From: an uncultured Pelagibacteraceae bacterium
Lineage (GTDB): Bacteria > Pseudomonadota > Alphaproteobacteria > Pelagibacterales > Pelagibacteraceae
Reading direction: 5' to 3'
DNA: 64,000 nucleotides
Assembly (NCBI GenBank): GCA_902599955.1
Contig: CACKHK010000001.1
Location: 62,001-126,000 of the forward strand
Shown here: positions 1-64,000 of the stretch, one piece after another
Position numbering within the stretch: position 1 is the first letter of the stretch
Layout of the letters: each line of letters starts with the position of its first letter
Program-made: the position numbers and the translations under genes
Notes under the pieces: model-generated
Databases searched by the model: none
Told to the model about the DNA's origin: nothing
Seen by the model: the letters and a program-made list of their open reading frames with translations, nothing else

Positions 1-1255
1 GTTTTCTTCCTTTTGGTAAAGTTTCATTTGGAAATGTCATAATAAATCTTCGTTCATAATTTTCAGAAGATTTAATTGTTCCGTATTGAGGTGATGCATA
101 ATCTCCAAATCTTGCAACATCCATTGCCCAAACATCTATTGATGGTTCTCCGTCAATTATCCATTCAGCAATACATTTTCCAACTCCACCTCCTTGACAA
201 AAACCAGCCATTACCCCCACTGCTACCCAATAATTTTTCATTCCTGGAACAGGACCAATTAATGGTGATCCATCAGGTCCAAAAGTAAAAGGCCCATTTA
301 CAATATTTTTAATTCCTGCTTTTTCTAACGCTGGCATTCTTTCAAAACCTATTGCTAATCTATCTTGAATATTATCTAGTTTTGGTTCTAATAATTCATG
401 ACCAAAATTCATGGGAGTTCCTTCAACCTTCCATGGTGTTGATTTTGGTTCATAAGTTCCAAGAAGCATTCCTTTTCCTTCTTGTCTAAAATAAATGTTA
501 CCTTCAAAATCAGTTCCAATAGGAATCCTTTGATCGCCCATTGCTTCAATTTCTGGAATAGCTTCAGTGATTAAGTAGTGATGCTCCATTGGTTGAACTG
601 GTAGATTAATTCCTGCAAGCTGCCCGACTTCTCTTGCCCATAAACCTCCAGCGTTAATAACTATTTCTGCTTTTATATTGCCTTTGTCAGTTATCACATC
701 CCAAGTTCCATCCTCTTTTTGTTTTGTGTCTTTTACAACTGTGTGTGTATAATATTTTCCACCGTGAACTTTTGCTGCTTTTGCAAAAGCATAAGTTACG
801 CCCGATGGATCTACTTCCCCATCAATTGGGTCCCATAATGCCAGAAGGTATCTTGATGGATCAATTAAAGGATTTTTCTTTTTTACTTCCTCTAAAGAAA
901 CAAACTCTTGGTCAAGACCCATATATCTTGCTTTAGACCTCTCTCTTTTTAAATAATCCGCCCAAACATCATTTGAAGCCAAATAAAATCCCCCACTTGG
1001 TTTGAATCCAACTGAATGGCCAGACTCTTTTTCAATTTCTTTATACAATCCGATTGTATAAGCCATCATTCTAGAAATATTTGGATCAGATGAAATCACA
1101 TGTACATTTCCAGCTGCATGCCAAGAGGATCCAGATGTAAGTTCATTTCTTTCTAGAAGAACGCAATCCTTTAACCCAAACTTTGATAAATGATAAAGAA
1201 TGGAACAGCCTACTACGCCACCACCTATGATGACTACTTTTGCATGATTTTGCAT
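1..1255 (-). CDS. Dimethylglycine dehydrogenase-type FAD oxidoreductase (3' end beyond window)
   Basis: Reading from an ATG at 1255 (minus) the frame stays open for 418 codons to the window edge, so only the N-terminal flavin domain is visible. Residues 7-13 carry a Rossmann FAD motif (IIGGGVVG), and residues 43-50 read SSWHAAGN. In dimethylglycine and sarcosine dehydrogenases the His of the WHAAG motif binds FAD covalently. Family members oxidatively demethylate dimethylglycine or sarcosine, and long forms end in a GcvT-like tetrahydrofolate domain, which would lie outside this window. The start is 1 nt after the BHMT stop, so the two are surely co-transcribed. BHMT produces dimethylglycine, making this enzyme the logical next step. 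It could instead act on sarcosine; the sequence alone does not decide. Confidence 0.85.
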   Translation of the reverse strand, partial: MQNHAKVVIIGGGVVGCSILYHLSKFGLKDCVLLERNELTSGSSWHAAGNVHVISSDPNISRMMAYTIGLYKEIEKESGHSVGFKPSGGFYLASNDVWADYLKRERSKARYMGLDQEFVSLEEVKKKNPLIDPSRYLLALWDPIDGEVDPSGVTYAFAKAAKVHGGKYYTHTVVKDTKQKEDGTWDVITDKGNIKAEIVINAGGLWAREVGQLAGINLPVQPMEHHYLITEAIPEIEAMGDQRIPIGTDFEGNIYFRQEGKGMLLGTYEPKSTPWKVEGTPMNFGHELLEPKLDNIQDRLAIGFERMPALEKAGIKNIVNGPFTFGPDGSPLIGPVPGMKNYWVAVGVMAGFCQGGGVGKCIAEWIIDGEPSIDVWAMDVARFGDYASPQYGTIKSSENYERRFIMTFPNETLPKGRK

Positions 1256-1256
1256 A

Positions 1257-2297
1257 TTAGTATTTTATTTCTTTATTGACGTCTTTCAATGTCTTGTCTG
1301 TCCCATGGTGAAAATGTTTAGTCATATCTGGCATGTACTTCATGGCAATTGGTTTTTTACCAACTGCAACAGCCATTTCTCTAACATGATGAGCTTCAGC
1401 ACCACAACAAATACCGATTAAATTAATTTTTTCTTTAAGACATTCTTTTGCAAATTCAGCCATTTCAAATCTGTTACAATATAAATTATCTAGAGCAACA
1501 GGGAATGCATTTCCTCCAGGAATGCAATCACATCCGTGATCTGTCTGATTCAAAAATCCTGGTTCTTCCTCTGTTGTTCTATATGGAACAGGAAGACCTG
1601 CAACATGACAGGAAACTTTTTTTCTTATTTTTTTTAAAAGTTTCATGGTCATTTCTGGACCTCTATAACAATTCAAACCAACAACATCAGCACCAAGATC
1701 TTCAATTATTTTACATGCGTCTTCAGCAGTGTGGCCATCTCTTGTCAAATCACCTCGAGGTATTGCATAATTAGCAACTGCAATCAAACCTTCATTCTTA
1801 ATTGCTTTTAAAGCTATCTTCATTTCATCTACCCAATTAATTGTTTCTGCAACTACAAAGTCAACTCCTGCCTCTTTGGCCCAAAGCACTTGCTCTTCGT
1901 ACATCTTTTGACATTCTTTGAATGAGTTTTTGTCTTTTGGATCAAAAATATTTGTATTAGCAACATCTCCACAAACCATTAAGTCTAAATCTTTAAATTC
2001 TTTTGCAGCATCCTTTGCAATTTTAAGTGCATTTTTTTGCATCGGCTCTAGCAAATGTTCTTTTCCAATAATTCTTAATTTCTCTCTATGTCCATAATAG
2101 GTGAAAGCTTGAACAATATCTGAACCAGCTCTAATAAATTCTCTATGCAATTGTGTAACAACATCAGGATGTTCTAGAACTACTTCTGGCACAAATGGAC
2201 CTGCAGAAAGATATCCTCTCCTTTCCATCGCAAATAAATATCCTTCTGCGAATATAACGGGACCCTCATCTAATCTTGATAATAAATTTTTTCTCAT
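1257..2297 (-). CDS. bhmT: Betaine-homocysteine S-methyltransferase
   Basis: This 346-aa protein of the zinc-dependent homocysteine methyltransferase family transfers a methyl group from glycine betaine to homocysteine, giving methionine and dimethylglycine in the cytoplasm. The zinc ligands of the family are visible: Cys210 in VGLNC and the Cys297-Cys298 pair in IGICCGAE. The N-terminal GPVIFAEGY stretch and the barrel segment around DFVVAETI also fit. It is the first gene of a minus-strand unit with the dimethylglycine dehydrogenase-type gene 1 nt downstream, and it is divergent from a betaine-type binding protein gene. No good Shine-Dalgarno sequence precedes the ATG. Methionine synthesis from betaine is important in SAR11, which has unusual sulfur requirements (known for the clade). 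S-methylmethionine or another methyl donor cannot be excluded. Confidence 0.88.
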   Translation of the reverse strand: MRKNLLSRLDEGPVIFAEGYLFAMERRGYLSAGPFVPEVVLEHPDVVTQLHREFIRAGSDIVQAFTYYGHREKLRIIGKEHLLEPMQKNALKIAKDAAKEFKDLDLMVCGDVANTNIFDPKDKNSFKECQKMYEEQVLWAKEAGVDFVVAETINWVDEMKIALKAIKNEGLIAVANYAIPRGDLTRDGHTAEDACKIIEDLGADVVGLNCYRGPEMTMKLLKKIRKKVSCHVAGLPVPYRTTEEEPGFLNQTDHGCDCIPGGNAFPVALDNLYCNRFEMAEFAKECLKEKINLIGICCGAEAHHVREMAVAVGKKPIAMKYMPDMTKHFHHGTDKTLKDVNKEIKY

Positions 2298-2348
2298 TTA
2301 TTTAATAATCTATTTCTAAATAAAGAGAGGATAAAGACAATTTTAACA

Positions 2349-2374
2349 CAACTCAAAGTTGAAACTAGTTTGCA
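2349..2374. promoter_or_regulatory. Hairpin plus palindrome in the bhmT / binding-protein divergent region
   Basis: The 130-nt gap between the divergent starts at 2297 and 2428 holds a small inverted repeat CAACT-CAA-AGTTG (2349-2361) directly next to the 10-bp palindrome AAACTAGTTT (2362-2371). The 13-mer TGCAAACTAGTTT (2374-2362, minus strand) recurs exactly at the tdm start codon (39083-39095). It may be an operator for a dimeric regulator. SAM-V riboswitches are known upstream of methionine genes in this clade, but I could not match the consensus here by eye, so no riboswitch is called. Confidence 0.35.
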
Positions 2375-2427
2375 ATTTTCCCATCTATATGTTCTGATGA
2401 TTTATAATTAATTAATTAGGAGAAATA

Positions 2428-3438
2428 ATGAAAATCAAAAAATTACTTCTATCTGCTGCTGTAATATTTGGATTAACTTCTTTTGGAAGTGTTGCCAACG
2501 CAGCTTGTGGAAATATATCTATTGCTAATATGAACTGGGCTTCTGCAAACTTTATGGCTGAAGTTGACAAGATTATATTAGAAGAGGGATATGGATGTAC
2601 AGTTGAACTTGTGCCAGGTGCAACAATGCCAACATTTACATCTATGCAAGAAAAAGGTGAGCCGGATGTAGCACCAGAATTTTGGGCTAACGCTGCTATC
2701 GTTGCTCTTAATAAGGCTGTTGATGAAGGAAAACTTCATTCAATAAATCTAGCACCAATCACTGGTCTAGGTGAAGGATGGTGGGTACTTCCTGCTACTT
2801 TAGAAAAACATCCAGAACTTACTACTGCTGATGCAATTTTAAAAAGACCTGATTTATTCCCACACCCAGAGGATCCATCAAAAGGTGGATTTCACATATG
2901 CCCTCCAGGATGGAACTGTGAATTAAGTAACAGAAACCATTTTAGAGCATGGGGTATGGAAGAAAAAGGTTGGGCAATTGTAGAAACAGGATCAGCTGCT
3001 GGTCTTGATGGTTCAATTGCTAAAGCTGCTGAAAGAGGAGAAAACTGGTTTGGTTACTACTGGTCTCCAACAGCATTAATTGGTAAATATAATATGCAAG
3101 CTGTAGATATGGGTGAATGGGGCGGCAAAGATAACTGGGATAACTGCTTAGTTAAGCCAGAACAAGAGTGTGCTGATCCAAAAAAATCTTCATGGGTAAA
3201 ATCTGAAGTATTCACAATAGCTACTGATAATTTCAAAAAAACTGCTGGTTCTGATGGCATGAACTATCTTGAGAAAAGAGTTTATCCAGGTCCAGTAATG
3301 AATGGAATGTTAGTTTGGATGGGCGAAAACCAAGCTGAAGGTGCTGATGCTGCAATTGAATTCCTAAAAACACAAGAAGATGTGTGGACTAAATGGGTTT
3401 CAAGTGATGCTGCTTCAAAAATTAAAAAAGCACTTTAA
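2428..3438 (+). CDS. Betaine/choline-type ABC transporter substrate-binding protein (OpuAC family)
   Basis: This is a 336-aa periplasmic binding protein with a clear Sec signal peptide (lysines, hydrophobic core, cleavage after VANA near residue 25). The mature part has the OpuAC-family layout for quaternary amines: an early MNWASANFM segment, a MPTF...PDVAPEFW segment, and many Trp and Tyr residues of the kind that form cation-binding aromatic cages. AGGAGA at 2418-2423 is a strong ribosome-binding site. The next gene is a matching permease, but no ATPase follows. A strong hairpin lies between binding protein and permease, probably favouring expression of the binding protein. The solute is probably glycine betaine, choline or a related methylated compound given the neighbours bhmT and a DmdA-like gene; the exact substrate is not readable from sequence. 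Confidence 0.88.
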   Translation: MKIKKLLLSAAVIFGLTSFGSVANAACGNISIANMNWASANFMAEVDKIILEEGYGCTVELVPGATMPTFTSMQEKGEPDVAPEFWANAAIVALNKAVDEGKLHSINLAPITGLGEGWWVLPATLEKHPELTTADAILKRPDLFPHPEDPSKGGFHICPPGWNCELSNRNHFRAWGMEEKGWAIVETGSAAGLDGSIAKAAERGENWFGYYWSPTALIGKYNMQAVDMGEWGGKDNWDNCLVKPEQECADPKKSSWVKSEVFTIATDNFKKTAGSDGMNYLEKRVYPGPVMNGMLVWMGENQAEGADAAIEFLKTQEDVWTKWVSSDAASKIKKAL

Positions 3439-3454
3439 TATTTAAAATATGATT

Positions 3455-3480
3455 TCGAACCCGTTGAAATACGGGTTCGA
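3455..3480 (+). terminator. Intercistronic hairpin after the binding-protein gene
   Basis: A perfect 9-bp GC-containing stem (TCGAACCCG 3455-3463 with CGGGTTCGA 3472-3480) has an 8-nt loop and is followed by an AT-rich tract. It sits 17 nt after the binding-protein stop and 20 nt before the permease start. It probably acts as a partial terminator or 3' stabiliser that makes binding protein mRNA exceed permease mRNA. Confidence 0.65.
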
Positions 3481-3499
3481 TTAATTTAAAAGAATTTTT

Positions 3500-4384
3500 A
3501 TGGACTTCTTTAATAAAATTCCTGTTATGGACAGAACGGCATTAAGAGAATTAAAGAAGGGAATAGATTTAAGTTTTAAGGATTTTTCAAGAGCTTACGG
3601 TGACGGTATAGAAGGATTTTTTGATCCACTTTTGTATTTTTTAATTTGGTTGGAAAAATTATTAGTAAATAGTCCATGGCCCCTTGTCATTGGGGTATTT
3701 GCTTTATTAGCTTGGATAGGTTCAAGAAGCATTAAACTGGTTATAGGAACAATAGTTTGTTTTATGATTATTGGTTATTTTGGAATGTGGAAAAACTGTA
3801 TGGCAACAGTTGCTATCATTTCTGTATCAACACTAGTTTGTATTGTAGTTGGTATTCCAATTGGTGTGTTAATGTCTAAATCAAGCAGAGCAGAAAAAAC
3901 AATTTTACCTGTTTTGGACATGATGCAAACTATTCCAAGTTTCGTTTACCTTATACCTATAATTATGCTTTTAGGTATTGGAAAAGTACCTGGTTTATTG
4001 GCAGTTTGTATTTATGCTTTACCACCGGTAGTAAGGCTGACAAATCTTGGAATAAGAGAAGTAGATAAAGAAACACTTGAAGCAAGCGAAGCATTTGGTG
4101 CAACTCCAATGCAAAAATTAAAATCTGTGCAAATACCATTGTCGTTACCAACAATTTTTGCTGGAATTAACCAAACAATTATGATGGCTTTAGCTATGGT
4201 GGTTATTGCATCAATGATAGGAGTTAAAGGTCTGGGAGTGCCTATTTTGCAAGCTATTTCTAATCAATATTTAGCACTTGGGATGATGAATGGTTTGGCA
4301 ATAGTAGCTCTAGCAATCATCTTTGACAGAGTTACACAGCAGTATGGTCAAAGAATTCAAAAACACAGAGGTCAGAAAAAGTAA
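3500..4384 (+). CDS. Betaine-type ABC transporter permease (ProW/OpuAB family)
   Basis: This 294-aa inner-membrane protein has a soluble N-terminal stretch of about 55 residues and roughly seven hydrophobic segments. The cytoplasmic coupling loop of binding-protein-dependent permeases is visible as EASEAFGATPMQKLKSVQIP. GIPIGVLMSKS and QTIPSFVYLIPIIMLLGIG are typical of the ProW family. It partners the binding protein upstream. No ATPase gene is adjacent; the only betaine-type ATPase in the window is at 35416-36447 next to a different permease, so ATPase sharing, or an ATPase elsewhere in the genome, is inferred. The product would homodimerise in the membrane. Confidence 0.87.
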   Translation: MDFFNKIPVMDRTALRELKKGIDLSFKDFSRAYGDGIEGFFDPLLYFLIWLEKLLVNSPWPLVIGVFALLAWIGSRSIKLVIGTIVCFMIIGYFGMWKNCMATVAIISVSTLVCIVVGIPIGVLMSKSSRAEKTILPVLDMMQTIPSFVYLIPIIMLLGIGKVPGLLAVCIYALPPVVRLTNLGIREVDKETLEASEAFGATPMQKLKSVQIPLSLPTIFAGINQTIMMALAMVVIASMIGVKGLGVPILQAISNQYLALGMMNGLAIVALAIIFDRVTQQYGQRIQKHRGQKK

Positions 4385-4446
4385 CCCTGACACTTTGATC
4401 TAATATTTTTCTAGACAGTTATTTTAAAATAAATAATTATTAATTA

Positions 4447-5175
4447 ATGAATTTTTCATTAGAAATTGGACCTCACACTGATCTTGATACTTTGCCAAGT
4501 GTGAAAGATGTATATGTCACAATGCTACCTGGAGGTGATTATAAGGAAACTGCTGACAAGTCTGGAGATTTGGTAAAAAAAGGTTTTAACCCAGTTCCTC
4601 ATTTTCCAGCTAGATCAATTAATAGCGAAAGTGAATTAAAAGAGTATGTTTTAAGATGTAAAGATTTAGGTGTAAAACAAGTTCTTGTTATTGGAGGTAG
4701 TCGTGAACCAATTGGAAAATTTGATAGCTCCTATCAGATATTAGAAACAGGATATTTTGATGGGATAAAGATCGGAATTGCTGGACATCCTGAGGGGAGT
4801 CCTGATATATCCGATTCAGATTTAGAAAAAGCTATGATAGATAAAAAGCCTTATGCTGATTATATAGTTACTCAATGGTTACTTGATGCTCAGCCTATCG
4901 TTGATTTTATTTCTAAACAAACGATACCAGTTCATGTTGGGATAACTGGGCCAATGAAAATTTCAAGCTTAATAAAGTTTGCAAATATTGTAGGGGCAAA
5001 AAATTCCATTAACTTTCTTAAATCTAATTTTACTAAGGCATTAGATTTATTGAAACCTAAAGACCCTAATGATCTAATTGGGAAAGTTAAATCACATACT
5101 GATTATTTTCACATTTATACATTCGGCGGCTTGAAGGAAACAAACAAGTGGTTGAAGGAGAATAACTATGTCTAA
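4447..5175 (+). CDS. Methylenetetrahydrofolate reductase-like protein (MetF clan)
   Basis: This 242-aa protein has a MetF-like TIM-barrel pattern: an opening SLEIGPH strand, FNPVPHFPARS, QVLVIGGSREP, KIGIAGHPEGSPD and a later HVGITGPM. Each corresponds to a block seen in bacterial 5,10-methylenetetrahydrofolate reductases (for example 'PHLTC', 'LRGD', 'AGYPE', 'PGIMP'). It is shorter than E. coli MetF (about 296 aa), and the flavin-binding segments are divergent. The stop overlaps the start of the DmdA-like methyltransferase by 8 nt, implying translational coupling. I infer that it interconverts 5-methyl-THF and 5,10-methylene-THF for the downstream enzyme, as in other THF-dependent demethylation modules such as ligM/metF. 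A non-reductase member of the same fold is possible. Confidence 0.7.
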   Translation: MNFSLEIGPHTDLDTLPSVKDVYVTMLPGGDYKETADKSGDLVKKGFNPVPHFPARSINSESELKEYVLRCKDLGVKQVLVIGGSREPIGKFDSSYQILETGYFDGIKIGIAGHPEGSPDISDSDLEKAMIDKKPYADYIVTQWLLDAQPIVDFISKQTIPVHVGITGPMKISSLIKFANIVGAKNSINFLKSNFTKALDLLKPKDPNDLIGKVKSHTDYFHIYTFGGLKETNKWLKENNYV

Positions 5176-6526
5176 AGAATTTGACTATAGTAAGCTAAGA
5201 CACGTAACATCAGTAGATCAATCTGATAGAAAAGTGCCTTATAATTTAAGACAAAGCGGACCAACAAAAGTTGAAATGTTAATTTCAACACGTGTAAGAA
5301 AATCACCATATTGGCATTTATCAATGCAAGCTGGTTGTTGGAGAGCAACTGTATACAATCGTATTTATCATCCAAGAGGCTATGTAAAACCTGAAGATGG
5401 TGGTGCAATGGTCGAGTATGATGCAATTGTTAATCATGTAACAATGTGGAATGTTGCTGTTGAAAGACAAATTAGAGTTAAGGGTCCTGATGCAGAAAAA
5501 TTTGTAGACTATGTAATTACAAGAGATGCTACAAAAATCTCTCCAATGAGAGCAAGATATGTAATTCTTTGCAATGCATATGGAGGCGTATTAAATGATC
5601 CTATACTTTTAAGATTATCAAAAGACGAATTTTGGTTCAGTTTATCTGATAGTGATATAGGACTTTATTTACAAGGGGTAAACTCTGATGAGAGATTTAA
5701 TGTAGAAATAGATGAAATAGATGTAAGTCCGGTTCAAATTCAAGGGCCAAAGTCAAAAGCATTAATGAAAGATTTATGTGGTGATCAAGTTGATTTCGAT
5801 AATATGCCTTTCTATGGTTTAGCTGAAGCTAAGGTTGGGGGAAGAAGTTGCGTGATATCTCAATCAGGGTTTTCTGGTGAGGCCGGATATGAGATATATT
5901 TAAGAGAATGTACTTTATATGCAGAGGATATGTGGAATGCAGTTCTTGAAGCAGGAAAAAAACATAGCCTAATGGTTATTGCACCTGCACACCACAGAAG
6001 AATTCAAGCTGGAATTCTTTCTTGGGGTCAAGATATGGACAATCAACACAATCCATTCCAATGTAATTTAGGTTATCAAGTTTCATTATCCGGCAAAGGT
6101 GAATGGAATAAAAAAGCTGACTATGTTGGAAAAAAAGCCCTTGAAAAAATGAAAGCTGATTTAAAAGCTGGACATAAACCTTATAAACTTCAATTGGTTG
6201 GATTAGAATTAGGTGGAAAGCCAATTGAGGAATACGCTCCTGATTTTTGGTTAATTTCAGATGAAGGTGGTGGAGAGCCAATTGGGTTTATTACTTCGCC
6301 TTGGTATCACCCTGAAAAAAAACAAAATATTGCAATGGGTTATGTACCATTCGATGGGACGCTAAATGCTAATGGTTTTCCAAAGGGAAAAGTAGGATCT
6401 AAATTCAAAGTGCATTTACCTGAAAAATATTCTGAAACTCCAGGCAAACCTGTAGATGCAGTAGTTGTTGATATACCATTTAAAGAGTCTTACAACGCGA
6501 ATACAAGAGAAGTTGTAAAAGGTTAA
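5168..6526 (+). CDS. DmdA-like tetrahydrofolate-dependent methyltransferase (GcvT family)
   Basis: This 452-aa member of the GcvT/DmdA family has the T-protein core from about residue 65 onward. Blocks resembling DMSP demethylase DmdA as I recall it are FWFSLSDSDIGLYLQGV, VQIQGPKS, SGFSGEAGYEIYL and RIQAGILSWGQDMDN. It is longer than DmdA (about 370 aa), with a roughly 45-residue N-terminal extension and extra C-terminal sequence. It is translationally coupled to a MetF-like gene and lies downstream of a betaine-type importer, so I infer a demethylase passing a methyl group from an imported osmolyte to THF. DMSP, glycine betaine or another methylated compound are possible substrates. SAR11 genomes usually carry a shorter dmdA, so this may be a paralogue with different specificity rather than DmdA itself. 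Confidence 0.75.
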   Translation: MSKEFDYSKLRHVTSVDQSDRKVPYNLRQSGPTKVEMLISTRVRKSPYWHLSMQAGCWRATVYNRIYHPRGYVKPEDGGAMVEYDAIVNHVTMWNVAVERQIRVKGPDAEKFVDYVITRDATKISPMRARYVILCNAYGGVLNDPILLRLSKDEFWFSLSDSDIGLYLQGVNSDERFNVEIDEIDVSPVQIQGPKSKALMKDLCGDQVDFDNMPFYGLAEAKVGGRSCVISQSGFSGEAGYEIYLRECTLYAEDMWNAVLEAGKKHSLMVIAPAHHRRIQAGILSWGQDMDNQHNPFQCNLGYQVSLSGKGEWNKKADYVGKKALEKMKADLKAGHKPYKLQLVGLELGGKPIEEYAPDFWLISDEGGGEPIGFITSPWYHPEKKQNIAMGYVPFDGTLNANGFPKGKVGSKFKVHLPEKYSETPGKPVDAVVVDIPFKESYNANTREVVKG

Positions 6527-6536
6527 ATAATTATGT

Positions 6537-6557
6537 GGGAGGAGATTAACTCCTCCC
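6537..6557 (+). terminator. Hairpin after the DmdA-like gene
   Basis: An 8-bp GC-rich stem (GGGAGGAG 6537-6544 with CTCCTCCC 6550-6557) and 5-nt loop lie 10 nt after the stop codon. There is no long T-tract, so termination may be partial, with read-through to the gene starting at 6567. Confidence 0.5.
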
Positions 6558-6566
6558 CTAAATCTG

Positions 6567-7112
6567 ATGCTAGCACAATTTCTAGAGATTTTTTTTAAAT
6601 CATTAAAATTAGATAGAAGCTTATACAAAGATAATAAATACTTTGGAGAAGCTGCAATATATTTTGCCGGTCTTGTAATGATACTTGATGGAGTTGCAGG
6701 AGCCGTAGCGGCAAATTCAATAATAAAAACATCAATAGGTATATCTGGTTTGACAGCTTTACTAACATGGTTTGTTTGGGCAATTTTTATTTTTGTAATA
6801 GGAGTAAAAATCTTTCCAGACAAAGGCAGCAGAGTTCCATTTAAAAAAGTATTAATTGCAGTAGGGTACGCTCACGCACCAGGTTTAATAAGATTTTTTG
6901 CAGTTACACCAGACTTAGTTTTGCCTATTATTTTTCTTACACAGTTTTGGATATTTGCTTCTTTAATTATATCTACAAAACAAATATTAAATTTAAAGTC
7001 TAATTTAAAATCTTTTGGAGTAGTGTTTTTATCTTTTCTTATAATTGCTTTTCTCTCAATAACATTCATTATAAATAGAATGAACTCAATCCCAGTCAGC
7101 AATATTAGTTAA
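6567..7112 (+). CDS. Yip1-family integral membrane protein
   Basis: This 181-aa membrane protein has a short amphipathic N-terminus followed by about five hydrophobic segments (around residues 30-55, 58-80, 93-115, 118-135 and 148-168). The layout and the 'GYAHAPGLIRFFAVTPDL' segment fit the Yip1 domain family found in many proteobacteria. The molecular role in bacteria is unknown. It starts 10 nt after a hairpin that follows the DmdA-like gene, and its stop overlaps by 4 nt the end of the convergent 55-aa gene. No catalytic residues are evident. Confidence 0.65.
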   Translation: MLAQFLEIFFKSLKLDRSLYKDNKYFGEAAIYFAGLVMILDGVAGAVAANSIIKTSIGISGLTALLTWFVWAIFIFVIGVKIFPDKGSRVPFKKVLIAVGYAHAPGLIRFFAVTPDLVLPIIFLTQFWIFASLIISTKQILNLKSNLKSFGVVFLSFLIIAFLSITFIINRMNSIPVSNIS

Positions 7113-7276
7113 AGAGGAAATACAGTCTTTGAAGTTCTGCAAGATTTACACAACTTATATCCTGTCATAATTAAATTTTGCGTAACGCTTTCATCTTCTT
7201 TATGACATTCTTCACAAATCTTGTCTAAATCTTTTAAATTTTTCTCTAAAAAATCATCTTTTATTTTATCAGTCAT
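7109..7276 (-). CDS. 55-aa CxxC zinc-ribbon-like protein
   Basis: Translation from ATG at 7276 gives 55 residues ending at a TAA at 7109-7111. Two Cys pairs are present: CEEC at residues 21-24 and CKSC at residues 43-46, spaced as in small zinc ribbons. The rest is charged, rich in Lys, Asp and Glu. The start overlaps the end of the DUF3726-like gene by 8 nt (ATGACTGA), which argues that it is a translated last member of that operon. I do not recognise a named family. The function is unknown; metal binding, or protein or nucleic-acid contacts, are possible. Confidence 0.65.
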   Translation of the reverse strand: MTDKIKDDFLEKNLKDLDKICEECHKEDESVTQNLIMTGYKLCKSCRTSKTVFPL

Positions 7277-7877
7277 TATCTGTTAAACCAGCTCCAGCAG
7301 TTCTTGATTTAGACTCCTCGCTTTCTTCAACATAAGTTTTAATTGAAAGTTTATGCATTTCTAACCAATCATCCTCGGAGAAGTTATTTTTATTATCTAA
7401 AAATTTAATATTTATTTTGTCTGATTTTTCTAAAATATCTCCACTTAAATAATTAGAATAAATAGATTCATTAAAATTAAACAAAAACTCTTTATTGTCC
7501 ATTTTTAAGAATATTCTTTTACCGATAATTTCTGACGCCCTACTCAAAAAAGATAAAAATATGAGAGGAAAAGCTATTTTATTAATTTCAATTTCATTAA
7601 ATTTTAAAATTACAGGTGATTGATCATAAAAATTTAACCCACAAAGTATAGGACAATAATATCCTTTTGCTGTATTTGAAGGTGAAATTTCTCCAATATT
7701 TTCAAAGTTGCTAATATTATAAATTTTAAAGTATTGGTTAAGATTTTTAAGTCCTGGCAAACCAAATATTTCAAGTAATCTTATATTTTTTCCAACTTCC
7801 TCAGAAATACCCCATGAAAAACCTTTAGCCTTGGTTGCTCTTTTAATTGTAGTTTCTATTTCACTAAAACTTCTCAT
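7269..7877 (-). CDS. DUF3726-like protein
   Basis: This 202-aa protein opens with SEIETTIKRATKAKGFSWGISEEVGKNIRLLE. I recall that pattern (small helix, then 'KA.KG.G..WG.AEE.GKA.R.L') as the signature of DUF3726, an alphaproteobacterial family without assigned function. There is no signal peptide or membrane span. It starts 6 nt after the stop of the 550-aa gene and overlaps the downstream zinc-ribbon gene, so it is the third of four coupled genes headed by an atypical M19 dipeptidase. The family assignment is from memory of the motif, not from a search. Confidence 0.65.
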   Translation of the reverse strand: MRSFSEIETTIKRATKAKGFSWGISEEVGKNIRLLEIFGLPGLKNLNQYFKIYNISNFENIGEISPSNTAKGYYCPILCGLNFYDQSPVILKFNEIEINKIAFPLIFLSFLSRASEIIGKRIFLKMDNKEFLFNFNESIYSNYLSGDILEKSDKINIKFLDNKNNFSEDDWLEMHKLSIKTYVEESEESKSRTAGAGLTDND

Positions 7878-7883
7878 ACAAAA

Positions 7884-9536
7884 TTAATTATACATCCAAT
7901 AATTATCAAAATTTGAGAGTTCTGATGGCAAAGGTGCGCCCTGAAACATGCAAATACGTAACCACTTGTCTGATCTAGGATCAAATTTTATTGCACCAAA
8001 AAAAGACAACTTAAGCCTTAACATATCAATAGGCATTAATTTAGAACCAATTGTATTATCTTGAATTTCTGCATACGGACATTTTTCAGAAATAAATACT
8101 CTTCTTACTACATGTCTTAAATGATTATTATCCAATAAAAATTTTCCAATTTTGGAACTATTTTTTTTTGTGAATACTATGTCATAAAGCTTTTTGATAT
8201 CTCTTGCGATAGCAAGTGGTTGTTCTAAATTTGATCCATCATCGATATACCTATCCCCTATTCTTGGCTCCTCTTTATTTTTTGAAATAAACCAGAAATT
8301 TTTATTATTTTCCTCCTTACTAAAATCAATTTTCAAAATTTCAGAGTAATTCTTTTCAATTATATTTCTTAAATCCTCGATAGTTCTTTCAACAGGAATA
8401 TTAAAGTATTTTTCTTCATTTGAACTCATTTTAGATACTAAAGGATCTACTATTTTATCATATGGCTCCATCATCATAGAAACAATATACTCAATACACT
8501 CATCATTTAAATTCTCCTCAGCCCACATATAAATATTATTAAATTGATAAGAATTTTCAAATTTAAACTCATCTTTCATAAATTTTATAAATTTTTTTAA
8601 ATCAAATATTAAATTTTTAATTTTTTCTTTTTGAAATTCACTGTCAGTATGCCAGCTGGAGATATTTTTTAGTGATTTAATTAAACACTGATAAAAAATA
8701 TCTAAATCATTTTTAGAAACTTTTTCTATTTCTCTTATTTTTTTTAAAACTGTTTCTCTAGCAGTTATCCAGTTATTAAGTAAAGTGGGATGGTTTACTA
8801 TAAATGGTGCCATGCCAAGTCCTGTAGAATTTCCTATACCTAAAGTTCTGCAGATATTGTTATCTAGTTCAACAGCGTTTTTAGGACTTATACTTTTTGC
8901 AATATGGTTAACTTGGTCAAATGTAAATTGTCTAACTAAATAAACCAACATCATCTCTAGTCTAAATGGCCCACAAATTTCATCCCTATTTTTAATCCTA
9001 AATCTATCAGCTAAACCAAATTTACCAGATCCATAGACTGCAGTAGTTCTATAAAGATAACCAACTTTAGATATAAATTCTTTATCTGGTTGTTGACCTT
9101 TCGATAAATTTTCAACTACATGATTAAACAACCTGACAGATTTATTAGCTCTTGATAGGGTTAGTTCTTTGTAAGATAGCCTTCCGACCTCTTGTTTAGG
9201 GACATTATTACTAAGTCTATCAACATCTTCTTTTGTTGGAATTCCATCAAATAGAGTAAATGCAGCATCCCATTTAGTGGCAATAACTCTATCTGATCTT
9301 TCATCATCCTTAATTTCATTTGCAAAACAAATTAAAGAATAAGTTTTTTTTTCTTTAGTGAAAGAATAAATTGCTCTTCCAAATCCTTTGTCATTTAATT
9401 GAAATAGGTCTCTACTATATTTCCAATCTTTAAACTCTTTTAAGAAAGATCTCAAAAAAGAGAGTTTTGATTGGTGAAAAGAACCAAGTTTAGACAACTT
9501 CATCAGGAATTTAGGGTCTCTTAACTTAATTTCCAT
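7884..9536 (-). CDS. Large conserved hypothetical protein (550 aa)
   Basis: I do not recognise a named domain in this 550-aa soluble protein. It is rich in charged residues with no signal peptide or membrane span. Possibly conserved blocks are EVGRLSYKELTLSRANKSVRLFNHV, a segment YRTTAVYGSGKFGLADR around residue 165, FRLEMMLVYLVRQFTFDQV, GNSTGLGMAPFIVNHP, and a C-terminal stretch with LRHVVRRVF followed by EKCPYAE. Such motif-like islands suggest an enzyme rather than a structural protein. Its ATG overlaps the dipeptidase stop by one base (TAATG), and a DUF3726-like gene follows after 6 nt. I infer that these proteins act in one pathway or complex. Confidence 0.75.
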   Translation of the reverse strand: MEIKLRDPKFLMKLSKLGSFHQSKLSFLRSFLKEFKDWKYSRDLFQLNDKGFGRAIYSFTKEKKTYSLICFANEIKDDERSDRVIATKWDAAFTLFDGIPTKEDVDRLSNNVPKQEVGRLSYKELTLSRANKSVRLFNHVVENLSKGQQPDKEFISKVGYLYRTTAVYGSGKFGLADRFRIKNRDEICGPFRLEMMLVYLVRQFTFDQVNHIAKSISPKNAVELDNNICRTLGIGNSTGLGMAPFIVNHPTLLNNWITARETVLKKIREIEKVSKNDLDIFYQCLIKSLKNISSWHTDSEFQKEKIKNLIFDLKKFIKFMKDEFKFENSYQFNNIYMWAEENLNDECIEYIVSMMMEPYDKIVDPLVSKMSSNEEKYFNIPVERTIEDLRNIIEKNYSEILKIDFSKEENNKNFWFISKNKEEPRIGDRYIDDGSNLEQPLAIARDIKKLYDIVFTKKNSSKIGKFLLDNNHLRHVVRRVFISEKCPYAEIQDNTIGSKLMPIDMLRLKLSFFGAIKFDPRSDKWLRICMFQGAPLPSELSNFDNYWMYN

Positions 9537-10504
9537 TAATTAATTCCTTTATAAAAATTAAACCAATTGTTTCCTAAAATATCATTTACTTCATTTTCAT
9601 TAAAACCTATTTTTTTCAATCCTTTTTCTAAATTACTAAAACCTCTTGCATCAATAAACCATTCAGGTTGATTAGGAAATTCTGGTTTACTTTTACTTCC
9701 CTCGCCATAATTTTTTGTTTTACTCCACGTTCCATTCCTCATCCACTCAACGATACTATCTGGTTGATTCAAACAAAGGTCAGAACCAATGCCTATATTT
9801 TTTACTCCCATTATTTCAACAGTTTTTGCAACCATTTCACAAAAGCTATCTAATTTACAATTCGTTCCATCTTTTAGATGATGTGCATACAAAGAAAGCC
9901 CAAGCATTCCTCCACTATTTGATAAATGTTTTAAAAGTGTTTCAGATTTATTTCTTAGAGCGCTATGCCAAAAAGATGGATTAGCATGAGTAATCGCAAT
10001 TGGTTTTTCGCTAATGTCTATAGCATCTAATGTACTTTTTTCACCTGAATGCGACATATCAATAACTATTCCAATTCGATTCATTTCTTTTATAGCTTCT
10101 CTTCCAAAATTTGTCACACCAGAATCGTTTTTTTCATAACATCCTGTAGCTAAAAGAGATTGGTTATTGTAAGTAAGTTGCATAAATCTGCATCCATGAT
10201 GATGAACTTTCTCAATTAAGTTAATATCATCCTCAATTGGAGAACAGTTTTGAAAACCAAAAAATATTGCAGTTTTATTTTCTGACTTAGCCTTTATAAT
10301 ATCTTCAAAAGTTTTTCCCAAAAATATTAGATCTGAATTTTCATTAAATAAGTTTTCCCATTCTTTCAATTTAATTAAAAATTCATCATAGTCTTCATGA
10401 TATACCACTGTTGCATGTACTGCGTTCAATCCAGCATCTCTGTTGATTTTAAAAATATCTCTTGACCAGTTGCAATATTGAAGATTATCAATTCGATAAT
10501 TCAT
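9536..10504 (-). CDS. M19 renal-dipeptidase-like protein with altered metal site
   Basis: This 322-aa protein follows the membrane dipeptidase (M19) barrel: FMQLTYNNQSLLATG, GREAIKEMNRIGIVIDMSHS, PIAITHANPS and GIGSDLCLN all match family blocks, and the two later metal His residues (DMSH, ITHAN) are present. The N-terminal HxD zinc ligands of classical members (in DGHND) are replaced here by DNLQY, and the bridging Glu (usually in a GxEG-like motif) reads GFQN. A standard two-zinc dipeptidase centre is therefore not expected. It heads the four-gene minus-strand operon and is divergent from purE. A dipeptide is thus an uncertain substrate; a hydrolase acting on another amide or lactone is possible. 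Confidence 0.8.
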   Translation of the reverse strand: MNYRIDNLQYCNWSRDIFKINRDAGLNAVHATVVYHEDYDEFLIKLKEWENLFNENSDLIFLGKTFEDIIKAKSENKTAIFFGFQNCSPIEDDINLIEKVHHHGCRFMQLTYNNQSLLATGCYEKNDSGVTNFGREAIKEMNRIGIVIDMSHSGEKSTLDAIDISEKPIAITHANPSFWHSALRNKSETLLKHLSNSGGMLGLSLYAHHLKDGTNCKLDSFCEMVAKTVEIMGVKNIGIGSDLCLNQPDSIVEWMRNGTWSKTKNYGEGSKSKPEFPNQPEWFIDARGFSNLEKGLKKIGFNENEVNDILGNNWFNFYKGIN

Positions 10505-10591
10505 ATTAAAAACACATTATAATTATTACAAATTTTGTCGACTAGTTTTAATTTTAAGACTATATTGATTATATTAATTCAAAAACTTAGC

Positions 10592-11086
10592 ATGAAAAAG
10601 AAAAGATATAGTCACAGAGTATCCATTGTAATGGGAAGCAAATCTGACTATTCCACAATGAAATTATGTGAAAAAACTCTTAAAATACTCAAAGTTAATT
10701 ATGAAACTTATATTGTTTCTGCTCACAGAACACCTGAGAGAATGTTCAATTATGCAAAATCAGCAGAGTCGAGAAACATTAATGTTATTATTGCAGGCGC
10801 AGGAGGATCTGCACATTTACCTGGCATGATTGCTGCATTAACAAGAATACCAGTAATAGGCGTTCCTATTGAAAGTAAAAAACTAAAAGGTCTAGATAGT
10901 CTTTTATCTATAGCCCAAATGCCCAAAGGTATTCCGGTTGGAACAGTTGCCATAGGAACTGATGGTGCCATAAATGCTGCATTGTATGCAGCCTCTATAA
11001 TTTCTAATTTTGATCCTAAAATTAAAAACAGCTTAATAAAATGGAGATCTAAACAATCCAAATCTGTTAAGAAAAAACCAATTTAA
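10592..11086 (+). CDS. purE: N5-carboxyaminoimidazole ribonucleotide mutase
   Basis: PurE converts N5-CAIR to CAIR in de novo purine synthesis. Class I motifs are clear: [13 protein letters not shown] near the N-terminus, SAHRTPERM, and [14 protein letters not shown] followed by PVIGVPI. I place the start at the ATG at 10592, giving 164 aa, the usual length. An upstream TTG at 10535 would add 19 hydrophobic residues not expected in PurE. The stop codon touches the purK start directly, so the pair forms an operon, the standard partner arrangement in bacteria using the N5-CAIR route. Confidence 0.95.
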
Positions 11087-12130
11087 ATGAAAAATCCTAT
11101 TTTAGGAATTATAGGCGGAGGTCAACTTGGAAGTTTACTGTCAGTAGCTGCTAACAAAATTGGCATTAAAACTGTTATTTTAAGCGATGATGAGAATGCG
11201 CCAGCTAAAAACTTTACGGAAAAATTCATATATGGAAAATATGATAACAAATCAATTACTCAGGAATTTATCGATAGTGTCGATTTAGTTACTTACGAAT
11301 TTGAAAATATTCCATTTCATATTCTTCAAAGTATAAATAGTGAAAAAACAGTTTTGCCTAAACCTGAGATTAATAATTTAATCCAAAATAGATTGACAGA
11401 GAAAAATTTTCTCAATGATATAAATATTCAAACTACCCAGTATGTTTCTATAAAACATATAGACGAATTAAAAGAAAATGAAAATTTTTTGCCAGGATTG
11501 CTAAAAACAACTACATTAGGATATGATGGGAAGGGTCAATACAAATTAAATAGCAAAAAGGATATATCTAATGAAATAGATTTTTCTAAAGAATACATAT
11601 TAGAAAAATTCATTAATTTAAAAAAAGAAATATCTGTTATCATTACAAGATTTGGTAATCAAAAATATGAAATATATGAACCAATTGAAAATGTTCATGA
11701 AGACCAAATTTTAAAGCACTCTAAAATCCCTGCAGATATTTCGAAAGCAATTATAATTAAATCCACTGAGTGGTCAAAAAAAATTGTAGAGGATTTAGAT
11801 TATATTGGAACATTATGTGTAGAGTTTTTTATTGACAAAAATGATAATTTATATGCTAACGAAATAGCTCCCAGAGTTCATAACTCAGGACATTTGACAA
11901 TTAATTCTCACAATATAAGTCAATTTGAAAATCATGTTAGAGCTGTATGTGGTTTAGAAAAAATTAAAACAGAGAAAATATATAATGCCAAAATGATAAA
12001 TTTAATAGGTGATGATATTTTAATATATAGAGACAAAAAATTTTCTGAGAACGAATTCTTTTTTGACTATCTTAAAAAAGACATAAAAAATAAAAGAAAA
12101 ATGGGTCATGTAACAATCATTGAAAAATAA
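11087..12130 (+). CDS. purK: N5-carboxyaminoimidazole ribonucleotide synthetase
   Basis: This 347-aa ATP-grasp enzyme makes N5-CAIR from AIR, bicarbonate and ATP. Visible features are the N-terminal GIIGGGQLGSLL nucleotide-like loop, LVTYEFENIP, KTTTLGYDGKGQY (substrate and ATP grasp region) and the metal-binding ANEIAPRVHNSGH block near residues 270-285. It starts immediately after the purE stop codon. The next gene (SRAP) is on the opposite strand 4 nt away, so the transcripts converge. Confidence 0.94.
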   Translation: MKNPILGIIGGGQLGSLLSVAANKIGIKTVILSDDENAPAKNFTEKFIYGKYDNKSITQEFIDSVDLVTYEFENIPFHILQSINSEKTVLPKPEINNLIQNRLTEKNFLNDINIQTTQYVSIKHIDELKENENFLPGLLKTTTLGYDGKGQYKLNSKKDISNEIDFSKEYILEKFINLKKEISVIITRFGNQKYEIYEPIENVHEDQILKHSKIPADISKAIIIKSTEWSKKIVEDLDYIGTLCVEFFIDKNDNLYANEIAPRVHNSGHLTINSHNISQFENHVRAVCGLEKIKTEKIYNAKMINLIGDDILIYRDKKFSENEFFFDYLKKDIKNKRKMGHVTIIEK

Positions 12131-12134
12131 TATC

Positions 12135-12755
12135 TTAAATTTGTTGAATTAATGAGGCGCTATTATTTGTTGGTTTATTGACATCCTTAGATATTTCGTG
12201 AAAAGTCAAGCTTACTTTGTTACACTCTTTTAAAAAAGTTGAACCAAAATGTTCGATGTTTAAATATTTATCTATATCTTTTTCATAAAGTATTACTGGT
12301 TGTCTATGGTGAATTTCTGAAATATTTTGGCTTGCCTCCTCAGTTATCATGCAAAATTGGCCTTCATCGTAAATTGCAGCTATAAAAATTGTCTTTTTAT
12401 CATTTCTGGAAAAATAATATGGAATTTTGTTATCTTTTGTTCTTTTCCATTCATAGAAACCATCGGCAACAACTACACATCTTTGCGTTTTAATAAGTTT
12501 TTTAAATGAGACCTTTTCATCGATTGTTTCTAATCTTGCGTTTATTAAAGCTTTAAAGTCTTTCTGTTTTGCCCAGGATGGAATAATTCCCCATTTAAGA
12601 TTTTCAACAGTATTGCCGTTTTTATATTTCTTGACCACAGGAAGATTTTGATATGGATGTGCATTATAATTATCACTGTCTTGAACATTAATCGCAGTTT
12701 TCACGATATTTTTTGTTTTTGTAACAGCATTCGTAACTACGTATCTTCCACACAT
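12135..12755 (-). CDS. SOS response-associated peptidase (SRAP/YedK/HMCES family)
   Basis: This 206-aa protein begins MCGRYVV, giving the catalytic Cys2 exposed after Met removal. Family motifs follow in order: the NAHPYQNLPVV segment, WGIIPSWA, NARLETI, RCVVVADGFYEWKR, and HRQPVIL. SRAP proteins form a thiazolidine crosslink between Cys2 and abasic sites in single-stranded DNA and so protect replicating DNA. The gene stands alone between convergent purK and the divergent GNAT gene. A photolyase elsewhere in the window fits the same general need for DNA repair in sunlit water. Confidence 0.93.
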   Translation of the reverse strand: MCGRYVVTNAVTKTKNIVKTAINVQDSDNYNAHPYQNLPVVKKYKNGNTVENLKWGIIPSWAKQKDFKALINARLETIDEKVSFKKLIKTQRCVVVADGFYEWKRTKDNKIPYYFSRNDKKTIFIAAIYDEGQFCMITEEASQNISEIHHRQPVILYEKDIDKYLNIEHFGSTFLKECNKVSLTFHEISKDVNKPTNNSASLIQQI

Positions 12756-12802
12756 ATATTTAATATTGGTTTAATTTGTTTTTCGATTATATGTTCTTCA
12801 AA

Positions 12803-13261
12803 ATGATTAAATCAATAGAAAATAACTTTGATAACCCACAGGTAAATGAGCTTCTAAGAATTCATTTTATTGAATTAAGATCTGTATCACCAGAAGGCAG
12901 TTCACATGTGTTAGATGTGCAAGGTTTGAGAGTTCCCAGTATAAAATTTTGGAGTTTATGGGAGAATAATGATTTAATTGGATGCGGAGCTTTAAAAACC
13001 CTTTCAGAAGAACATGGGGAATTTAAGTCAATAAGGGTTGCCGACAAATTTAGGAAAAAAAGATATGGAGAGAAAATTATCACACATTTAATAGATAAAT
13101 CAAAAAAAATTGGAATTAAAAAATTAAGTGTTGAAACAGGCGCTGGAGAGTTTTTTGCCCCAGCAAGAAAATTATTTAAAAATTTTGGATTCAAAAAATG
13201 CAAACCTTTTGCACATTACAAAGAGGATCCAAATTCGTGTTATTATAGTTTAAATTTATAA
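12803..13261 (+). CDS. GNAT-family N-acetyltransferase
   Basis: From the ATG at 12803 this is 152 aa; the open frame extends upstream to a TTG, but the first residues there look non-native. The acetyl-CoA-binding motif A is visible as SIRVADKFRKKRYGEKII, preceded by the beta strand LIGCGALKTL and followed by KKLSVETGAGEFFAPARKLFKNFGF, typical of small GNAT enzymes. The substrate is unknown. It is followed 4 nt later by a hypothetical gene, and both probably share a promoter in the gap after the divergent SRAP gene. Confidence 0.85.
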   Translation: MIKSIENNFDNPQVNELLRIHFIELRSVSPEGSSHVLDVQGLRVPSIKFWSLWENNDLIGCGALKTLSEEHGEFKSIRVADKFRKKRYGEKIITHLIDKSKKIGIKKLSVETGAGEFFAPARKLFKNFGFKKCKPFAHYKEDPNSCYYSLNL

Positions 13262-13265
13262 TTTC

Positions 13266-13706
13266 ATGAAAAAAAATTTGACCAAACCTTATATACTTTA
13301 TGTTGCAGAGGTTATTTATTTGGCAATAAGTGAAATTAAAAGTAAAGAACAAAATATTAGTAATATTGATGCTATGGAAAGATTCATGGGTTCACCATTA
13401 TATGAAAAAATAAGTAGTGGTAAGTATCATGATGATTGGTTTGAAGAGTTAAAAAAAAATAATTATATTGATAATAATTCTGGTGAAAAAATTTCTACTG
13501 AAGTAATTCGGCTTTTAAATCTTCAAAAAGAAGCAATGATGAAGCAATTAATTAAATTTCCTGATTTATACTATGCAAAAAGCCATTTTCCCTTAGATAT
13601 TTCTCAAAGAGCTATTAACCATCTGTGGAGAGTGTGTGAAAGTTACGAGTTGTGGTGTAATGAAACAAAGAATACTAAGTTAATAAAATTAAACATAATT
13701 GAATAA
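13266..13706 (+). CDS. Hypothetical protein (146 aa)
   Basis: This soluble, mainly helical 146-aa protein is not one I can assign to a family. It contains a DAMERFMGSPLYEKISSGKY stretch and a C-terminal RAINHLWRVCESYELWCNETKN segment rich in aromatics and with two Cys. No signal peptide or membrane span is seen. It is packed between the GNAT gene (4 nt upstream) and the transporter gene (start 4 nt beyond this stop), so it is very probably expressed with them. Confidence 0.65.
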   Translation: MKKNLTKPYILYVAEVIYLAISEIKSKEQNISNIDAMERFMGSPLYEKISSGKYHDDWFEELKKNNYIDNNSGEKISTEVIRLLNLQKEAMMKQLIKFPDLYYAKSHFPLDISQRAINHLWRVCESYELWCNETKNTKLIKLNIIE

Positions 13707-13710
13707 TTTT

Positions 13711-15324
13711 ATGAATCAAATTTCCAGATTTATCGACTCCACCTTACTAGATTTAGGAAGACAATTTAAACTATCTTATTTACCACCTTTAATGATTTAT
13801 CTTGCAGCCGGAATTTCAGGTTTAACAGGAATAGTGGGTACATTTTTTGTTAAAGATTATCTAAATTTATCAGCAGCCTTTCTTGCTGGGCTAGGGTTTT
13901 GGGCTGGTATTCCTTGGGCACTAAAAATGCCATTAGGTCATTTAGTAGATCTAATTTGGAACAAAAAAAATTATATGGTTTATGTAGGAGCCACACTAAT
14001 TGGTTTAAGCTTATTGATAATGTATGGATTAATTATCCATACAGAATGGATGTCCACAATTCTAAAAGTAGAGACTTGGTTTGTAATAAGTGTTCTTTTA
14101 GCTCCCATTGGATATGTGGTTCAAGATGTTGTTGCAGATGCAATGACAGTAGAGGCTGTTCCAATTGTTAATGAAGAAGGTCAAAAATTTTCACAAGATC
14201 AGATTAAAATAATGCATACTACAATGCAGACACTTGGTCGATTTGCAATTATCGGTGGTACTGTTCTAGTTGCTTTAGTAAATGTAATATTATTTAAAGG
14301 CGTAGATAGTTTAGAGCAAGCGGACAAAATAGAGCTCTATGGATCAATTTATATTTATGCACTAGTAATACCATTTGTTTCAATTTTAGGAGTAATTTTT
14401 GCTAACTATCTTAAAAATAAAAAAAAAAATAAATTAATTGGTCAGGGTTTAGTCGGTAACGAAGATAATTACGAACATGAAAAGACAGAGATTAATTGGT
14501 GGATTTTAGGTGGTAGTTTAATTTTTGTAATTTTTACACTCAGCGTTGGTTCCTTCGGAGTTCCTTTTGCTCAAGAAATAGTTTTTTTAGGATCTATGGT
14601 AATTATTTTGTTCCTGATGAGTAAATTGATAAAAGAACTACCTCAAAATTTAAGATCTACGATTGTGGGGACGGCTGTGATTATATTCGTATTTAGAGCA
14701 ATGCCAAGTCCAGGTCCAGGACTATCTTGGTTCGAAATAGATGAGCTAAAATTTAATGAGCAGTTTTTTTCTATATTATCATTACTAGCTTCGGTCTTAA
14801 CATTGTTAGGAATTATTTTGCTTAGACCTTTTATGTCAAATAATTCAATAGCAAAAATTATTGTAGTTTTATCAATTGCTGGTGCAATATTATTTTTGCC
14901 AAGTGTTGGAATGTATTACGGATTTCATAATTGGACTTCATCAATAACAAATGGAATTGTTGATGCTAAATTTATTGCACTAATTAATACAGCATTAGAG
15001 TCGCCTTTAGGTCAGGTCTCAATGATACCTTTGCTAGCATGGATTGCTAAGAATGCGCCTTCGCACTTAAAAGCTACTTTTTTTGCAGTTTTTGCGTCTT
15101 TTACAAATTTGGCGCTATCAGCAAGTGCTTTAGGAACTAAATACTTAAATGAAATTTACACAATTACTCGTGAAGTCAAAGATAAAGTGACTAATGCAAT
15201 ATTGACGACTGCTGACTACTCAGAATTGGGAATATTATTAATAACTGTAACATTGCTGACTTTAATTTTACCAATTTTATTCGTATTTATTATTCAAAAA
15301 ACAAGATTTAAAACTTTAGAATAG
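13711..15324 (+). CDS. Folate-biopterin-type transporter (BT1/FBT family, MFS superfamily)
   Basis: This 537-aa inner-membrane protein has about twelve hydrophobic helices. The segment GYVVQDVVADAMTVEAVP near residues 135-150 resembles the conserved DVVADA(L/M)VVE signature of BT1 folate-biopterin transporters, and GFWAGIPWALKMPLGHLVDLI fits the early MFS loop. I chose the ATG at 13711; an in-frame TTG lies 12 nt earlier. Known family members move folates or pterins across membranes. It lies convergent to soxG, 4 nt apart, next to the THF-dependent soxBDAG and fhs genes, which makes a folate-related role attractive but unproven. Other MFS substrates are possible. Confidence 0.7.
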   Translation: MNQISRFIDSTLLDLGRQFKLSYLPPLMIYLAAGISGLTGIVGTFFVKDYLNLSAAFLAGLGFWAGIPWALKMPLGHLVDLIWNKKNYMVYVGATLIGLSLLIMYGLIIHTEWMSTILKVETWFVISVLLAPIGYVVQDVVADAMTVEAVPIVNEEGQKFSQDQIKIMHTTMQTLGRFAIIGGTVLVALVNVILFKGVDSLEQADKIELYGSIYIYALVIPFVSILGVIFANYLKNKKKNKLIGQGLVGNEDNYEHEKTEINWWILGGSLIFVIFTLSVGSFGVPFAQEIVFLGSMVIILFLMSKLIKELPQNLRSTIVGTAVIIFVFRAMPSPGPGLSWFEIDELKFNEQFFSILSLLASVLTLLGIILLRPFMSNNSIAKIIVVLSIAGAILFLPSVGMYYGFHNWTSSITNGIVDAKFIALINTALESPLGQVSMIPLLAWIAKNAPSHLKATFFAVFASFTNLALSASALGTKYLNEIYTITREVKDKVTNAILTTADYSELGILLITVTLLTLILPILFVFIIQKTRFKTLE

Positions 15325-15327
15325 TTT

Positions 15328-15915
15328 CTAGATACATTTATAGCCATATTCTAGTGAAGCATCAGTTATTGAGTGGTACATAGATTCCCCAAAACTACGA
15401 AGTGAAAAAATTCTAGCTTTTTCAGGTTCATCTTCAACCATATCAACTAAAAAAGATATTCCGTTATATGATGAGTTGATGCACATATTTTTACTAAATA
15501 TATTGAAATTAAACGGACAACCTTTTTTTAAAACCTCTTTAACATTAGGTCCTTCTATTTCTATAATTGCTTTTGAGTGTGAGAGATCTGTAACAGCAAA
15601 GTCGCTATCATTAAAATTTTTTAAAATTTCACTAAAAAGTTCTTTTTTTTTAGAAACAACAAGCCAATTGTTTGGTGAATTCCACAATATTCTTAAATTT
15701 TCATTTGCAACAACTTTTTGTGCTTCATTAACAAATTGCAAATTATTAAGTTTTATATCATTTATTTTAATTGAGGAATTTTTGTACTGAACTATTTGAA
15801 CAATTAATAAATTTTTTAACTCAGAAATTTTCAATAATTCATTTTCAGTTTTATTTTCAAAATTTCCATAAGAACCCTCTGAATGAATGTTCTGCAAAGG
15901 TGATATCATTGTCAT
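15328..15915 (-). CDS. soxG: Sarcosine oxidase gamma subunit (or N-methylglutamate dehydrogenase subunit)
   Basis: This 195-aa protein has the weakly conserved SoxG pattern: a GNFENKTEN opening, the WNSPNNWLVVS block, DLSHSKAIIEIEGPNVKEVLKKGCPFN and a C-terminal RSFGESMYHSITDASLEYGY. SoxG is a GcvT-like fold subunit of heterotetrameric sarcosine oxidase, without catalysis of its own. It overlaps the soxA stop by 4 nt and is last in the soxB-D-A-G order typical of the operon. MgdD of N-methylglutamate dehydrogenase is homologous, so substrate identity rests on the whole complex. Confidence 0.85.
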   Translation of the reverse strand: MTMISPLQNIHSEGSYGNFENKTENELLKISELKNLLIVQIVQYKNSSIKINDIKLNNLQFVNEAQKVVANENLRILWNSPNNWLVVSKKKELFSEILKNFNDSDFAVTDLSHSKAIIEIEGPNVKEVLKKGCPFNFNIFSKNMCINSSYNGISFLVDMVEDEPEKARIFSLRSFGESMYHSITDASLEYGYKCI

Positions 15916-18908
15916 GATCTAACTCTCTTTCCTTCAGGATCTACATAATGAGAAGAGACAATCTCTACAGGAATTGTTTTATTTTTTAAAGGTGACATAG
16001 CAAAGAGTTTTTGTCCTATCATATTTTTACCATCTTTAATTATTGCTAAAGAAAATGGGTTATCATATTCAACACTCCAACATGAAGCCGAAACATGCCC
16101 TAATTTTGGATTAGGTAATTTTGCTTTTGGATCTTTTACTATGTAAGATCCTTCAGGTATACTTGTAGTTTTATCAATTGGAACTATGCCAACTAATTTT
16201 TCTCTATCCGTAGATGTAAAGGCAGATCTGTTTAAAGATCTTTTGCCTATAAAATCTTTTTTCTTACTAACTAGGCCTTCTAAAGATGCATCGTAAGGGA
16301 TTGTTCTTCCATCTAATTCAGATCCTGCAACATGGCCCATTTCTATTCTGAGAGTTGATAAAGCTTCAGTTCCATATGGCTGTATTTGAAATTCTTGTCC
16401 AACTTCCATGATTTTTTCCCACATGAAATATCCGTTATCGGACTCAACGTTAATCTCATATGCTAACTCACCAGAAAACGAAATTCTGTAAATTTTTGCA
16501 GGAACTCCAAATAAATCAGCTTCTTTATAACCCATAAATGGCAAACCTTCGTTTGAAACATCTAAATCGGGGAATAATTTCATTAATAATTTTCTAGAAT
16601 TAGGTCCTGCAATTGCTGCACCTGCCCATTGCTCTGTGGTTGATACAACGTTTACATTTAACTCTGGCCACACTAGTTGTAAATAGTATTCTAAATGAGA
16701 TAGAACATTTGCTGCTTGAGCTGTTGTAGTTGTCATGTGATAATGATTTTCGGAAATCCTTGTTGTTGTTCCGTCATCCATAACAATTCCATCTTCTCTT
16801 AACATTACGCCGTATCTTGCTTTACCCACTGGAAGTTTAAGCCAAGCATTAGTATAAACTCTATTCAAAAACTCTGCTGCATCTGGTCCTTTAACATCTA
16901 TTTTACCTAATGTTGTAACATCACATACACCTACATTTTGTCTTACATTTTTTGCCTCTCTTTTTGATGCTTCAAATAACCCTTCATTTCCTTGCTTGTA
17001 ATATCTTGGTCTTAACCAAACCCCTGCATCAACAAATACTGCATTATTTTTTTCATGCCATGAATGCATAGGTGATTTTCTTGTTGGTTTAGAATGTTTG
17101 CCAACTTCTCTTCCTACAATTGCTCCAATTGAAACTGGGGTATAAGGAGGTCTAAAAGTAGTATGTCCTACTTGTGGAACAACTTTATTCTCAATATCAG
17201 AGACTAATTGTAATCCATTTAAATTACTCGTTTTTCCTTGGTCCGTAGCCATACCAAGCGTTGTATATCTTTTTACATGCTCGATAGACCTGAAACCTTC
17301 TCTTAGAGCTAGTTCAATATCAGAAACCGCTACGTCATTCTGAAAATCTAAAAATCTTTTATAAGATTTACCTTTTGGTAAAGGAACACACCAAAATTTA
17401 TCATGATCCGTTGATTTTTTTTCTACTACTGTCGGTACTGAAACTTTATTATTTTTTTCAGTTATTTTATTTGAAACGTCAAAACCTTTGTCAAAAGCAT
17501 CTTTAATTGTTTCCTCTAATGTAAATATTCCATTTGCTGACCCGATTGTATTTTCTTGTTGTTTAGATTTATCTGGTACAAATGCATCAATTTTTTCGTT
17601 AAATTTAGATTTGTTTCCTGACTGTGATGCTAAATGAATAGATGGTGTCCAAAAACCTGATACACAGATACAATCACATTTTATATTTTCTATGTTAAAT
17701 AATTCTTTTTTATCGTCAGATATTTTAGCGATATCTGCTGATTTAACTTTTTTATAGCCTTTTGCAGCAACAACTACATAGGAGAACTTAATTTCAATAT
17801 TTAAATTTTTTGCCTCAGTTATAATATCTGAAGAAGGATTACTTCTTGTATCCAATATGATTGGATTTACTCCGTTTTTTTTAAATTCAATTGCAGTTTC
17901 ATAACCACTATCATTGTTTGTGAAAATTAAAGGTTTTTTTCCAACTAATACCCCATAAACTTTCATATACTCTTTGGCAGCTGACGATAACATAACGCCA
18001 GGAGTATCATTGTTTCCAAAAACTAAAGGTCTTTCAATTGAACCTGACGAAATCAATACTTCATTTGCTCTTATGTACCACAAACGTTGTTTAGGGAGAT
18101 ATTTTTGAGTTTTTGGCAAGTGATCGCTAATACGCTCTGACATTACTAACATATTGTGATCATAGTAACCAAAAACTTGCGATCTATTTTTTACTGTAAC
18201 ATTAGGCATGGACTTTAGTTCTGCTATAATTTTTTCTGTCCACTCGACACCTGTTTGATTTCCTATATTTACATCACTTGTTAATAAGCTACCTCCAAAT
18301 CTTGGTTTATCCTCAGCCAATATTACTCGGGCTCCATTCTTGGCAGCAGCATAAGCACTTGCTAAACCTGAAGGCCCAGATCCTGTTATTAATAAATCAC
18401 AATACTCATATTTATGCTCATATCTTTCTTTATCATGTTTGATAGAGGCTTCTCCAAATCCAGCCGCCATTCGAATAAAAGGTTCATATATTTTATACCA
18501 AAAGCTAGGAGGCCACATAAATGTTTTGTAATAGAAACCAGCTGGAAAAAACATTTTTAAGAAATTGTTTATCGCACCAATGTCAAAATTTACACTAGGC
18601 CAACAATTAACACTCTTAACCTCTAGCCCTTCAAAAATTTCTTGTTCTGTTGCTCTTATATTTGGATCTCTCTCATTATTTCTATCTAACTGTAGAATTG
18701 CATAGGGCTCATCAACGCCAACTCCAAAAAAACCCCTAGGTCTGTGATATTTAAAACTTCTACCTACTAAATGAACTCCATTCGCTATTAAGGCAGATGC
18801 GATAGTATCTCCCTCGAAACCAAAATATTTTTTGCCATTAAATTTAAACGAGATTTTTTTTTCTCTATTTACCATTCCAACATTATCTAATCTAAAATCC
18901 TGGGACAT
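15912..18908 (-). CDS. soxA: Sarcosine oxidase alpha subunit (or MgdC-type N-methylglutamate dehydrogenase)
   Basis: At 998 aa this is full length for SoxA. The N-terminal 100 residues form a ferredoxin-like domain (FEGDTIASALIANGV, RSFKYHRPRGFFG), and a nucleotide-binding Rossmann domain begins at LLITGSGPSGLASA around residue 175. The last 370 residues are a GcvT-like THF domain (GVCDVTTLGKIDVKGPDA, then LPFMGYKEAD and SFSGELAYEINVE). In the holoenzyme, demethylation releases C1 units captured by THF as 5,10-methylene-THF. It lies within soxBDAG, overlapping both neighbours, with fhs divergent nearby. N-methylglutamate dehydrogenase has the same architecture, and the mgs genes at 44754-47934 make that alternative real. 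Confidence 0.92.
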   Translation of the reverse strand: MSQDFRLDNVGMVNREKKISFKFNGKKYFGFEGDTIASALIANGVHLVGRSFKYHRPRGFFGVGVDEPYAILQLDRNNERDPNIRATEQEIFEGLEVKSVNCWPSVNFDIGAINNFLKMFFPAGFYYKTFMWPPSFWYKIYEPFIRMAAGFGEASIKHDKERYEHKYEYCDLLITGSGPSGLASAYAAAKNGARVILAEDKPRFGGSLLTSDVNIGNQTGVEWTEKIIAELKSMPNVTVKNRSQVFGYYDHNMLVMSERISDHLPKTQKYLPKQRLWYIRANEVLISSGSIERPLVFGNNDTPGVMLSSAAKEYMKVYGVLVGKKPLIFTNNDSGYETAIEFKKNGVNPIILDTRSNPSSDIITEAKNLNIEIKFSYVVVAAKGYKKVKSADIAKISDDKKELFNIENIKCDCICVSGFWTPSIHLASQSGNKSKFNEKIDAFVPDKSKQQENTIGSANGIFTLEETIKDAFDKGFDVSNKITEKNNKVSVPTVVEKKSTDHDKFWCVPLPKGKSYKRFLDFQNDVAVSDIELALREGFRSIEHVKRYTTLGMATDQGKTSNLNGLQLVSDIENKVVPQVGHTTFRPPYTPVSIGAIVGREVGKHSKPTRKSPMHSWHEKNNAVFVDAGVWLRPRYYKQGNEGLFEASKREAKNVRQNVGVCDVTTLGKIDVKGPDAAEFLNRVYTNAWLKLPVGKARYGVMLREDGIVMDDGTTTRISENHYHMTTTTAQAANVLSHLEYYLQLVWPELNVNVVSTTEQWAGAAIAGPNSRKLLMKLFPDLDVSNEGLPFMGYKEADLFGVPAKIYRISFSGELAYEINVESDNGYFMWEKIMEVGQEFQIQPYGTEALSTLRIEMGHVAGSELDGRTIPYDASLEGLVSKKKDFIGKRSLNRSAFTSTDREKLVGIVPIDKTTSIPEGSYIVKDPKAKLPNPKLGHVSASCWSVEYDNPFSLAIIKDGKNMIGQKLFAMSPLKNKTIPVEIVSSHYVDPEGKRVRS

Positions 18909-19177
18909 TATTCTATTGCTTCGTTTGCTTTATAAGTTTTAAAAATTTCGTGAGTTGATGTATCTCTTTCAACTTTAATCCATTGTCTACATCCAGAAAT
19001 ATGATGCCATAATTCTAAATGTTTTCCTCTTGGACTTTTTCTTAAGTATACAAAATTATCCCACTCTTGATCGCTTATTTCTTTATTAAGTTCAGGACGC
19101 TTTACTGTTGCATCTCCGCCATAAGCAAATTCATTCTGAGATCTAAGTCCACAATGTGGACAGTTGATATATAACAT
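18908..19177 (-). CDS. soxD: Sarcosine oxidase delta subunit
   Basis: This small zinc-binding subunit has 89 aa, the normal length. The N-terminal CPHCG (Cys6, Cys9) and the later LWHHISGCRQW (His58 or His59, Cys63) provide the expected zinc ligands. YGGDATVKRPE, FVYLRKSPRGKHLELWHH and TYKANE are standard SoxD blocks. It sits between soxB and soxA with a 0 nt gap and a 1-nt overlap respectively. Confidence 0.94.
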   Translation of the reverse strand: MLYINCPHCGLRSQNEFAYGGDATVKRPELNKEISDQEWDNFVYLRKSPRGKHLELWHHISGCRQWIKVERDTSTHEIFKTYKANEAIE

Positions 19178-20434
19178 TTATGATATCCAGGTTTTAGTTC
19201 CTAGGCCTTTTTCATCAATTAAATTTCCAGTGCTAAATCTGTTGAGGCTGTAACCGGCATTTAAATCATGAACTCTGTCTTGAGCAATTGTATGTGCAAA
19301 AGTCCACCCGGAAGCTGGGGTTGCCTTAAATCCACCATAGCACCAACCACAATTTAAATATAATCCATTAATGTGCGTTTTATCAATAATTGGCGATCCA
19401 TCCATGGACATATCCATTATTCCACCCCAAGTTCTTAACATTTTTAATTTGCTAAGAAATGGAAACATCGCAATCCCTTCTGTTAAAACATGTTGAAGAG
19501 TTGGTAAGTTTCCTCTTTGAGAATAACTATTATATCCATCTAAGTCTCCACCCATAACCATTTCCCCTTTATCTGATTGGCTACAATAAAAATGTCCTGC
19601 ACCAAATGTAACAACATGATCAAGCAAAGGTTTAATAGGCTCTGAAACACATGCTTGAAGCAAATGAGTTTCAATTGGTAAAGTCATATTTAACATTTCT
19701 GCCAAAATATTTGTACTTCCTGCAACACATAAACCAACTTTCTTTGCTTTAATATCTCCTTTAGAAGTTCTTACTCCAAGAATTTTTCCATTTGAGACAT
19801 CAAATCCCGTAACTTCACAATTTTGAATTATGTCAACACCCATAGAGTCTGCTTGTCTCGCATAACCCCAGGCAACAGCATCGTGTCTTGCTGTTCCAGC
19901 GCTTGGTTGCATCAAGCCTCCAAAAATTGGAAACCTTACATTGTCAGAAAAGTCTGCCATTGGAATTAACTTTTGAACTTCTTCTCTATTTAACAAAACC
20001 GCATCAATGCCGTTCAAACGCATCGAATTTCCCCTTCTCGAATAGGCATTCATTTGTGCATCTGAGTGGGCAAGATTAATTATTCCTCTTGGGGAAAACA
20101 TTACATTGTAATTTAAATCTTGGCTCATCTTTCTCCAAAGATCCATACCAAATTCACTAAACAAACCATTCTCATCATGCATGTAATTAGACCTAATAAT
20201 TGTAGTATTCCTTCCAACGTTTCCTCCACCTATCCAACCTTTTTCAATGATAGCAACATTTGTAATGTTGTGTTCTTTTGCTAAGTAATATGCGGTTGCT
20301 AATCCATGGCCTCCCCCGCCAATGATAATTACATCGTATTCTTTTTTAGGAGTTGGATCTTTCCATGCAACTTCCCAATTTTGATGATCTGAGAATGCAT
20401 TTTTTATTAGACTAAAAACTGAGTATTTTTGCAT
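19178..20434 (-). CDS. soxB: Sarcosine oxidase beta subunit (or MgdA-type subunit)
   Basis: This 418-aa FAD- and FMN-binding flavoprotein of the DAO family is the amine-oxidising subunit. The FAD-binding motif IIIGGGGHGLATA is near residue 37, IEKGWIGGGNVGRNTTIIRSNY contains the conserved flavin-contacting segment, and the C-terminal block reads LYLNCGWCYGGFKATPASGW. The length (about 405-420) fits SoxB. It is first in soxBDAG, divergent from fhs across 128 nt. That gap contains an AT-rich TATATATATA tract (about 20479-20488). It could act on sarcosine from betaine breakdown or N-methylglutamate from methylamine. Confidence 0.92.
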   Translation of the reverse strand: MQKYSVFSLIKNAFSDHQNWEVAWKDPTPKKEYDVIIIGGGGHGLATAYYLAKEHNITNVAIIEKGWIGGGNVGRNTTIIRSNYMHDENGLFSEFGMDLWRKMSQDLNYNVMFSPRGIINLAHSDAQMNAYSRRGNSMRLNGIDAVLLNREEVQKLIPMADFSDNVRFPIFGGLMQPSAGTARHDAVAWGYARQADSMGVDIIQNCEVTGFDVSNGKILGVRTSKGDIKAKKVGLCVAGSTNILAEMLNMTLPIETHLLQACVSEPIKPLLDHVVTFGAGHFYCSQSDKGEMVMGGDLDGYNSYSQRGNLPTLQHVLTEGIAMFPFLSKLKMLRTWGGIMDMSMDGSPIIDKTHINGLYLNCGWCYGGFKATPASGWTFAHTIAQDRVHDLNAGYSLNRFSTGNLIDEKGLGTKTWIS

Positions 20435-20562
20435 TTTATAATTTTATCTAAATAAACTTAAATTTTTTCTTATTTTTTATATATATATTTTTTAGATGTT
20501 TAAAATCCTATTAAAAAAGTATAGAAATTTTGCACATTAATTTATTATAGGTTTTAAACCAA

Positions 20563-22239
20563 ATGTCAAAAACAGATATCCAAATTGCAAGAGAAGCAAA
20601 TATGAAACCAATTCAAGAGATTTTGGATGGGGTTGGTGTTCCAGATAATGCTGAGGCATATAGTCCAATAAGTAGATACATAGCTAAGATCAAACTCGAA
20701 TATCTTGAAAAATTTAAAAATAAAAAAGACGGGAAATTAATATTAGTTACAGCAATTACTCCTACTCCAGCTGGAGAAGGAAAAACAACCACATCAGTTG
20801 GATTGTCAGATGGATTAAATAAAATAGGTAAAAAATCTATTGTTTGTTTAAGAGAGCCAAGTTTAGGTCCTTCATTTGGAATGAAAGGTGGTGCGGCTGG
20901 TGGCGGTTATGCGCAAGTTGTTCCTATGGAACAAATAAATCTTCATTTCACAGGTGACTTTCATGCAATCACTTCTGCTCACAATCTTTTATCTGCTTTA
21001 ATAGATAACCATATATATTGGGGTAACAAATTAAATATTGATGTAAGAAGAATAGTTTGGAAAAGAGTACTTGATATGAACGATCGAGCGCTAAGGTCTA
21101 TCAATATTAATCTTGGTGGTGTTGCAAATGGTTTCCCTAGAGAAGATGGTTTTGATATTACAGTTGCATCTGAAATCATGGCGATCTTTTGTTTATCTAA
21201 TGATCTACATGATCTTGAAAATAGAATTGGAAATATAACTGTTGCTTACACAAGAGATAAAAAACCAATTTATGCGAAAGATTTAAATGCACATGGTCCA
21301 ATGACTGTTTTGTTAAAAGACGCAATTAGACCAAATGTAACTCAAACTTTGGAAAATAATCCCGCAATAATCCATGGAGGTCCTTTCGCTAATATTGCGC
21401 ATGGTTGTAATTCTGTATTAGCAACTAAGACTGCATTAAAACTATCAGACTATGTTGTTACTGAAGCAGGATTTGGTGCCGATCTAGGTGCTGAAAAATT
21501 CTTAGATATAAAATGTAGAAAATCAGGATTAAAACCAAGTTGTGTGGTGATTGTAGCAACTATAAGAGCATTAAAAATGCACGGTGGTGTTAACAAAGAT
21601 GAACTTAAAAATGAAAATATAGATGCTGTAAAAAAAGGATTGGTGAATTTAGAAAGACATATTGAAAATATTCAAAAATTTGGCTTGCCTGTTACAGTAG
21701 CTATTAATCACTTTGTTTTGGATACAGACAAAGAGGTCGATGAAGTTATAAAATTTTGTCAACAAAAAGGTGTAACAGCATCAATATCTAAACATTGGGA
21801 AAAAGGTGGAGAAGGAGCAGTAGATTTAGCAAACAATGTTGCTGAACTGTGTGAAAAAGGAAGTGACTTCAAATTTTTATACGATGATAAAATATCATTA
21901 TTTAAAAAAATTGAGACGATTGCTAAGGAATTGTATAGAGCAAGTGAAGTTGTAGCGGATACTAAAATAAGAGAACAATTAAAAAATTTTGAAGAGACAG
22001 GTTACCAATCCTTGCCAATTTGTATTGCAAAGACACAATATAGTTTTTCTACAGACCCTAATTTAAAAGGCGCACCATCCGGACATGTCCTACCAATAAG
22101 AGAAGTAAGGTTATCATCAGGAGCAGAATTTATCGTAGTTGTTTGCGGTGCAATAATGACTATGCCTGGGTTACCAAAGGTGCCAGCTGCAGATAAAATA
22201 AAAATTAATGATAAAGGTGAAACAGAAGGTTTATTTTAA
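20563..22239 (+). CDS. fhs: Formate-tetrahydrofolate ligase
   Basis: This 558-aa enzyme interconverts formate, ATP and THF with 10-formyl-THF. The P-loop is [13 protein letters not shown] (residues 67-78), followed by the diagnostic [21 protein letters not shown] block and [16 protein letters not shown]. The C-terminus with [12 protein letters not shown] is complete. In methylated-amine users it oxidises C1-THF units toward formate with ATP gain. It is divergent from soxBDAG, whose THF-bound product it would process, and overlaps the end of the convergent amidotransferase gene by 9 nt. Confidence 0.96.
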
Positions 22240-23016
22240 AAGATAATTTAACCAATTTTCAAGTTCTCGCATTCTAAGATCTTTATTTGATTTTTTATTT
22301 TCCTCTGCAATCATAGATACATGATTATTTATCTCCTGCTCATCAACAAAAGCTTTATTATTTAACAGACGATCTTTTCTAAAATGAATAAGACTTATCA
22401 TTTTATCATAAGTAATTTCTGGGTGGTATTGAATTCCCCAAATATCACTCACTCCAGATTTGAAATTGACCCCCATAACTTTATTTATTGGATTTGAAGC
22501 CAACAAGATTGAATTTTTAGGTAATTTTACAACTTCATCAAAATTGAATGCTGGAGTGTTAAAAGTTTCATTTTTATTTTTATAAATTGGATGTTGCAAT
22601 CCATTACTATTGATCTCGATATCATGGGCTATTCCTCTATGAGATCCAGTCATGCATCTTTTTACTTGTCCTCCAGCAACTGTAGCGGCAACCTGAAGAC
22701 CCCAACAAATTGCTAGTATTTTTTTTATTTTATTTTGACACGATCTCATAAATTCTATTTGTCTTCTTATTTCTAGTGTATCATTATATATATTTAAACT
22801 ACTTCCTCCCCAGATCATTCCATCAAATTTTTCTAAACCTTTTGCAACTTCTGAAATATTTTTATCAGATGAAGGATTAACTACATCAATTTCTAAATCA
22901 TTTGTGAAATAACTAATACTATCTTTTAGACTTTCAGTATGAGTTTTTATTCCACCTTCAGTAAAACTTTGATTTTCCTCTTTAAGATTACCTTCAACAA
23001 TTAATATCTTTTTCAT
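22231..23016 (-). CDS. Class I glutamine amidotransferase-like protein
   Basis: This 261-aa stand-alone class I GATase domain has the catalytic triad visible: the nucleophile Cys104 in [12 protein letters not shown], and His198 and Glu200 in [10 protein letters not shown]. The GGSSLNIY oxyanion-type segment near residue 71 fits the family. No synthetase domain is fused, unlike GuaA. The first codon overlaps the stop of the Fe-alcohol dehydrogenase by 4 nt (ATGA), so it is the last gene of the sugar ABC operon. The target could be a gamma-glutamyl compound or a glutamine used as nitrogen donor; its link to the operon is unexplained. Confidence 0.83.
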
Positions 23017-24176
23017 TTAAACAATTCTCCAGAGATGCTATTTTTGTAAATTATTTTCATATCAGAAATTGTCAATGTTTTGGGGTTAGATGCAGTTGAC
23101 GGGTCATTTAAAGCCATTTCAGAGAGTTCATCTATGTCGAGCTTATTTATATCAATCACATCTGATAATTTATGAGGTATTTCTAATTCTTTTCTTAAAT
23201 CTAGTATCCATTCTAAGAAAGAATTAAAACTTTTTGATAAATTAAGATAATCACAAATAGAAATAATTCTCTCTTCTATAGCTTCTCTATTGAAAGTTAA
23301 TACATATGGCATGAATATTGCGTTAGATAATCCATGATGAATATTGAACTTAGCGTTTAATGGATGACTTAATGAATGAATGGCACCAAGGCCTTTCTGA
23401 AAAGCGGTTGAACCCATACTGGCAGCAGCTAACAAATCAGATCTTGCATCAAGGTCATTACCATTATGTACTGCATTTAATAAAGATTTCTTTATTAGTT
23501 TCATTCCTTCAATTGCAATTCCATCAGCCATGGGATGAAAGCCTGGTGCACAAAACGCCTCTAAATTATGTGCTAATGCATCCATGCCTGTTGCTCCTGT
23601 TAATCGTGGAGAAAGATCTTTTGTTAAAATTGGGTCTAAAATAACTATTGATGGTAAAAATTTTGGATGGAAAATTATTTTTTTAACTCCAGTTTCTTTA
23701 TTTATTATCGCAGAAGCTCTCCCTGTTTCTGAACCAGTTCCTGCTGTGGTTGGAATAGCAATTATAGGAGGTATATTTTCATTATTTGCTCTTTTCCAAT
23801 AATCTCCAATATCCTCAAAGTCCCATATAGGTCTTGTTTGTGCAGACATAAATGCAATTGCTTTTCCCACATCAAGTCCGCTTCCACCTCCAAAAGCAAT
23901 TACCCCATCGCAATTATTTTTCTTAAATTCTTTAACACCTTCTTCAACATTCTCACCAAAAGGATTTCCTGAAAAATCAGAGAACACTACTATATTATCA
24001 ATTTTATTTTTAATTTTTGAAATTACTTCTTTAACCATTGGTAAGTTTATCAAATCCTTATCGGTCACAAATAAAGGATTTTGAATTTTTAAATTTGAAC
24101 AGGCCAAATAAAGATCTTTTATTCTATCTTTGCCAACCCAGATAGTAGTAGGATAATTCCAATTATAATTACTCAT
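23013..24176 (-). CDS. Iron-containing alcohol dehydrogenase
   Basis: This 387-aa member of the group III Fe-dependent alcohol dehydrogenases has the nucleotide-binding motif GGGSGLDVGKAIA near residue 97 and the GTGSETGRASAI block. Metal ligands are visible in DALAHNLEAF (Asp and His) and in GAIHSLSHPLNAKFNIHHG (two His). It overlaps the GH63-like gene by 8 nt and the amidotransferase by 4 nt, inside the sugar-uptake operon. The substrate is not determined; given the operon and nearby glpK and gpsA, a short polyol such as glycerol, glycerate-derived semialdehyde or similar is an inference. Confidence 0.88.
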   Translation of the reverse strand: MSNYNWNYPTTIWVGKDRIKDLYLACSNLKIQNPLFVTDKDLINLPMVKEVISKIKNKIDNIVVFSDFSGNPFGENVEEGVKEFKKNNCDGVIAFGGGSGLDVGKAIAFMSAQTRPIWDFEDIGDYWKRANNENIPPIIAIPTTAGTGSETGRASAIINKETGVKKIIFHPKFLPSIVILDPILTKDLSPRLTGATGMDALAHNLEAFCAPGFHPMADGIAIEGMKLIKKSLLNAVHNGNDLDARSDLLAAASMGSTAFQKGLGAIHSLSHPLNAKFNIHHGLSNAIFMPYVLTFNREAIEERIISICDYLNLSKSFNSFLEWILDLRKELEIPHKLSDVIDINKLDIDELSEMALNDPSTASNPKTLTISDMKIIYKNSISGELFK

Positions 24177-25434
24177 ATTTATTCTCTAAAATTAAATCTA
24201 AAAATAAGGATGCAGTCCATGAAAAGTTTGTTGCGCCAAATCCTTTTCCAGTTTTGCAACTAAAATATTCATTAAAACCTTTTTGTTTTACAAGGTCGAT
24301 TGTTTTCTTTTTGATTTGGTTTGCAAATCTATTATCTTTATTTTTTAATCCTTGATAGATAATCCAATTGCAGTTTATCCACACTGGTCCTCGCCAATAT
24401 CTTTTTTCTTCAAATTTTCGATGATTTGATTTTATACTTGAAAAAAAATATTTTTCTTTATAGCTATGTTTTTTTAGGTTTTTAATAATATTATTATTTA
24501 ATTTTTTATCTTTTAAATCAGCAAATAAAATAAAATAATTTGTGATAGATGGGATTGTTATTTTTTTTTTATTTTTTAAATCAAGATTAAAAAAACTATT
24601 ATTTTTTTTATTATATAGTTTAACAATTTTTTTCTCAGACCTTGAAATATACGTTTCTATTTCATTACTTTTCAAATCAAACATTTTTAATAGTTTAACA
24701 AGATCTTTATTTGCCCTCAAAAATATCGAATTAAATCCGACATCAACAACATTAAATAACGAAGCTTTGAAAAGTTTGTTTGGATTATAATTATTTTTTC
24801 TTAAGTGATTTTTAATTGTTACATATCTATCATAATCTATGTCTAAAGGTCTGTATTCAGAGTTAACCACTTTGTTATCACCCCTTTTGTATTTTAAATT
24901 CTTTGGAATTTTTACTTTACTCATCGGATCATCCCATAGAGGTGAATTGTCATATCCACTCTCCCATGGATGTAAAATTGAGACTAATCCTGAATTATTT
25001 GGGTCTCTAAATTTAATGAACCATTTGTGATATTTTAAAACACCTTTAATAATTTTTTTAAATTCAGCTTTTTCTTTTTTAATTTTATTTTTTTCTAAAA
25101 TTAACTTTATTATTATTGCTAAAATAGGAGGTTGGGTGATACCAGATGAATGAATTTTATTTCCACAGGCCCAAACAGAATGGTTTGGGTAATAATTAGT
25201 ATTTAAATCATGAAACAAAATATGTGGTATCATTCCATCTTTCCATTGACCTCTAATAAGTGTATTTAATTCATCTAAAGCATATTTAAGTTTAAAATGT
25301 GAATAACCTAAAGCTATAAATCCAGAGTCCCAATTCCATTGAGCAGGGTATAATTTATTATTGGTTGGTAAAGTGTATCCCTTTTTTTTATTACCTAATA
25401 ACACTTTTTTTGCTGAATTAATAAATTTTTTCAT
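24169..25434 (-). CDS. GH63-type mannosyl/glucosylglycerate hydrolase-like enzyme
   Basis: This 421-aa protein has the (alpha/alpha)6 glycosidase pattern of MGH1-like enzymes. The key blocks are WNWDSGF (33-39), LHPWESGYDNSPLWDDP (154-170, with Asp162 at the position of the acid I recall as Asp182 in Thermus mannosylglycerate hydrolase), RYWRGPVWINCNW and, near the end, FNEYFSCKTGKG (Glu389, probable counterpart of Glu396) with FSWTASLFLDL. No signal peptide is present, so it acts in the cytoplasm after uptake by the ABC importer encoded just upstream (1-nt overlap). Glucosylglycerate or glucosylglycerol, compatible solutes of marine cyanobacteria, are inferred candidate substrates. Confidence 0.78.
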   Translation of the reverse strand: MKKFINSAKKVLLGNKKKGYTLPTNNKLYPAQWNWDSGFIALGYSHFKLKYALDELNTLIRGQWKDGMIPHILFHDLNTNYYPNHSVWACGNKIHSSGITQPPILAIIIKLILEKNKIKKEKAEFKKIIKGVLKYHKWFIKFRDPNNSGLVSILHPWESGYDNSPLWDDPMSKVKIPKNLKYKRGDNKVVNSEYRPLDIDYDRYVTIKNHLRKNNYNPNKLFKASLFNVVDVGFNSIFLRANKDLVKLLKMFDLKSNEIETYISRSEKKIVKLYNKKNNSFFNLDLKNKKKITIPSITNYFILFADLKDKKLNNNIIKNLKKHSYKEKYFFSSIKSNHRKFEEKRYWRGPVWINCNWIIYQGLKNKDNRFANQIKKKTIDLVKQKGFNEYFSCKTGKGFGATNFSWTASLFLDLILENKYE

Positions 25435-26627
25435 TAACCCTTTACACTTCCAGCAGTTAGTCCACTTACTAAATATTTTTCAAAATAAACAAAAATAAAT
25501 AAAACTGGAATAGTGACTACAACTGATCCTGCCATTAAATATTGTCTAGGGGTTTCTGCATCACCACTCAAATATTGTATCGCTCTTGATAAAGTAAATG
25601 AATTAGGATTATCTAGAAACATTAAAGAAAACAAGAATTCATTCCATGCAATCATAAATACATAAAGAGCAACTGAAGAAATTGCAGGAATACTTAATGG
25701 TAAAATAATTTTTATAATAATTCCAAACCAATTTAATTTATCCATAATAGCAGCTTCTTCTAATTCCTTAGGTATACTTTTGAAATATCCTTGAAGCATA
25801 TATATCGCAACTGGCAAAGTAGTTGCTGTATATACTATTAAAAGCCCACCTACATTATTCCTTAACCCTAGCTGACTAAATACGGTATACAAAGGTATTA
25901 CTAAAACTATAGCAGGAAACATATAAATAATTAATATTGAAGTAGACAAAAAGTTTTTTCCAAAAAAATTTAGTCTTGCAACTGCGTATGCAGCTGGAAT
26001 AGCAAAAATTAATGTGATTATAACTGTACCAACTGATACAAATGTACTGATAAGTATATATCTTCCAAATTTATAAGTATCAAATATGACAAAGTAAGAT
26101 TTAAACAGTTCTTTAATATCTTGAGCAAAATTAATACTAAAGTCCAAAGGATTTATAAGCAGTGCAGCTTGTGTTTTAAAGCTTGTAACTATCATCATGT
26201 AAAATGGAAATAAAATTACAAATGAAAATAAAACAATTCCAAAAAGAGTTAAAAATTCAAATAAAACTGATTGAGACGAATGCTCAAGTTCTAAGTTTTT
26301 TTGATTGTATTTATCAATTTTAAAAGAATAGAAAATAATAATTCCAAATACACCAATATTATACCAAATAGGCATGTTTTGGATGATAAATCCATCAATT
26401 AAAGTGAAGAAAGATGCAAATACTATTGATTTTATATAACTATTTAGTTTATCTCCAATAACAAGATTAATCAGGGAAATTCCTATACCAAGAGATAATA
26501 TAATCGCAAAATTAAAATTCTTTAAATCGATACCTTGTAATGTTGATAAAATCTTCCAAATAGAAACTACAGAAAATAAAAAAATTGATGAAATGAATGA
26601 ATATAATATTAAAGATCTAATTTTCAT
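25434..26627 (-). CDS. Sugar ABC transporter permease (MalG type) with N-terminal membrane extension
   Basis: This is a 397-aa permease, against about 280 for usual MalG-type proteins. The standard six-helix permease begins around residue 125 (FGIVLFSFVILFPFYMMIVTSFK). It includes the EAA coupling loop ELEEAAIMDKLNWFGIIIKIILPLS and the C-terminal SGLTAGSVKG typical of sugar permeases. The first 110 residues add about four extra hydrophobic helices. It overlaps the MalF-type gene by 11 nt and the GH63-like gene by 1 nt. No MalK-type ATPase is encoded nearby. Confidence 0.88.
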   Translation of the reverse strand: MKIRSLILYSFISSIFLFSVVSIWKILSTLQGIDLKNFNFAIILSLGIGISLINLVIGDKLNSYIKSIVFASFFTLIDGFIIQNMPIWYNIGVFGIIIFYSFKIDKYNQKNLELEHSSQSVLFEFLTLFGIVLFSFVILFPFYMMIVTSFKTQAALLINPLDFSINFAQDIKELFKSYFVIFDTYKFGRYILISTFVSVGTVIITLIFAIPAAYAVARLNFFGKNFLSTSILIIYMFPAIVLVIPLYTVFSQLGLRNNVGGLLIVYTATTLPVAIYMLQGYFKSIPKELEEAAIMDKLNWFGIIIKIILPLSIPAISSVALYVFMIAWNEFLFSLMFLDNPNSFTLSRAIQYLSGDAETPRQYLMAGSVVVTIPVLFIFVYFEKYLVSGLTAGSVKG

Positions 26628-27876
26628 CTGCCCTCTTCCCTAAAAGTCTAAAATAGACAAACATAAAAATTAAAAGTAGAGCAACAATTACAATGGATAC
26701 AGCAGAACCCATACCAATATCAGATATTGTAAATCCTTGTTCATAAACATTTATTGGTAAAGTTCTCGTACCAGATGCACCACCAGTAAGTAAAAAAATA
26801 TCCTCAAACTTATTAAAGTTCCAAATAAATCTTATCATAAATAAAATAGATATAACTGCTGTGATTTGAGGAAGTGTAATACTGACAAATTTTTGGACAG
26901 GTCCCGCACCATCTACATCAGCTGCTTCATATAATTCTTTAGGGATTGCCTGAAGACGAGCTAATATAAAAAGAAAAGCTAAAGGGAAATAACGCCAAAT
27001 TTCGAAAATAATAACAGTTGTTAATGCTAATCTTAATTTCAAATCAAAACCAAAAAAATTAATAGTTAAATATTTTTGACCTAGTAGGTTTAAAGGCTCT
27101 TGAATAACTTGAAAATTTAATAAAAGGTTATTTAAAGTACCACTGTAAGGATCCAATAATAGTTCCCAAGTATATGCTAAGGCAACAACAGGTCCTACAT
27201 AAGGAAAAAGAAGTATGCTTCTCATAAATGTTCTTCCAAAAAATTTTTGATTTACAAGCTGAGCTGCTAAAATTCCAAAAATTATTGATCCTATTGTCCC
27301 AAAAAAAGTATAATAAAATGTCGTCATTAAAAGATCAAAAAATTCGTTTTGAAAAAAAACTTTTTTAAAATTTTTTAATGTGAAGTTGGTATTTAAAAGA
27401 ATATTGTCTGATTCACCTGATAATTTTGGTTTAATAGACTTAATTTCTTTTTTGTAGATTTTTTCACCCTTCTTATTTTTTAAAATGATTTGAAAATTCT
27501 CTTTGTATTTAGCTTTCCAATTCCCAAAATTACAATTAATAATATTTGATTTAAATTGGCATCTTTCATCTAAATTTACGGGTTCAACATTCTTTGGGGT
27601 TTTATCTTGAAATTTTACATCCCGTATATCCAATATTAACGAGCTGTTTCTTAACTTATAAATTATCTTTATCTCATCTGAGCTATCTTTAATCGATTTA
27701 ACTATTTTTTTTGCTCTAGGTTCTGGAATTCTTATATCTTTTAGGCCTACTTCCTTAAAACTAATCCAAACATTAGCAAATATAGGAAATAATATGATTG
27801 AAAAAACAAGAAAAACTGCAGGTAATAATAAAATATAGGCAGTTCTTTTTTCTATTTTTGAAAGTGTATCGCTCAT
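26617..27876 (-). CDS. Sugar ABC transporter permease (MalF type) with large periplasmic insert
   Basis: This 419-aa permease begins with one helix (residues 14-36) and is followed by about 140 mostly polar, probably beta-rich residues before the second helix near residue 180. The usual helices then follow, with the EAA loop ELYEAADVDGAGPVQKFVSITLPQ. The insert includes two Cys (CQFKSNIINC) that could form a disulfide. E. coli MalF also has a large periplasmic loop that contacts its binding protein, though after helix 3. The gene is preceded by a strong hairpin and follows the binding-protein gene. Confidence 0.88.
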   Translation of the reverse strand: MSDTLSKIEKRTAYILLLPAVFLVFSIILFPIFANVWISFKEVGLKDIRIPEPRAKKIVKSIKDSSDEIKIIYKLRNSSLILDIRDVKFQDKTPKNVEPVNLDERCQFKSNIINCNFGNWKAKYKENFQIILKNKKGEKIYKKEIKSIKPKLSGESDNILLNTNFTLKNFKKVFFQNEFFDLLMTTFYYTFFGTIGSIIFGILAAQLVNQKFFGRTFMRSILLFPYVGPVVALAYTWELLLDPYSGTLNNLLLNFQVIQEPLNLLGQKYLTINFFGFDLKLRLALTTVIIFEIWRYFPLAFLFILARLQAIPKELYEAADVDGAGPVQKFVSITLPQITAVISILFMIRFIWNFNKFEDIFLLTGGASGTRTLPINVYEQGFTISDIGMGSAVSIVIVALLLIFMFVYFRLLGKRADEN

Positions 27877-27880
27877 AATA

Positions 27881-27908
27881 AAAGCGGATAATACACATTA
27901 TCCGCTTT
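27881..27908 (-). terminator. Hairpin between sugar binding-protein and permease genes
   Basis: A perfect 12-bp inverted repeat (AAAGCGGATAAT 27881-27892, ATTATCCGCTTT 27897-27908) with a 4-nt loop lies between the binding-protein stop and the MalF-type start. The downstream permease starts 5 nt beyond the hairpin. It probably stabilises or attenuates, so that binding protein exceeds permease. Confidence 0.75.
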
Positions 27909-27929
27909 CATTAAAATTTATTTTATAAT

Positions 27930-29258
27930 CTAGAATTGAGCCAGTTTTTGATTGATCATGTCTACTGCTTGATCAATATCAATCTGTCCGTCTACATATA
28001 ATCTAGTTATTCTATTAATAAACTTGTTATTAATGATTTTAGATGCTCTAGATAGTTCGCCCTCTTTAACACCCCATCTTTTAGCCTTATCTAATCCAGC
28101 AACTATATCATTTATTACATCTTCTGAATATAAGTCTGACAAAGGCGCTTTTCTATCAACTCCAACAGGTAATTTACTCCATGCTTTTGTAAATGCTTCA
28201 GGATCGCTAGCATTTCCTCTTCTCACAGGAAATTTACCTTCTGGTGCGATTGAAAGTGTCTTTGTATAACCTTCATCCATTGAATATTTGATAAATGCAC
28301 TTGCTTCTTCAGTGTCAGCATCAGCAGTTATTCCAAAATATCTGACGTCAGCCCAAGCAGCCCCTTTTCTATTATTAGGACCTTTCAGATTTGTTATAAA
28401 ACCAGTTTTAGAAGCTAACTCACCAGAAGTTGGATCGTCATTTATTGTTGGAGGAGCTGAATCTCTTAAGCCTGCAAGTTCATCCATTATAAATGGTGAC
28501 CAAATTATCATTGGAGTTTTTCCAGCAAAGTACAATTCTCTAGATTGTTTCCAATATAACTCTCCTGGAGGACTTGCATTTGCAATAACTTTATAAAACT
28601 CTAAAGCTGCCTTTAACTTTTTGCCTTGTTTTTTTACTCCACCTTTTTTAACAACGTTAACTCCATTTGCTAAAAGAACATGCTCTAAAACCTGGCTCAT
28701 AAAATTTTCATCAGTTTTAGTAGCTGCAACAAATCCAAACATTCCGTCGCCAGAAAGCGCTTCTACTGCTTTAGTTATATTTTCATAACTTGTTGGTGGT
28801 TCAAGACCTGCTTTTTCAAATAAATCTTTTCTGTACACAACCATTTGTGTCCAACCATCAACTGGTACAGCTGCTATTTTAGATCCACTTTTAGCCATGT
28901 TTAATGCGCCTGGTGCAAAAGTTTTTTTGCCAAGTTCCTTAACAACTGCATTATTAGCATCTACATCTAATATTCCAGCTTCAGCCCAAGGTAAAACATA
29001 CTGTAAAGTATGGTATATCACATCCGGAAGATCACCAGCTGCGGCTGCGGCTGTTGCTCTTGTTCCTAAATCTTTTTCTTCTACAGGAATAACTTCAACC
29101 TTAATGCCAGTTTTAGCCTCAAAATCCTTGGCCATAGCTTCTTGTTTTGCCATTCTAGCTGGTTGAACTTCTGTAGTCCAAAAAGTGATGTCTGCAAAAC
29201 TAATATTTGTTACAAAAAATATTAGCGCGCAAACAGTTATTGTTATTTTTTTAATCAT
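27930..29258 (-). CDS. Sugar ABC transporter substrate-binding protein (UgpB/MalE type)
   Basis: This 442-aa periplasmic protein has an N-terminal signal peptide (cleavage near FADITFW, about residue 22). Family 1 solute-binding features are present: KTGIKVEVIPVEEKDL, AAAAAGDLPDVIYHTLQYVLPWAEAGIL, and Trp-rich segments such as PVDGWTQMVVYRKDLFEKAGLEPP. The ribosome-binding site is GAGGGG just upstream, and a sigma70-like promoter is visible at 29292-29320. It is the first gene of an operon with two permeases, a GH63-type hydrolase, an Fe-alcohol dehydrogenase and a GATase. The ligand is probably a small glycoside; the sequence does not show which one. Confidence 0.9.
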   Translation of the reverse strand: MIKKITITVCALIFFVTNISFADITFWTTEVQPARMAKQEAMAKDFEAKTGIKVEVIPVEEKDLGTRATAAAAAGDLPDVIYHTLQYVLPWAEAGILDVDANNAVVKELGKKTFAPGALNMAKSGSKIAAVPVDGWTQMVVYRKDLFEKAGLEPPTSYENITKAVEALSGDGMFGFVAATKTDENFMSQVLEHVLLANGVNVVKKGGVKKQGKKLKAALEFYKVIANASPPGELYWKQSRELYFAGKTPMIIWSPFIMDELAGLRDSAPPTINDDPTSGELASKTGFITNLKGPNNRKGAAWADVRYFGITADADTEEASAFIKYSMDEGYTKTLSIAPEGKFPVRRGNASDPEAFTKAWSKLPVGVDRKAPLSDLYSEDVINDIVAGLDKAKRWGVKEGELSRASKIINNKFINRITRLYVDGQIDIDQAVDMINQKLAQF

Positions 29259-29291
29259 TGATTTCCCCTCTTTTCGTTGATTAACACAGTA

Positions 29292-29320
29292 AATGTATCA
29301 GCGAGAGAAATGAATGACAA
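29292..29320 (-). promoter_or_regulatory. Putative sigma70 promoter of the sugar-uptake operon
   Basis: On the minus strand TTGTCA (29320-29315) and TACATT (29297-29292) are separated by 17 nt, about 34 nt upstream of the binding-protein start. The -35 box matches consensus at 5 of 6 positions and the -10 box at 4 of 6. In such AT-rich DNA chance matches are common. Confidence 0.4.
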
Positions 29321-29370
29321 TAGGTTTAAAAAGTCTCTATAACTCAAAAAGTCAACAAATATAATATTTT

Positions 29371-30327
29371 TTAAATCAAGAATTTTTTATTTTTTAGAAT
29401 TGATCTAATCATTTGAAACATCAAAGGAATTTTTTTTGAATTAAACTTTTTTAAAATAAAAGGCGCAATTTCTCTCACAAGTTGTTCACCTTCTACAGTA
29501 TCATTTGCCATAAACTTTTTTTTAGCCCTTTGGAAAGTAAAACCTTGCCCTAAATAGTTTCCCATTTTACTATTTCTTCCACCTGCAGCACTTACATACA
29601 AGTCTCCAACACCTGCTAAACTTAAAACTGTATCTTCTTTTCCTTTTAAACTTTTAGTTATGTATTTCATTTCTGACAATGATTTTTGAAACAAACTTGA
29701 AGATTTATTCAAACTCAAACCAGAACCAATTATCATAGAATAAATATTTTTTATTGCAGAACAGATTTCAACACCAATCACATCTTTAGAATATTCGATC
29801 AAATAGTATTTTGTAGAAATCATTTTACCTAACAATTTTGCAATCTTAATATTTTTGTTAGCGATGATCACACTAGTTTTGCATTTTCTAGCTAATTCTT
29901 TAGCTAAACATGGTCCTTTCAAAACTGATAAGTTTAATTTAGGAGAACTTTTTAAAAGGGTTTGTGAAATAGTAAAAATCTTTTTATTTAGCTTTTCATA
30001 TTTTAGACCTTTTGTAAGTACTAAAATTGGAGATTTTACTTTAAATTTTTTTAATTCATTCGCAATAAAATTGATACCTGTTAGGCTTAATGCTATAACT
30101 ATAAGATCATATTTTTCATAAAATAATTTATTAGAATATTTTTTAAATTTAAGTTTTTTCGGAAGATTTATTTTTAAAGCTGAATGAAATTTATTTTTTG
30201 ATGATAAATTTTTAATAAATCTTTGACTATATGGTTCTGTTATAAATACTTTGTGATTATTGTCTATACATGGAATAGAAAAGGCTGAGCCCATGGCCCC
30301 ACCTCCAATAATCAGAATTTTTTTCAT
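29371..30327 (-). CDS. gpsA: NAD(P)-dependent glycerol-3-phosphate dehydrogenase
   Basis: This 318-aa protein has the GpsA layout: the N-terminal IIGGGAMGSAFS dinucleotide fold, ILVLTKGLKYE, LSVLKGPCLAKELA, then the catalytic-domain blocks EICSAIKNIYSMIIGSGL, SLAGVGDLYVSAAGGRNSKMG and TVEGEQLVREI. It interconverts glycerol-3-phosphate and DHAP. It is Lys-rich and somewhat divergent, so it may not be the only GpsA in the genome. It lies 112 nt upstream of the sugar-uptake operon on the same strand and is divergent from tmm, with glpK beyond tmm, which suggests glycerol or glycerol-phosphate handling. Confidence 0.85.
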   Translation of the reverse strand: MKKILIIGGGAMGSAFSIPCIDNNHKVFITEPYSQRFIKNLSSKNKFHSALKINLPKKLKFKKYSNKLFYEKYDLIVIALSLTGINFIANELKKFKVKSPILVLTKGLKYEKLNKKIFTISQTLLKSSPKLNLSVLKGPCLAKELARKCKTSVIIANKNIKIAKLLGKMISTKYYLIEYSKDVIGVEICSAIKNIYSMIIGSGLSLNKSSSLFQKSLSEMKYITKSLKGKEDTVLSLAGVGDLYVSAAGGRNSKMGNYLGQGFTFQRAKKKFMANDTVEGEQLVREIAPFILKKFNSKKIPLMFQMIRSILKNKKFLI

Positions 30328-30438
30328 AAATAAATTACTAAATTTAACTATTTATTATTAACAAGTAATTTCAAAGAAAAAATAGTTTTATTTTTTTGAT
30401 TTTATTAATAGAATAACTTTTAAAATTATACAGTTTAT

Positions 30439-31767
30439 ATGAACAAAATAGCGATAATTGGTGCGGGACCGTGTGGTCTGTCAATGTTAAGGGCTTTCGA
30501 ACATGCTGAGAAAAAAGGAGAAAAAGTTCCAGAAATTGTATGTTTTGAAAAACAGGATGATTGGGGAGGATTATGGAACTACAGTTGGAGAACTGGTTCT
30601 GATCAATATGGTGACCCTGTTCCCAATAGTATGTATAGATATTTATGGTCAAATGGACCAAAAGAATGTTTAGAGTTTGCAGATTATTCATTTGATGAAC
30701 ATTTTGGTAAAGCTATTCCGTCATTTCCACCAAGAGAAGTATTATACAACTATATAATTGGGAGAGTGAGCAAAGGAAACATTAAAAGCAAAATAAAATT
30801 TAGCACGAGTGTAAAGAGTGTAAATTATAATTCAGATAATTTTGAAGTAAGCTATCAAGATAAAACTAACAATAAAATATTACACGACAAGTTTGATTAT
30901 GTTGTTGTTTCAACAGGACATTTTTCGGTTCCATTTATACCTGAATACAAGGGCATGAGTTCTTTTCCAGGAAGAATAATGCATTCTCATGATTTTAGAG
31001 ATGCTGAAGAATTCAGAGGTAAAAATGTTATAGTTCTTGGAAGTAGTTATTCAGCTGAAGATGTTGCACTACAATGTAATAAATACGGAGCTAAAAGCGT
31101 AACAATTGGTTATAGACACAATCCAATGGGTTTTAAATGGCCTTCAGGTATGAAAGAAGTTTATTATCTAGATAGATTAGAGGGTAGCAAAGCAATTTTC
31201 AAAGATGGAACAGAACAAGAAGCGGACGTAATTATATTATGTACAGGATATCTGCATCATTTTCCTTTTTTAGATGAACAACTAAGTTTAAAAACTCATA
31301 ATAGATTATATCCACCAAAATTATACAAAGGAGTTGTGTGGCAAGATAATCATAAGCTAATGTACCTAGGTATGCAGGATCAATTTCATACTTTTAATAT
31401 GTTTGATTGCCAGGCATGGTTTGCAAGAGATGTGATAATGAATAAAATTAAAATTCCAAATGATAGTGAAATAGAAAAAGATATTTCTAAATGGGTTTCT
31501 ATGGAAGAAAAATTAGAAAACCCAGATCAAATGATAGATTTTCAAACTGAATATACTAAAGAACTTCACGAAATGTCAGATTATCCAAAAATTGATTTTG
31601 AATTAATAAGAAAACATTTTAAGGATTGGGAACATCATAAAATGGATGATATTTCTACTTACAGAAATAAATCTTTTTCATCACCTGTAACTGGATCCAT
31701 TGCCCCAATTCACCATACCCCTTGGGCATCTGCGATGGATGATTCCATGGATACATTTTTAAAATAA
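30439..31767 (+). CDS. tmm: Trimethylamine monooxygenase
   Basis: This 442-aa bacterial flavin monooxygenase oxidises trimethylamine to TMAO with NADPH and O2. It shows the FAD motif IGAGPCGLSML (residues 7-17), the FMO fingerprint FPGRIMHSHDF (176-186) and the NADPH motif LGSSYSAEDVA (200-210). Long stretches such as MYRYLWSNGPKECLEFADY and FHTFNMFDCQAWFARDVIM are as I recall for characterised Tmm proteins, so assignment is firm. The product feeds Tdm at 39082-41421, though the genes are 7 kb apart. It is on the plus strand, between gpsA and glpK on the minus strand, a single-gene unit. Other nitrogen or sulfur compounds can also be oxidised by the family. Confidence 0.95.
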   Translation: MNKIAIIGAGPCGLSMLRAFEHAEKKGEKVPEIVCFEKQDDWGGLWNYSWRTGSDQYGDPVPNSMYRYLWSNGPKECLEFADYSFDEHFGKAIPSFPPREVLYNYIIGRVSKGNIKSKIKFSTSVKSVNYNSDNFEVSYQDKTNNKILHDKFDYVVVSTGHFSVPFIPEYKGMSSFPGRIMHSHDFRDAEEFRGKNVIVLGSSYSAEDVALQCNKYGAKSVTIGYRHNPMGFKWPSGMKEVYYLDRLEGSKAIFKDGTEQEADVIILCTGYLHHFPFLDEQLSLKTHNRLYPPKLYKGVVWQDNHKLMYLGMQDQFHTFNMFDCQAWFARDVIMNKIKIPNDSEIEKDISKWVSMEEKLENPDQMIDFQTEYTKELHEMSDYPKIDFELIRKHFKDWEHHKMDDISTYRNKSFSSPVTGSIAPIHHTPWASAMDDSMDTFLK

Positions 31768-31775
31768 TAAATTTT

Positions 31776-33254
31776 CTATAATAATGTTTTTTTGACGGAT
31801 AACTTCCACCCATTCAACAATTTGTTTCTAACAATATTGCTTAATTTAGGTTTAAAAATTTTATCTTTTTTCCATGTTCTCTTTATTTGATCTAATGATT
31901 TAAATACACCAATTTGGTATCCAGCAAATAATGCAACCCCAAGAGCTGTGGTCTCCAATACTTTGGGCCTTTCTGTTTTAACATTGATAATATTTGCTAA
32001 AAATTGGGAAAACCAATTATTTTTAACCATTCCACCATCAATTTTAATTTTATTAGGCTTCAAGCCATCTTTCTTCATTGCATTAAAAAGATCATAGCTT
32101 TGATATGCCACAGACTCTATTACTGCTCTTACTAAAGTTTTCCAATCACTGTCTCTAGTTAATCCTGTTATAACCCCTCTTGTATCAGGTCTCCAATATG
32201 GGGCTCCCATTCCACTAAAAGCTGGCACAACATAGACTCCTTCATTATTTTTTTTTGATTTAGCAATTTGTTCAGTATCATAAGCATTGTTTATTAGCTT
32301 TAACTTATCTCTTAACCATTGAACACCTGCCCCAGCAATAAAAATAGAGCCTTCTAGAGCAAAGGTGTTTTTTCCATTTAACCTGTAACAAATTGTAGTT
32401 AATAATTTATTTTTTGAAAAAATCTTTTTTGATCCTGTATTCATTATTGCAAAAGCTCCAGTTCCATAAGTACTTTTTATTGAGCCTTTTTCAAAACAAG
32501 ATTGGCCAACAGCTGCAGCTTGTTGATCGCCCAAAACTGCAGATATAGGAATTTCATATCCAACTATTTTTTTATTTGTTACTCCAAAATTATCTGCTGA
32601 ATTTTTTACATCTGGTAGAATACTTTTTGGGACATTCAGTTTTTTTAATATTTCATTGTCCCAAGTATTGTTATTAATATTAAATAACATTGTCCTACTT
32701 GCGTTTGTTGCATCTGTTAAATGATGTTTTCCGTTAGTTAGTTTCCAAATTAAATATGTATCTACTGTTCCAAACAATAAATTGTTAGATTTTAAAAGTT
32801 TTTTTGAAATTTTAACATTTTTTAAGATCCATTTAATTTTTGTAGCTGAAAAATATGGATCTATAAATAATCCAGTTTTTTTTCTAAAAGTAGTTTCATA
32901 TTTTTTTTTCTTTAGTTTTTCACAATATTTTTGTGTCCTTCTATCTTGCCAAACAATTGCATTATAAATTGCTTTGCCAGTTTTTTTATTCCAAAGGATA
33001 GTAGTTTCTCTTTGATTTGTAATTCCAATACTTAATATTTTACCTTTTAAAGTTGAAGCTTTTTTAATTACTTCTTTTAAAGCTTTAATAGTTGAAGACC
33101 AAATTTCATTTGGATTATGCTCAACCCATCCATTTTTTGGAAAATATTGAGTAAACTCGAATTGAGATGTTAATTTTATATTACCTTGTAAATCAAATAA
33201 AATTGCTCTTGAAGATGTTGTGCCTTGATCAATAGCGACAAGAAACTTTTTCAC
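31776..33254 (-). CDS. glpK: Glycerol kinase
   Basis: This 492-aa FGGY-family kinase phosphorylates glycerol to glycerol-3-phosphate. The N-terminal DQGTTSSRAILF and ITNQRETTILWNKKTG blocks are diagnostic, with WQDRRT, AVLGDQQAAAVGQ, STYGTGAFAIMNTG and APYWRPDTRGVITGLTR further on. The length is normal. It starts 4 nt after the stop of the tmoW-type permease on the same strand and may be co-transcribed with it. With gpsA nearby it gives a route from glycerol to DHAP. No GlpF-type facilitator is seen in this window. Confidence 0.95.
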   Translation of the reverse strand: MKKFLVAIDQGTTSSRAILFDLQGNIKLTSQFEFTQYFPKNGWVEHNPNEIWSSTIKALKEVIKKASTLKGKILSIGITNQRETTILWNKKTGKAIYNAIVWQDRRTQKYCEKLKKKKYETTFRKKTGLFIDPYFSATKIKWILKNVKISKKLLKSNNLLFGTVDTYLIWKLTNGKHHLTDATNASRTMLFNINNNTWDNEILKKLNVPKSILPDVKNSADNFGVTNKKIVGYEIPISAVLGDQQAAAVGQSCFEKGSIKSTYGTGAFAIMNTGSKKIFSKNKLLTTICYRLNGKNTFALEGSIFIAGAGVQWLRDKLKLINNAYDTEQIAKSKKNNEGVYVVPAFSGMGAPYWRPDTRGVITGLTRDSDWKTLVRAVIESVAYQSYDLFNAMKKDGLKPNKIKIDGGMVKNNWFSQFLANIINVKTERPKVLETTALGVALFAGYQIGVFKSLDQIKRTWKKDKIFKPKLSNIVRNKLLNGWKLSVKKTLL

Positions 33255-33258
33255 AAGT

Positions 33259-35412
33259 TTAATCTATACCCAAATGTTTTTTTCTTTTATCAACCCAAGT
33301 TCTTATTAAATTGTCAAAAATTAAACCTATGAATGCAACACATATTCCTAGTGTTAATCCAATTCCTGCACCTTTTTTGTCTGACAAAGCTTTTAAAATA
33401 TATTGTCCTAAATCTTCCGTACCAATAAATGCCCCTATAATCACCATAAATAGAGCAAAAACTATAGTTTGATTAAGTCCCAACATCATATGTGGAAATG
33501 CTAAAGGAAACTCTATCTTAAATAATCTTTGAAATTTTGTTACCCCTGACATTGTTGCAGCATCATGTAAGCCGGACGGGACACTTCTAAGTCCTTCTAT
33601 TGTATATCTCGTTGCAGGTATAGTTGCATAAACTATTACTGCAATTAGAACAGATGTATCAGTTATACCGAACAGCATCATTACAGGAATTAAATATACA
33701 AATGATGGAAAGGTTTGGAAAATATCGCAAACGTTTAACATAAATTTTGTAGAGTGTTTATTTTGAAAACATAAAGTTCCAACTGTAAATCCAATAATAC
33801 AAGACACAATTACACCAAATGTTGCCATATAAGTTGTGACTAAAGCTCTATCCCACCAAGGACTTAATGCTATAAATAAAGTCAAACCACAAACTACTAA
33901 AGCTGATCTTGTGCCACCAATCAAATATCCCGCTCCAACTACCAACACTATTGTAGCTATCGCTGGCATTCTTAAATATAAAGCTCTCATTGGCTGAAGC
34001 ACTTCAACAATCAACCACGTATTAAATGCTTTTATGTAAACAAAAAATGTATCAAATATCCAGTCAACTCCTTTATTCCAAAAATCAGCAGTTGATATCC
34101 CCTTATTATGTGGAACTTCAAATAAATAATTATATCCATCTTTGAAGTAAATAGATCCAAAATACGCTAACGCAATTCCTACAATCATTATTATTCCAAA
34201 AAATAATGAGTTTTTATTCCTCTGGAAAAAATTTAGATTCCCAAAATAATCAACTTGTTTATTTGCCCAAGCTAAGGACATTTTATCCAATAGAATTGCG
34301 ATCAAACTAATACAAAGTCCTGCTTCTAAAGCTAATCCGATATTTAGTTGGTTTAATGCTAACAATAAATTAAACCCTAGACCTTTTGCTCCAATAAAAG
34401 CGGATATAACAGCCATAGAAAAACAAACCATTATAACTTGATTAACTCCGATCAAAATATCTCGTCTTGCTGTTGGAATTAAAACTTTGAACATTAGTTG
34501 CCAATTATTACATCCACTCATTCTACCAGCTTCAATAACTTCCGGTGGTACAGCTCTTAATCCTAATAAGGTCAATAATATCATAGGAGGCACAGCTACA
34601 ATCATTGTTATAATTACTGCTGCATGATCCCCAACTCCAAAAAGTACAAGAGCAGGAACTAACACAGCGTACTGAGGCATTGTCTGCATGACTAAAAGTA
34701 TTGGATATAAAGCTTTTTCAACTCTTTTACTCTTAAAGGCAGCAATACCAAGACTTAATCCAAATATAAATGATAGTGGTGCTGCAACTAAAATAAAAGA
34801 TAATGTCTGCATTGATGGTTTCCACTGACCAAAAATAGAAATATAAGTCATTGCTAAACCTGCAAAAATGGCCAACCCTCTACCACCTAACTTATAAGCA
34901 AGTATTGCAGAACCTGCAGCAACAATAGTCCATGGTAAGCCAGGTAATTCTGCCCAAGGATTAGCATCAATCCAATCCCAACTTGTAAATGCTACGATAG
35001 TTTCAAGTCCACCAAGTAAAATCTCTCTAATTAATTCTATTAAAAAAGTCATAAAGGCAGTTAAATTTCTAGTAATTTGTAAAACTAAAGGTCTAGTTTT
35101 ATATTCTTGAGTATCTTCGTTCCAAAACTCCATTGGCATCCAATCATTCATTAAGAAGAATAATGAGTCATTTATCCAAATTGGTAACCAACCAAGTAAA
35201 GGAGGCAGTCTCCAAAAAACATCAAAAGCGTAATACCTCACCTCTTTTCCTAAAAAAACAAAGGTGCTTTGATTGGGATCTTTTACAAATTCAGCTTGCC
35301 CTCTAATAAATTTATAAGTTTCAGGTACATCAATTGCAAAACATAAAGCAAAAAATACTATTAATAAAAAAATCCATTGAAATAATTTTGGGTATTTTTT
35401 AAATAATTCCAT
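33259..35412 (-). CDS. tmoW: TMAO/betaine ABC transporter permease, fused double domain (TmoW type)
   Basis: This 717-aa membrane protein contains two complete permease domains in one chain. Two EAA coupling loops are visible, EAGRMSGCNNWQLMFKVLIP in the first half and DAATMSGVTKFQRLFKIEFP in the second, each preceded by a similar MQTMPQYAVLVPAL- or FQTFPSFVYLIPVM-like helix. This double architecture is that of TmoW, the permease of the TMAO transporter TmoXWV. The ATPase gene lies 3 nt upstream. The adjacency to tdm and tmm supports TMAO; glycine betaine and choline are plausible extra substrates, since SAR11 transporters of this type are known to be multifunctional. Confidence 0.85.
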   Translation of the reverse strand: MELFKKYPKLFQWIFLLIVFFALCFAIDVPETYKFIRGQAEFVKDPNQSTFVFLGKEVRYYAFDVFWRLPPLLGWLPIWINDSLFFLMNDWMPMEFWNEDTQEYKTRPLVLQITRNLTAFMTFLIELIREILLGGLETIVAFTSWDWIDANPWAELPGLPWTIVAAGSAILAYKLGGRGLAIFAGLAMTYISIFGQWKPSMQTLSFILVAAPLSFIFGLSLGIAAFKSKRVEKALYPILLVMQTMPQYAVLVPALVLFGVGDHAAVIITMIVAVPPMILLTLLGLRAVPPEVIEAGRMSGCNNWQLMFKVLIPTARRDILIGVNQVIMVCFSMAVISAFIGAKGLGFNLLLALNQLNIGLALEAGLCISLIAILLDKMSLAWANKQVDYFGNLNFFQRNKNSLFFGIIMIVGIALAYFGSIYFKDGYNYLFEVPHNKGISTADFWNKGVDWIFDTFFVYIKAFNTWLIVEVLQPMRALYLRMPAIATIVLVVGAGYLIGGTRSALVVCGLTLFIALSPWWDRALVTTYMATFGVIVSCIIGFTVGTLCFQNKHSTKFMLNVCDIFQTFPSFVYLIPVMMLFGITDTSVLIAVIVYATIPATRYTIEGLRSVPSGLHDAATMSGVTKFQRLFKIEFPLAFPHMMLGLNQTIVFALFMVIIGAFIGTEDLGQYILKALSDKKGAGIGLTLGICVAFIGLIFDNLIRTWVDKRKKHLGID

Positions 35413-35415
35413 AAA

Positions 35416-36447
35416 TTAATTATTAGTTTTTCTTCCTCCAAAAACTGTATTAATTATTTTTGTTGGATTAATAGACCCTACAATATCATTATTGTTGTCT
35501 ATTACAGCTACAGTCTTTTCTTGTGTTAATATTTTTTCTGCCACATTTTCAATTATCTCGTCTTTTGAAACTTTTAAATCTCCTATATCTTCTGTGGTTG
35601 TAGAATCCATAACATCCTCAATTAATAAAACTTTTTCTCTTGGCACTTCCTCAGTAAATTTTCTTACATATTCAGTTGCTGGATTTAAGACAATATTTGC
35701 AGGAGTATCTAATTGTTCAATAATTCCATCTTTCATAATTGCAATACGATCAGCAAGTTTTAGAGCTTCGTCAAAATCATGAGTAATGAACATAATTGTT
35801 TTTTGTAACTTTTCTTGGAGTCTTAAGAATTCATCTTGCATCTCTTTTCGGATCAAGGGGTCTAGCGCTGAAAAAGGTTCATCTAAAAACCAAATATCTG
35901 GCTCAACTGCTAATGACCTTGCAATACCTACTCTTTGTTGTTGTCCTCCAGATAATTCTCGAGGGAAATAGTTTTCTCTTCCATCCAAGCCAACTAATTT
36001 GACCATATCCATTGCTTTATTGATGCTATCCTCTGTATTAATCCCTTTAATTTGTAACGGAAAAGCTATGTTTTCAACTACTGTTTTATGGGGAAGAAGC
36101 GCAAAGCTTTGAAAAACCATTCCCATTTTATTTCTTCTAAGATCGATCAATTCTTTATTATTTAAATTTAATAGATCTTGACCTTCAATAAATATCTTTC
36201 CACCAGTTGCATCTGTTAATCTTGAGATACATCTTAGCAATGTAGACTTACCTGATCCTGAAAGTCCCATTACGACCAACATTTCTCCTTTTGATACCTC
36301 AAAGGAAGCATTATTTACACCAACTATACATCCATTTTCTTGAAAAGTTTTTGCATCTACATTGCCATTCGCTTCCTTAAGCATAGTTTCAGCATTTTCG
36401 CCAAATATCTTATAAACAGACTCACATTTAATTACTGGTTCAGACAT
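35416..36447 (-). CDS. tmoV: TMAO/betaine ABC transporter ATPase (TmoV/ProV type)
   Basis: This 343-aa ABC ATPase has Walker A GLSGSGKSTLL (61-71), signature LSGGQQQRVGIARSLA, and Walker B WFLDEPFSALD. The C-terminal 80 residues resemble a CBS-type module (TVAVIDNNNDIVGSINPTKIIN) as in ProV/OpuAA, which senses ionic strength. The N-terminus has an insert with KTFQENGCIVGVNN between the first strands, also typical of ProV. It is the only betaine-type ATPase in the window, with the TmoW-type permease 3 nt downstream, and may also serve the permease at 3500-4384. Confidence 0.9.
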   Translation of the reverse strand: MSEPVIKCESVYKIFGENAETMLKEANGNVDAKTFQENGCIVGVNNASFEVSKGEMLVVMGLSGSGKSTLLRCISRLTDATGGKIFIEGQDLLNLNNKELIDLRRNKMGMVFQSFALLPHKTVVENIAFPLQIKGINTEDSINKAMDMVKLVGLDGRENYFPRELSGGQQQRVGIARSLAVEPDIWFLDEPFSALDPLIRKEMQDEFLRLQEKLQKTIMFITHDFDEALKLADRIAIMKDGIIEQLDTPANIVLNPATEYVRKFTEEVPREKVLLIEDVMDSTTTEDIGDLKVSKDEIIENVAEKILTQEKTVAVIDNNNDIVGSINPTKIINTVFGGRKTNN

Positions 36448-36512
36448 AAAATATAATAAAGTTATACGAAATTAAGATAAATTAAAATCTCTTTAATTTG
36501 TTAAATTTCCTC

Positions 36513-37058
36513 CTAAAAATTTTTAATAAAATAAACTCTTGTATCAATCCCTGTACTTAGAAAACTTAATGCTTCACCACTTACAGAAATAGTTTCATCT
36601 ACACCAACATTATTTCCACTAACTACAAAACCAGCAAAGCACTTATTTTTTTCTTTATCCCATTTAACAAACGTTTCATCAATCTTGTTACCATTAATAG
36701 TATAAATTTCGTGTGCCCTGAAATTTAAAAAATTTGCTCCCATAATTGCACGTTGAGGAATAAGTTTTGTTGCTTTACAAACCGCCTCATATAATTCATC
36801 TGATAATTTAAAATGATCAGTTCCATCAAAAGAAACTAAAATTCCTGATGGAAGACTTGAGATTAATTTATTAAGTTTTCTCTCTTGAGCAATTCTTTCT
36901 TCTTCTATTTTCATTTTAGCAACCAACTCATCACCTTCACCAAACATTTTATTTAGGATAAAAAAAGTTATAAATATAATAATCATAATTCCTATTAGTC
37001 CACCAAACTGTTTGATTGGTTCTGGTAATTCCTTAAAATTACTCTTGTAATTTTCCAT
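36513..37058 (-). CDS. Hypothetical membrane-anchored protein
   Basis: I start this at the ATG at 37058, giving 181 aa with a GGA-containing ribosome-binding site. In-frame ATGs at 37088 and 37115 would overlap the MORN gene more deeply. One membrane helix (FGGLIGIMIIIFITFFIL) is followed by a short charged helix (EGDELVAKMKIEEERIAQERKL) and a soluble domain of about 115 residues. I do not recognise a family. The stop lies 65 nt upstream of the tmoV-type ATPase start. It overlaps the MORN protein gene by 20 nt. Its presence between tmoX and tmoV is unusual for this transporter. Confidence 0.6.
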   Translation of the reverse strand: MENYKSNFKELPEPIKQFGGLIGIMIIIFITFFILNKMFGEGDELVAKMKIEEERIAQERKLNKLISSLPSGILVSFDGTDHFKLSDELYEAVCKATKLIPQRAIMGANFLNFRAHEIYTINGNKIDETFVKWDKEKNKCFAGFVVSGNNVGVDETISVSGEALSFLSTGIDTRVYFIKNF

Positions 37059-37416
37059 TTTTCCAAATACCAGTTTTTTGTTTTCCATCAGACCAAGTAA
37101 AAGTTCCTTTACCATTCATAAATCCTTTGGTCCATTCACCTTCGTAAGTTGAGCCATCGGGAAAAAATAAAGTTCCAACACCGCTCCATTCGCTATTTTT
37201 AAATTCGCCTTTGTAAATATATCCGTTAGGCCAGGTTTCTACTCCTTGACCATGTTTTTTGGTTGCAACCCACTCACCTTCATAGGTTGTTTTGTCTGTG
37301 TAAATCCATTTACCATACCCGTTTTCACAGTTTCCCTCTTTGCAACCTGTGCTTCTTGCCTGGGCAATTGACGTTACTAAAAGGTAAAAAAGGATGCAAA
37401 ATATGAGTCTTTTCAT
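37039..37416 (-). CDS. Secreted MORN-repeat protein
   Basis: This 125-aa protein has a signal peptide (LIFCILFYLLVTSIAQA, cleavage near residue 20) and about four MORN repeats of roughly 23 residues. The pattern YEGEW..G..HGQG...(F/W)P.G repeats as YEGEWVATKKHGQGVETWPNG, YKGEFKNSEWSGVGTLFFPDG and YEGEWTKGFMNGKGTFTWSDG. MORN repeats form elongated beta sheets that bind lipids or proteins. Cys residues near CKEGNCENG could form a disulfide. It lies between tmoX and tmoV with two other small genes. Confidence 0.85.
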   Translation of the reverse strand: MKRLIFCILFYLLVTSIAQARSTGCKEGNCENGYGKWIYTDKTTYEGEWVATKKHGQGVETWPNGYIYKGEFKNSEWSGVGTLFFPDGSTYEGEWTKGFMNGKGTFTWSDGKQKTGIWKNGKLQE

Positions 37417-37450
37417 GCTTTCATTTTACACATTATTTATCAAAAAAAAA

Positions 37451-37915
37451 TTAGGCATTTTTTGTTTTATTTTTACAATAATAAATAGTTATATATTTTT
37501 CTGAATTTTCGCTGTTAATGTTTTTAGTTATTTCATGAATTAATTCTCCAGTTTTTCTAGTAATTATTGCAGATTCTGAATAACTTTTTTCTTTATTGAA
37601 AGCTTTAAATAAAACCACATCTTTATTTACTATTTTCACATCATAATTTGAGTTTTGTGAAAAAAAATCTGACAATCCATTTACCATCAAAGTACTTGGT
37701 TGATTTGTATATAATTTTAAAGAATTTAGGTTCTGTTCATCAACTTCTTCCGCTAAAAACGTTTTGTAATTATATTCAGAGTTTTTGATTATTTTTTTTT
37801 CTAACTTACAATGAAATTCCAAATTAAGATCTTCATTTATATTAATATTTTTTGCAAAAACATTACTGAGAGAAATAAGGCTAAAAAATATTAAATAAAA
37901 TAATTTGATCATCAC
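37451..37915 (-). CDS. Secreted hypothetical protein (154 aa)
   Basis: This protein has an N-terminal signal peptide (LFYLIFFSLISLSNVFA, cleavage near residue 21) and a mature portion of about 130 residues with two Cys (FHCKLEK near residue 36 and YYCKNK near the end) that could bridge. Beta-rich sequence dominates. I do not recognise a family. The gene begins 14 nt beyond the terminator that follows tmoX, so it probably begins a new transcriptional unit or receives read-through. Confidence 0.65.
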   Translation of the reverse strand: MMIKLFYLIFFSLISLSNVFAKNININEDLNLEFHCKLEKKIIKNSEYNYKTFLAEEVDEQNLNSLKLYTNQPSTLMVNGLSDFFSQNSNYDVKIVNKDVVLFKAFNKEKSYSESAIITRKTGELIHEITKNINSENSEKYITIYYCKNKTKNA

Positions 37916-37928
37916 ATATTAATTTTTA

Positions 37929-37966
37929 TTAAAAAAAATCTCCCCCAACATAGTTGGGAGAGATTT
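37929..37966 (-). terminator. Rho-independent terminator after tmoX
   Basis: On the minus strand a 14-bp stem (AAATCTCTCCCAAC 37966-37953, GTTGGGGGAGATTT 37949-37936) has a 3-nt loop, one G-U wobble, and is followed by a run of T (through 37929). It lies 21 nt beyond the tmoX stop, separating tmoX from the small genes and tmoV downstream. Confidence 0.85.
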
Positions 37967-37986
37967 AATTTTTTAGTTTTTTAAGC

Positions 37987-38934
37987 TTATTTTGTAAAAG
38001 CTTGCCAAACACTCTTGTTATCAGCTAACCATTTTTTAGCTGCATCTTCATGAGTCATCTTGTCAACGTCAACTAAAGCTGCCATTGCACCAATTTGACT
38101 TGTAGAGAAAGAAAGTTTTTGAAACGCCTTAGCTGCTGCAGGATGAGTTTTTGGAAAATCTTCATGCGCTGCTTTTTTCAAATATCCATCTGGAGAACCA
38201 CATTTTCCATCTCCACCATCTTCTGGTCTACAACCAGCTGTGTATGGAGGAAAGTCGATGAAAGTAAAACCAGCACCATCAGTGAAGTTTGGTGTCCAGT
38301 TAAATATGATAGTTCCTCTTCCTTCTTTTTTAGCTGCTGCTAATTCTGCCCATAATGCATCTGCACTACCAGCAAATTTAACCCACCATAGATCTCCTAA
38401 ACCAAGAGCATCAACTCTTTGAGGTATTAAATCTCCATGCCAAGTTTGTGGTCCTTCCAACATTCTTCCTTTTCCATCTGGAGAGTCAGGTGTTGTAAAG
38501 TTTTTTGCACAATCTGGATTTTTTAATGCAGTCCAATCAGGTAGACCTGGGCATAAGCCTTTTTCTACAACCCAGTTAGGATAACCCATATCTTCAAGAG
38601 TTCTTGCTTCGTGATCACCCATATCTAATAAACCACCTTTGTCTAAAGCAGTTGTGAATGATTTACCAAAAGCAGATTCCCACACTTCGTGAGATATAGT
38701 TACGTCTCCAATTCTAATTGACTCGTATACTGCCTGTGAGTCAGCATTTACATATTTTACATTGTTACCCATGCTTTCAAATATTCCACCAATAACATAC
38801 GCCATTACAATTTGGCTTGACCAGTTATGAGTTGGGATAACAATCGGTTTTTTACTATCCGCTGCGTTAGAAATTCCTGCAAAACTTACAAGAGAAATCA
38901 CTAAAGCTGATAGTAGAGATATTATTTTTCTCAT
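37987..38934 (-). CDS. tmoX: TMAO/betaine ABC transporter substrate-binding protein (TmoX type)
   Basis: This 315-aa periplasmic protein has a signal peptide ending at SNA (residue 24). OpuAC-family blocks are visible: IPTHNWSSQIVMAYVIGGIFESMG, DVTISHEVWESAFG, a PNWVVEKG segment and FNWTPNF. The many Trp residues can build an aromatic cage for trimethylated nitrogen. It is divergent from tdm (147 nt) and has its own strong terminator, so is expressed separately from the ATPase and permease 1.5 kb downstream. TMAO is the favoured ligand from context. Glycine betaine, choline or DMSP may also bind. Confidence 0.87.
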   Translation of the reverse strand: MRKIISLLSALVISLVSFAGISNAADSKKPIVIPTHNWSSQIVMAYVIGGIFESMGNNVKYVNADSQAVYESIRIGDVTISHEVWESAFGKSFTTALDKGGLLDMGDHEARTLEDMGYPNWVVEKGLCPGLPDWTALKNPDCAKNFTTPDSPDGKGRMLEGPQTWHGDLIPQRVDALGLGDLWWVKFAGSADALWAELAAAKKEGRGTIIFNWTPNFTDGAGFTFIDFPPYTAGCRPEDGGDGKCGSPDGYLKKAAHEDFPKTHPAAAKAFQKLSFSTSQIGAMAALVDVDKMTHEDAAKKWLADNKSVWQAFTK

Positions 38935-39015
38935 TATTTCCCCTTTCCTTAATATTAAGAATTAAATTATCTTCTCTATTAAAGAGACAGTCAACAAGCA
39001 AAATAGATACAAATG

Positions 39016-39071
39016 TATATATAAAATTTATATATAAATTTGTTGATACTTTAATATAGTTTAGGCATATT
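39016..39071. promoter_or_regulatory. Inverted repeat and promoter in the tmoX-tdm divergent region
   Basis: A perfect 10-bp inverted repeat with a single-base spacer (TATATATAAA-A-TTTATATATA) spans 39016-39036. Downstream, TTGATA (39043-39048) and CATATT (39066-39071), spaced 17 nt, are possible -35 and -10 boxes for tdm, ending 10 nt before its ATG. Such elements are easily met in AT-rich DNA, but position supports a shared operator. Confidence 0.4.
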
Positions 39072-39081
39072 TAAATTATTT

Positions 39082-41421
39082 ATGCAAACTAGTTTAGCAA
39101 TAAAAGAACCTGGTTTAAATGTACTACCACCTGGAGTTGAAAGATATATTGTCAATGCTAGTGGAATTACTGGAATTCAAATTTTTCCTGATGACGAAAT
39201 TCAAATAATTAATAATGAAGGAAATCAAATTTGCGAAATCATTTCTTTCGATAAAAACGGAAACTCAGAATTAGGTCTTTTAAATTTAAAAGAAAATAAA
39301 AATTCTTCTGAAATAAAAAAAATACTTTTTAAAAGAGAAGAAAGTTCTATGCAGGCTTTGCTTCAACTAAACAAAAGAAATTTAAAAATTGAAAAAGCAA
39401 AGTCAGCAATATTATTTGATAAAAATACTAAAGCTGGTGAAAAAATAAATTTAAAATCGAAAGATAAATGTTATTGCATATTTGCAGCGCCTGCAGATGA
39501 CATGCTTGTTCATGATCAAAATCCACCATCAGATTTAACAATAATAATAAAAAGAGCTAAAATTAAAAATAATGATAAAGAATTTTCATTAATACCAGAT
39601 CCAATTTATGATCCAGATCATGAAGTAAATATTGAAAGAAAAACTGCAACTGGCTATCAAGTCAAAGCTGGTGATTACATTCAAATTATAACACCAACAG
39701 GAAGACAGTGTTCGGACTTTGTTGCTTATGATACAGCTAAATTAGAAAAAGGTTTGGAGAAAGGTCTTGATTGGCAAACAACTAGAACTTTTATGGGTCA
39801 TACTTTTCCTGGTCCAGGTTTATATTCAAAATTTTATGATACTGATCATGAACCTTTAATAGAAGTGATAAGAGATACTGTTGGTATACACGATACATTC
39901 AACTTAGCTTGTACTTCAAAATACTATGAGGACTCAGGATATTTTGGGCATGCAAATTGTTCTGATAATTTAAATGACTCTATGGAAAAATATGGAGTAG
40001 AGAAAAAAAAAGGTTGGCAGGCAATAAATCTTTTTTTTAATACATCTGCTGGAGGTCTAAATTCAGTAACCTCTGACGAGTCATATGCAAGACCAGGTGA
40101 TTATGTAATTTTTAAAGCACTTAAAGATTTAACCTGTGGTACAACAGCTTGTCCTAGTGATATTGATAGCTGTAATGGATGGAACCCTACTGATATTTTT
40201 GTTAGAACTTATGAAAAAAGTAAAGAATTTACAAAATCTTATGGATTTAGAATGAAAACTGACTCAGAAAATAAACTTACAAGGAACACAGGGTTTTACG
40301 AAAGAACTTCTAAACTAACTAGAAACTTTGTTGATGCTAGGGGTTTTTGGTTACCAAATGATTATACAAAACATGGAGTTATTAACGAATATAATGCTTG
40401 TAGAGAGAAAGCTGTTCTAATTGATTTATCTTCTTTAAGAAAGTTTGAAATTCTTGGTCCTGATGCTGAAGAATTAATGAATTACACTTTAACTCGAAAT
40501 ATTAAAAAACTTTCAGTAGGCCAAATTGTTTATTCAGCAATGTGCTATGAAAATGGGACCATGTTTGATGATGGCACTTTATTAAAACTTAGTGATCATG
40601 GTTTTAGATGGGTTTGTGGAGATGAGTATGGTGGGGAATGGCTAAAAGAAAAAGCAAAAAAGAAAAATTATAAAGTTCATATAAAAAATTCTACGGACCA
40701 AATAAATAACCTATCTTTGCAAGGACCAAAAAGTAGAGAAATTTTAGAAAAAATAATTTTTACACCTCCTACACAGCCCTCTATATCTGAATTGGAATGG
40801 TTTAGATTTAGTATTTGTAGATTAGAAGAATTAAATGGAATACCATTAATTGTTTCACGGACTGGTTATACTGGTGAGCTTGGTTTTGAAATCTGGTGCC
40901 ATCCAAGCGATGCACCAACTGTTTGGGATAAAGTATTGGAAGCAGGTAAAGACGAAGGTTTGATACCTGCTGGTTTTGCTGCTTTAGACCTTTTAAGAAT
41001 TGAAGCTGGTTTAATATTATTTGGTAATGAATTTGATGGACAACAAGATCCCTTTGAAGCAGGGATCGGTTTTTCTGTACCATTAAAATCTAAAAAGGAA
41101 GATTTTATAGGAAGAGAAAACCTAATTAAAAGAAAAGAAAACCCTCAAAAAAAATTAGTTGGGTTAGAATTGATTGGTAAAGAACAAGCAAACCATGGAG
41201 ACTGTGTACATATTGGAAGATCTCAAGTTGGAGTAATTACAAGTGGGTGCATTTCACCAACACTAAATAAAAATATTGCCTTATGCAGAATAGATGTAAG
41301 TCATTCAGAAATAGGAAATGAAGTTGAAATTGGAAAAATAGATGGTCACCAAAAAAGAATTCCAGCTAAAATTGTAGGATTTCCTCATTACGATCCTAAG
41401 AAAACAAAAGTTAGATCATAA
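39082..41421 (+). CDS. tdm: Trimethylamine N-oxide demethylase (TMAO aldolase)
   Basis: This 779-aa two-domain protein converts TMAO to dimethylamine and formaldehyde. The N-terminal 400 residues match the DUF1989-like half with Cys277, Cys293 and Cys357. Their spacings (16 and 64) equal those I recall for the zinc-binding Cys263, Cys279 and Cys343 of Methylocella Tdm. From about residue 410 a GcvT-like THF domain follows (KFEILGPDAEELMNY, SLQGPKSREIL, SRTGYTGELGFEIW, AALDLLRIEAG), which captures the C1 unit. It is divergent from tmoX and overlaps by 1 nt the next small gene. Substrate entry is by the tmoXWV-type transporter, or from Tmm. Confidence 0.93.
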   Translation: MQTSLAIKEPGLNVLPPGVERYIVNASGITGIQIFPDDEIQIINNEGNQICEIISFDKNGNSELGLLNLKENKNSSEIKKILFKREESSMQALLQLNKRNLKIEKAKSAILFDKNTKAGEKINLKSKDKCYCIFAAPADDMLVHDQNPPSDLTIIIKRAKIKNNDKEFSLIPDPIYDPDHEVNIERKTATGYQVKAGDYIQIITPTGRQCSDFVAYDTAKLEKGLEKGLDWQTTRTFMGHTFPGPGLYSKFYDTDHEPLIEVIRDTVGIHDTFNLACTSKYYEDSGYFGHANCSDNLNDSMEKYGVEKKKGWQAINLFFNTSAGGLNSVTSDESYARPGDYVIFKALKDLTCGTTACPSDIDSCNGWNPTDIFVRTYEKSKEFTKSYGFRMKTDSENKLTRNTGFYERTSKLTRNFVDARGFWLPNDYTKHGVINEYNACREKAVLIDLSSLRKFEILGPDAEELMNYTLTRNIKKLSVGQIVYSAMCYENGTMFDDGTLLKLSDHGFRWVCGDEYGGEWLKEKAKKKNYKVHIKNSTDQINNLSLQGPKSREILEKIIFTPPTQPSISELEWFRFSICRLEELNGIPLIVSRTGYTGELGFEIWCHPSDAPTVWDKVLEAGKDEGLIPAGFAALDLLRIEAGLILFGNEFDGQQDPFEAGIGFSVPLKSKKEDFIGRENLIKRKENPQKKLVGLELIGKEQANHGDCVHIGRSQVGVITSGCISPTLNKNIALCRIDVSHSEIGNEVEIGKIDGHQKRIPAKIVGFPHYDPKKTKVRS

Positions 41422-41771
41422 TGCCTAAATCAACAAAAGATCTATTAGAATTTTGGGAAGATCAAATGAAGCTTTCTCATACTTCTAGTAACTACTTTTT
41501 TAGAAAATCACCTTCACACTATCATATGATGCTGCTTGTAATGTCTGCATTTAAATTAAAACAAAATTTATCTGTCGAAGAATTAAAAACAAAATTATTT
41601 AAAACTTCACGACCAAAATCTGCTTTAATTATTAATGAAGCGTGTGAAAAAGGGTTTTTTTATTTAGAGAAAACCTCAGAAGATCAAAGAAAAAAATATA
41701 TTAAACCAAGCACCTCATTTATTGAGGAATTTAACGATTATTTGTCAACTCTTAAGAATTTAAGTTTTTAA
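41421..41771 (+). CDS. Small winged-helix-like protein (putative regulator)
   Basis: This 116-aa soluble protein looks all-helical with a MarR-like flow: a helix pair (FWEDQMKLSHTSSNYFFRK, HYHMMLLVMSAFKL), a recognition-like helix (LKTKLFKTSRPKSALIINEACEKGFFYLEKT) and a wing-like EDQRKKYIKPS. The stretch GFFYLEKTSEDQRKKYI resembles the MarR motif 'GLI.R..D..DRR'. It starts at the last base of tdm (TAATG), so is translationally coupled. A transcription regulator of tdm or tmoX is inferred; the family is not certain. Confidence 0.6.
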   Translation: MPKSTKDLLEFWEDQMKLSHTSSNYFFRKSPSHYHMMLLVMSAFKLKQNLSVEELKTKLFKTSRPKSALIINEACEKGFFYLEKTSEDQRKKYIKPSTSFIEEFNDYLSTLKNLSF

Positions 41772-41865
41772 TGGTTTATAACTTTAAGGTTGTATAACTT
41801 TTTATTTCTAAATTTTATATATAAAAAAAATTATATATTTAACCTCTTCCAAAAAATAATGTTTC

Positions 41866-43194
41866 ATGATGTCATTGCCGACAAAAGCTAAAGTAGTAAT
41901 AGTTGGTGGAGGAATTCACGGACTAAGTACTGCTTGGAAATTATCTGAAACATATAAAAATCCTAACGACGTTGTTGTGCTCGAGAAAAAAGATACTGCT
42001 TCTGGAGCAAGTGGAATTGCTTGTGGTGTTGTGAGAAATAATTACTTCCAACCTGCAATGAGAGAATTGATGGCCCATTCTGTGAGTATATGGGAAAGTG
42101 ATGCGAAAGCTTTTAAATATAATCCAGTTGGTTACATGCAGATTTCACCAGAAGTTATGCATAAAGATGTAGCTAGTATTTATGAACAACAAAAAGCAAT
42201 AGGTTATGAATCTGTATTCGTTGAAGGTGAAAAAGATTGCATGAAATACATGAAAGGTATTTTTGATGATTGGCAAGCAAAAGGTATTACCTCTGTATTG
42301 CATGAAAAAAAAGGTGGTTATGCTTTCAATAAAGACTCAATTAAAGCTCTTGAGAAAAAAGCAAATTCAAACGGTGTCAATGTACATAAAGGTGTAAAAG
42401 TTACTGGTTTTAAAAGAGGTAGTAACAGTAATGCAATTACGGGTGTTGTAACAGACCAAGGTACAATAGATTGCGATCAAGTAGTAATAGGTGCTGGTCC
42501 CTGGGTAAGAGACTTTTGGAATATGTTAGAACTACCAAAGACTACCGAAATAAAAGGTAAAGATGGAAAGATGCATGAAGTGGATATGTGGAAGTACTGG
42601 TTTTTACAAGAAGGAGTTTTAGGTGTTGATGCCGATTATTTAAAAACAAACGATGGTAAACCTCCTCCAGTAATTCATGTGGATACAGATGCACCTCTTT
42701 ATTCAGATATGAATGGAAAATTAATAACTGATGAACTTTGGGGAATATACTACAAACCTGATATAGAGGGATTGGGTGTGCAAGGAGGTACGTCACCTTA
42801 TGTAGTACAAAAACATTTTGATCAAGTTAATGTTGATCCTTATGGAATTGAGTCACCTGAATTTCAAACAACAGATAAGTTTTCAGATATGTGGACAGCA
42901 GCATTAGCACATATTCAAAAAAGATTTGTTGGAAAATCAAACCTGTATAGAAAAGGACCATCTGGTGGCCTTGGATGTTTAACTCCTGACTCATTTCCAA
43001 TTTTTGACAGATTTTTTGAAAATGTTTACATGATTGCTGATGCCAATCATGGATATAAAATGTTAGGTGTTGGTCATTTAGTTGCGCAGGAAGTTTTAGG
43101 GAAAGAAAGCGAATTATTGAAACCTTTTAGATTCAATCGATACGCGAAAGGAGAACTTCATCCAACGTCTAATAGTCCGTTTCCATGGAGTTAA
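41866..43194 (+). CDS. DAO-family FAD-dependent amine oxidoreductase
   Basis: This 442-aa flavoprotein of the DAO/SoxB type has FAD motif VVIVGGGIHGLSTAW (residues 10-24) and the segment GIACGVVRNNYFQPAM, which matches the flavin-contacting GG..R..Y region. The C-terminal block is GPSGGLGCLTPDSFPIFDR followed by DANHGYKMLGVG. It is a distinct paralogue of soxB at 19178-20434, with no soxD, A or G next to it. It lies between tdm (a source of dimethylamine) and GS-like/mgs genes (which use methylamine), so oxidation of dimethylamine or another secondary amine is inferred. It could also be a sarcosine or dimethylglycine oxidase. Confidence 0.83.
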   Translation: MMSLPTKAKVVIVGGGIHGLSTAWKLSETYKNPNDVVVLEKKDTASGASGIACGVVRNNYFQPAMRELMAHSVSIWESDAKAFKYNPVGYMQISPEVMHKDVASIYEQQKAIGYESVFVEGEKDCMKYMKGIFDDWQAKGITSVLHEKKGGYAFNKDSIKALEKKANSNGVNVHKGVKVTGFKRGSNSNAITGVVTDQGTIDCDQVVIGAGPWVRDFWNMLELPKTTEIKGKDGKMHEVDMWKYWFLQEGVLGVDADYLKTNDGKPPPVIHVDTDAPLYSDMNGKLITDELWGIYYKPDIEGLGVQGGTSPYVVQKHFDQVNVDPYGIESPEFQTTDKFSDMWTAALAHIQKRFVGKSNLYRKGPSGGLGCLTPDSFPIFDRFFENVYMIADANHGYKMLGVGHLVAQEVLGKESELLKPFRFNRYAKGELHPTSNSPFPWS

Positions 43195-43260
43195 TTTATC
43201 TGAGTAGACAGATGTTTTATTTTCAGTTAACTTTTTGGACTAAAAATTCTTAGGGGGAAT

Positions 43261-44730
43261 ATGACTGATCTAGAAAAACATGTAAATCAACCAGGCAGAG
43301 CAAAGTTAGTAAAAAAAGTTAGAGAAAAAATTAATGAATTAGGAATAACTTATATTTATTATCAATTTATTTCAGTAACAGGTAGAGTTGTAGGAAAAGG
43401 GATACCCGCTGATCACTGGGAAAGAACCGCAGAAAAAGGCTTTCAATTAGTTTATGGAGCAACAGCAAATTTATTTTTAGACAGGCACAACAATTACATT
43501 GGTTATGGACCTGAAGCAATGGAACTAGTTGGAATTCCAGATCCAGAAACATTTGTTCAATTACCTTGGGATAAAAGAGTTGGAAGAGTATTTGTTACAT
43601 GTTTTAGAAATAGAGAAGAGAGAAAAAATCCAGGAGGTCATTTAACTTCTGATTGCAGAGGAAATTTAAGAATTTTCATGGACGAATTTAAAAAGAAGCA
43701 TGGTTTAGAATTAAGAGTTGGAACAGAGCCTGAAATGATGTGGTTAACCAAAAATGAAGATGGCACACCAACGGGAAAAGGTTTTTCAAAACCATTTTGT
43801 TATCATATAGATCAATTTGAATCATTAAGACCTGTATTTATGAAAGTAATTGAATATTCAAAGGCAATGGGTCTAGACATGATACAAGGAGATCATGAGG
43901 ATGCTCCAGGACAATTAGAGCTTAATTGGACATACGATAATGTCTTGAGAAACGCTGATAGATTATCAACATATAGACAAATATGTGCTCAAGTTGCTAG
44001 AGAGCACAATCTAATAGCTTGTTTTATGACAAAACCATTTATGGGTGTATCTGCTAGCGGTTGCCATACAAACATGTCTTTATGGAAAGGTGGAAAAGTT
44101 TCAGTTAACAAGTTAGGAAACAAAAAGCTTCCAGGTGTTGAGGAAGTCTTCAGTTATGTTTCAGGTGGAACTAATACATTTATGCCTGATACAAAAGATA
44201 TGCAGTTGCCAGGAAAAATTGGTCTACAATCAATTGCTGGTATTATGAAACACTTGCCTGCTTTAACAGCTCTTGGATCATCAACTGTAAATTCTTACAG
44301 AAGATTATGGGATCAAGGATTTTGGGCTCCAGTTTATGCAGACTGGGGATATCAAAATAGAACATGTGGGTTAAGAGTTTCTGCTCCAGGAAGATTTGAA
44401 TATAGATCAGTTGACTCAATGCATAATCCTTATTTGCTTGGTGCGGCTTTACTCAAAGCATGTGATGAAGGTATTACAAAAAAAATGAAACCAGCAAAAC
44501 CAGAATCTAGAAACATCTATGAAGCTCAAAAAGCTGGTAAGGATGTAAAAAAATTACCTTTAAGTCTAGGAGAAGCTCTTGATAGACTTGCTGAGGATGA
44601 AGTGATCAAATCTGCAATGCCAGATGAAATGTATAAAGTCTTTCACTGGTATAAAAATGATGAGTGGGAAAGATTTCTTGGTGCAACAACTCAATGGGAT
44701 CTTGATACTTATCTGGATTGTTTACCATAA
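43261..44730 (+). CDS. Glutamine synthetase-like ligase (GmaS candidate, long form)
   Basis: This 489-aa glutamine-synthetase superfamily enzyme carries the metal-binding GTEPEMMWL (Glu156, Glu158), DHEDAPGQLELNW (211-223), SASGCHTNMSLW (264-275, with His269 but Asn271 where His is common), NSYRRL and APGRFEYRSVDS blocks. The ribosome-binding site AGGGGG precedes the ATG. The gene starts an operon-like run with the class II amidotransferase, GXGXG and FMN glutamate-synthase-like subunits. It therefore probably makes a gamma-glutamyl compound such as gamma-glutamylmethylamide, but a second GS-like gene (50344-51669) is closer to the classical GmaS shape, so roles are unclear. Confidence 0.82.
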   Translation: MTDLEKHVNQPGRAKLVKKVREKINELGITYIYYQFISVTGRVVGKGIPADHWERTAEKGFQLVYGATANLFLDRHNNYIGYGPEAMELVGIPDPETFVQLPWDKRVGRVFVTCFRNREERKNPGGHLTSDCRGNLRIFMDEFKKKHGLELRVGTEPEMMWLTKNEDGTPTGKGFSKPFCYHIDQFESLRPVFMKVIEYSKAMGLDMIQGDHEDAPGQLELNWTYDNVLRNADRLSTYRQICAQVAREHNLIACFMTKPFMGVSASGCHTNMSLWKGGKVSVNKLGNKKLPGVEEVFSYVSGGTNTFMPDTKDMQLPGKIGLQSIAGIMKHLPALTALGSSTVNSYRRLWDQGFWAPVYADWGYQNRTCGLRVSAPGRFEYRSVDSMHNPYLLGAALLKACDEGITKKMKPAKPESRNIYEAQKAGKDVKKLPLSLGEALDRLAEDEVIKSAMPDEMYKVFHWYKNDEWERFLGATTQWDLDTYLDCLP

Positions 44731-44753
44731 GAAAAATTATAGGAGATAAAACA

Positions 44754-45698
44754 ATGTGCGGAATTGCTGGACTAATTCATAGAGGAAAATCTTCAAACGT
44801 TGGCCAAGAACTTCAAGGAATGCTTCAAGCATTAAAGCATAGAGGCGAAGACTCTACTGGTTATGCTCTTTATGGGGATACAGACGGTCAAAACTTTATT
44901 ATGAGATTTAAGGTTGGTGAAAATGTTGGTGAAGGCAGTTCTTCGGTAATGGAAGATGTATCAGTTTACGATGAAAGAAAAAAAATTGTTGATAGTTATA
45001 TTTCTCAAATGGGAGCAAAGATTGTTAAAGAAGAAAGAACACTACCCTATTCTCTAAGATATGAGATTGACTATGACAAAGGAGATTTGCTTGAATTTTC
45101 TCAGAAAATAGAGAGTATTCCTGGAGTTGAAATCCTTTCAATGGGAAAATCTCTGGAAGTTATTAAAGATTTAGGTAATGCAAAAACTGTTTGTGATAGA
45201 TACAATTTAGGTGATCTTGTTGGTACTCACGCAATTGGACATGCTAGAATGGCAACAGAGTCTGGTGTAGACATTAAATCTGCTCACCCATTTTGGGGCT
45301 ACCCTTTCAGTGATGTTTCGGTCGTACACAATGGTCAATTAACTAATTATTGGAATAATAGAAGAATTTTAGAAAACAAAGGAATGAGATTTATGTCAGA
45401 ATGTGACTCTGAATTGATAGCAGTCTACTTAGCAGAAAAAATGAGAAATGGAGCTACACTTGAAGAAGGTATGAAAGATAGTTTATCTGGACTTGATGGA
45501 GTATTCACTTACTTTGTTGCAACAAAAAATTCACTTGGAATGGCTAAAGACACTATGGCAGCAAAACCATTAGTTTTATATGAGTCAGATGATTTAGTTG
45601 CGATGGGATCAGAAGAAATAGCAATCAGATCTGTTCTTCCTCAAGAAATTGATACTTATGATCCATTTGATGGAGAGGTTAAAGTATGGCAAATTTAA
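44754..45698 (+). CDS. mgsA: Class II glutamine amidotransferase subunit (MgsA/GlxB type)
   Basis: The ATG at 44754 gives 314 aa starting MCGIAGLIHRGKSS, placing the catalytic Cys at position 2, as required for Ntn-type amidotransferases. An upstream in-frame ATG would bury that Cys. AGGAGA lies at 44741-44746. HAIGHARMATESG and HPFWGYPFSDVSVVHNGQLTN are family blocks. MgsA hydrolyses the gamma-glutamyl group in N-methylglutamate synthase (MgsABC), feeding methylamine nitrogen to 2-oxoglutarate. The stop overlaps mgsB by 13 nt. Confidence 0.87.
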   Translation: MCGIAGLIHRGKSSNVGQELQGMLQALKHRGEDSTGYALYGDTDGQNFIMRFKVGENVGEGSSSVMEDVSVYDERKKIVDSYISQMGAKIVKEERTLPYSLRYEIDYDKGDLLEFSQKIESIPGVEILSMGKSLEVIKDLGNAKTVCDRYNLGDLVGTHAIGHARMATESGVDIKSAHPFWGYPFSDVSVVHNGQLTNYWNNRRILENKGMRFMSECDSELIAVYLAEKMRNGATLEEGMKDSLSGLDGVFTYFVATKNSLGMAKDTMAAKPLVLYESDDLVAMGSEEIAIRSVLPQEIDTYDPFDGEVKVWQI

Positions 45699-46540
45699 AA
45701 ACAACTGAGAAAAAAACTAAAGCTCAATCTATGGGACTTCACACTGAGGTTCTTACAGGGAAAACACAACAAAAGTTTTTTAATCCAGATGAAGCAGAAA
45801 ACTTTTATTATTGGGGAACATACGATGTAGATTTTAATAAAAGAACTGAGCTTGATGTAAATGATATGGATTGCAAAGAGGCAAATAAAAAAATTGATGA
45901 ATTGATGAGTCAGGGTTACGGAACAATAGTAATTAAAAATCCACAAGGAAAACATAGTTTGGGTGTTGGAATTTTAAATAAATTAAACTTAATTTTTGAG
46001 GGAAGTTTGGGTTATTTTGGAGTTGGTTCTATAGATGGTCCTACGGTAAGAGTTAATGGAAGAGTTGGATGGTCGTGTGCAGAAAATATGATGGCTGGAA
46101 AAGTTGTAATAGAAAAAAATGCAGGATCGTGTTTTGGGGCAGCAGTAAGAGGTGGAGATTTAATTTGCAAAGGAAGTGTTGGTGCAAGAACAGGTATTGA
46201 CCAAAAAGGTGGCACAATAATAATTGGTGGTGACGCTGGCGCTTTTACAGGATTTATGATGCAAAGAGGAAGAATAGTAGTTTTAGGTAATGTAGGTATA
46301 AACCTTGGAGACTCTATGTATGATGGAACAATCTATGTTGGGGGAAAAATTGGATCATATGGAAGTGATGCGATTGAGTCACCTATGACAAAAAGTGATA
46401 TAGATTGGTTAAAAAGAAAACTTAAAGTCGCTGAAATTGGCGAAAATTTTGATGTTTCTAAAATGACTAAAGTCGTTGCGGGTAAAAAACTTTGGAATTA
46501 TGACGCTTTAGAACCAACTGAGAAAAAAGGAGCTATATAA
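45686..46540 (+). CDS. mgsB: GltB C-terminal-domain-like subunit (MgsB/GlxC type)
   Basis: This 284-aa protein corresponds to the GXGXG beta-helix domain at the C-terminus of glutamate synthase alpha. Repeats such as GYFGVGSIDGPTVRVNGRVG, GSCFGAAVRGGDLICKGSVG, KGGTIIIGGDAGAFTGFMMQRG and YDGTIYVGGKIGSYG show the pattern. It overlaps mgsA by 13 nt and mgsC by 1 nt. As a stand-alone subunit it forms N-methylglutamate synthase with MgsA and MgsC in methylamine users. In rhizobia the same trio is called GlxBCD. Confidence 0.88.
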   Translation: MANLKTTEKKTKAQSMGLHTEVLTGKTQQKFFNPDEAENFYYWGTYDVDFNKRTELDVNDMDCKEANKKIDELMSQGYGTIVIKNPQGKHSLGVGILNKLNLIFEGSLGYFGVGSIDGPTVRVNGRVGWSCAENMMAGKVVIEKNAGSCFGAAVRGGDLICKGSVGARTGIDQKGGTIIIGGDAGAFTGFMMQRGRIVVLGNVGINLGDSMYDGTIYVGGKIGSYGSDAIESPMTKSDIDWLKRKLKVAEIGENFDVSKMTKVVAGKKLWNYDALEPTEKKGAI

Positions 46541-47934
46541 TGGCAAAAAAGAAAAATGGAAAATCAAATGGTCATTCTAATGGCAATGGTCAAAGTGAAT
46601 TTTCAAAAAGAAACAAAAGTTTATTAGGATATAATTCAATATTTACTCCAGAAGTAATCGACGACATACATATAAAAGCGCAATTAGGTAGATACAGAAT
46701 GCGTGGTATGGCGCTAATGAAAAAAATTCCTACATTTGATGATCTAGTATTTTTACCTGGTACACTTACAAGATTTGTAATCGAGGGTTACAGAGAAAAA
46801 TGTGAAACTAAAACTGTTATAGGACCAAGATGTGAAAATCCAGTTGAACTTGATATTCCTGTTTATATCACTGGAATGAGTTTTGGCGCTTTATCTTATG
46901 AAGCTAAGACTGCATTAGCTAGAGGTGCTACGATGGCAGGAAGTGCAACGTGTTCTGGTGAAGGTGGAATGATTCCAGATGAAAGAAGATATTCTGAAAA
47001 ATGGTATTACCAATGTATTCAATCTAGATATGGCTTTAATCCACATCATGCACAACTCGCAGATGGAATAGAAGTATTTATTGGACAAGGTCAAAAAGTT
47101 GGAATGGGTGGTCACTTAATGGGTCAAAAAGTTACTGACCAAGTAGCAGAAATGAGATCATTGCCTGCAGGTATTGATCAAAGATCTCCAGCTAGACACC
47201 CCGATTGGTTAGGTCCAGACGATTTAGCACTAAAAGTTCAAGAACTTAGAGAACTAACAAAAAATAAAGTTCCAATTCAATTGAAACTTGGAGCAGCAAA
47301 AGTTTATGATGACGTTCGTATGGCAGCAAAATGTGATCCTGACTCAATTTATCTAGATGGTATGGAAGGATCAACAGGTGCTGGCCCTCACATAGCAGCT
47401 GCAAACACAGGAATTCCCGGGATAGCCGCTATTAGAGAAGCAAGAAGAGCAATCGATGATGTTGGTAAAACTGGAAAAGTGACACTGATATACGCAGGTG
47501 GTGTGAGAGATGGTGCTGACATGGCTAAAGCATTAGCATTAGGTGCGGATGCAATTGCGATAGGAACTGGAGCAATGATAGCTTTAAATTGTAATAAAGA
47601 AATTCCTGAGTCAAATTTTGAAAAAGAAATGGGTGTTCCAGCAGGCCACTGTTATCACTGTCACACAGGACGTTGTCCAGTTGGTGTTGCAACACAAGAT
47701 CCTAAACTTAGAAAAAGATTAAATCCTGATGATGCAGCTCTAAGAGTTTATAATTACTTACATACAATGACTTTAGAGGCTCAATTATTAGCTAGAGCAT
47801 GTGGTAAAACTAATATTCATTCATTAGAACCTGAGGACTTAGCAGCTTTAACAATGGAAGCTTCTGCTTTGGCAAAGGTCCCACTTTCTGGAACAAATCA
47901 TACAGTTGGAGTCGACGATTTTCATAAAATATAA
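46540..47934 (+). CDS. mgsC: FMN-binding glutamate synthase domain subunit (MgsC/GlxD type)
   Basis: This 464-aa protein is the catalytic FMN domain of glutamate synthase. YITGMSFGALSYEAKTALARGA, CSGEGGMIPDERRY, GAKPG-like QGQKVGMGGHLMGQKV, IQLKLGAAKVYDDVRMAAK and DGMEGSTGAGPHIAA are canonical blocks. Three Cys form a 3Fe-4S-like site in GHCYHCHTGRCPVGVATQDP. An unusual 25-residue N-terminal leader is rich in Lys, Gly, Ser and Asn. In N-methylglutamate synthase it condenses methylamine and 2-oxoglutarate to N-methylglutamate. The same protein could make other N-alkylglutamates. Confidence 0.88.
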   Translation: MAKKKNGKSNGHSNGNGQSEFSKRNKSLLGYNSIFTPEVIDDIHIKAQLGRYRMRGMALMKKIPTFDDLVFLPGTLTRFVIEGYREKCETKTVIGPRCENPVELDIPVYITGMSFGALSYEAKTALARGATMAGSATCSGEGGMIPDERRYSEKWYYQCIQSRYGFNPHHAQLADGIEVFIGQGQKVGMGGHLMGQKVTDQVAEMRSLPAGIDQRSPARHPDWLGPDDLALKVQELRELTKNKVPIQLKLGAAKVYDDVRMAAKCDPDSIYLDGMEGSTGAGPHIAAANTGIPGIAAIREARRAIDDVGKTGKVTLIYAGGVRDGADMAKALALGADAIAIGTGAMIALNCNKEIPESNFEKEMGVPAGHCYHCHTGRCPVGVATQDPKLRKRLNPDDAALRVYNYLHTMTLEAQLLARACGKTNIHSLEPEDLAALTMEASALAKVPLSGTNHTVGVDDFHKI

Positions 47935-47936
47935 TT

Positions 47937-48344
47937 ATGGCAAAGAAAAAAAATAAAAAATCGAGTAAAAAAATATCTAAAGGTCAATTAGGTAAGAAAA
48001 AAGAGACTGCTAGAGAAAAAATGATAGGTCAAACAATTGGCTATCGTTATGATGTGAACTTACTTCCAGACTACTCAAGAATTACACCATTCTTAAAAAA
48101 ATACATTGAAGCAATGGGATGGGATGATTTAAATTGGTTAGAAGATGTTCATATGGGTTATGAAGAAGATAGACCTGCTGTATTTGATAGAAATGCAAAT
48201 GGCTGGGTTACAATTCCAAAAAAAATTAAACTTCCAAATAATCAACAAGATAGAGATATGATTGCAAGGGAATTATTAGTAAAATTCCAAATGTCTCCAA
48301 ATCATCCGTTAGTAGATCTTAAAAAAGCATACAGAAAGTTTTAG
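47937..48344 (+). CDS. Small basic-leader protein linked to mgsC
   Basis: This 135-aa soluble protein opens with about 30 residues of lysine-rich low-complexity sequence (KKKNKKSSKKISKGQLGKKK), similar in kind to the MgsC leader. The remainder contains IGQTIGYRYDVNLLPDYSRIT, LKKYIEAMGWDDLNWLEDVHMGYEEDRPA and NQQDRDMIARELLVKFQMSPNHPLVDLKKAYRKF. I recognise no family. It begins 2 nt after the mgsC stop and precedes a 134-nt gap and amt. An accessory role in N-methylglutamate synthase assembly is inferred from position only. Confidence 0.7.
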   Translation: MAKKKNKKSSKKISKGQLGKKKETAREKMIGQTIGYRYDVNLLPDYSRITPFLKKYIEAMGWDDLNWLEDVHMGYEEDRPAVFDRNANGWVTIPKKIKLPNNQQDRDMIARELLVKFQMSPNHPLVDLKKAYRKF

Positions 48345-48478
48345 AATCAGTAAAAATTTATATATACTTAAAGTTGTCTTTAAATAAATAAGCCACGTTT
48401 TTATTGTTTTATTTAAGATTGATCAATCTATTCCATTAATTAATAATTTATTGATTTGTTTAAACAATTGGAGGTTAA

Positions 48479-49879
48479 ATGACTGACGAACTAGGTGCAT
48501 TGACAACCATATTCACAGAATTTTACTATTGGATAACAGTAGTACTTATGTTTCTGATCCATGTAGGGTTCTGTATGTATGAAGTTGGAGCTTCCCGATA
48601 CAAACATCATCAACATACTCTAATGAAAAACACAATGCTGATACCTTTGGTAACAGTTACTTGGTTTTTATTTGGTTGGTGGATTTATTGGGCTTTTCCA
48701 ACTGGACCAGGTCTTGCACCATCAATAATGAATGAAAGCGCAGCACTGATTACCGATGACTCAGCTTTTAGTGCTAAATGGTATTTACCAAATAGTGAAC
48801 TCATGGCTATTAATTTAGGTGATCACATAAGCGGAGTATTTTGGGCTGCATTTTTGTTATTCTCTTGGACAGCTGCTTCAATAGTATCAGGTGCTGTAAT
48901 TGAAAGAATTACAACTTTTGCATTTGGAATTCTTGCAATTGCAATTGGATCTGTATTTTGGAGTATAGATGCTGCATGGGGATGGCACTTTGACGGATGG
49001 ATGTTAAAGTTACTTGGATATCATGATGCTTATGCATCAGGAGTAATCCACGCAGTAGCAGGTGGATTTGCTTTAGGTGTTTTGGCAGTTTTGGGACCAA
49101 GAATTGGAAAATTTTCATCGAGTGGAGAACCTAGAAATATCGGACCAAGAAATCCTTGGTTGGTAACTGTTGGATTATTCTTAATTTATACAGGTTTCTG
49201 GGGTTTTTACGCGGCGTGTAATATTCCAATTTATGACTTAGGACCAGAATATGGCATGGAAGGTGTAACTTACTTTACAGCAACTAACATCTATGTAACT
49301 CCTACAACACTTAGTGGTATTACAATGAATTTCTTAATGTCACTATCTGGTGGATTACTAGCAGGATATGTAATATCTAAAGGTGATCCTTTCTGGACTT
49401 ATTCAAGTGGACTAGCTGGGATTATATGTGCATCTGCAGGAAATGACTTGTATCACCCAATTCAATCATTGATAATTGGAATGATAGGTGTTGTTATTGC
49501 TTACAAATTGCATTACTGGGTTGAACGAAGGTTCAAAATTGATGATGCTGTTGGTGCAGTAGCTGTACATGGTTATGCTGGATTTGCTGGACTAGTAATA
49601 TGTGGGTTTGTACTAAATGGATACCCTTCTTCAGGATATAGTGTAGGTGCAATGTGGGATGGAAGCAACTATGCCGCGATAAATCCTTTAGGAATGTTTA
49701 TTGGTGCAATAATCATGTTCTTTGTTCTAGGAATGATACCAGGTTACATAATTGCTAAAGTGTTAAATGGAATGGGCAAACTCAGAATCCCTAGGGAAGT
49801 TGAGTTGGCTGGTTTAGACTACCAAATAATGGAGGAAGCAAAAGAAGATGAAAAAGCTGTTGCTTCTTCGAGTAGTTAA
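48479..49879 (+). CDS. amt: Ammonium transporter (Amt family)
   Basis: This 466-aa protein has about eleven membrane helices and the Amt signatures: AWGWHFDGWMLKLLGYHDAYASGVIHAVAGGFALGVLAVLGPR with the first channel His, and later the second in GAVAVHGYAGFAGLVI. The N-terminus is longer and differs from E. coli AmtB. It is placed in the N-methylglutamate/GS gene cluster, with GGAGG ribosome-binding site just upstream. Transport or scavenging of ammonium released by amine breakdown fits; methylammonium is also a known Amt substrate. The cytoplasmic tail is rich in Glu, Lys and Ser. Confidence 0.93.
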   Translation: MTDELGALTTIFTEFYYWITVVLMFLIHVGFCMYEVGASRYKHHQHTLMKNTMLIPLVTVTWFLFGWWIYWAFPTGPGLAPSIMNESAALITDDSAFSAKWYLPNSELMAINLGDHISGVFWAAFLLFSWTAASIVSGAVIERITTFAFGILAIAIGSVFWSIDAAWGWHFDGWMLKLLGYHDAYASGVIHAVAGGFALGVLAVLGPRIGKFSSSGEPRNIGPRNPWLVTVGLFLIYTGFWGFYAACNIPIYDLGPEYGMEGVTYFTATNIYVTPTTLSGITMNFLMSLSGGLLAGYVISKGDPFWTYSSGLAGIICASAGNDLYHPIQSLIIGMIGVVIAYKLHYWVERRFKIDDAVGAVAVHGYAGFAGLVICGFVLNGYPSSGYSVGAMWDGSNYAAINPLGMFIGAIIMFFVLGMIPGYIIAKVLNGMGKLRIPREVELAGLDYQIMEEAKEDEKAVASSSS

Positions 49880-49890
49880 AGGAGGATAAT

Positions 49891-50118
49891 ATGGCTACAG
49901 TATCAAATTGGATAGATCATCTAAATAAACCTGCAGAAGAAGTTGCAGGCGCAGTTTATCCAGGAGTTGGATCAGAAGGTATATTAGTTCTTATACTTGC
50001 TGTTATTTGGATTGGTTGGACAGTTGTGAGCGCTAAACAAGAAAGTGATAAACTTTCTGAGCTTGCAAGAAGGAAGCCCAGTTCCAATGCATGGAAAAGC
50101 AATATGACTGACGGATAA
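49891..50118 (+). CDS. Single-pass membrane protein next to amt (75 aa)
   Basis: This small protein has one hydrophobic helix (GILVLILAVIWIGWTVV, residues 29-45) flanked by an acidic N-terminus (NKPAEEVAGAVYPGVGSE) and a basic C-terminus. It starts 11 nt after the amt stop with GGAGG upstream, and ends just before a strong hairpin. I recognise no family. A regulatory or structural partner of Amt is inferred from position. Confidence 0.7.
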   Translation: MATVSNWIDHLNKPAEEVAGAVYPGVGSEGILVLILAVIWIGWTVVSAKQESDKLSELARRKPSSNAWKSNMTDG

Positions 50119-50130
50119 AAATATAATATT

Positions 50131-50158
50131 GAGGGCGCATTTTAATAAATGCGCCCTC
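50131..50158 (+). terminator. Strong hairpin after amt and the 75-aa gene
   Basis: A perfect 12-bp GC-rich inverted repeat (GAGGGCGCATTT 50131-50142, AAATGCGCCCTC 50147-50158) has a 4-nt loop, 12 nt after the stop codon. No poly-T tract follows, so it may act as a partial terminator or 3'-end stabiliser. The 51-aa gene begins 8 nt downstream. Confidence 0.75.
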
Positions 50159-50166
50159 GAATAATC

Positions 50167-50322
50167 ATGGAAGAGCAAAATAAAAATCACATAAATAAAA
50201 CACCGAGTAAAATGGCAAGATTAGCTTGGCCAAAAGCAAAGTATGGACTTGTTATAGCTATCTTGATAATTATTTTTGGCAATATTGTTTACTACAAAGA
50301 TTTCTTTTTATCCTTTTTATAA
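50167..50322 (+). CDS. 51-aa single-pass membrane protein
   Basis: An ATG at 50167 opens 51 codons ending TAA at 50320-50322. Residues 28-42 form one hydrophobic helix (GLVIAILIIIFGNIVYY core) with a basic N-terminus (SKMARLAWPKAKYG), consistent with a cytoplasmic N-terminus. It lies after the amt hairpin and 21 nt before the GS-like gene. No family is recognised. Weak ribosome-binding signal and lack of comparison make it moderately supported. Confidence 0.45.
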   Translation: MEEQNKNHINKTPSKMARLAWPKAKYGLVIAILIIIFGNIVYYKDFFLSFL

Positions 50323-50343
50323 AAAATATGATAAGAACTTTAG

Positions 50344-51669
50344 GTGTCAAAAAACTTATATAAAATTGCAAAAGCAAAAAAAATAAAATACTTTCTAATA
50401 AGTTTTGTTGATTTGTTTGGAATTTTAAGATCAAAATTAGTACCGACTAGAGCTATAAAAGAGATGCAAACAAATGGGGCTGGGTTTGCAGGTTTTGCTG
50501 CTTGGCTTGACATGTCTCCAGCGGATTCTGATATGTTTGCAATTCCAGATCCAAATAGTTTAATTCAACTACCTTGGAATAAAGAAGTAGGATGGTTAGC
50601 GTCTGATTTATGGATGGATGGCAAACCAGTAGATGCATCTCCGAGAATAATGCTAAAAAAACAAATAAAATCACTTCAAAATGAAGGTTTAATTATGAAA
50701 TCTGGTGTGGAATGTGAGTATTTTTTAATCTCCTCTGACGGTAGCACAATTGCAGATACAAAAGATACTCAATCTAAACCATGTTACGATCAATCTTCGC
50801 TAATGAGAAGATATGAATTAATTAAGGAGATATGCGACTGCATGATCGAAATGGGATGGAACCCTTATCAAAATGACCATGAAGATGCTAATGGTCAGTT
50901 TGAAATGAATTGGGATTACTCAGACTGCCTAACTACAGCAGATAGGCATACTTTTTTTAAATTTATGGTTAAAACCATTTCTGAAAAACATGGACTTAGA
51001 GCAACTTTTATGCCCAAGCCTTTTGAAAATCTAACTGGTAACGGATGTCATACGCACATTTCTATTTGGGATAAAAGAAAAAATAAATTTTTGGATAAAA
51101 ACGATAAACTTGGACTTAGTGAACTAGCTTACAATTTTTTAGGTGGTATAATTAAAAATGCAGGCGCTTTATCGGCATTTTTTAATCCTACTTTAAATAG
51201 TTATAGGAGGATAAATGCACCCCCTACTAAATCAGGAGCAACTTGGTCTCCAAGTAGCATCTCTTATACGGGAAATAACCGAACACACATGATAAGAGTT
51301 CCTGACCCTGGAAGGTTTGAATTAAGACTTATGGATGGATCAGCTAATCCATATTTGGTACAAGCTGGAATTCTAGCAGCAGGTATAAACGGGATCAGAA
51401 AAAAAATAAATCCAGGTAAACCATTATTCTGTAACATGTACACCGACTATAAAAAATATCCAAATCTAAAAAAACTACCTAATACTTTAGAAGAGTCATT
51501 AGAAATATTAAATTTTAATACAGTATTAAAAAGTGCTTTTGGCAAAAATGTTTTGAACAGTTATATAAAATTAAAAAAATCTGAAATCGAAAGTTTTAAA
51601 TTAAAAGAAAATTTTGACAAATTAAAACCTATTACAAAATGGGAAAGATCTAATACCTTAGATTGTTAA
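50344..51669 (+). CDS. gmaS: Type III glutamine synthetase-like ligase (GmaS/GlnT candidate)
   Basis: This 441-aa GS-family enzyme starts at a GTG (50344). The blocks are SGVECEYFL (120-128), DHEDANGQFEMNW (178-190), TGNGCHTHISIW (231-242, His236 and His238 both kept), NSYRRIN and PDPGRFELRLMDGSANPYL. Length and layout fit the GlnT/GmaS group of about 435 aa, in which GmaS makes gamma-glutamylmethylamide from methylamine and glutamate. It is followed 3 nt later by a diaminopropionate ammonia-lyase-like gene. Since a second GS-like gene sits at 43261-44730, the true GmaS could be either. Confidence 0.8.
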   Translation: MSKNLYKIAKAKKIKYFLISFVDLFGILRSKLVPTRAIKEMQTNGAGFAGFAAWLDMSPADSDMFAIPDPNSLIQLPWNKEVGWLASDLWMDGKPVDASPRIMLKKQIKSLQNEGLIMKSGVECEYFLISSDGSTIADTKDTQSKPCYDQSSLMRRYELIKEICDCMIEMGWNPYQNDHEDANGQFEMNWDYSDCLTTADRHTFFKFMVKTISEKHGLRATFMPKPFENLTGNGCHTHISIWDKRKNKFLDKNDKLGLSELAYNFLGGIIKNAGALSAFFNPTLNSYRRINAPPTKSGATWSPSSISYTGNNRTHMIRVPDPGRFELRLMDGSANPYLVQAGILAAGINGIRKKINPGKPLFCNMYTDYKKYPNLKKLPNTLEESLEILNFNTVLKSAFGKNVLNSYIKLKKSEIESFKLKENFDKLKPITKWERSNTLDC

Positions 51670-51672
51670 AAT

Positions 51673-52818
51673 ATGTCTGTTGACTATAGACATATTAAAA
51701 AATATTCATCATTTATCAAAAATAATAATTACTCGTTTAGTAGAAAAAAAATATTAAATGTATTAGACAAAAAAGCAATTGATAAAGCTTACAATACAAT
51801 ATCCAATTGGGAAACTTATACCCCTACCCCTCTTCTTAATTTAAAAAAACTTTCAAAAAATCTAGGACTAAAAAATATTTTTTACAAAGATGAGTCAAAA
51901 AGGTTTGGCCTCAAATCATTTAAGGCTCTCGGTGGTGCTTATGCTGTAGAGCAAGTCTCCGCTGGAAATAAAAACGTAGTTGTGGCGACTGCAACTGCAG
52001 GAAATCATGGCAAATCAGTTGCGTGGGGAGCAAAAAGATTAGGAATTGCTTGCAAAATCTTTATAAGTGAATTTGTTAGCGAGACACGAGCAAATGAAAT
52101 GCGAAAACTTGGGGCTGATGTAATTCAAGTTAAAGGAAACTATGAAAACTCTTTAAATGAATGCATTAAACAATCTGAAAAAAATGGTTGGGAAATTGTG
52201 CAAGATGTAGCCTGGGAAAATTACCTTACAGTTCCAAAACTAACGATGGCTGGATATTCAGTAATGATTGAAGAAATATCAAAACAAACTGATCAATATA
52301 TTACACATATTTTTTTACAAGCAGGGGTTGGAGGTATGGCATCTGGGGTAATAGCAGGTGTTGCAAGATATTTTAAAAGAATTCCTAAAATTATTGTTAT
52401 TGAACCAGAAAATGCAGATTGTGTATTAAAAAGTATTGATGCTGGCAAACTCACAAAAGTTGAAATTGAAAAAGAAAGTATCATGGGTGGAATGTCTTGT
52501 GGAGATGTATCATTGGTCCCATGGCAAATTCTTAAAAATTCAGTAAATAATTGTTTAAGTATTCCTGATGATGACATTCCGTTATCAGTTGCAATGTTAG
52601 CTAAAGGATGCTTTGGTGATGACAAAATTATTGCAGGCGAATGTTCAGCGCCTGCTGTAATAAGTTTGAACGTAAGTTGCAATAACGAACAAATTAAGAA
52701 AGATCTTGAATTAGATATGAATGCAAATGTTTTATTGATTGGATGTGAAGGTGATACAGACATCAAATTATATAACGAACTTGTTTCTAAAGGATCAGAA
52801 AAGTTATCCAATGTCTAA
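51673..52818 (+). CDS. Diaminopropionate ammonia-lyase-like PLP enzyme
   Basis: This 381-aa fold-type II PLP enzyme has the Schiff-base segment YKDESKRFGLKSFKALGG (Lys84 expected), AGNHGKSVAWGAKRLG, a PLP-phosphate loop LQAGVGGMASGVIAG, and MGGMSCGDVSLVPWQILKN. The Lys-containing KDES(K/Y)RFGL pattern and the ...SCG... block resemble diaminopropionate ammonia-lyase rather than threonine deaminase. It converts 2,3-diaminopropionate (or serine- or threonine-like amino acids) to pyruvate and ammonia. It is coupled to the GmaS-like gene (3 nt) and overlaps the photolyase by 8 nt. Released ammonium would fit the nitrogen theme; the in vivo substrate is unknown. Confidence 0.82.
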   Translation: MSVDYRHIKKYSSFIKNNNYSFSRKKILNVLDKKAIDKAYNTISNWETYTPTPLLNLKKLSKNLGLKNIFYKDESKRFGLKSFKALGGAYAVEQVSAGNKNVVVATATAGNHGKSVAWGAKRLGIACKIFISEFVSETRANEMRKLGADVIQVKGNYENSLNECIKQSEKNGWEIVQDVAWENYLTVPKLTMAGYSVMIEEISKQTDQYITHIFLQAGVGGMASGVIAGVARYFKRIPKIIVIEPENADCVLKSIDAGKLTKVEIEKESIMGGMSCGDVSLVPWQILKNSVNNCLSIPDDDIPLSVAMLAKGCFGDDKIIAGECSAPAVISLNVSCNNEQIKKDLELDMNANVLLIGCEGDTDIKLYNELVSKGSEKLSNV

Positions 52819-54232
52819 TAAGGCTCTTGTTTGGATAAGAGACGATTTTCGTATAAACAATAATGATGCATTAATTTATGCCTCAAATTATCATGATCTC
52901 GTAACTGTAGTTTTCATTTTTAATAATAATACTTTTGATAATAAAAGAGAGGCACAAAAATGGTGGCTTAGTAAATCACTTGAAAGTTTTAGATCTGATT
53001 TAAAAAAATTAAATATTGGATTAGAAATAATTAAAGATGACGAAATTAATGTCTTTTCTAAATTAAAATCTAATAATAAAATTTCTGTTTATTGGAATAA
53101 AGTTTATGAACCAGCTGAATTAGATAAAGACAAAAAAATTGGAAAAGATTTAACTGATAAAAATATTGATTTTAAATTCTTTAAAGGAAATGTGTTAAAT
53201 GAATACAATAAAATTACAAAAAACGATGGAACGCCTTTTAAAGTTTATAGTCCTTTTTGGAGAAATGCAGAGCAATATTATTTAGAAAGACTTCCAGATA
53301 AAATAAATAAAGTCAAAAAATGTAAAAAAATAGAAACAATCTTTAAAAAACAAATTAATTCTGAAGATATTTTACCTAAGTCGAAATGGTATATGAAATT
53401 TGAGAAGTATTGGCTGCCTTCAGAGAGTAAAGCTCATGAATACTTAGATAATTTTGTTAATAAAAACATATTAAATTATGGTGTAGACCGTGACTTTCCG
53501 TCTATAAATGGAACATCAAAGCTTTCTCCATACATAAGAAATGGACAAATAAATGTTGGTGATATTTGGGAAAAATGTAAAAGATTAAAATCAAAAAATG
53601 TTAGTGTAAAAAAATATACTAATGAAATCGGTTGGAGAGAGTTTTCTCACAGTCTAATAAATTACTTTCCTCAAATGTTAAAAGGAAACTTAAGAAAAGA
53701 ATTTGACAATTTTCCATGGGTAAACAACATTAAATTTTTAAATGCATGGAAAAAAGGAATGACTGGCTATCCAATTGTTGATGCCGGAATGAGAGAATTA
53801 TATGAAACTGGCTGGATGCACAACAGAATTAGAATGGTTGTTGGATCATTCTTAGTTAAACACTTAAGAATTAATTGGAAGGAGGGAGAAAAATATTTCA
53901 GAAACTGTCTCCTAGATTTCAATGAAGCAAATAATGTTGCTCAATGGCAATGGGTAGCTGGATGTGGTGCTGATGCAGCTCCATATTTTAGGATTTTCAA
54001 CCCTATTCTGCAGGGTGAGAAATTTGATAAACAAGGAGAGTATGTAAAAAAATGGGTTCCTGAACTAGAAAGAGTGCCATCAAAATTTATTCACAAACCT
54101 TGGGAATTAGATTTAAAATATCAAGAGGGAATTAAAACTATAATAGGAAAAGATTATCCAAAGCCAATTGTTATTCATGAAGAAGCAAGAGCCGCAGCTT
54201 TAAAAGCTTTTCAAAGTATTAAAAAAAATTAA
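52811..54232 (+). CDS. phrB: Deoxyribodipyrimidine photolyase
   Basis: From the ATG at 52811 this is 473 aa; the open frame extends 72 nt into the lyase gene, which I regard as an artefact. The N-terminal ALVWIRDDFRINNNDAL is the photolyase antenna domain. FAD-binding and DNA-contacting blocks follow: SKLSPYIRNGQINV, GWREFSH, WKKGMTGYPIVDAGMRELYETGWMHNRIRM, NCLLDFNEANNVAQWQWVAGCGADAAPYFRIFNP. It repairs UV-induced cyclobutane pyrimidine dimers using blue light. It is the last gene in a plus-strand run, coupled by overlap to the ammonia-lyase-like gene, though functionally unrelated. Confidence 0.95.
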   Translation: MSNKALVWIRDDFRINNNDALIYASNYHDLVTVVFIFNNNTFDNKREAQKWWLSKSLESFRSDLKKLNIGLEIIKDDEINVFSKLKSNNKISVYWNKVYEPAELDKDKKIGKDLTDKNIDFKFFKGNVLNEYNKITKNDGTPFKVYSPFWRNAEQYYLERLPDKINKVKKCKKIETIFKKQINSEDILPKSKWYMKFEKYWLPSESKAHEYLDNFVNKNILNYGVDRDFPSINGTSKLSPYIRNGQINVGDIWEKCKRLKSKNVSVKKYTNEIGWREFSHSLINYFPQMLKGNLRKEFDNFPWVNNIKFLNAWKKGMTGYPIVDAGMRELYETGWMHNRIRMVVGSFLVKHLRINWKEGEKYFRNCLLDFNEANNVAQWQWVAGCGADAAPYFRIFNPILQGEKFDKQGEYVKKWVPELERVPSKFIHKPWELDLKYQEGIKTIIGKDYPKPIVIHEEARAAALKAFQSIKKN

Positions 54233-54505
54233 GGGTTCAAGTTTACTGATATTTAATAAATCATTATAATTATATTGCACGTTTTTTTCTTTGATTGATT
54301 GAAATGATTTAAGAATTAAATATAAGAAGTAAATTTCAATCCAGATCTTTTAAAATCTAATTTTGCGCGTCAAATAATTATGTGGAAACTAATTCGAAAT
54401 GAGCTCATGAATATTCGCCTTGAAACTTTATTATTTAGGATAGAATATCTTTTTCACTAACCGTCATAAATAAATTATGCCCAATAAGGTGAATTTATCA
54501 AACTG
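54233..54505. other. Intergenic stretch between convergent phrB and yjbQ
   Basis: This 273-nt gap is the longest in the window. It holds no convincing gene. The only structure I see is a bulged inverted repeat near its right end, where GGTGAATTTA (54488-54497) can pair with TAAATTTCACC (54507-54517), overlapping the yjbQ stop and likely forming a terminator for yjbQ transcripts. The rest shows no clear signal. Confidence 0.5.
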
Positions 54506-54928
54506 TTAAATTTCACCAATGAAATGGTGAATAATTGTTCTATTTTGTGGTTCTAAACGGTGTTCAAACAAATAAATTCCCTGCCATGTTCCTAAAAGAA
54601 TTTCATTTTTTTTAATACTAAAAGAAATTTGATTGTTCGTTAATGCAGATTTTATATGTGCAGGCATATCATCTTTGCCCTCTGTTGTGTGGATATATAA
54701 TGAGTTATCCATAGGGACTAACTTATTGAAATAATTTACTAAATCAATTTGAACATCTGGATCGGCGTTTTCTTGGACAATTAAAGAGGCACTTGTATGT
54801 TGGATTGTTAAATTTAGTATCCCATTTTTAAATTTATTCTTTTTAACCCAATCAATTGTATTATTTGTAAATTCATAAAGTTTTTGTCCATTTGTATTAA
54901 TTCGTAAATTGTAAAACTCTTGTATCAT
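54506..54928 (-). CDS. yjbQ: YjbQ family protein (UPF0047)
   Basis: This 140-aa protein belongs to the YjbQ/UPF0047 family: GILNLTIQHTSASLIVQENADPDVQIDL near residues 38-65, a central HTTEGKDDMPAHIKSAL, and LGTWQGIYLFEHR near the end. Some members have thiamine-phosphate-synthase-like activity, and the general function is uncertain. The gene is 2 nt downstream of zapE on the same strand, so expression is likely coupled. It marks the start of a long minus-strand housekeeping block running from 61920. Confidence 0.9.
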   Translation of the reverse strand: MIQEFYNLRINTNGQKLYEFTNNTIDWVKKNKFKNGILNLTIQHTSASLIVQENADPDVQIDLVNYFNKLVPMDNSLYIHTTEGKDDMPAHIKSALTNNQISFSIKKNEILLGTWQGIYLFEHRLEPQNRTIIHHFIGEI

Positions 54929-54930
54929 TA

Positions 54931-55983
54931 TTAATTTAATTTTTGTGATGTCATTTGATATAAACGGCTAACTGTTCTCTTAAATGGCTCTTTGAGGCTA
55001 TTTGCTGAACTTAGTGAATTAAGATCCACCTCTGATTTAATCATAAGCGGTATTTTTTTTTCATAAATAATATCTATAAAAGTTATAAATCGTTGTTGTT
55101 GATTAGAGTTATTTTCATTAAAGTTAGGAAGGTTTTCAATAAAAATTAAATCGCTTTGCTTTGCAATTTCAATATAATCCTCAGATCCCAAGTTTCTATT
55201 ACATATCTCATCGAATGTTAGCTTTATTACTCCATCATAAAAATTTTCGATTAATAATTTACGACCTTTTACTTCTAATACCTTGGTTGTTTTTTTTTTA
55301 TCTTTTGTAACTTTTCTAAAAAACTTATTAAATTTGAAATTTGATGATTTATCTAGTGGATATAAAAACCTATCCAAAGTAACATTTTTACTAGTTCTAT
55401 AATCTTCATCAATTTTGAGTTCTATTTCTGTGCAATAATTTTCTAAAATTTTAATGAATGGTATAAATTGTTCTCTTTGTAGTCCATTTTTATATAAATT
55501 TTTTATATTTGAATTAGAGGAAAAAATCACTTTTATATTATCCTCAAATATTCTTTCAAACAATTTACCTAGTATCATTGCATCAACTATATTAGTTACT
55601 TGAAATTCATCAAAATAAATTATTTTCGTTTTATTAGATAAATTTTTAACAAACTTCTCTAAACCATTATCTTTGCCATTTTTTTTATTTTCATGAATAA
55701 AATCGTGAAATTTGATCATAAATTCATTGAAATGTTGTCTCAATTTTTTTTCTTTTAATGTTTCATAGAAAAAGTTTAAAATCATGGTTTTGCCCACCCC
55801 AACATCACCTACTAAATAAAAACCTGATTTGTTATTTTTTTTTTTAAATATTTTTTTTAGAAAAGACTTATTAAAGTTTTGATTGTAAAATTTATCTAAT
55901 TTTTCAATTATAGTTATTTGGTTTTGGTTAATTTCGTATTCCTTTTTCTCACAAAATTTTAAGAACAAATTACTTAAATTCAT
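54931..55983 (-). CDS. zapE: Cell division protein ZapE (AFG1-like ATPase)
   Basis: This 350-aa P-loop ATPase has Walker A LVGDVGVGKTMILN (57-70), the FHDFIHENKK segment, and Walker B-like IIYFDEFQVTNIVDAMILG near residue 125, typical of ZapE/AFG1. SSNSNIKNLYKNGLQREQFIPFI is a sensor-like family block. ZapE modulates FtsZ rings during division in E. coli. It overlaps the cupin gene by 4 nt. It is Lys/Asn-rich, as expected in AT-rich DNA. Confidence 0.92.
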   Translation of the reverse strand: MNLSNLFLKFCEKKEYEINQNQITIIEKLDKFYNQNFNKSFLKKIFKKKNNKSGFYLVGDVGVGKTMILNFFYETLKEKKLRQHFNEFMIKFHDFIHENKKNGKDNGLEKFVKNLSNKTKIIYFDEFQVTNIVDAMILGKLFERIFEDNIKVIFSSNSNIKNLYKNGLQREQFIPFIKILENYCTEIELKIDEDYRTSKNVTLDRFLYPLDKSSNFKFNKFFRKVTKDKKKTTKVLEVKGRKLLIENFYDGVIKLTFDEICNRNLGSEDYIEIAKQSDLIFIENLPNFNENNSNQQQRFITFIDIIYEKKIPLMIKSEVDLNSLSSANSLKEPFKRTVSRLYQMTSQKLN

Positions 55984-56408
55984 TTTTTTGTTTTAAAATC
56001 TATTCCATATTCTGATCTTGGTCCCTTTCTCAATCCATATGGACCAGCTATAAAAAGTGTTAATGGCCTAGTTCCTGGCTCTAAATCTACTCTATGAAAA
56101 TTATTGGCTGATCTAAATCCAATATAGCCAGGTGATCTCCAAACCTTTCCGGTTTTTAAGGTCTCCCAATACCCACCTCTTAATATTATTGTGATAAAAG
56201 GAAATAAATGGTTATGGACACCATCTCCATGATCGTCGTCTAACATTTCATGTATCAATATATTAAAAGGAAACCATTTGGGTCGGTGGCGGAATAATAA
56301 ATAGTATCTATTCATCCAAGGTTTTGCTTTATCAAAGTGAGGGTGAGAAGGTCCTCTGTCTAAAACTACTTTTTTTCTACCTAGTTTCTCTAAAATTTTT
56401 AAAAACAT
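55980..56408 (-). CDS. Cupin-like protein (142 aa)
   Basis: A 142-aa protein with a cupin-type beta barrel: NILIHEMLDDDHGDGVHNHLFPFITIILRGGYWET contains a set of His and acidic residues that may bind a metal, and PGYIGFRSANNFHRVDLEPG is the second cupin motif. The closing segment is PLTLFIAGPYGLRKGP. The substrate is unknown. It overlaps zapE by 4 nt and bamB by 1 nt, so is part of a co-expressed block. Confidence 0.75.
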   Translation of the reverse strand: MFLKILEKLGRKKVVLDRGPSHPHFDKAKPWMNRYYLLFRHRPKWFPFNILIHEMLDDDHGDGVHNHLFPFITIILRGGYWETLKTGKVWRSPGYIGFRSANNFHRVDLEPGTRPLTLFIAGPYGLRKGPRSEYGIDFKTKK

Positions 56409-57679
56409 CAGTTTATTTTTGCGACAGCATTATCTTTTATTAAATACATGCTATTTTTAAAAATAAATGGTCTAGAAATTTTTGAGCCATGTATTTTTGT
56501 TATTTTTTCTTGTACACCTGTAAATGAATTAATTGTTAATAAATAACCATTACTTAAAGATACAAATAATTTATGTTTCCCATGTATAAAACCTATTGGT
56601 TTTATCTCATTTTTATTTTTCAGATTTATAAAAATATCAGTTATTCTTAAAATATTACCAGTACGATCATCTATAAGAAATAGATATCCTTCATTAGAGA
56701 TAGTAAAAATTATTTTTTCAATTACAGTTGGTCTTAAACTTGAGTTTATTGATTGTGTCCATTTAACTGTCCCTGATCTTGCATCAATAGAAAAAAACTC
56801 ATTTTTATTATTTGAAAAGTAAATTGTATTATTTGCAAATACTATATCTGAATTTTCTAAAGTAAATGCGTCTTGGTATATTAAATTACTTTGAGTAGGT
56901 GTCTGCCAAACTAAACTACCATTATTTACATCCAGCGCAGTAACATCTCCTAAATTATTAATAAAAAAAACAATTTCATCTTTTAATATTATAGAATTTT
57001 TTTTTGGAGATTTTAAGAAAGAATTTTCAGTATTAAAACTCCATAATTCAGTTCCATCTTTAGATGAAATCGATCTTATTACATTGTCATAATCGATAGT
57101 TAAAAATGTATCCTTGTAAACTTTAATATCAGAGTTAAAAGATGATGAGTGATATTTTGACCAAACAATTTTTCCATCTTTCAAATTTACAGCATAAAAT
57201 TTTGATAAATTATCATTTACAATTAGTTTTTCACCAACCTGTGCAAAATATAATATTGGATTTAATTTTTTTTCTTTTTTATTATAATTATTTATTTTCC
57301 ATACCTCTTTTAAATCTTCATTCAGCTTAAATATTGATCCTTTTCCGTCAAAAAATATAATTTTTTCGTCCTCAGTAAAAAATAATTCTGGTTGATTTGA
57401 ATTAAATTTTTTTATTTTACTGATTTTATAATTAGAAATTATATCAAAGTTTGTGTCAAAATTAATATTCCCATTATTGTTAGAATAATTTCTTAAAAAA
57501 GTATTTATATCAAAAGAATTAAATTTTTTAATTTTAAGTTGTTGATTGAATTCTTTTTTAATTGGATCAGATTTTTTAAATATATTATCTATGTTATTGA
57601 TATTAATATTTTCCTTTTTAGATAAGCTGCAGTTTGAAATAAATATTAAAATTATTATATATTTAAAAGCTCTATTCAC
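56408..57679 (-). CDS. bamB: BamB-like PQQ-type beta-propeller lipoprotein
   Basis: This 423-aa protein has a lipoprotein signal (IIILIFISNC, lipid-modified Cys17) and seven-bladed PQQ-like propeller repeats, e.g. LKEVWKINNY, LKDGKIVWSKYHS, KDGTELWSFNTE, NNGSLVWQTPT, RSGTVKWTQS, DRTGNILRIT. BamB is part of the BAM complex that folds outer-membrane proteins. The neighbouring YfgM-like gene (8-nt overlap) is its common partner in other proteobacteria, strengthening the assignment. Confidence 0.87.
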   Translation of the reverse strand: MNRAFKYIIILIFISNCSLSKKENININNIDNIFKKSDPIKKEFNQQLKIKKFNSFDINTFLRNYSNNNGNINFDTNFDIISNYKISKIKKFNSNQPELFFTEDEKIIFFDGKGSIFKLNEDLKEVWKINNYNKKEKKLNPILYFAQVGEKLIVNDNLSKFYAVNLKDGKIVWSKYHSSSFNSDIKVYKDTFLTIDYDNVIRSISSKDGTELWSFNTENSFLKSPKKNSIILKDEIVFFINNLGDVTALDVNNGSLVWQTPTQSNLIYQDAFTLENSDIVFANNTIYFSNNKNEFFSIDARSGTVKWTQSINSSLRPTVIEKIIFTISNEGYLFLIDDRTGNILRITDIFINLKNKNEIKPIGFIHGKHKLFVSLSNGYLLTINSFTGVQEKITKIHGSKISRPFIFKNSMYLIKDNAVAKIN

Positions 57680-58313
57680 TGAAATTTAAACGTAGTCTTT
57701 TTTGGACCTCTAATTTAATCTTTGGACTAATATTTTCCATCTCTAAAATTTGATTAAAGAATTCTTTTGATTTTTGATTTTGATTTTTTGATAAATAGTA
57801 TTCTGCCATTAAATACATTGCTTGCGGCTTCCACATGCTCTCTGATTTTATAATTGGATCTAGAATACTTAATAATTCATTTTCTTTCACAAAATCGGAA
57901 TTAAACAAACCCTTTTTATATATAGTTAAGTTTTTAATTTCTTTATCAAGAGAAACCTCATTTATAAGTAAATCAAAATAAGAATTAATTTCCTCATTCG
58001 ATGTAATTAAATCATTATCCAGTAAAAAGAAAAAGGCTAGTGGGGAGTATGTTTTGTCTTTTACATTTATTATTTCAATTAATTCATTATTTATATTTTT
58101 TTGACCACTATCAAAATTTGTAACCAACATGTTAAATTTATTAGCTAATTTTTCTTTATTTCTTGAATTAAATTCTTGGTAACCAAAAAAACTGATTAAT
58201 ATTAAAACTATCAATGTTAATAAAGAAAAAATTTGTTTTCTTTTTGAAATTAGAAAATTTTTAAATTTTTCAATTCTTGTATTTCTATTAATAATTTCTA
58301 TTTCTTCATCCAT
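57672..58313 (-). CDS. YfgM-like tetratricopeptide membrane protein
   Basis: This 213-aa protein has an N-terminal cytoplasmic stretch (about 28 residues), one membrane helix (IFSLLTLIVLILISFFGY) and an alpha-helical periplasmic domain compatible with TPR-like repeats, ending in the YLMAEYYLSKNQNQKSKEFFNQILEM unit. YfgM assists periplasmic chaperones at the Sec translocon. The start overlaps the acnA stop by 8 nt and the stop overlaps bamB by 8 nt. Coupling with bamB is the usual layout. Confidence 0.82.
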   Translation of the reverse strand: MDEEIEIINRNTRIEKFKNFLISKRKQIFSLLTLIVLILISFFGYQEFNSRNKEKLANKFNMLVTNFDSGQKNINNELIEIINVKDKTYSPLAFFFLLDNDLITSNEEINSYFDLLINEVSLDKEIKNLTIYKKGLFNSDFVKENELLSILDPIIKSESMWKPQAMYLMAEYYLSKNQNQKSKEFFNQILEMENISPKIKLEVQKRLRLNFSE

Positions 58314-60981
58314 TTATCATATTCCTTAAAACATATTGTAAGATACCACCGTTCTTATAGTATTCTAACTCATTTTTAGTGTCTATTCTGCACAACATTT
58401 TTATTTTTTTAAAGTCACCTGTTGAATATTTGATTTCTACTTCTAAGTGATCACCTGGGTTTATACCTTTTTCTAAATCTAATATTGAAATCAATTCTGA
58501 ACCTTTTAGTTTTAGATTCTGTCTATTCATATTATTAATAAATTGTAAGGGCAAAACTCCCATTCCAATGAGGTTTGATCTATGAATTCTTTCAAAACTC
58601 TCCGCAATTACTGCCTTAATACCTAATAGCTTTGTTCCTTTTGCTGCCCAATCTCTTGAAGAACCAGTTCCGTACTCTTTTCCTCCAAATACAACTAAAT
58701 CAACTCCTCTTTTTTTATATTCCACAACTGCATCGTAAATAGGCATAACTTTTTCTTCAGGATATAATTTTGTAAAACCACCTTCTGTTCCAGGAGCCAT
58801 TTCATTTTTAATTCTAATATTAGCAAATGTCCCTCTCATCATTACCTCATGATTGCCTCTTCTTGAGCCATAAGAATTATAATCTTTTGGCAAAATTTGG
58901 TGCTTCATAAAATAATTTCCTGTTGGACTTTCTTTTTGTATGCTTCCTGCGGGAGATATATGATCTGTGGTGACCATATCCCCCAATATTAATAAAGGTC
59001 TTGCATCTTTTATTTCCTTAAACCCTTCAGGTTCATCTGACAAATTTTCAAAAAATGGCGGTTTTTTTACATAAGTTGAGTTTTCTTCCCAATTATAAAT
59101 ACTGCCTTTATCAACTTTTATTTTTTGCCATTGCTCTGGCCCCTTAGAGACGTTTGAATACCTGTTTACAAACATTTCAGGATTTAAAGATTTAATAAGA
59201 GTATCCTCTATTTCTTTATTTGTTGGCCAAATATCTTTTAAGTACACTTCTTTGCCATTGCTATCTTTACCCAAAGGATCTTTGTATAAATCCATTCTCA
59301 TTGATCCAGCAATTGCATAAGCCACTACTAAAGGTGGAGAAGCCAGATAGTTTGCTTTAACTAGTGGTGAGATTCTGCCTTCAAAATTTCTATTGCCAGA
59401 TAAAACTGAGACAGCATATAAATTATTTTCTTTAACTGCATCAGTGATATTATCTGGAAGAGGTCCCGAGTTACCAATACAGGTGGTACATCCATAACCA
59501 ACTAAGTTAAAGCCTAATTTATCTAAATATTCACTTAAACCAGCTTTGTCTAAGTAGTCTGTAACCACTTGTGATCCAGGAGCTAATGAAGTTTTAACCC
59601 ATGGTTTAACTGCTAATCCTTTCTTTATTGCATTTTTAGCCAACAAACCTGCACCAATTAATACATTAGGGTTTGAAGTATTTGTACATGAAGTAATAGC
59701 CGCAATTAATATATCGCCATCCTTGATTTCAAAATCAGCTTTTTCAACTTTAGCAATCGTAGGTTCTTTTTTTTTACATACATCTTCAAAGACTTTAATA
59801 AAATTTTTAGATGCATCTGTTAAGAGAACCTTATCTTGAGGTCTTTTTGGTCCAGATATTGTTGGAACTACTGTAGACATATCTAAAGACAAAGTGTCAG
59901 TAAATACTATATCATCACTTGCCCATAAATTTTGTTCTTTTGCGTATTGTTCTACAATTTTAATATTTTCTTTAGATCTTCCGGAGAATTCTAAGTATTT
60001 TAAAGTTTCCTCATCTATTGGAAAAAATCCACATGTTGCTCCATATTCAGGAGCCATATTCGCAATTGTCGCTCTATCAGCAAGTGTTAAATTTTTGAGT
60101 CCTTCACCATAAAACTCCACAAATTTACCAACGACACCCTTGTCTCTCAACATTTTTACGACTGTCAACACAAGGTCAGTCGCAGTTGTGCCTTCAGAAA
60201 GTTTGTTTTTCATTTCAAATCCAATGACCTCTGGTATCAACATAGATATTGGTTGACCTAGCATTCCTGCTTCTGCTTCAATTCCTCCTACTCCCCAACC
60301 AAGCACAGATAATCCATTAACCATTGTCGTATGGCTATCAGTTCCAACTAGTGTATCTGGAAATAAGTATTCTTTTTGTTCAAATTTTTCATTCCACACT
60401 ACCTTTGATAAGTATTCTAAATTTACTTGGTGACAAATTCCAGTTCCAGGTGGAACAATTCTAAAATTATCAAACGCTTGTTGACCCCACTTTAAAAAAG
60501 AATATCTTTCAAAGTTTCTGTCAAATTCAATATCTACATTTTCTTTTAATGAATTCTTTGTTGCAAATTTATCCACTTGGACAGAATGATCAATTACCAA
60601 ATCTACTGAAGAAAGAGGATTTATTTTATTTGGATCCTTATTTTTTTCTTTAACTGTATCTCTCATTGCCGCAAGATCAGCAACAGCTGGTATACCAGTA
60701 TAGTCTTGTAAGAGTACTCTTGCAGGTCTATACGCAATTTCAGTTTTTGATTTTTTTTGTATTAGCCACTCTTTAATAGATAATATTTGCTCTTTATTTA
60801 CTGTCATATTGTCCTCATATCTTAGAAGATTCTCTAGTAAAACTTTGATTGACTTTGGTAATTTATTAATACCTTCTAAACCGTTTTTTTCAGCTTCTTT
60901 TAGTGAATAAATAGAATAATTTTTACCATTTATATTTATTTCTTTTAGTGAATTGAAAGAATTTTGATTTCCAGGCTTCAT
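58306..60981 (-). CDS. acnA: Aconitate hydratase A
   Basis: This 891-aa AcnA-type aconitase isomerises citrate to isocitrate in the TCA cycle. Fe-S cluster Cys residues are in ITSCTNTSNPNVLIGAG and VGYGCTTCIGNSGPLPDN. Other blocks are HQVNLEYLSKVVW, VGTDSHTTMVNGLSVLGWGVGGIEAE, RPLLILGDMVTTDHISPAGSI, NHEVMMRGTFANIRIKN and GGKEYGTGSSRDWAAKGT. The length is standard. It lies 4 nt after the lysE-type gene and overlaps the YfgM-like gene by 8 nt. Confidence 0.97.
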   Translation of the reverse strand: MKPGNQNSFNSLKEININGKNYSIYSLKEAEKNGLEGINKLPKSIKVLLENLLRYEDNMTVNKEQILSIKEWLIQKKSKTEIAYRPARVLLQDYTGIPAVADLAAMRDTVKEKNKDPNKINPLSSVDLVIDHSVQVDKFATKNSLKENVDIEFDRNFERYSFLKWGQQAFDNFRIVPPGTGICHQVNLEYLSKVVWNEKFEQKEYLFPDTLVGTDSHTTMVNGLSVLGWGVGGIEAEAGMLGQPISMLIPEVIGFEMKNKLSEGTTATDLVLTVVKMLRDKGVVGKFVEFYGEGLKNLTLADRATIANMAPEYGATCGFFPIDEETLKYLEFSGRSKENIKIVEQYAKEQNLWASDDIVFTDTLSLDMSTVVPTISGPKRPQDKVLLTDASKNFIKVFEDVCKKKEPTIAKVEKADFEIKDGDILIAAITSCTNTSNPNVLIGAGLLAKNAIKKGLAVKPWVKTSLAPGSQVVTDYLDKAGLSEYLDKLGFNLVGYGCTTCIGNSGPLPDNITDAVKENNLYAVSVLSGNRNFEGRISPLVKANYLASPPLVVAYAIAGSMRMDLYKDPLGKDSNGKEVYLKDIWPTNKEIEDTLIKSLNPEMFVNRYSNVSKGPEQWQKIKVDKGSIYNWEENSTYVKKPPFFENLSDEPEGFKEIKDARPLLILGDMVTTDHISPAGSIQKESPTGNYFMKHQILPKDYNSYGSRRGNHEVMMRGTFANIRIKNEMAPGTEGGFTKLYPEEKVMPIYDAVVEYKKRGVDLVVFGGKEYGTGSSRDWAAKGTKLLGIKAVIAESFERIHRSNLIGMGVLPLQFINNMNRQNLKLKGSELISILDLEKGINPGDHLEVEIKYSTGDFKKIKMLCRIDTKNELEYYKNGGILQYVLRNMING

Positions 60982-60985
60982 AATA

Positions 60986-61576
60986 TTAGTAATAAAAAGT
61001 TGCTATACAGCTAAGTAAAAGTGCCGACATAACATAATTAAACCATTTAATAAATTTCTCATTTGTCGCGAATTTCCTCATAAATTTTCCAATTATTGTC
61101 CAAAAAATAATACTAATAACTGCAAATATGAAAGCAATACTTAATAACCAAATTGAATAAGAAATGAAATTACTACCTGATTCTACATATGTTGATACTG
61201 CAATAATTGCAACTATGACACCTTTTGGATTTAAAAATTGATAAAGAAAAGTTTCCATAAAATTTACCGGTCTTAATTTTTCGTTTTCATCTGAGGATTT
61301 CGAGAAGGATATTTTGTATGATAAATATATTAAAAATGCCGTGCCAGTAAAAATTAAACCCTTTTGAATGATTGGATAAAGCTTAAAAATATTTATTAAC
61401 CCAAAATTTATAACTGCCAACATGAATGTGAAACCAAAAATCACTCCCAACATTAAAGGAATTGTTTTTTTAAATCCATGATTAAATCCTGAATGTGACG
61501 CTACAATATTATTTGGTCCAGGCGAACAGCTTGTCACAAACATAAATAAACAAAGAGACAGCAATTCAGGATGCAT
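60986..61576 (-). CDS. LysE family translocator
   Basis: A 196-aa inner-membrane exporter with about six hydrophobic helices. The N-terminal LFMFVTSCSPGPNNIVASHSGFNHGFKKTIPLMLGVIFG contains the family PGP motif near residue 20, and the central FLYQFLNPKGVIVAI is the second LysE/RhtB block. Such proteins export amino acids (lysine, threonine, homoserine) and related compounds. The substrate here is unknown. It lies between csaA and acnA in the same operon. Confidence 0.9.
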   Translation of the reverse strand: MHPELLSLCLFMFVTSCSPGPNNIVASHSGFNHGFKKTIPLMLGVIFGFTFMLAVINFGLINIFKLYPIIQKGLIFTGTAFLIYLSYKISFSKSSDENEKLRPVNFMETFLYQFLNPKGVIVAIIAVSTYVESGSNFISYSIWLLSIAFIFAVISIIFWTIIGKFMRKFATNEKFIKWFNYVMSALLLSCIATFYY

Positions 61577-61578
61577 TA

Positions 61579-61920
61579 CTATGCTACAGGCAAACCATTT
61601 TCAACATCTTGAGATGGATGGACAAGTACAACTTTGCCTTCTTTATCAATAGAGCCGAGAATTAAAACTTGAGAAACAACGCCTGCTATATTTTTTTCGG
61701 GAAAGTTACAAACTCCTATAACTTGTTTTCCAACTAAATTTTCTTCATTATAATAATGAGTTATCTGTGCAGATGACTGCTTGATCCCTATTTCTTTTCC
61801 AAAATCCACTTCAACAACAAGTGATGGTTTTCTAGCTTTTTCATTTTTTTTTACCGATATTACTGTTCCTACTCTAATGTCTACTTTGTCATATGTATCG
61901 TATGTTATTTGTTCTTTCAT
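61579..61920 (-). CDS. csaA: CsaA/tRNA-binding-domain protein
   Basis: A 113-aa protein consisting of a single OB-fold tRNA-binding domain: DKVDIRVGTVISVKKNEKARKPSLVVEVDFGKEIGIKQSSAQIT, then VGKQVIGVCNFPEKNIAGVVSQVLILG. CsaA is described as an export-related chaperone, and the same fold is used in tRNA-binding proteins. Length fits CsaA. The stop lies 2 nt before the LysE-type start. It is divergent from argE, 25 nt apart, so both promoters overlap. Confidence 0.9.
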   Translation of the reverse strand: MKEQITYDTYDKVDIRVGTVISVKKNEKARKPSLVVEVDFGKEIGIKQSSAQITHYYNEENLVGKQVIGVCNFPEKNIAGVVSQVLILGSIDKEGKVVLVHPSQDVENGLPVA

Positions 61921-61945
61921 AAATTTAATATATAATTAATAAACA

Positions 61946-63133
61946 ATGATTACAGGAAATAATTTAGAAGATATATATAATAATTCGATAAAAATTCTCA
62001 AAGATTTAATTGCATTTAAAACAGTATCTGGTGAAGATAATAACCAACTTATAGATTATTGTGACGATATACTAAGTTCTTTAGGGGCTTCTTCTTTTAA
62101 AACTTATGATGAAGAAAAAAAAAGAGTAAATCTTTTCTCAACTTTAAAAGCAAAAAAAAATAGCAATAAGAAACCTATTATTTTATCTGGACACACAGAT
62201 GTTGTTCCGGTTTCAAAAGGCTGGGCAACAGACCCTTTTGATGCAACAATAAAGGATGATAAATTATTTGGCAGAGGATCATGTGATATGAAAGGTTTTA
62301 TTGCATGTGCATTAGCTTACGCACCAATTTTCTCCTCATCAAATTTGGATAGAGATATTCATTTTTCATTCACTTTTGATGAAGAAACAGCATGCAAAGG
62401 TGCACCAATTTTGATTACAGAGCTGAAAAAAAGAGGCATTAAAGATTGTATTTGTATTGTTGGCGAGCCGACAAATATGAAAATTATTGATGCACATAAA
62501 GGATGCTATGAATATACAACCTATTTTGAAGGCCTTGCTGGACATAGTTCAGAACCAGACAAGGGCGTAAGTGCAGTTGAATTTGCTGCAAGATATGTAA
62601 ATAAACTTCTAGAATTAAAAGAAAAATTGAAAGAAAGAGAACTAAAAGACTCTATCTTTAATCCTCCATATTCAACTTTGCAAGTTGGTGGAATATTTGG
62701 TGGAATTGCTCATAATGTGATTGCTGATAAGTGTCATGTAAATTGGGAAACAAGACCAGTAGTTAAAGAAGATGGAATTTTTTTAAATCATGAAATAGAT
62801 AAATTTACTAACGAGACTCTGTTGCCTGAAATGAAAAAAATATATCCAAAATCTAGTATTAAAAAACATATTATTGGTGAAATAACCGGTTTTGATAGAA
62901 TTTCAAATTCTGAGGCATGTGAATTTGTATCTAGCATAACTGGAGATAATTCGAGAGAAGTAGTTTCATTTGGAACCGAAGCAGGATTATTTCAAGAAAT
63001 AGGAATAAGTACGGTTGTATGTGGTCCAGGATCAATTCAACAAGCTCACAAAATTGATGAATTTATAAAACTTTCTGAAATAAAAAAATGTATTAGTTTT
63101 TTAGATGGTGTAAAAAATAAGTCTTTGAATTAA
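61946..63133 (+). CDS. argE: Acetylornithine deacetylase-type M20 peptidase
   Basis: This 395-aa M20 metallohydrolase has metal-ligand blocks SGHTDVVPVSKGW, FGRGSCDMKGFIAC, FDEETACKGAP, and IVGEPTNM. The dimerisation-domain GLAGHSSEPDKGVSA and final FGTEAGLFQ, CGPGSIQQAHK segments match ArgE. It would release ornithine from N-acetylornithine for arginine synthesis. Its stop overlaps the convergent aldehyde dehydrogenase by 4 nt. A different N-acyl amino acid as substrate remains possible. Confidence 0.9.
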   Translation: MITGNNLEDIYNNSIKILKDLIAFKTVSGEDNNQLIDYCDDILSSLGASSFKTYDEEKKRVNLFSTLKAKKNSNKKPIILSGHTDVVPVSKGWATDPFDATIKDDKLFGRGSCDMKGFIACALAYAPIFSSSNLDRDIHFSFTFDEETACKGAPILITELKKRGIKDCICIVGEPTNMKIIDAHKGCYEYTTYFEGLAGHSSEPDKGVSAVEFAARYVNKLLELKEKLKERELKDSIFNPPYSTLQVGGIFGGIAHNVIADKCHVNWETRPVVKEDGIFLNHEIDKFTNETLLPEMKKIYPKSSIKKHIIGEITGFDRISNSEACEFVSSITGDNSREVVSFGTEAGLFQEIGISTVVCGPGSIQQAHKIDEFIKLSEIKKCISFLDGVKNKSLN

Positions 63134-64000
63134 TTCCAACCACCAACAGATTTAACTTCTAAAAATTCAAGTAAACCCTCTTTTCCAGCTTCTCTACCAA
63201 TTCCTGAATGTTTAAATCCTCCAAAGGGAGCATCAACTGCAATACCTGCCCCATTAACATCTACCATTCCAGATCTAAGTTTTCTTGCAACTCTTTGTAC
63301 CTTGTCGTTATCTTGCGTTTGAATATAATTTGTTAATCCATAATCAGTATCATTTGCAATCTGAATAGCCTCCTCCTCAGTTTCAAATGGAATTACAGAT
63401 AAAACTGGACCAAAAATTTCTGTTCTTGCAATTTCCATGTCATTATTAACATCTGCAAATACTGTAGGTTTTACGTAATAACCATCTTTTAATCCCTCAG
63501 GTTTTCCTGGGCCGCCAGCAACTAATTTTGCACCTTCATCTATCCCTTTTTGAATTAATCCTTGAATTTTATTAAATTGTACATCTGAAATTACTGGGCC
63601 TATATGCTCACCCTCTTTATTTGGGTCGTCTACTTTAAATTCACTTGCATACTTTTTAAGTCTTTCAATAGCATCATCATAAATTGGTTTTTCAACTAAC
63701 ATTCTTGTAGGTGCATTACAAGATTGCCCAGAATTTCTAAAACATCTTAAAGCACCCCTCTCAATAGCTTCTGCATCAGCATCTTTAAATATGATATTTG
63801 CTCCTTTTCCTCCCAACTCTAAACTCACCCTTTTAAAATCTTTAGCAGCATTTTGTGAAATTAATGCTCCCGCTCTTGTAGAGCCAGTAAATGAAATCAT
63901 ATTTACATCAGGATGACTAGTTAATGCATCCCCAGTAGTTGCACCATCTCCATTTACTAAATTAAATACACCTTTTGGAAACTTTGCTTCATCTATTAAT
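63130..64000 (-). CDS. NAD(P)-dependent aldehyde dehydrogenase (5' end beyond window)
   Basis: The frame is open to the window edge, giving 289 residues of the C-terminal part. Catalytic features are the VSLELGGKGANI block with the general-base Glu and NSGQSCNAPTRMLV with the nucleophilic Cys. EIFGPVLSVIPFETEEEAIQIAND and the C-terminal PFGGFKHSGIGREAGKEGL are the usual ALDH ends. The upstream FTGSTRAGALI nucleotide-binding loop is also visible. The first in-frame ATG inside the window, at 63900, is not the real start since homologous sequence continues past it. The substrate is unknown; a betaine or semialdehyde role cannot be judged from this part. Confidence 0.92.
   Translation of the reverse strand, partial: LIDEAKFPKGVFNLVNGDGATTGDALTSHPDVNMISFTGSTRAGALISQNAAKDFKRVSLELGGKGANIIFKDADAEAIERGALRCFRNSGQSCNAPTRMLVEKPIYDDAIERLKKYASEFKVDDPNKEGEHIGPVISDVQFNKIQGLIQKGIDEGAKLVAGGPGKPEGLKDGYYVKPTVFADVNNDMEIARTEIFGPVLSVIPFETEEEAIQIANDTDYGLTNYIQTQDNDKVQRVARKLRSGMVDVNGAGIAVDAPFGGFKHSGIGREAGKEGLLEFLEVKSVGGWN

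Follow-up and report, generated by a model that had tools for sequence, protein, structure and literature searches.

Trigonelline (N-methylnicotinate) is degraded by TgnABCD through ring cleavage, semialdehyde oxidation and amide removal. The homarine operon reported in 2026 is said to hold five catabolic genes and a regulator. A conserved homarine catabolism pathway of environmental bacteria has been published (Ferrer-Gonzalez et al. 2026, Nat Microbiol 11:1531-1546); according to a citing sentence, Mgd has a part in homarine catabolism (PMC13390433), and rapid homarine drawdown by R. pomeroyi has been described (PMC12817926). Judged by titles and abstract openings, the matches listed in our homarine literature search held no catabolism-gene study besides PMC13390433, and the search on trigonelline and PA5396 gave nothing usable.

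The locus studied here is a tightly packed cluster of four minus-strand genes (10504-7109) in a SAR11 genome, within the window, i.e. the whole 64-kb stretch of DNA that was analyzed. The ORF coordinates place the four genes, and the junctions between them, exactly as the earlier note had done (in gene order a 1-nt overlap, a 6-nt gap and an 8-nt overlap), and from this spacing the genes would be translated as a unit. A promoter and terminator scan performed no better than on shuffles, and Rfam gave zero matches at the gathering score within the 64-kb window. The operon comprises:

9536..10504, minus strand, M19 (membrane dipeptidase)-like protein of 322 aa (Pfam M19; closest PDB entry 2i5g; ligand conservation)
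7884..9536, minus strand, 550-aa protein with no described family (Pfam, NCBIfam and PDB searches; count of relatives)
7269..7877, minus strand, DUF3726 protein of 202 aa (Pfam DUF3726; fold comparison; hhalign; Mesorhizobium fusion)
7109..7276, minus strand, CxxC...CxxC zinc-ribbon protein of 55 aa (four-Cys spacing)

We propose, with a probability of about 0.6, that this operon turns an N-methylated betaine-like compound, most likely homarine (N-methylpicolinate), into N-methylglutamate, which Mgd would then demethylate to glutamate. This homarine-type reading rests on the genes present, on their conservation, linkage and co-occurrence, and on the clade to which the mgd-type subunit belongs. 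In the proposed scheme, the pyridinium ring would be opened by the 550-aa protein, which probably forms a complex with the DUF3726 protein for this; an aldehyde dehydrogenase (ALDH) would oxidize the semialdehyde; the M19-like protein would take off a carbon held as an N-formyl group or similar amide; an Ldh_2 reductase, presumably of the DpkA type, would convert the resulting N-methyl imine to N-methylglutamate; and the mgd-type complex would release glutamate and pass the methyl carbon to folate. These step types match those of TgnABCD, but no flavin monooxygenase was recognized among the annotated neighbours, and the operon product would be N-methylglutamate. As for the 2026 homarine pathway, that pathway is described as involving Mgd, the operon here is linked to mgd-clade genes, and outside SAR11 it has the gene count that the published operon reportedly shows. 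Unlike that operon, the window has ALDH and Ldh genes outside the operon and an added zinc ribbon.

The M19, 550-aa and DUF3726 genes were found together in 80/80 named SAR11 loci and all four genes in 78 of them; in the other two, at most 250 bases remain after DUF3726. A further 30 loci from the same genus contained the first three genes in every case and all four in 26. We also fetched 60 loci chosen for holding the 550-aa gene, from 58 genomes (two gave two loci), where an M19 gene lies at most 8 kb from it in 55 and DUF3726 immediately adjoins it in 53; the set covers some of the genomes with a match, L184 spans just 4 kb, and these same loci supplied the neighbour profiles. Between lineages, matches of the unit's proteins were at the 40-60% level. 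Because the first three genes are kept in all the named SAR11 loci, the cluster is not due to chance, and the co-conservation in the fetched loci likewise rules out a chance neighbourhood. The earlier note had named absence of co-conservation in other genomes as the result that would count against it; at the sequence level, the genes are co-conserved. Its four-gene unit needs trimming, as the widely conserved unit consists of three genes (M19-like, 550-aa and DUF3726), with the zinc ribbon outside it.

The 550-aa protein (P0002) had zero matches to Pfam and NCBIfam up to E 1 and, as a single sequence, zero matches to the PDB up to E 5. Among 45 relatives, Pfam gave scattered weak matches (best E 0.018), none credible, and the best PDB match of the alignment profile (V-ATPase subunit C, E 0.0023, positions 257-406) was read as chance. 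Hence the protein was rightly described as matching no known family, and, as far as sequence comparison goes, it belongs to no characterized one. Relatives occur in 57/387 genomes of the class (the window's own genome included), and none were found in the viral contigs searched. The AlphaFold model was poor (pLDDT 49.9, pTM 0.32; 31 SAR11 sequences with 77-99% identity to the query). The protein is the putative ring-opening enzyme of the pathway by elimination; that no recognized oxygenase or flavin domain is seen in it counts against this role. In the annotated records examined, the family is mostly labelled "hypothetical".

The DUF3726 protein matched Pfam DUF3726 at 73.3 bits (cut-off 22.1); a literature search on DUF3726 gave no match. 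In Mesorhizobium it is fused to the 550-aa protein, and the two are probably partners. One model of five reached a pLDDT of 65.7 (the other four 40-43). When the model was compared with the PDB, ranks 1-15 had Z scores of 7.4 to 5.6 and the next row 5.1, all under 8; by their titles, these 15 read as type-2 malate/lactate dehydrogenases. The best Foldseek match had an E of 0.014, hhalign paired DUF3726 with Ldh_2 across 66 columns with a probability of 43.9%, compared with at most 0.7% for the seven other pairs, and PF02615 was matched by 2/30 DUF3726 members. These comparisons point to a fold shared with Ldh_2 (PF02615), for example piperideine-2-carboxylate reductase 1wtj, but not to a full-length enzyme of that family: the chains in those top PDB rows have 313-361 aa against 202 aa here, so a large part of the Ldh_2 protein would be missing. 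The DUF3726 protein thus looks like a shrunken relative of the type-2 malate/lactate dehydrogenases, a prediction that is new here.

With 228.8 bits against PF01244 (cut-off 26), the M19-like protein belongs to the curated M19 family. Canonical M19 binuclear zinc sites use HxD, Glu, His and His. None of the 51 aligned sequences keeps the bridging Glu or the N-terminal HxD pair, whose location (residues 8 and 10) was assigned by visual inspection; position 85 is Gln in 51/51, while His152, His173 and Asp242 are retained in 51/51. The loss of expected metal ligands noticed before is therefore borne out and extends to the subfamily, with the later ligands kept. The best PDB match, 2i5g, presumably a Pseudomonas amidohydrolase, carries the same replacements, making it a metal-poor M19 subtype of the same family. 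Because HxD and Glu are replaced while both later His are kept, the protein is classed as a member of the M19 superfamily and not as a canonical dipeptidase; its metal site is partly lost, and its role would be an amidohydrolase or deformylase step. This subtype lacking three canonical ligands in 51/51 sequences is also new here.

Beyond SAR11, a set of LysR, ALDH, M19, 550-aa and DUF3726 genes is present in four named records, three of which also have Ldh, and it recurs in loci of the 58 further genomes. Within 8 kb of the 550-aa gene, ALDH was found in 32/60 loci and Ldh in 22/60, some of the absences being explained by contig ends. In the window's SAR11 family, ALDH and Ldh_2-type reductase genes are outside the operon. 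We compared 22 genomes of this family, picked by 550-aa gene presence or absence and by completeness: the M19 gene was in 12/12 with the 550-aa gene vs 0/10 without, a strong Ldh_2 match in 10/12 vs 1/10, and an ALDH match of at least 320 bits in 8/12 vs 0/10 (the cut-offs for Ldh_2 and ALDH were chosen with the lists already in view). The window's own genome, 71% complete, had a weak Ldh_2 match only. The nameable transporters adjoining the operon are mostly of betaine or polyamine types (BCCT, glycine-betaine ABC, OpuAC/ProW and Pot-like), the exceptions being a branched-chain amino acid type set in Mesorhizobium and an upstream ABC set of unstated type in Phaeobacter. In L195 and L196 the genes immediately upstream of the operon belong to the OpuAC/ProW clusters, and the window's own pair would be linked to the operon. 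Taken together, the partners in other genomes (ALDH, the Ldh_2 family, betaine-type transporters and an mgd-clade complex) suggest the catabolism of an N-methylated betaine. The features concerned in the window are:

2428..4384, plus strand, betaine-type ABC transporter pair (OpuAC binding protein 2428-3438, ProW-like permease 3500-4384)
19178..20434, minus strand, beta subunit of an mgd-type (sarcosine-oxidase-like) complex, MgdA-like (TIGR01373, 676 bits, cut-off 529)
18908..19177, minus strand, delta subunit, MgdB-like (TIGR01374, 112.6 bits, just below the cut-off of 116.5)
15912..18908, minus strand, alpha subunit, MgdC-like (TIGR01372, 1307 bits, cut-off 1164; trees)
15328..15915, minus strand, gamma subunit, MgdD-like (TIGR01375, 68.4 bits, below the cut-off of 143.95)
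46540..47934, plus strand, glutamate-synthase-like protein, possibly MgsC (partial NF008730 match, 132.8 bits, far below the cut-off)
50344..51669, plus strand, type III glutamine synthetase, which we take to be GmaS (TIGR03105, 618.4 bits, cut-off 469.6)

The mgd-type complex, about 5 kb from the operon, has the MgdABCD layout, with four sarcosine-oxidase-like subunits in the order beta, delta, alpha, gamma. In the alpha-subunit tree, seven operon-adjacent, four gmaS-adjacent and six other rows formed one group (98/99) apart from the sarcosine-oxidase references, and a wider tree repeated this grouping with 24 rows (SH-aLRT 99). The window's alpha subunit groups with the gmaS-linked and not the sarcosine-oxidase ones, so that both trees reject a plain sarcosine oxidase as the predicted product of these genes. 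Row G123 of the first tree was misread and sits on an extreme branch; the wider tree is without G381b, G443b, G127b and G123a (short match) and the second copies or fragments of G357, G521, G362 and G648. An mgd-clade alpha subunit lies at most 7 kb from the 550-aa gene in 6/20 operon genomes with a group member and also in Ruegeria TM1040, the distances for G231 and others referring to the named copy and not to every copy. This link to the N-methylglutamate dehydrogenase clade favours N-methylglutamate as the product. The earlier idea of a conserved alphaproteobacterial pathway tied to C1/nitrogen metabolism is supported. The GmaS-type gene is taken as part of an N-methylglutamate route in the window. 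A plasmid route to mgs/mgd references via the L201 glutamine-synthetase gene was abandoned, all four regions examined holding another family beside an N-formylglutamate amidohydrolase. The group member G362 has a long branch and an unsure place, and a copy of the sarcosine type occurs in G521, 20 kb away from the operon.

Could the same kind of pathway start from another N-methylated or quaternary substrate (e.g. N-methylproline/stachydrine, trigonelline or a carnitine-like betaine) and end in N-methylglutamate or a related amino acid? The operon-adjacent transporters are generic betaine types that differ between lineages, and a divergent 550-aa group in rhizobia, about 24-35% identical and in most cases close to an M19 gene, stands beside other transporters, so that one chemistry may act on several substrates. 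Moreover, the mgd-clade subunit is absent from the tree for 8/28 operon genomes (G061, G062, G316, G127, G521, G357, G622 and G543), with further copies in G127, G357 and G521 dropped or unused and the best matches in G622 and G543 (E 5.7e-45 and 8.2e-34) far weaker than full-length copies. We nevertheless find this rather unlikely, as no Rieske, GMC or flavin demethylase was found among the annotated conserved neighbours and the mgd link favours an N-methylglutamate product.

That link might instead merely reflect a methylamine/TMAO route of which the operon is an accessory module. Such a route has candidates in the window (a TMAO demethylase with 1103 bits, cut-off 1100, besides the GmaS-type and glutamate-synthase-like genes), the distance between the 550-aa gene and a GmaS-type gene is about 2 kb in G062 and 11-12 kb in G074 and G100, and a member of the trimethylamine methyltransferase family is encoded 7 kb upstream in Mesorhizobium. 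However, GmaS over the curated cut-off is missing in 13/28 operon genomes, the gmaS-linked mgd copy is on another contig or >190 kb from the operon in G125, G312, G623 and G648, and the four named records show no annotated TMAO demethylase or GmaS in the stretch shown, which makes this explanation improbable. The peptide or amide turnover that the earlier note had suggested, centred on the M19 dipeptidase, is less probable still and found no support: the Pfam M19 match is clear, but HxD and the bridging Glu are replaced across the subfamily and the operon's usual neighbours are redox enzymes and transporters that are mostly of betaine type, while the M24 creatinase/prolidase-family gene adjoining DUF3726 in L161 and the Phaeobacter upstream ABC set with two ATPases and an amidohydrolase are single cases.

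Under the homarine-type reading, the operon's standing as a most likely undescribed system divides: for the pathway it is doubtful, since the operon fits the 2026 homarine pathway, which has probably described it already, whereas it holds for the 550-aa protein, whose sequence falls in no described family. If the reading is true, some of the ocean's most numerous bacteria are equipped with their own pathway for an abundant algal betaine, with a central step resting on a family mostly annotated as hypothetical; DUF3726 gains a likely structural identity and the ring-opening question is narrowed to three proteins. More tentatively, and with the odds against it, the 550-aa protein might found a new class of enzymes that open N-methylpyridinium rings, one in which neither an oxygenase nor a flavin domain can be recognized and whose partner is a DUF3726 subunit shrunken from an Ldh_2 protein, the rhizobial branch applying the same chemistry to other substrates.

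Among the loci examined, the zinc ribbon is limited to close SAR11 relatives, its only occurrence in loci L155-L230 being in L194, a same-genus genome. Its four-Cys spacing is identical in five arrangements, 34 of 44 distinct sequences.

The four genes run on the minus strand from 10504 to 7109 with the 1-nt overlap, 6-nt gap and 8-nt overlap that the earlier note had read from the sequence, as ORF inspection bore out. In Pfam, the first (322 aa) belongs to M19 and the third (202 aa) to DUF3726, while the 55-aa zinc ribbon gave weak matches, each below cut-off; the 550-aa protein, said to lack any known family, indeed had zero matches. An Rfam scan of the window (1-64000) returned no family at gathering score. 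The closest named loci (99% identity) are from uncultured Pelagibacteraceae, and the genome is a SAR11 one. The M19, 550-aa and DUF3726 genes occur together in 80/80 SAR11 loci from named records, 78 of which hold all four genes, the remaining two having ≤250 bases left past DUF3726; at a further 30 loci of the same genus, the first three genes are always present and the zinc ribbon completes the set at 26. The operon is a real, conserved system.

Counting the window's own genome, 68 of 101 near relatives carry the 550-aa gene, as do 57 of 387 genomes of the class sample and 19 of 199 of the phylum sample, seven of the 19 lying outside the class. A further 168 plasmid records carry it, 122 of them from Sinorhizobium or Phaeobacter; among the best 40 of the 168 rows, 39 are annotated "hypothetical protein" and the Mesorhizobium row is a DUF3726 protein. 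In Mesorhizobium sp. 131-2-1 (locus L217, 9956-12400), the 550-aa part and DUF3726 are naturally fused (814 aa by coordinates). A divergent branch (~24-35% identity, some partial; loci L173, L174, L175, L176, L177, L218 and L220), which includes rhizobia, has an M19 gene close by at L218 and L220 and likewise at four of the other five loci, with DUF3726 recognized at none of those five. This branch probably acts on another substrate.

Partner genes were compared in 22 SAR11-family genomes chosen for presence (12) or absence (10) of the 550-aa gene. The M19 gene was found in 12/12 genomes with it versus 0/10 without (Fisher 1.5e-6), a strong Ldh_2 match (type-2 malate/lactate dehydrogenase; E 1e-55 or better) in 10/12 versus 1/10 (0.0019) and an aldehyde dehydrogenase match of ≥320 bits in 8/12 versus 0/10 (0.0017), values that overstate the case because the genomes are related and the Ldh_2 and aldehyde dehydrogenase thresholds were picked after the lists had been seen. 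Of 60 loci compared (58 genomes), 55 have the M19 gene no more than 8 kb from the 550-aa gene, 52 of them with both on one strand, and 53 have DUF3726 at most 100 bases away on the same strand. The 8-kb span also takes in an aldehyde dehydrogenase at 32 loci and an Ldh_2 gene at 22. LysR, BCCT transporter, RidA and Pot-like or ProXW-like ABC genes also recur. Named examples of the operon are:
Phaeobacter inhibens DSM 17395, where the stretch inspected has no Ldh
Ruegeria TM1040
Mesorhizobium sp. 131-2-1
Aminobacter sp. SR38
Out of keeping with a betaine picture are an M24 creatinase/prolidase-family gene at locus L161, the Mesorhizobium transporter, which is of the branched-chain amino acid type, and a Phaeobacter ABC set, type unstated, with an amidohydrolase.

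The neighborhood also points to N-methylglutamate dehydrogenase (Mgd). Locus L188, from the window's order, holds mgd-type genes, M19-550-DUF3726, Ldh, aldehyde dehydrogenase and an ABC transporter within one stretch, and the window has:
20434-15328, sarcosine-oxidase-like four-gene set
Seven operon-adjacent rows, four next to a GmaS-type gene (type III glutamine synthetase) and six others form one group (98/99) in a 35-row alpha-subunit tree; two references, whose neighbors are serine ammonia-lyase or purU, fall outside it. A larger tree, with 51 rows, gave the same grouping (24 rows, SH-aLRT 99). Twenty of 28 genomes with the operon have a row in this group and eight do not, and in 6/20 (G000, G012, G074, G100, G235 and G381) this alpha-subunit gene is at most 7 kb away from the 550-aa gene. 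An exception is genome G521, whose copy 20 kb from the operon is sarcosine-type. In TM1040, an AraC-type gene sits between the sarcosine-oxidase-like genes and the operon; in DSS-3, the AraC-type regulator gene tmaR adjoins mgdABCD, according to PMC13390433, and SPO1586 is named mgdC in PMC10041152.

The hydrolase had been described as lacking expected metal ligands, and the HxD pair and Glu are present in 0/51 M19-like sequences; D6, L8, Q85, H152, H173 and D242 are kept in 50 or 51 of the 51. The closest PDB match, 2i5g, shares this pattern. Invariant columns of the 550-aa family (45 sequences) include eleven arginines but zero Cys and zero His (H249 reaches ≥90%), a composition that would speak against conservation of a heme or metal site. 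The best of five DUF3726 models (pLDDT 65.7, pTM 0.60; the others 40-43) had type-2 malate/lactate dehydrogenases as its 15 top structural rows, a likeness that by itself is suggestive, as Z is <8. Two DUF3726 members match Ldh_2 in Pfam and, with hhalign, agree with the model, suggesting a resemblance to Ldh_2. Carrying two CxxC pairs, the zinc ribbon is limited, within the searched loci, to the window's close relatives and is absent from loci of another SAR11-order family.

A methylamine role for the operon is retained as a rival because the window itself encodes a TMAO demethylase, a GmaS-type gene and a glutamate-synthase-like gene. These lie in a methylamine gene island (39082-54232), where the TMAO demethylase is barely above cut-off and an ammonium transporter and a second glutamine-synthetase-like gene, under its cut-off, are also found. 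Most likely, with a probability of roughly 0.6, the operon instead belongs, as a SAR11 representative, to the homarine (N-methylpicolinate) pathway reported recently. The published homarine operon reportedly comprises five genes and a regulator. Mgd participates in homarine catabolism according to PMC13390433, which cites Ferrer-Gonzalez et al. 2026, and rapid homarine uptake by R. pomeroyi is described in PMC12817926. Reasoning from the structures, conversion of homarine to N-methylglutamate would require ring opening, one-carbon loss, aldehyde oxidation and imine reduction, for each of which the conserved genes offer candidates. Since the other steps would be covered by these, the ring step may fall, by elimination, to the 550-aa protein and the DUF3726 partner that is fused to it or lies next to it. 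As a pathway this is probably known already; what is probably still new is the chemistry of the 550-aa family.

Six loci of the window's order, L188 (14070-14699) among them, encode near the operon a small protein resembling Asp/Arg beta-hydroxylases (neighbor cluster c17; 31.1 bits, cut-off 22.6). An oxygenase of this kind would suit ring oxidation, but among the loci compared the cluster is restricted to that group. At 2428-6526, the window carries an OpuAC binding protein and a ProW-like permease, then a gene with a weak likeness to MTHFR and one resembling DmdA/GcvT, whose 239.7 bits fall short of the 410 set as cut-off for DMSP demethylase; together these may form a further module for folate-linked demethylation.
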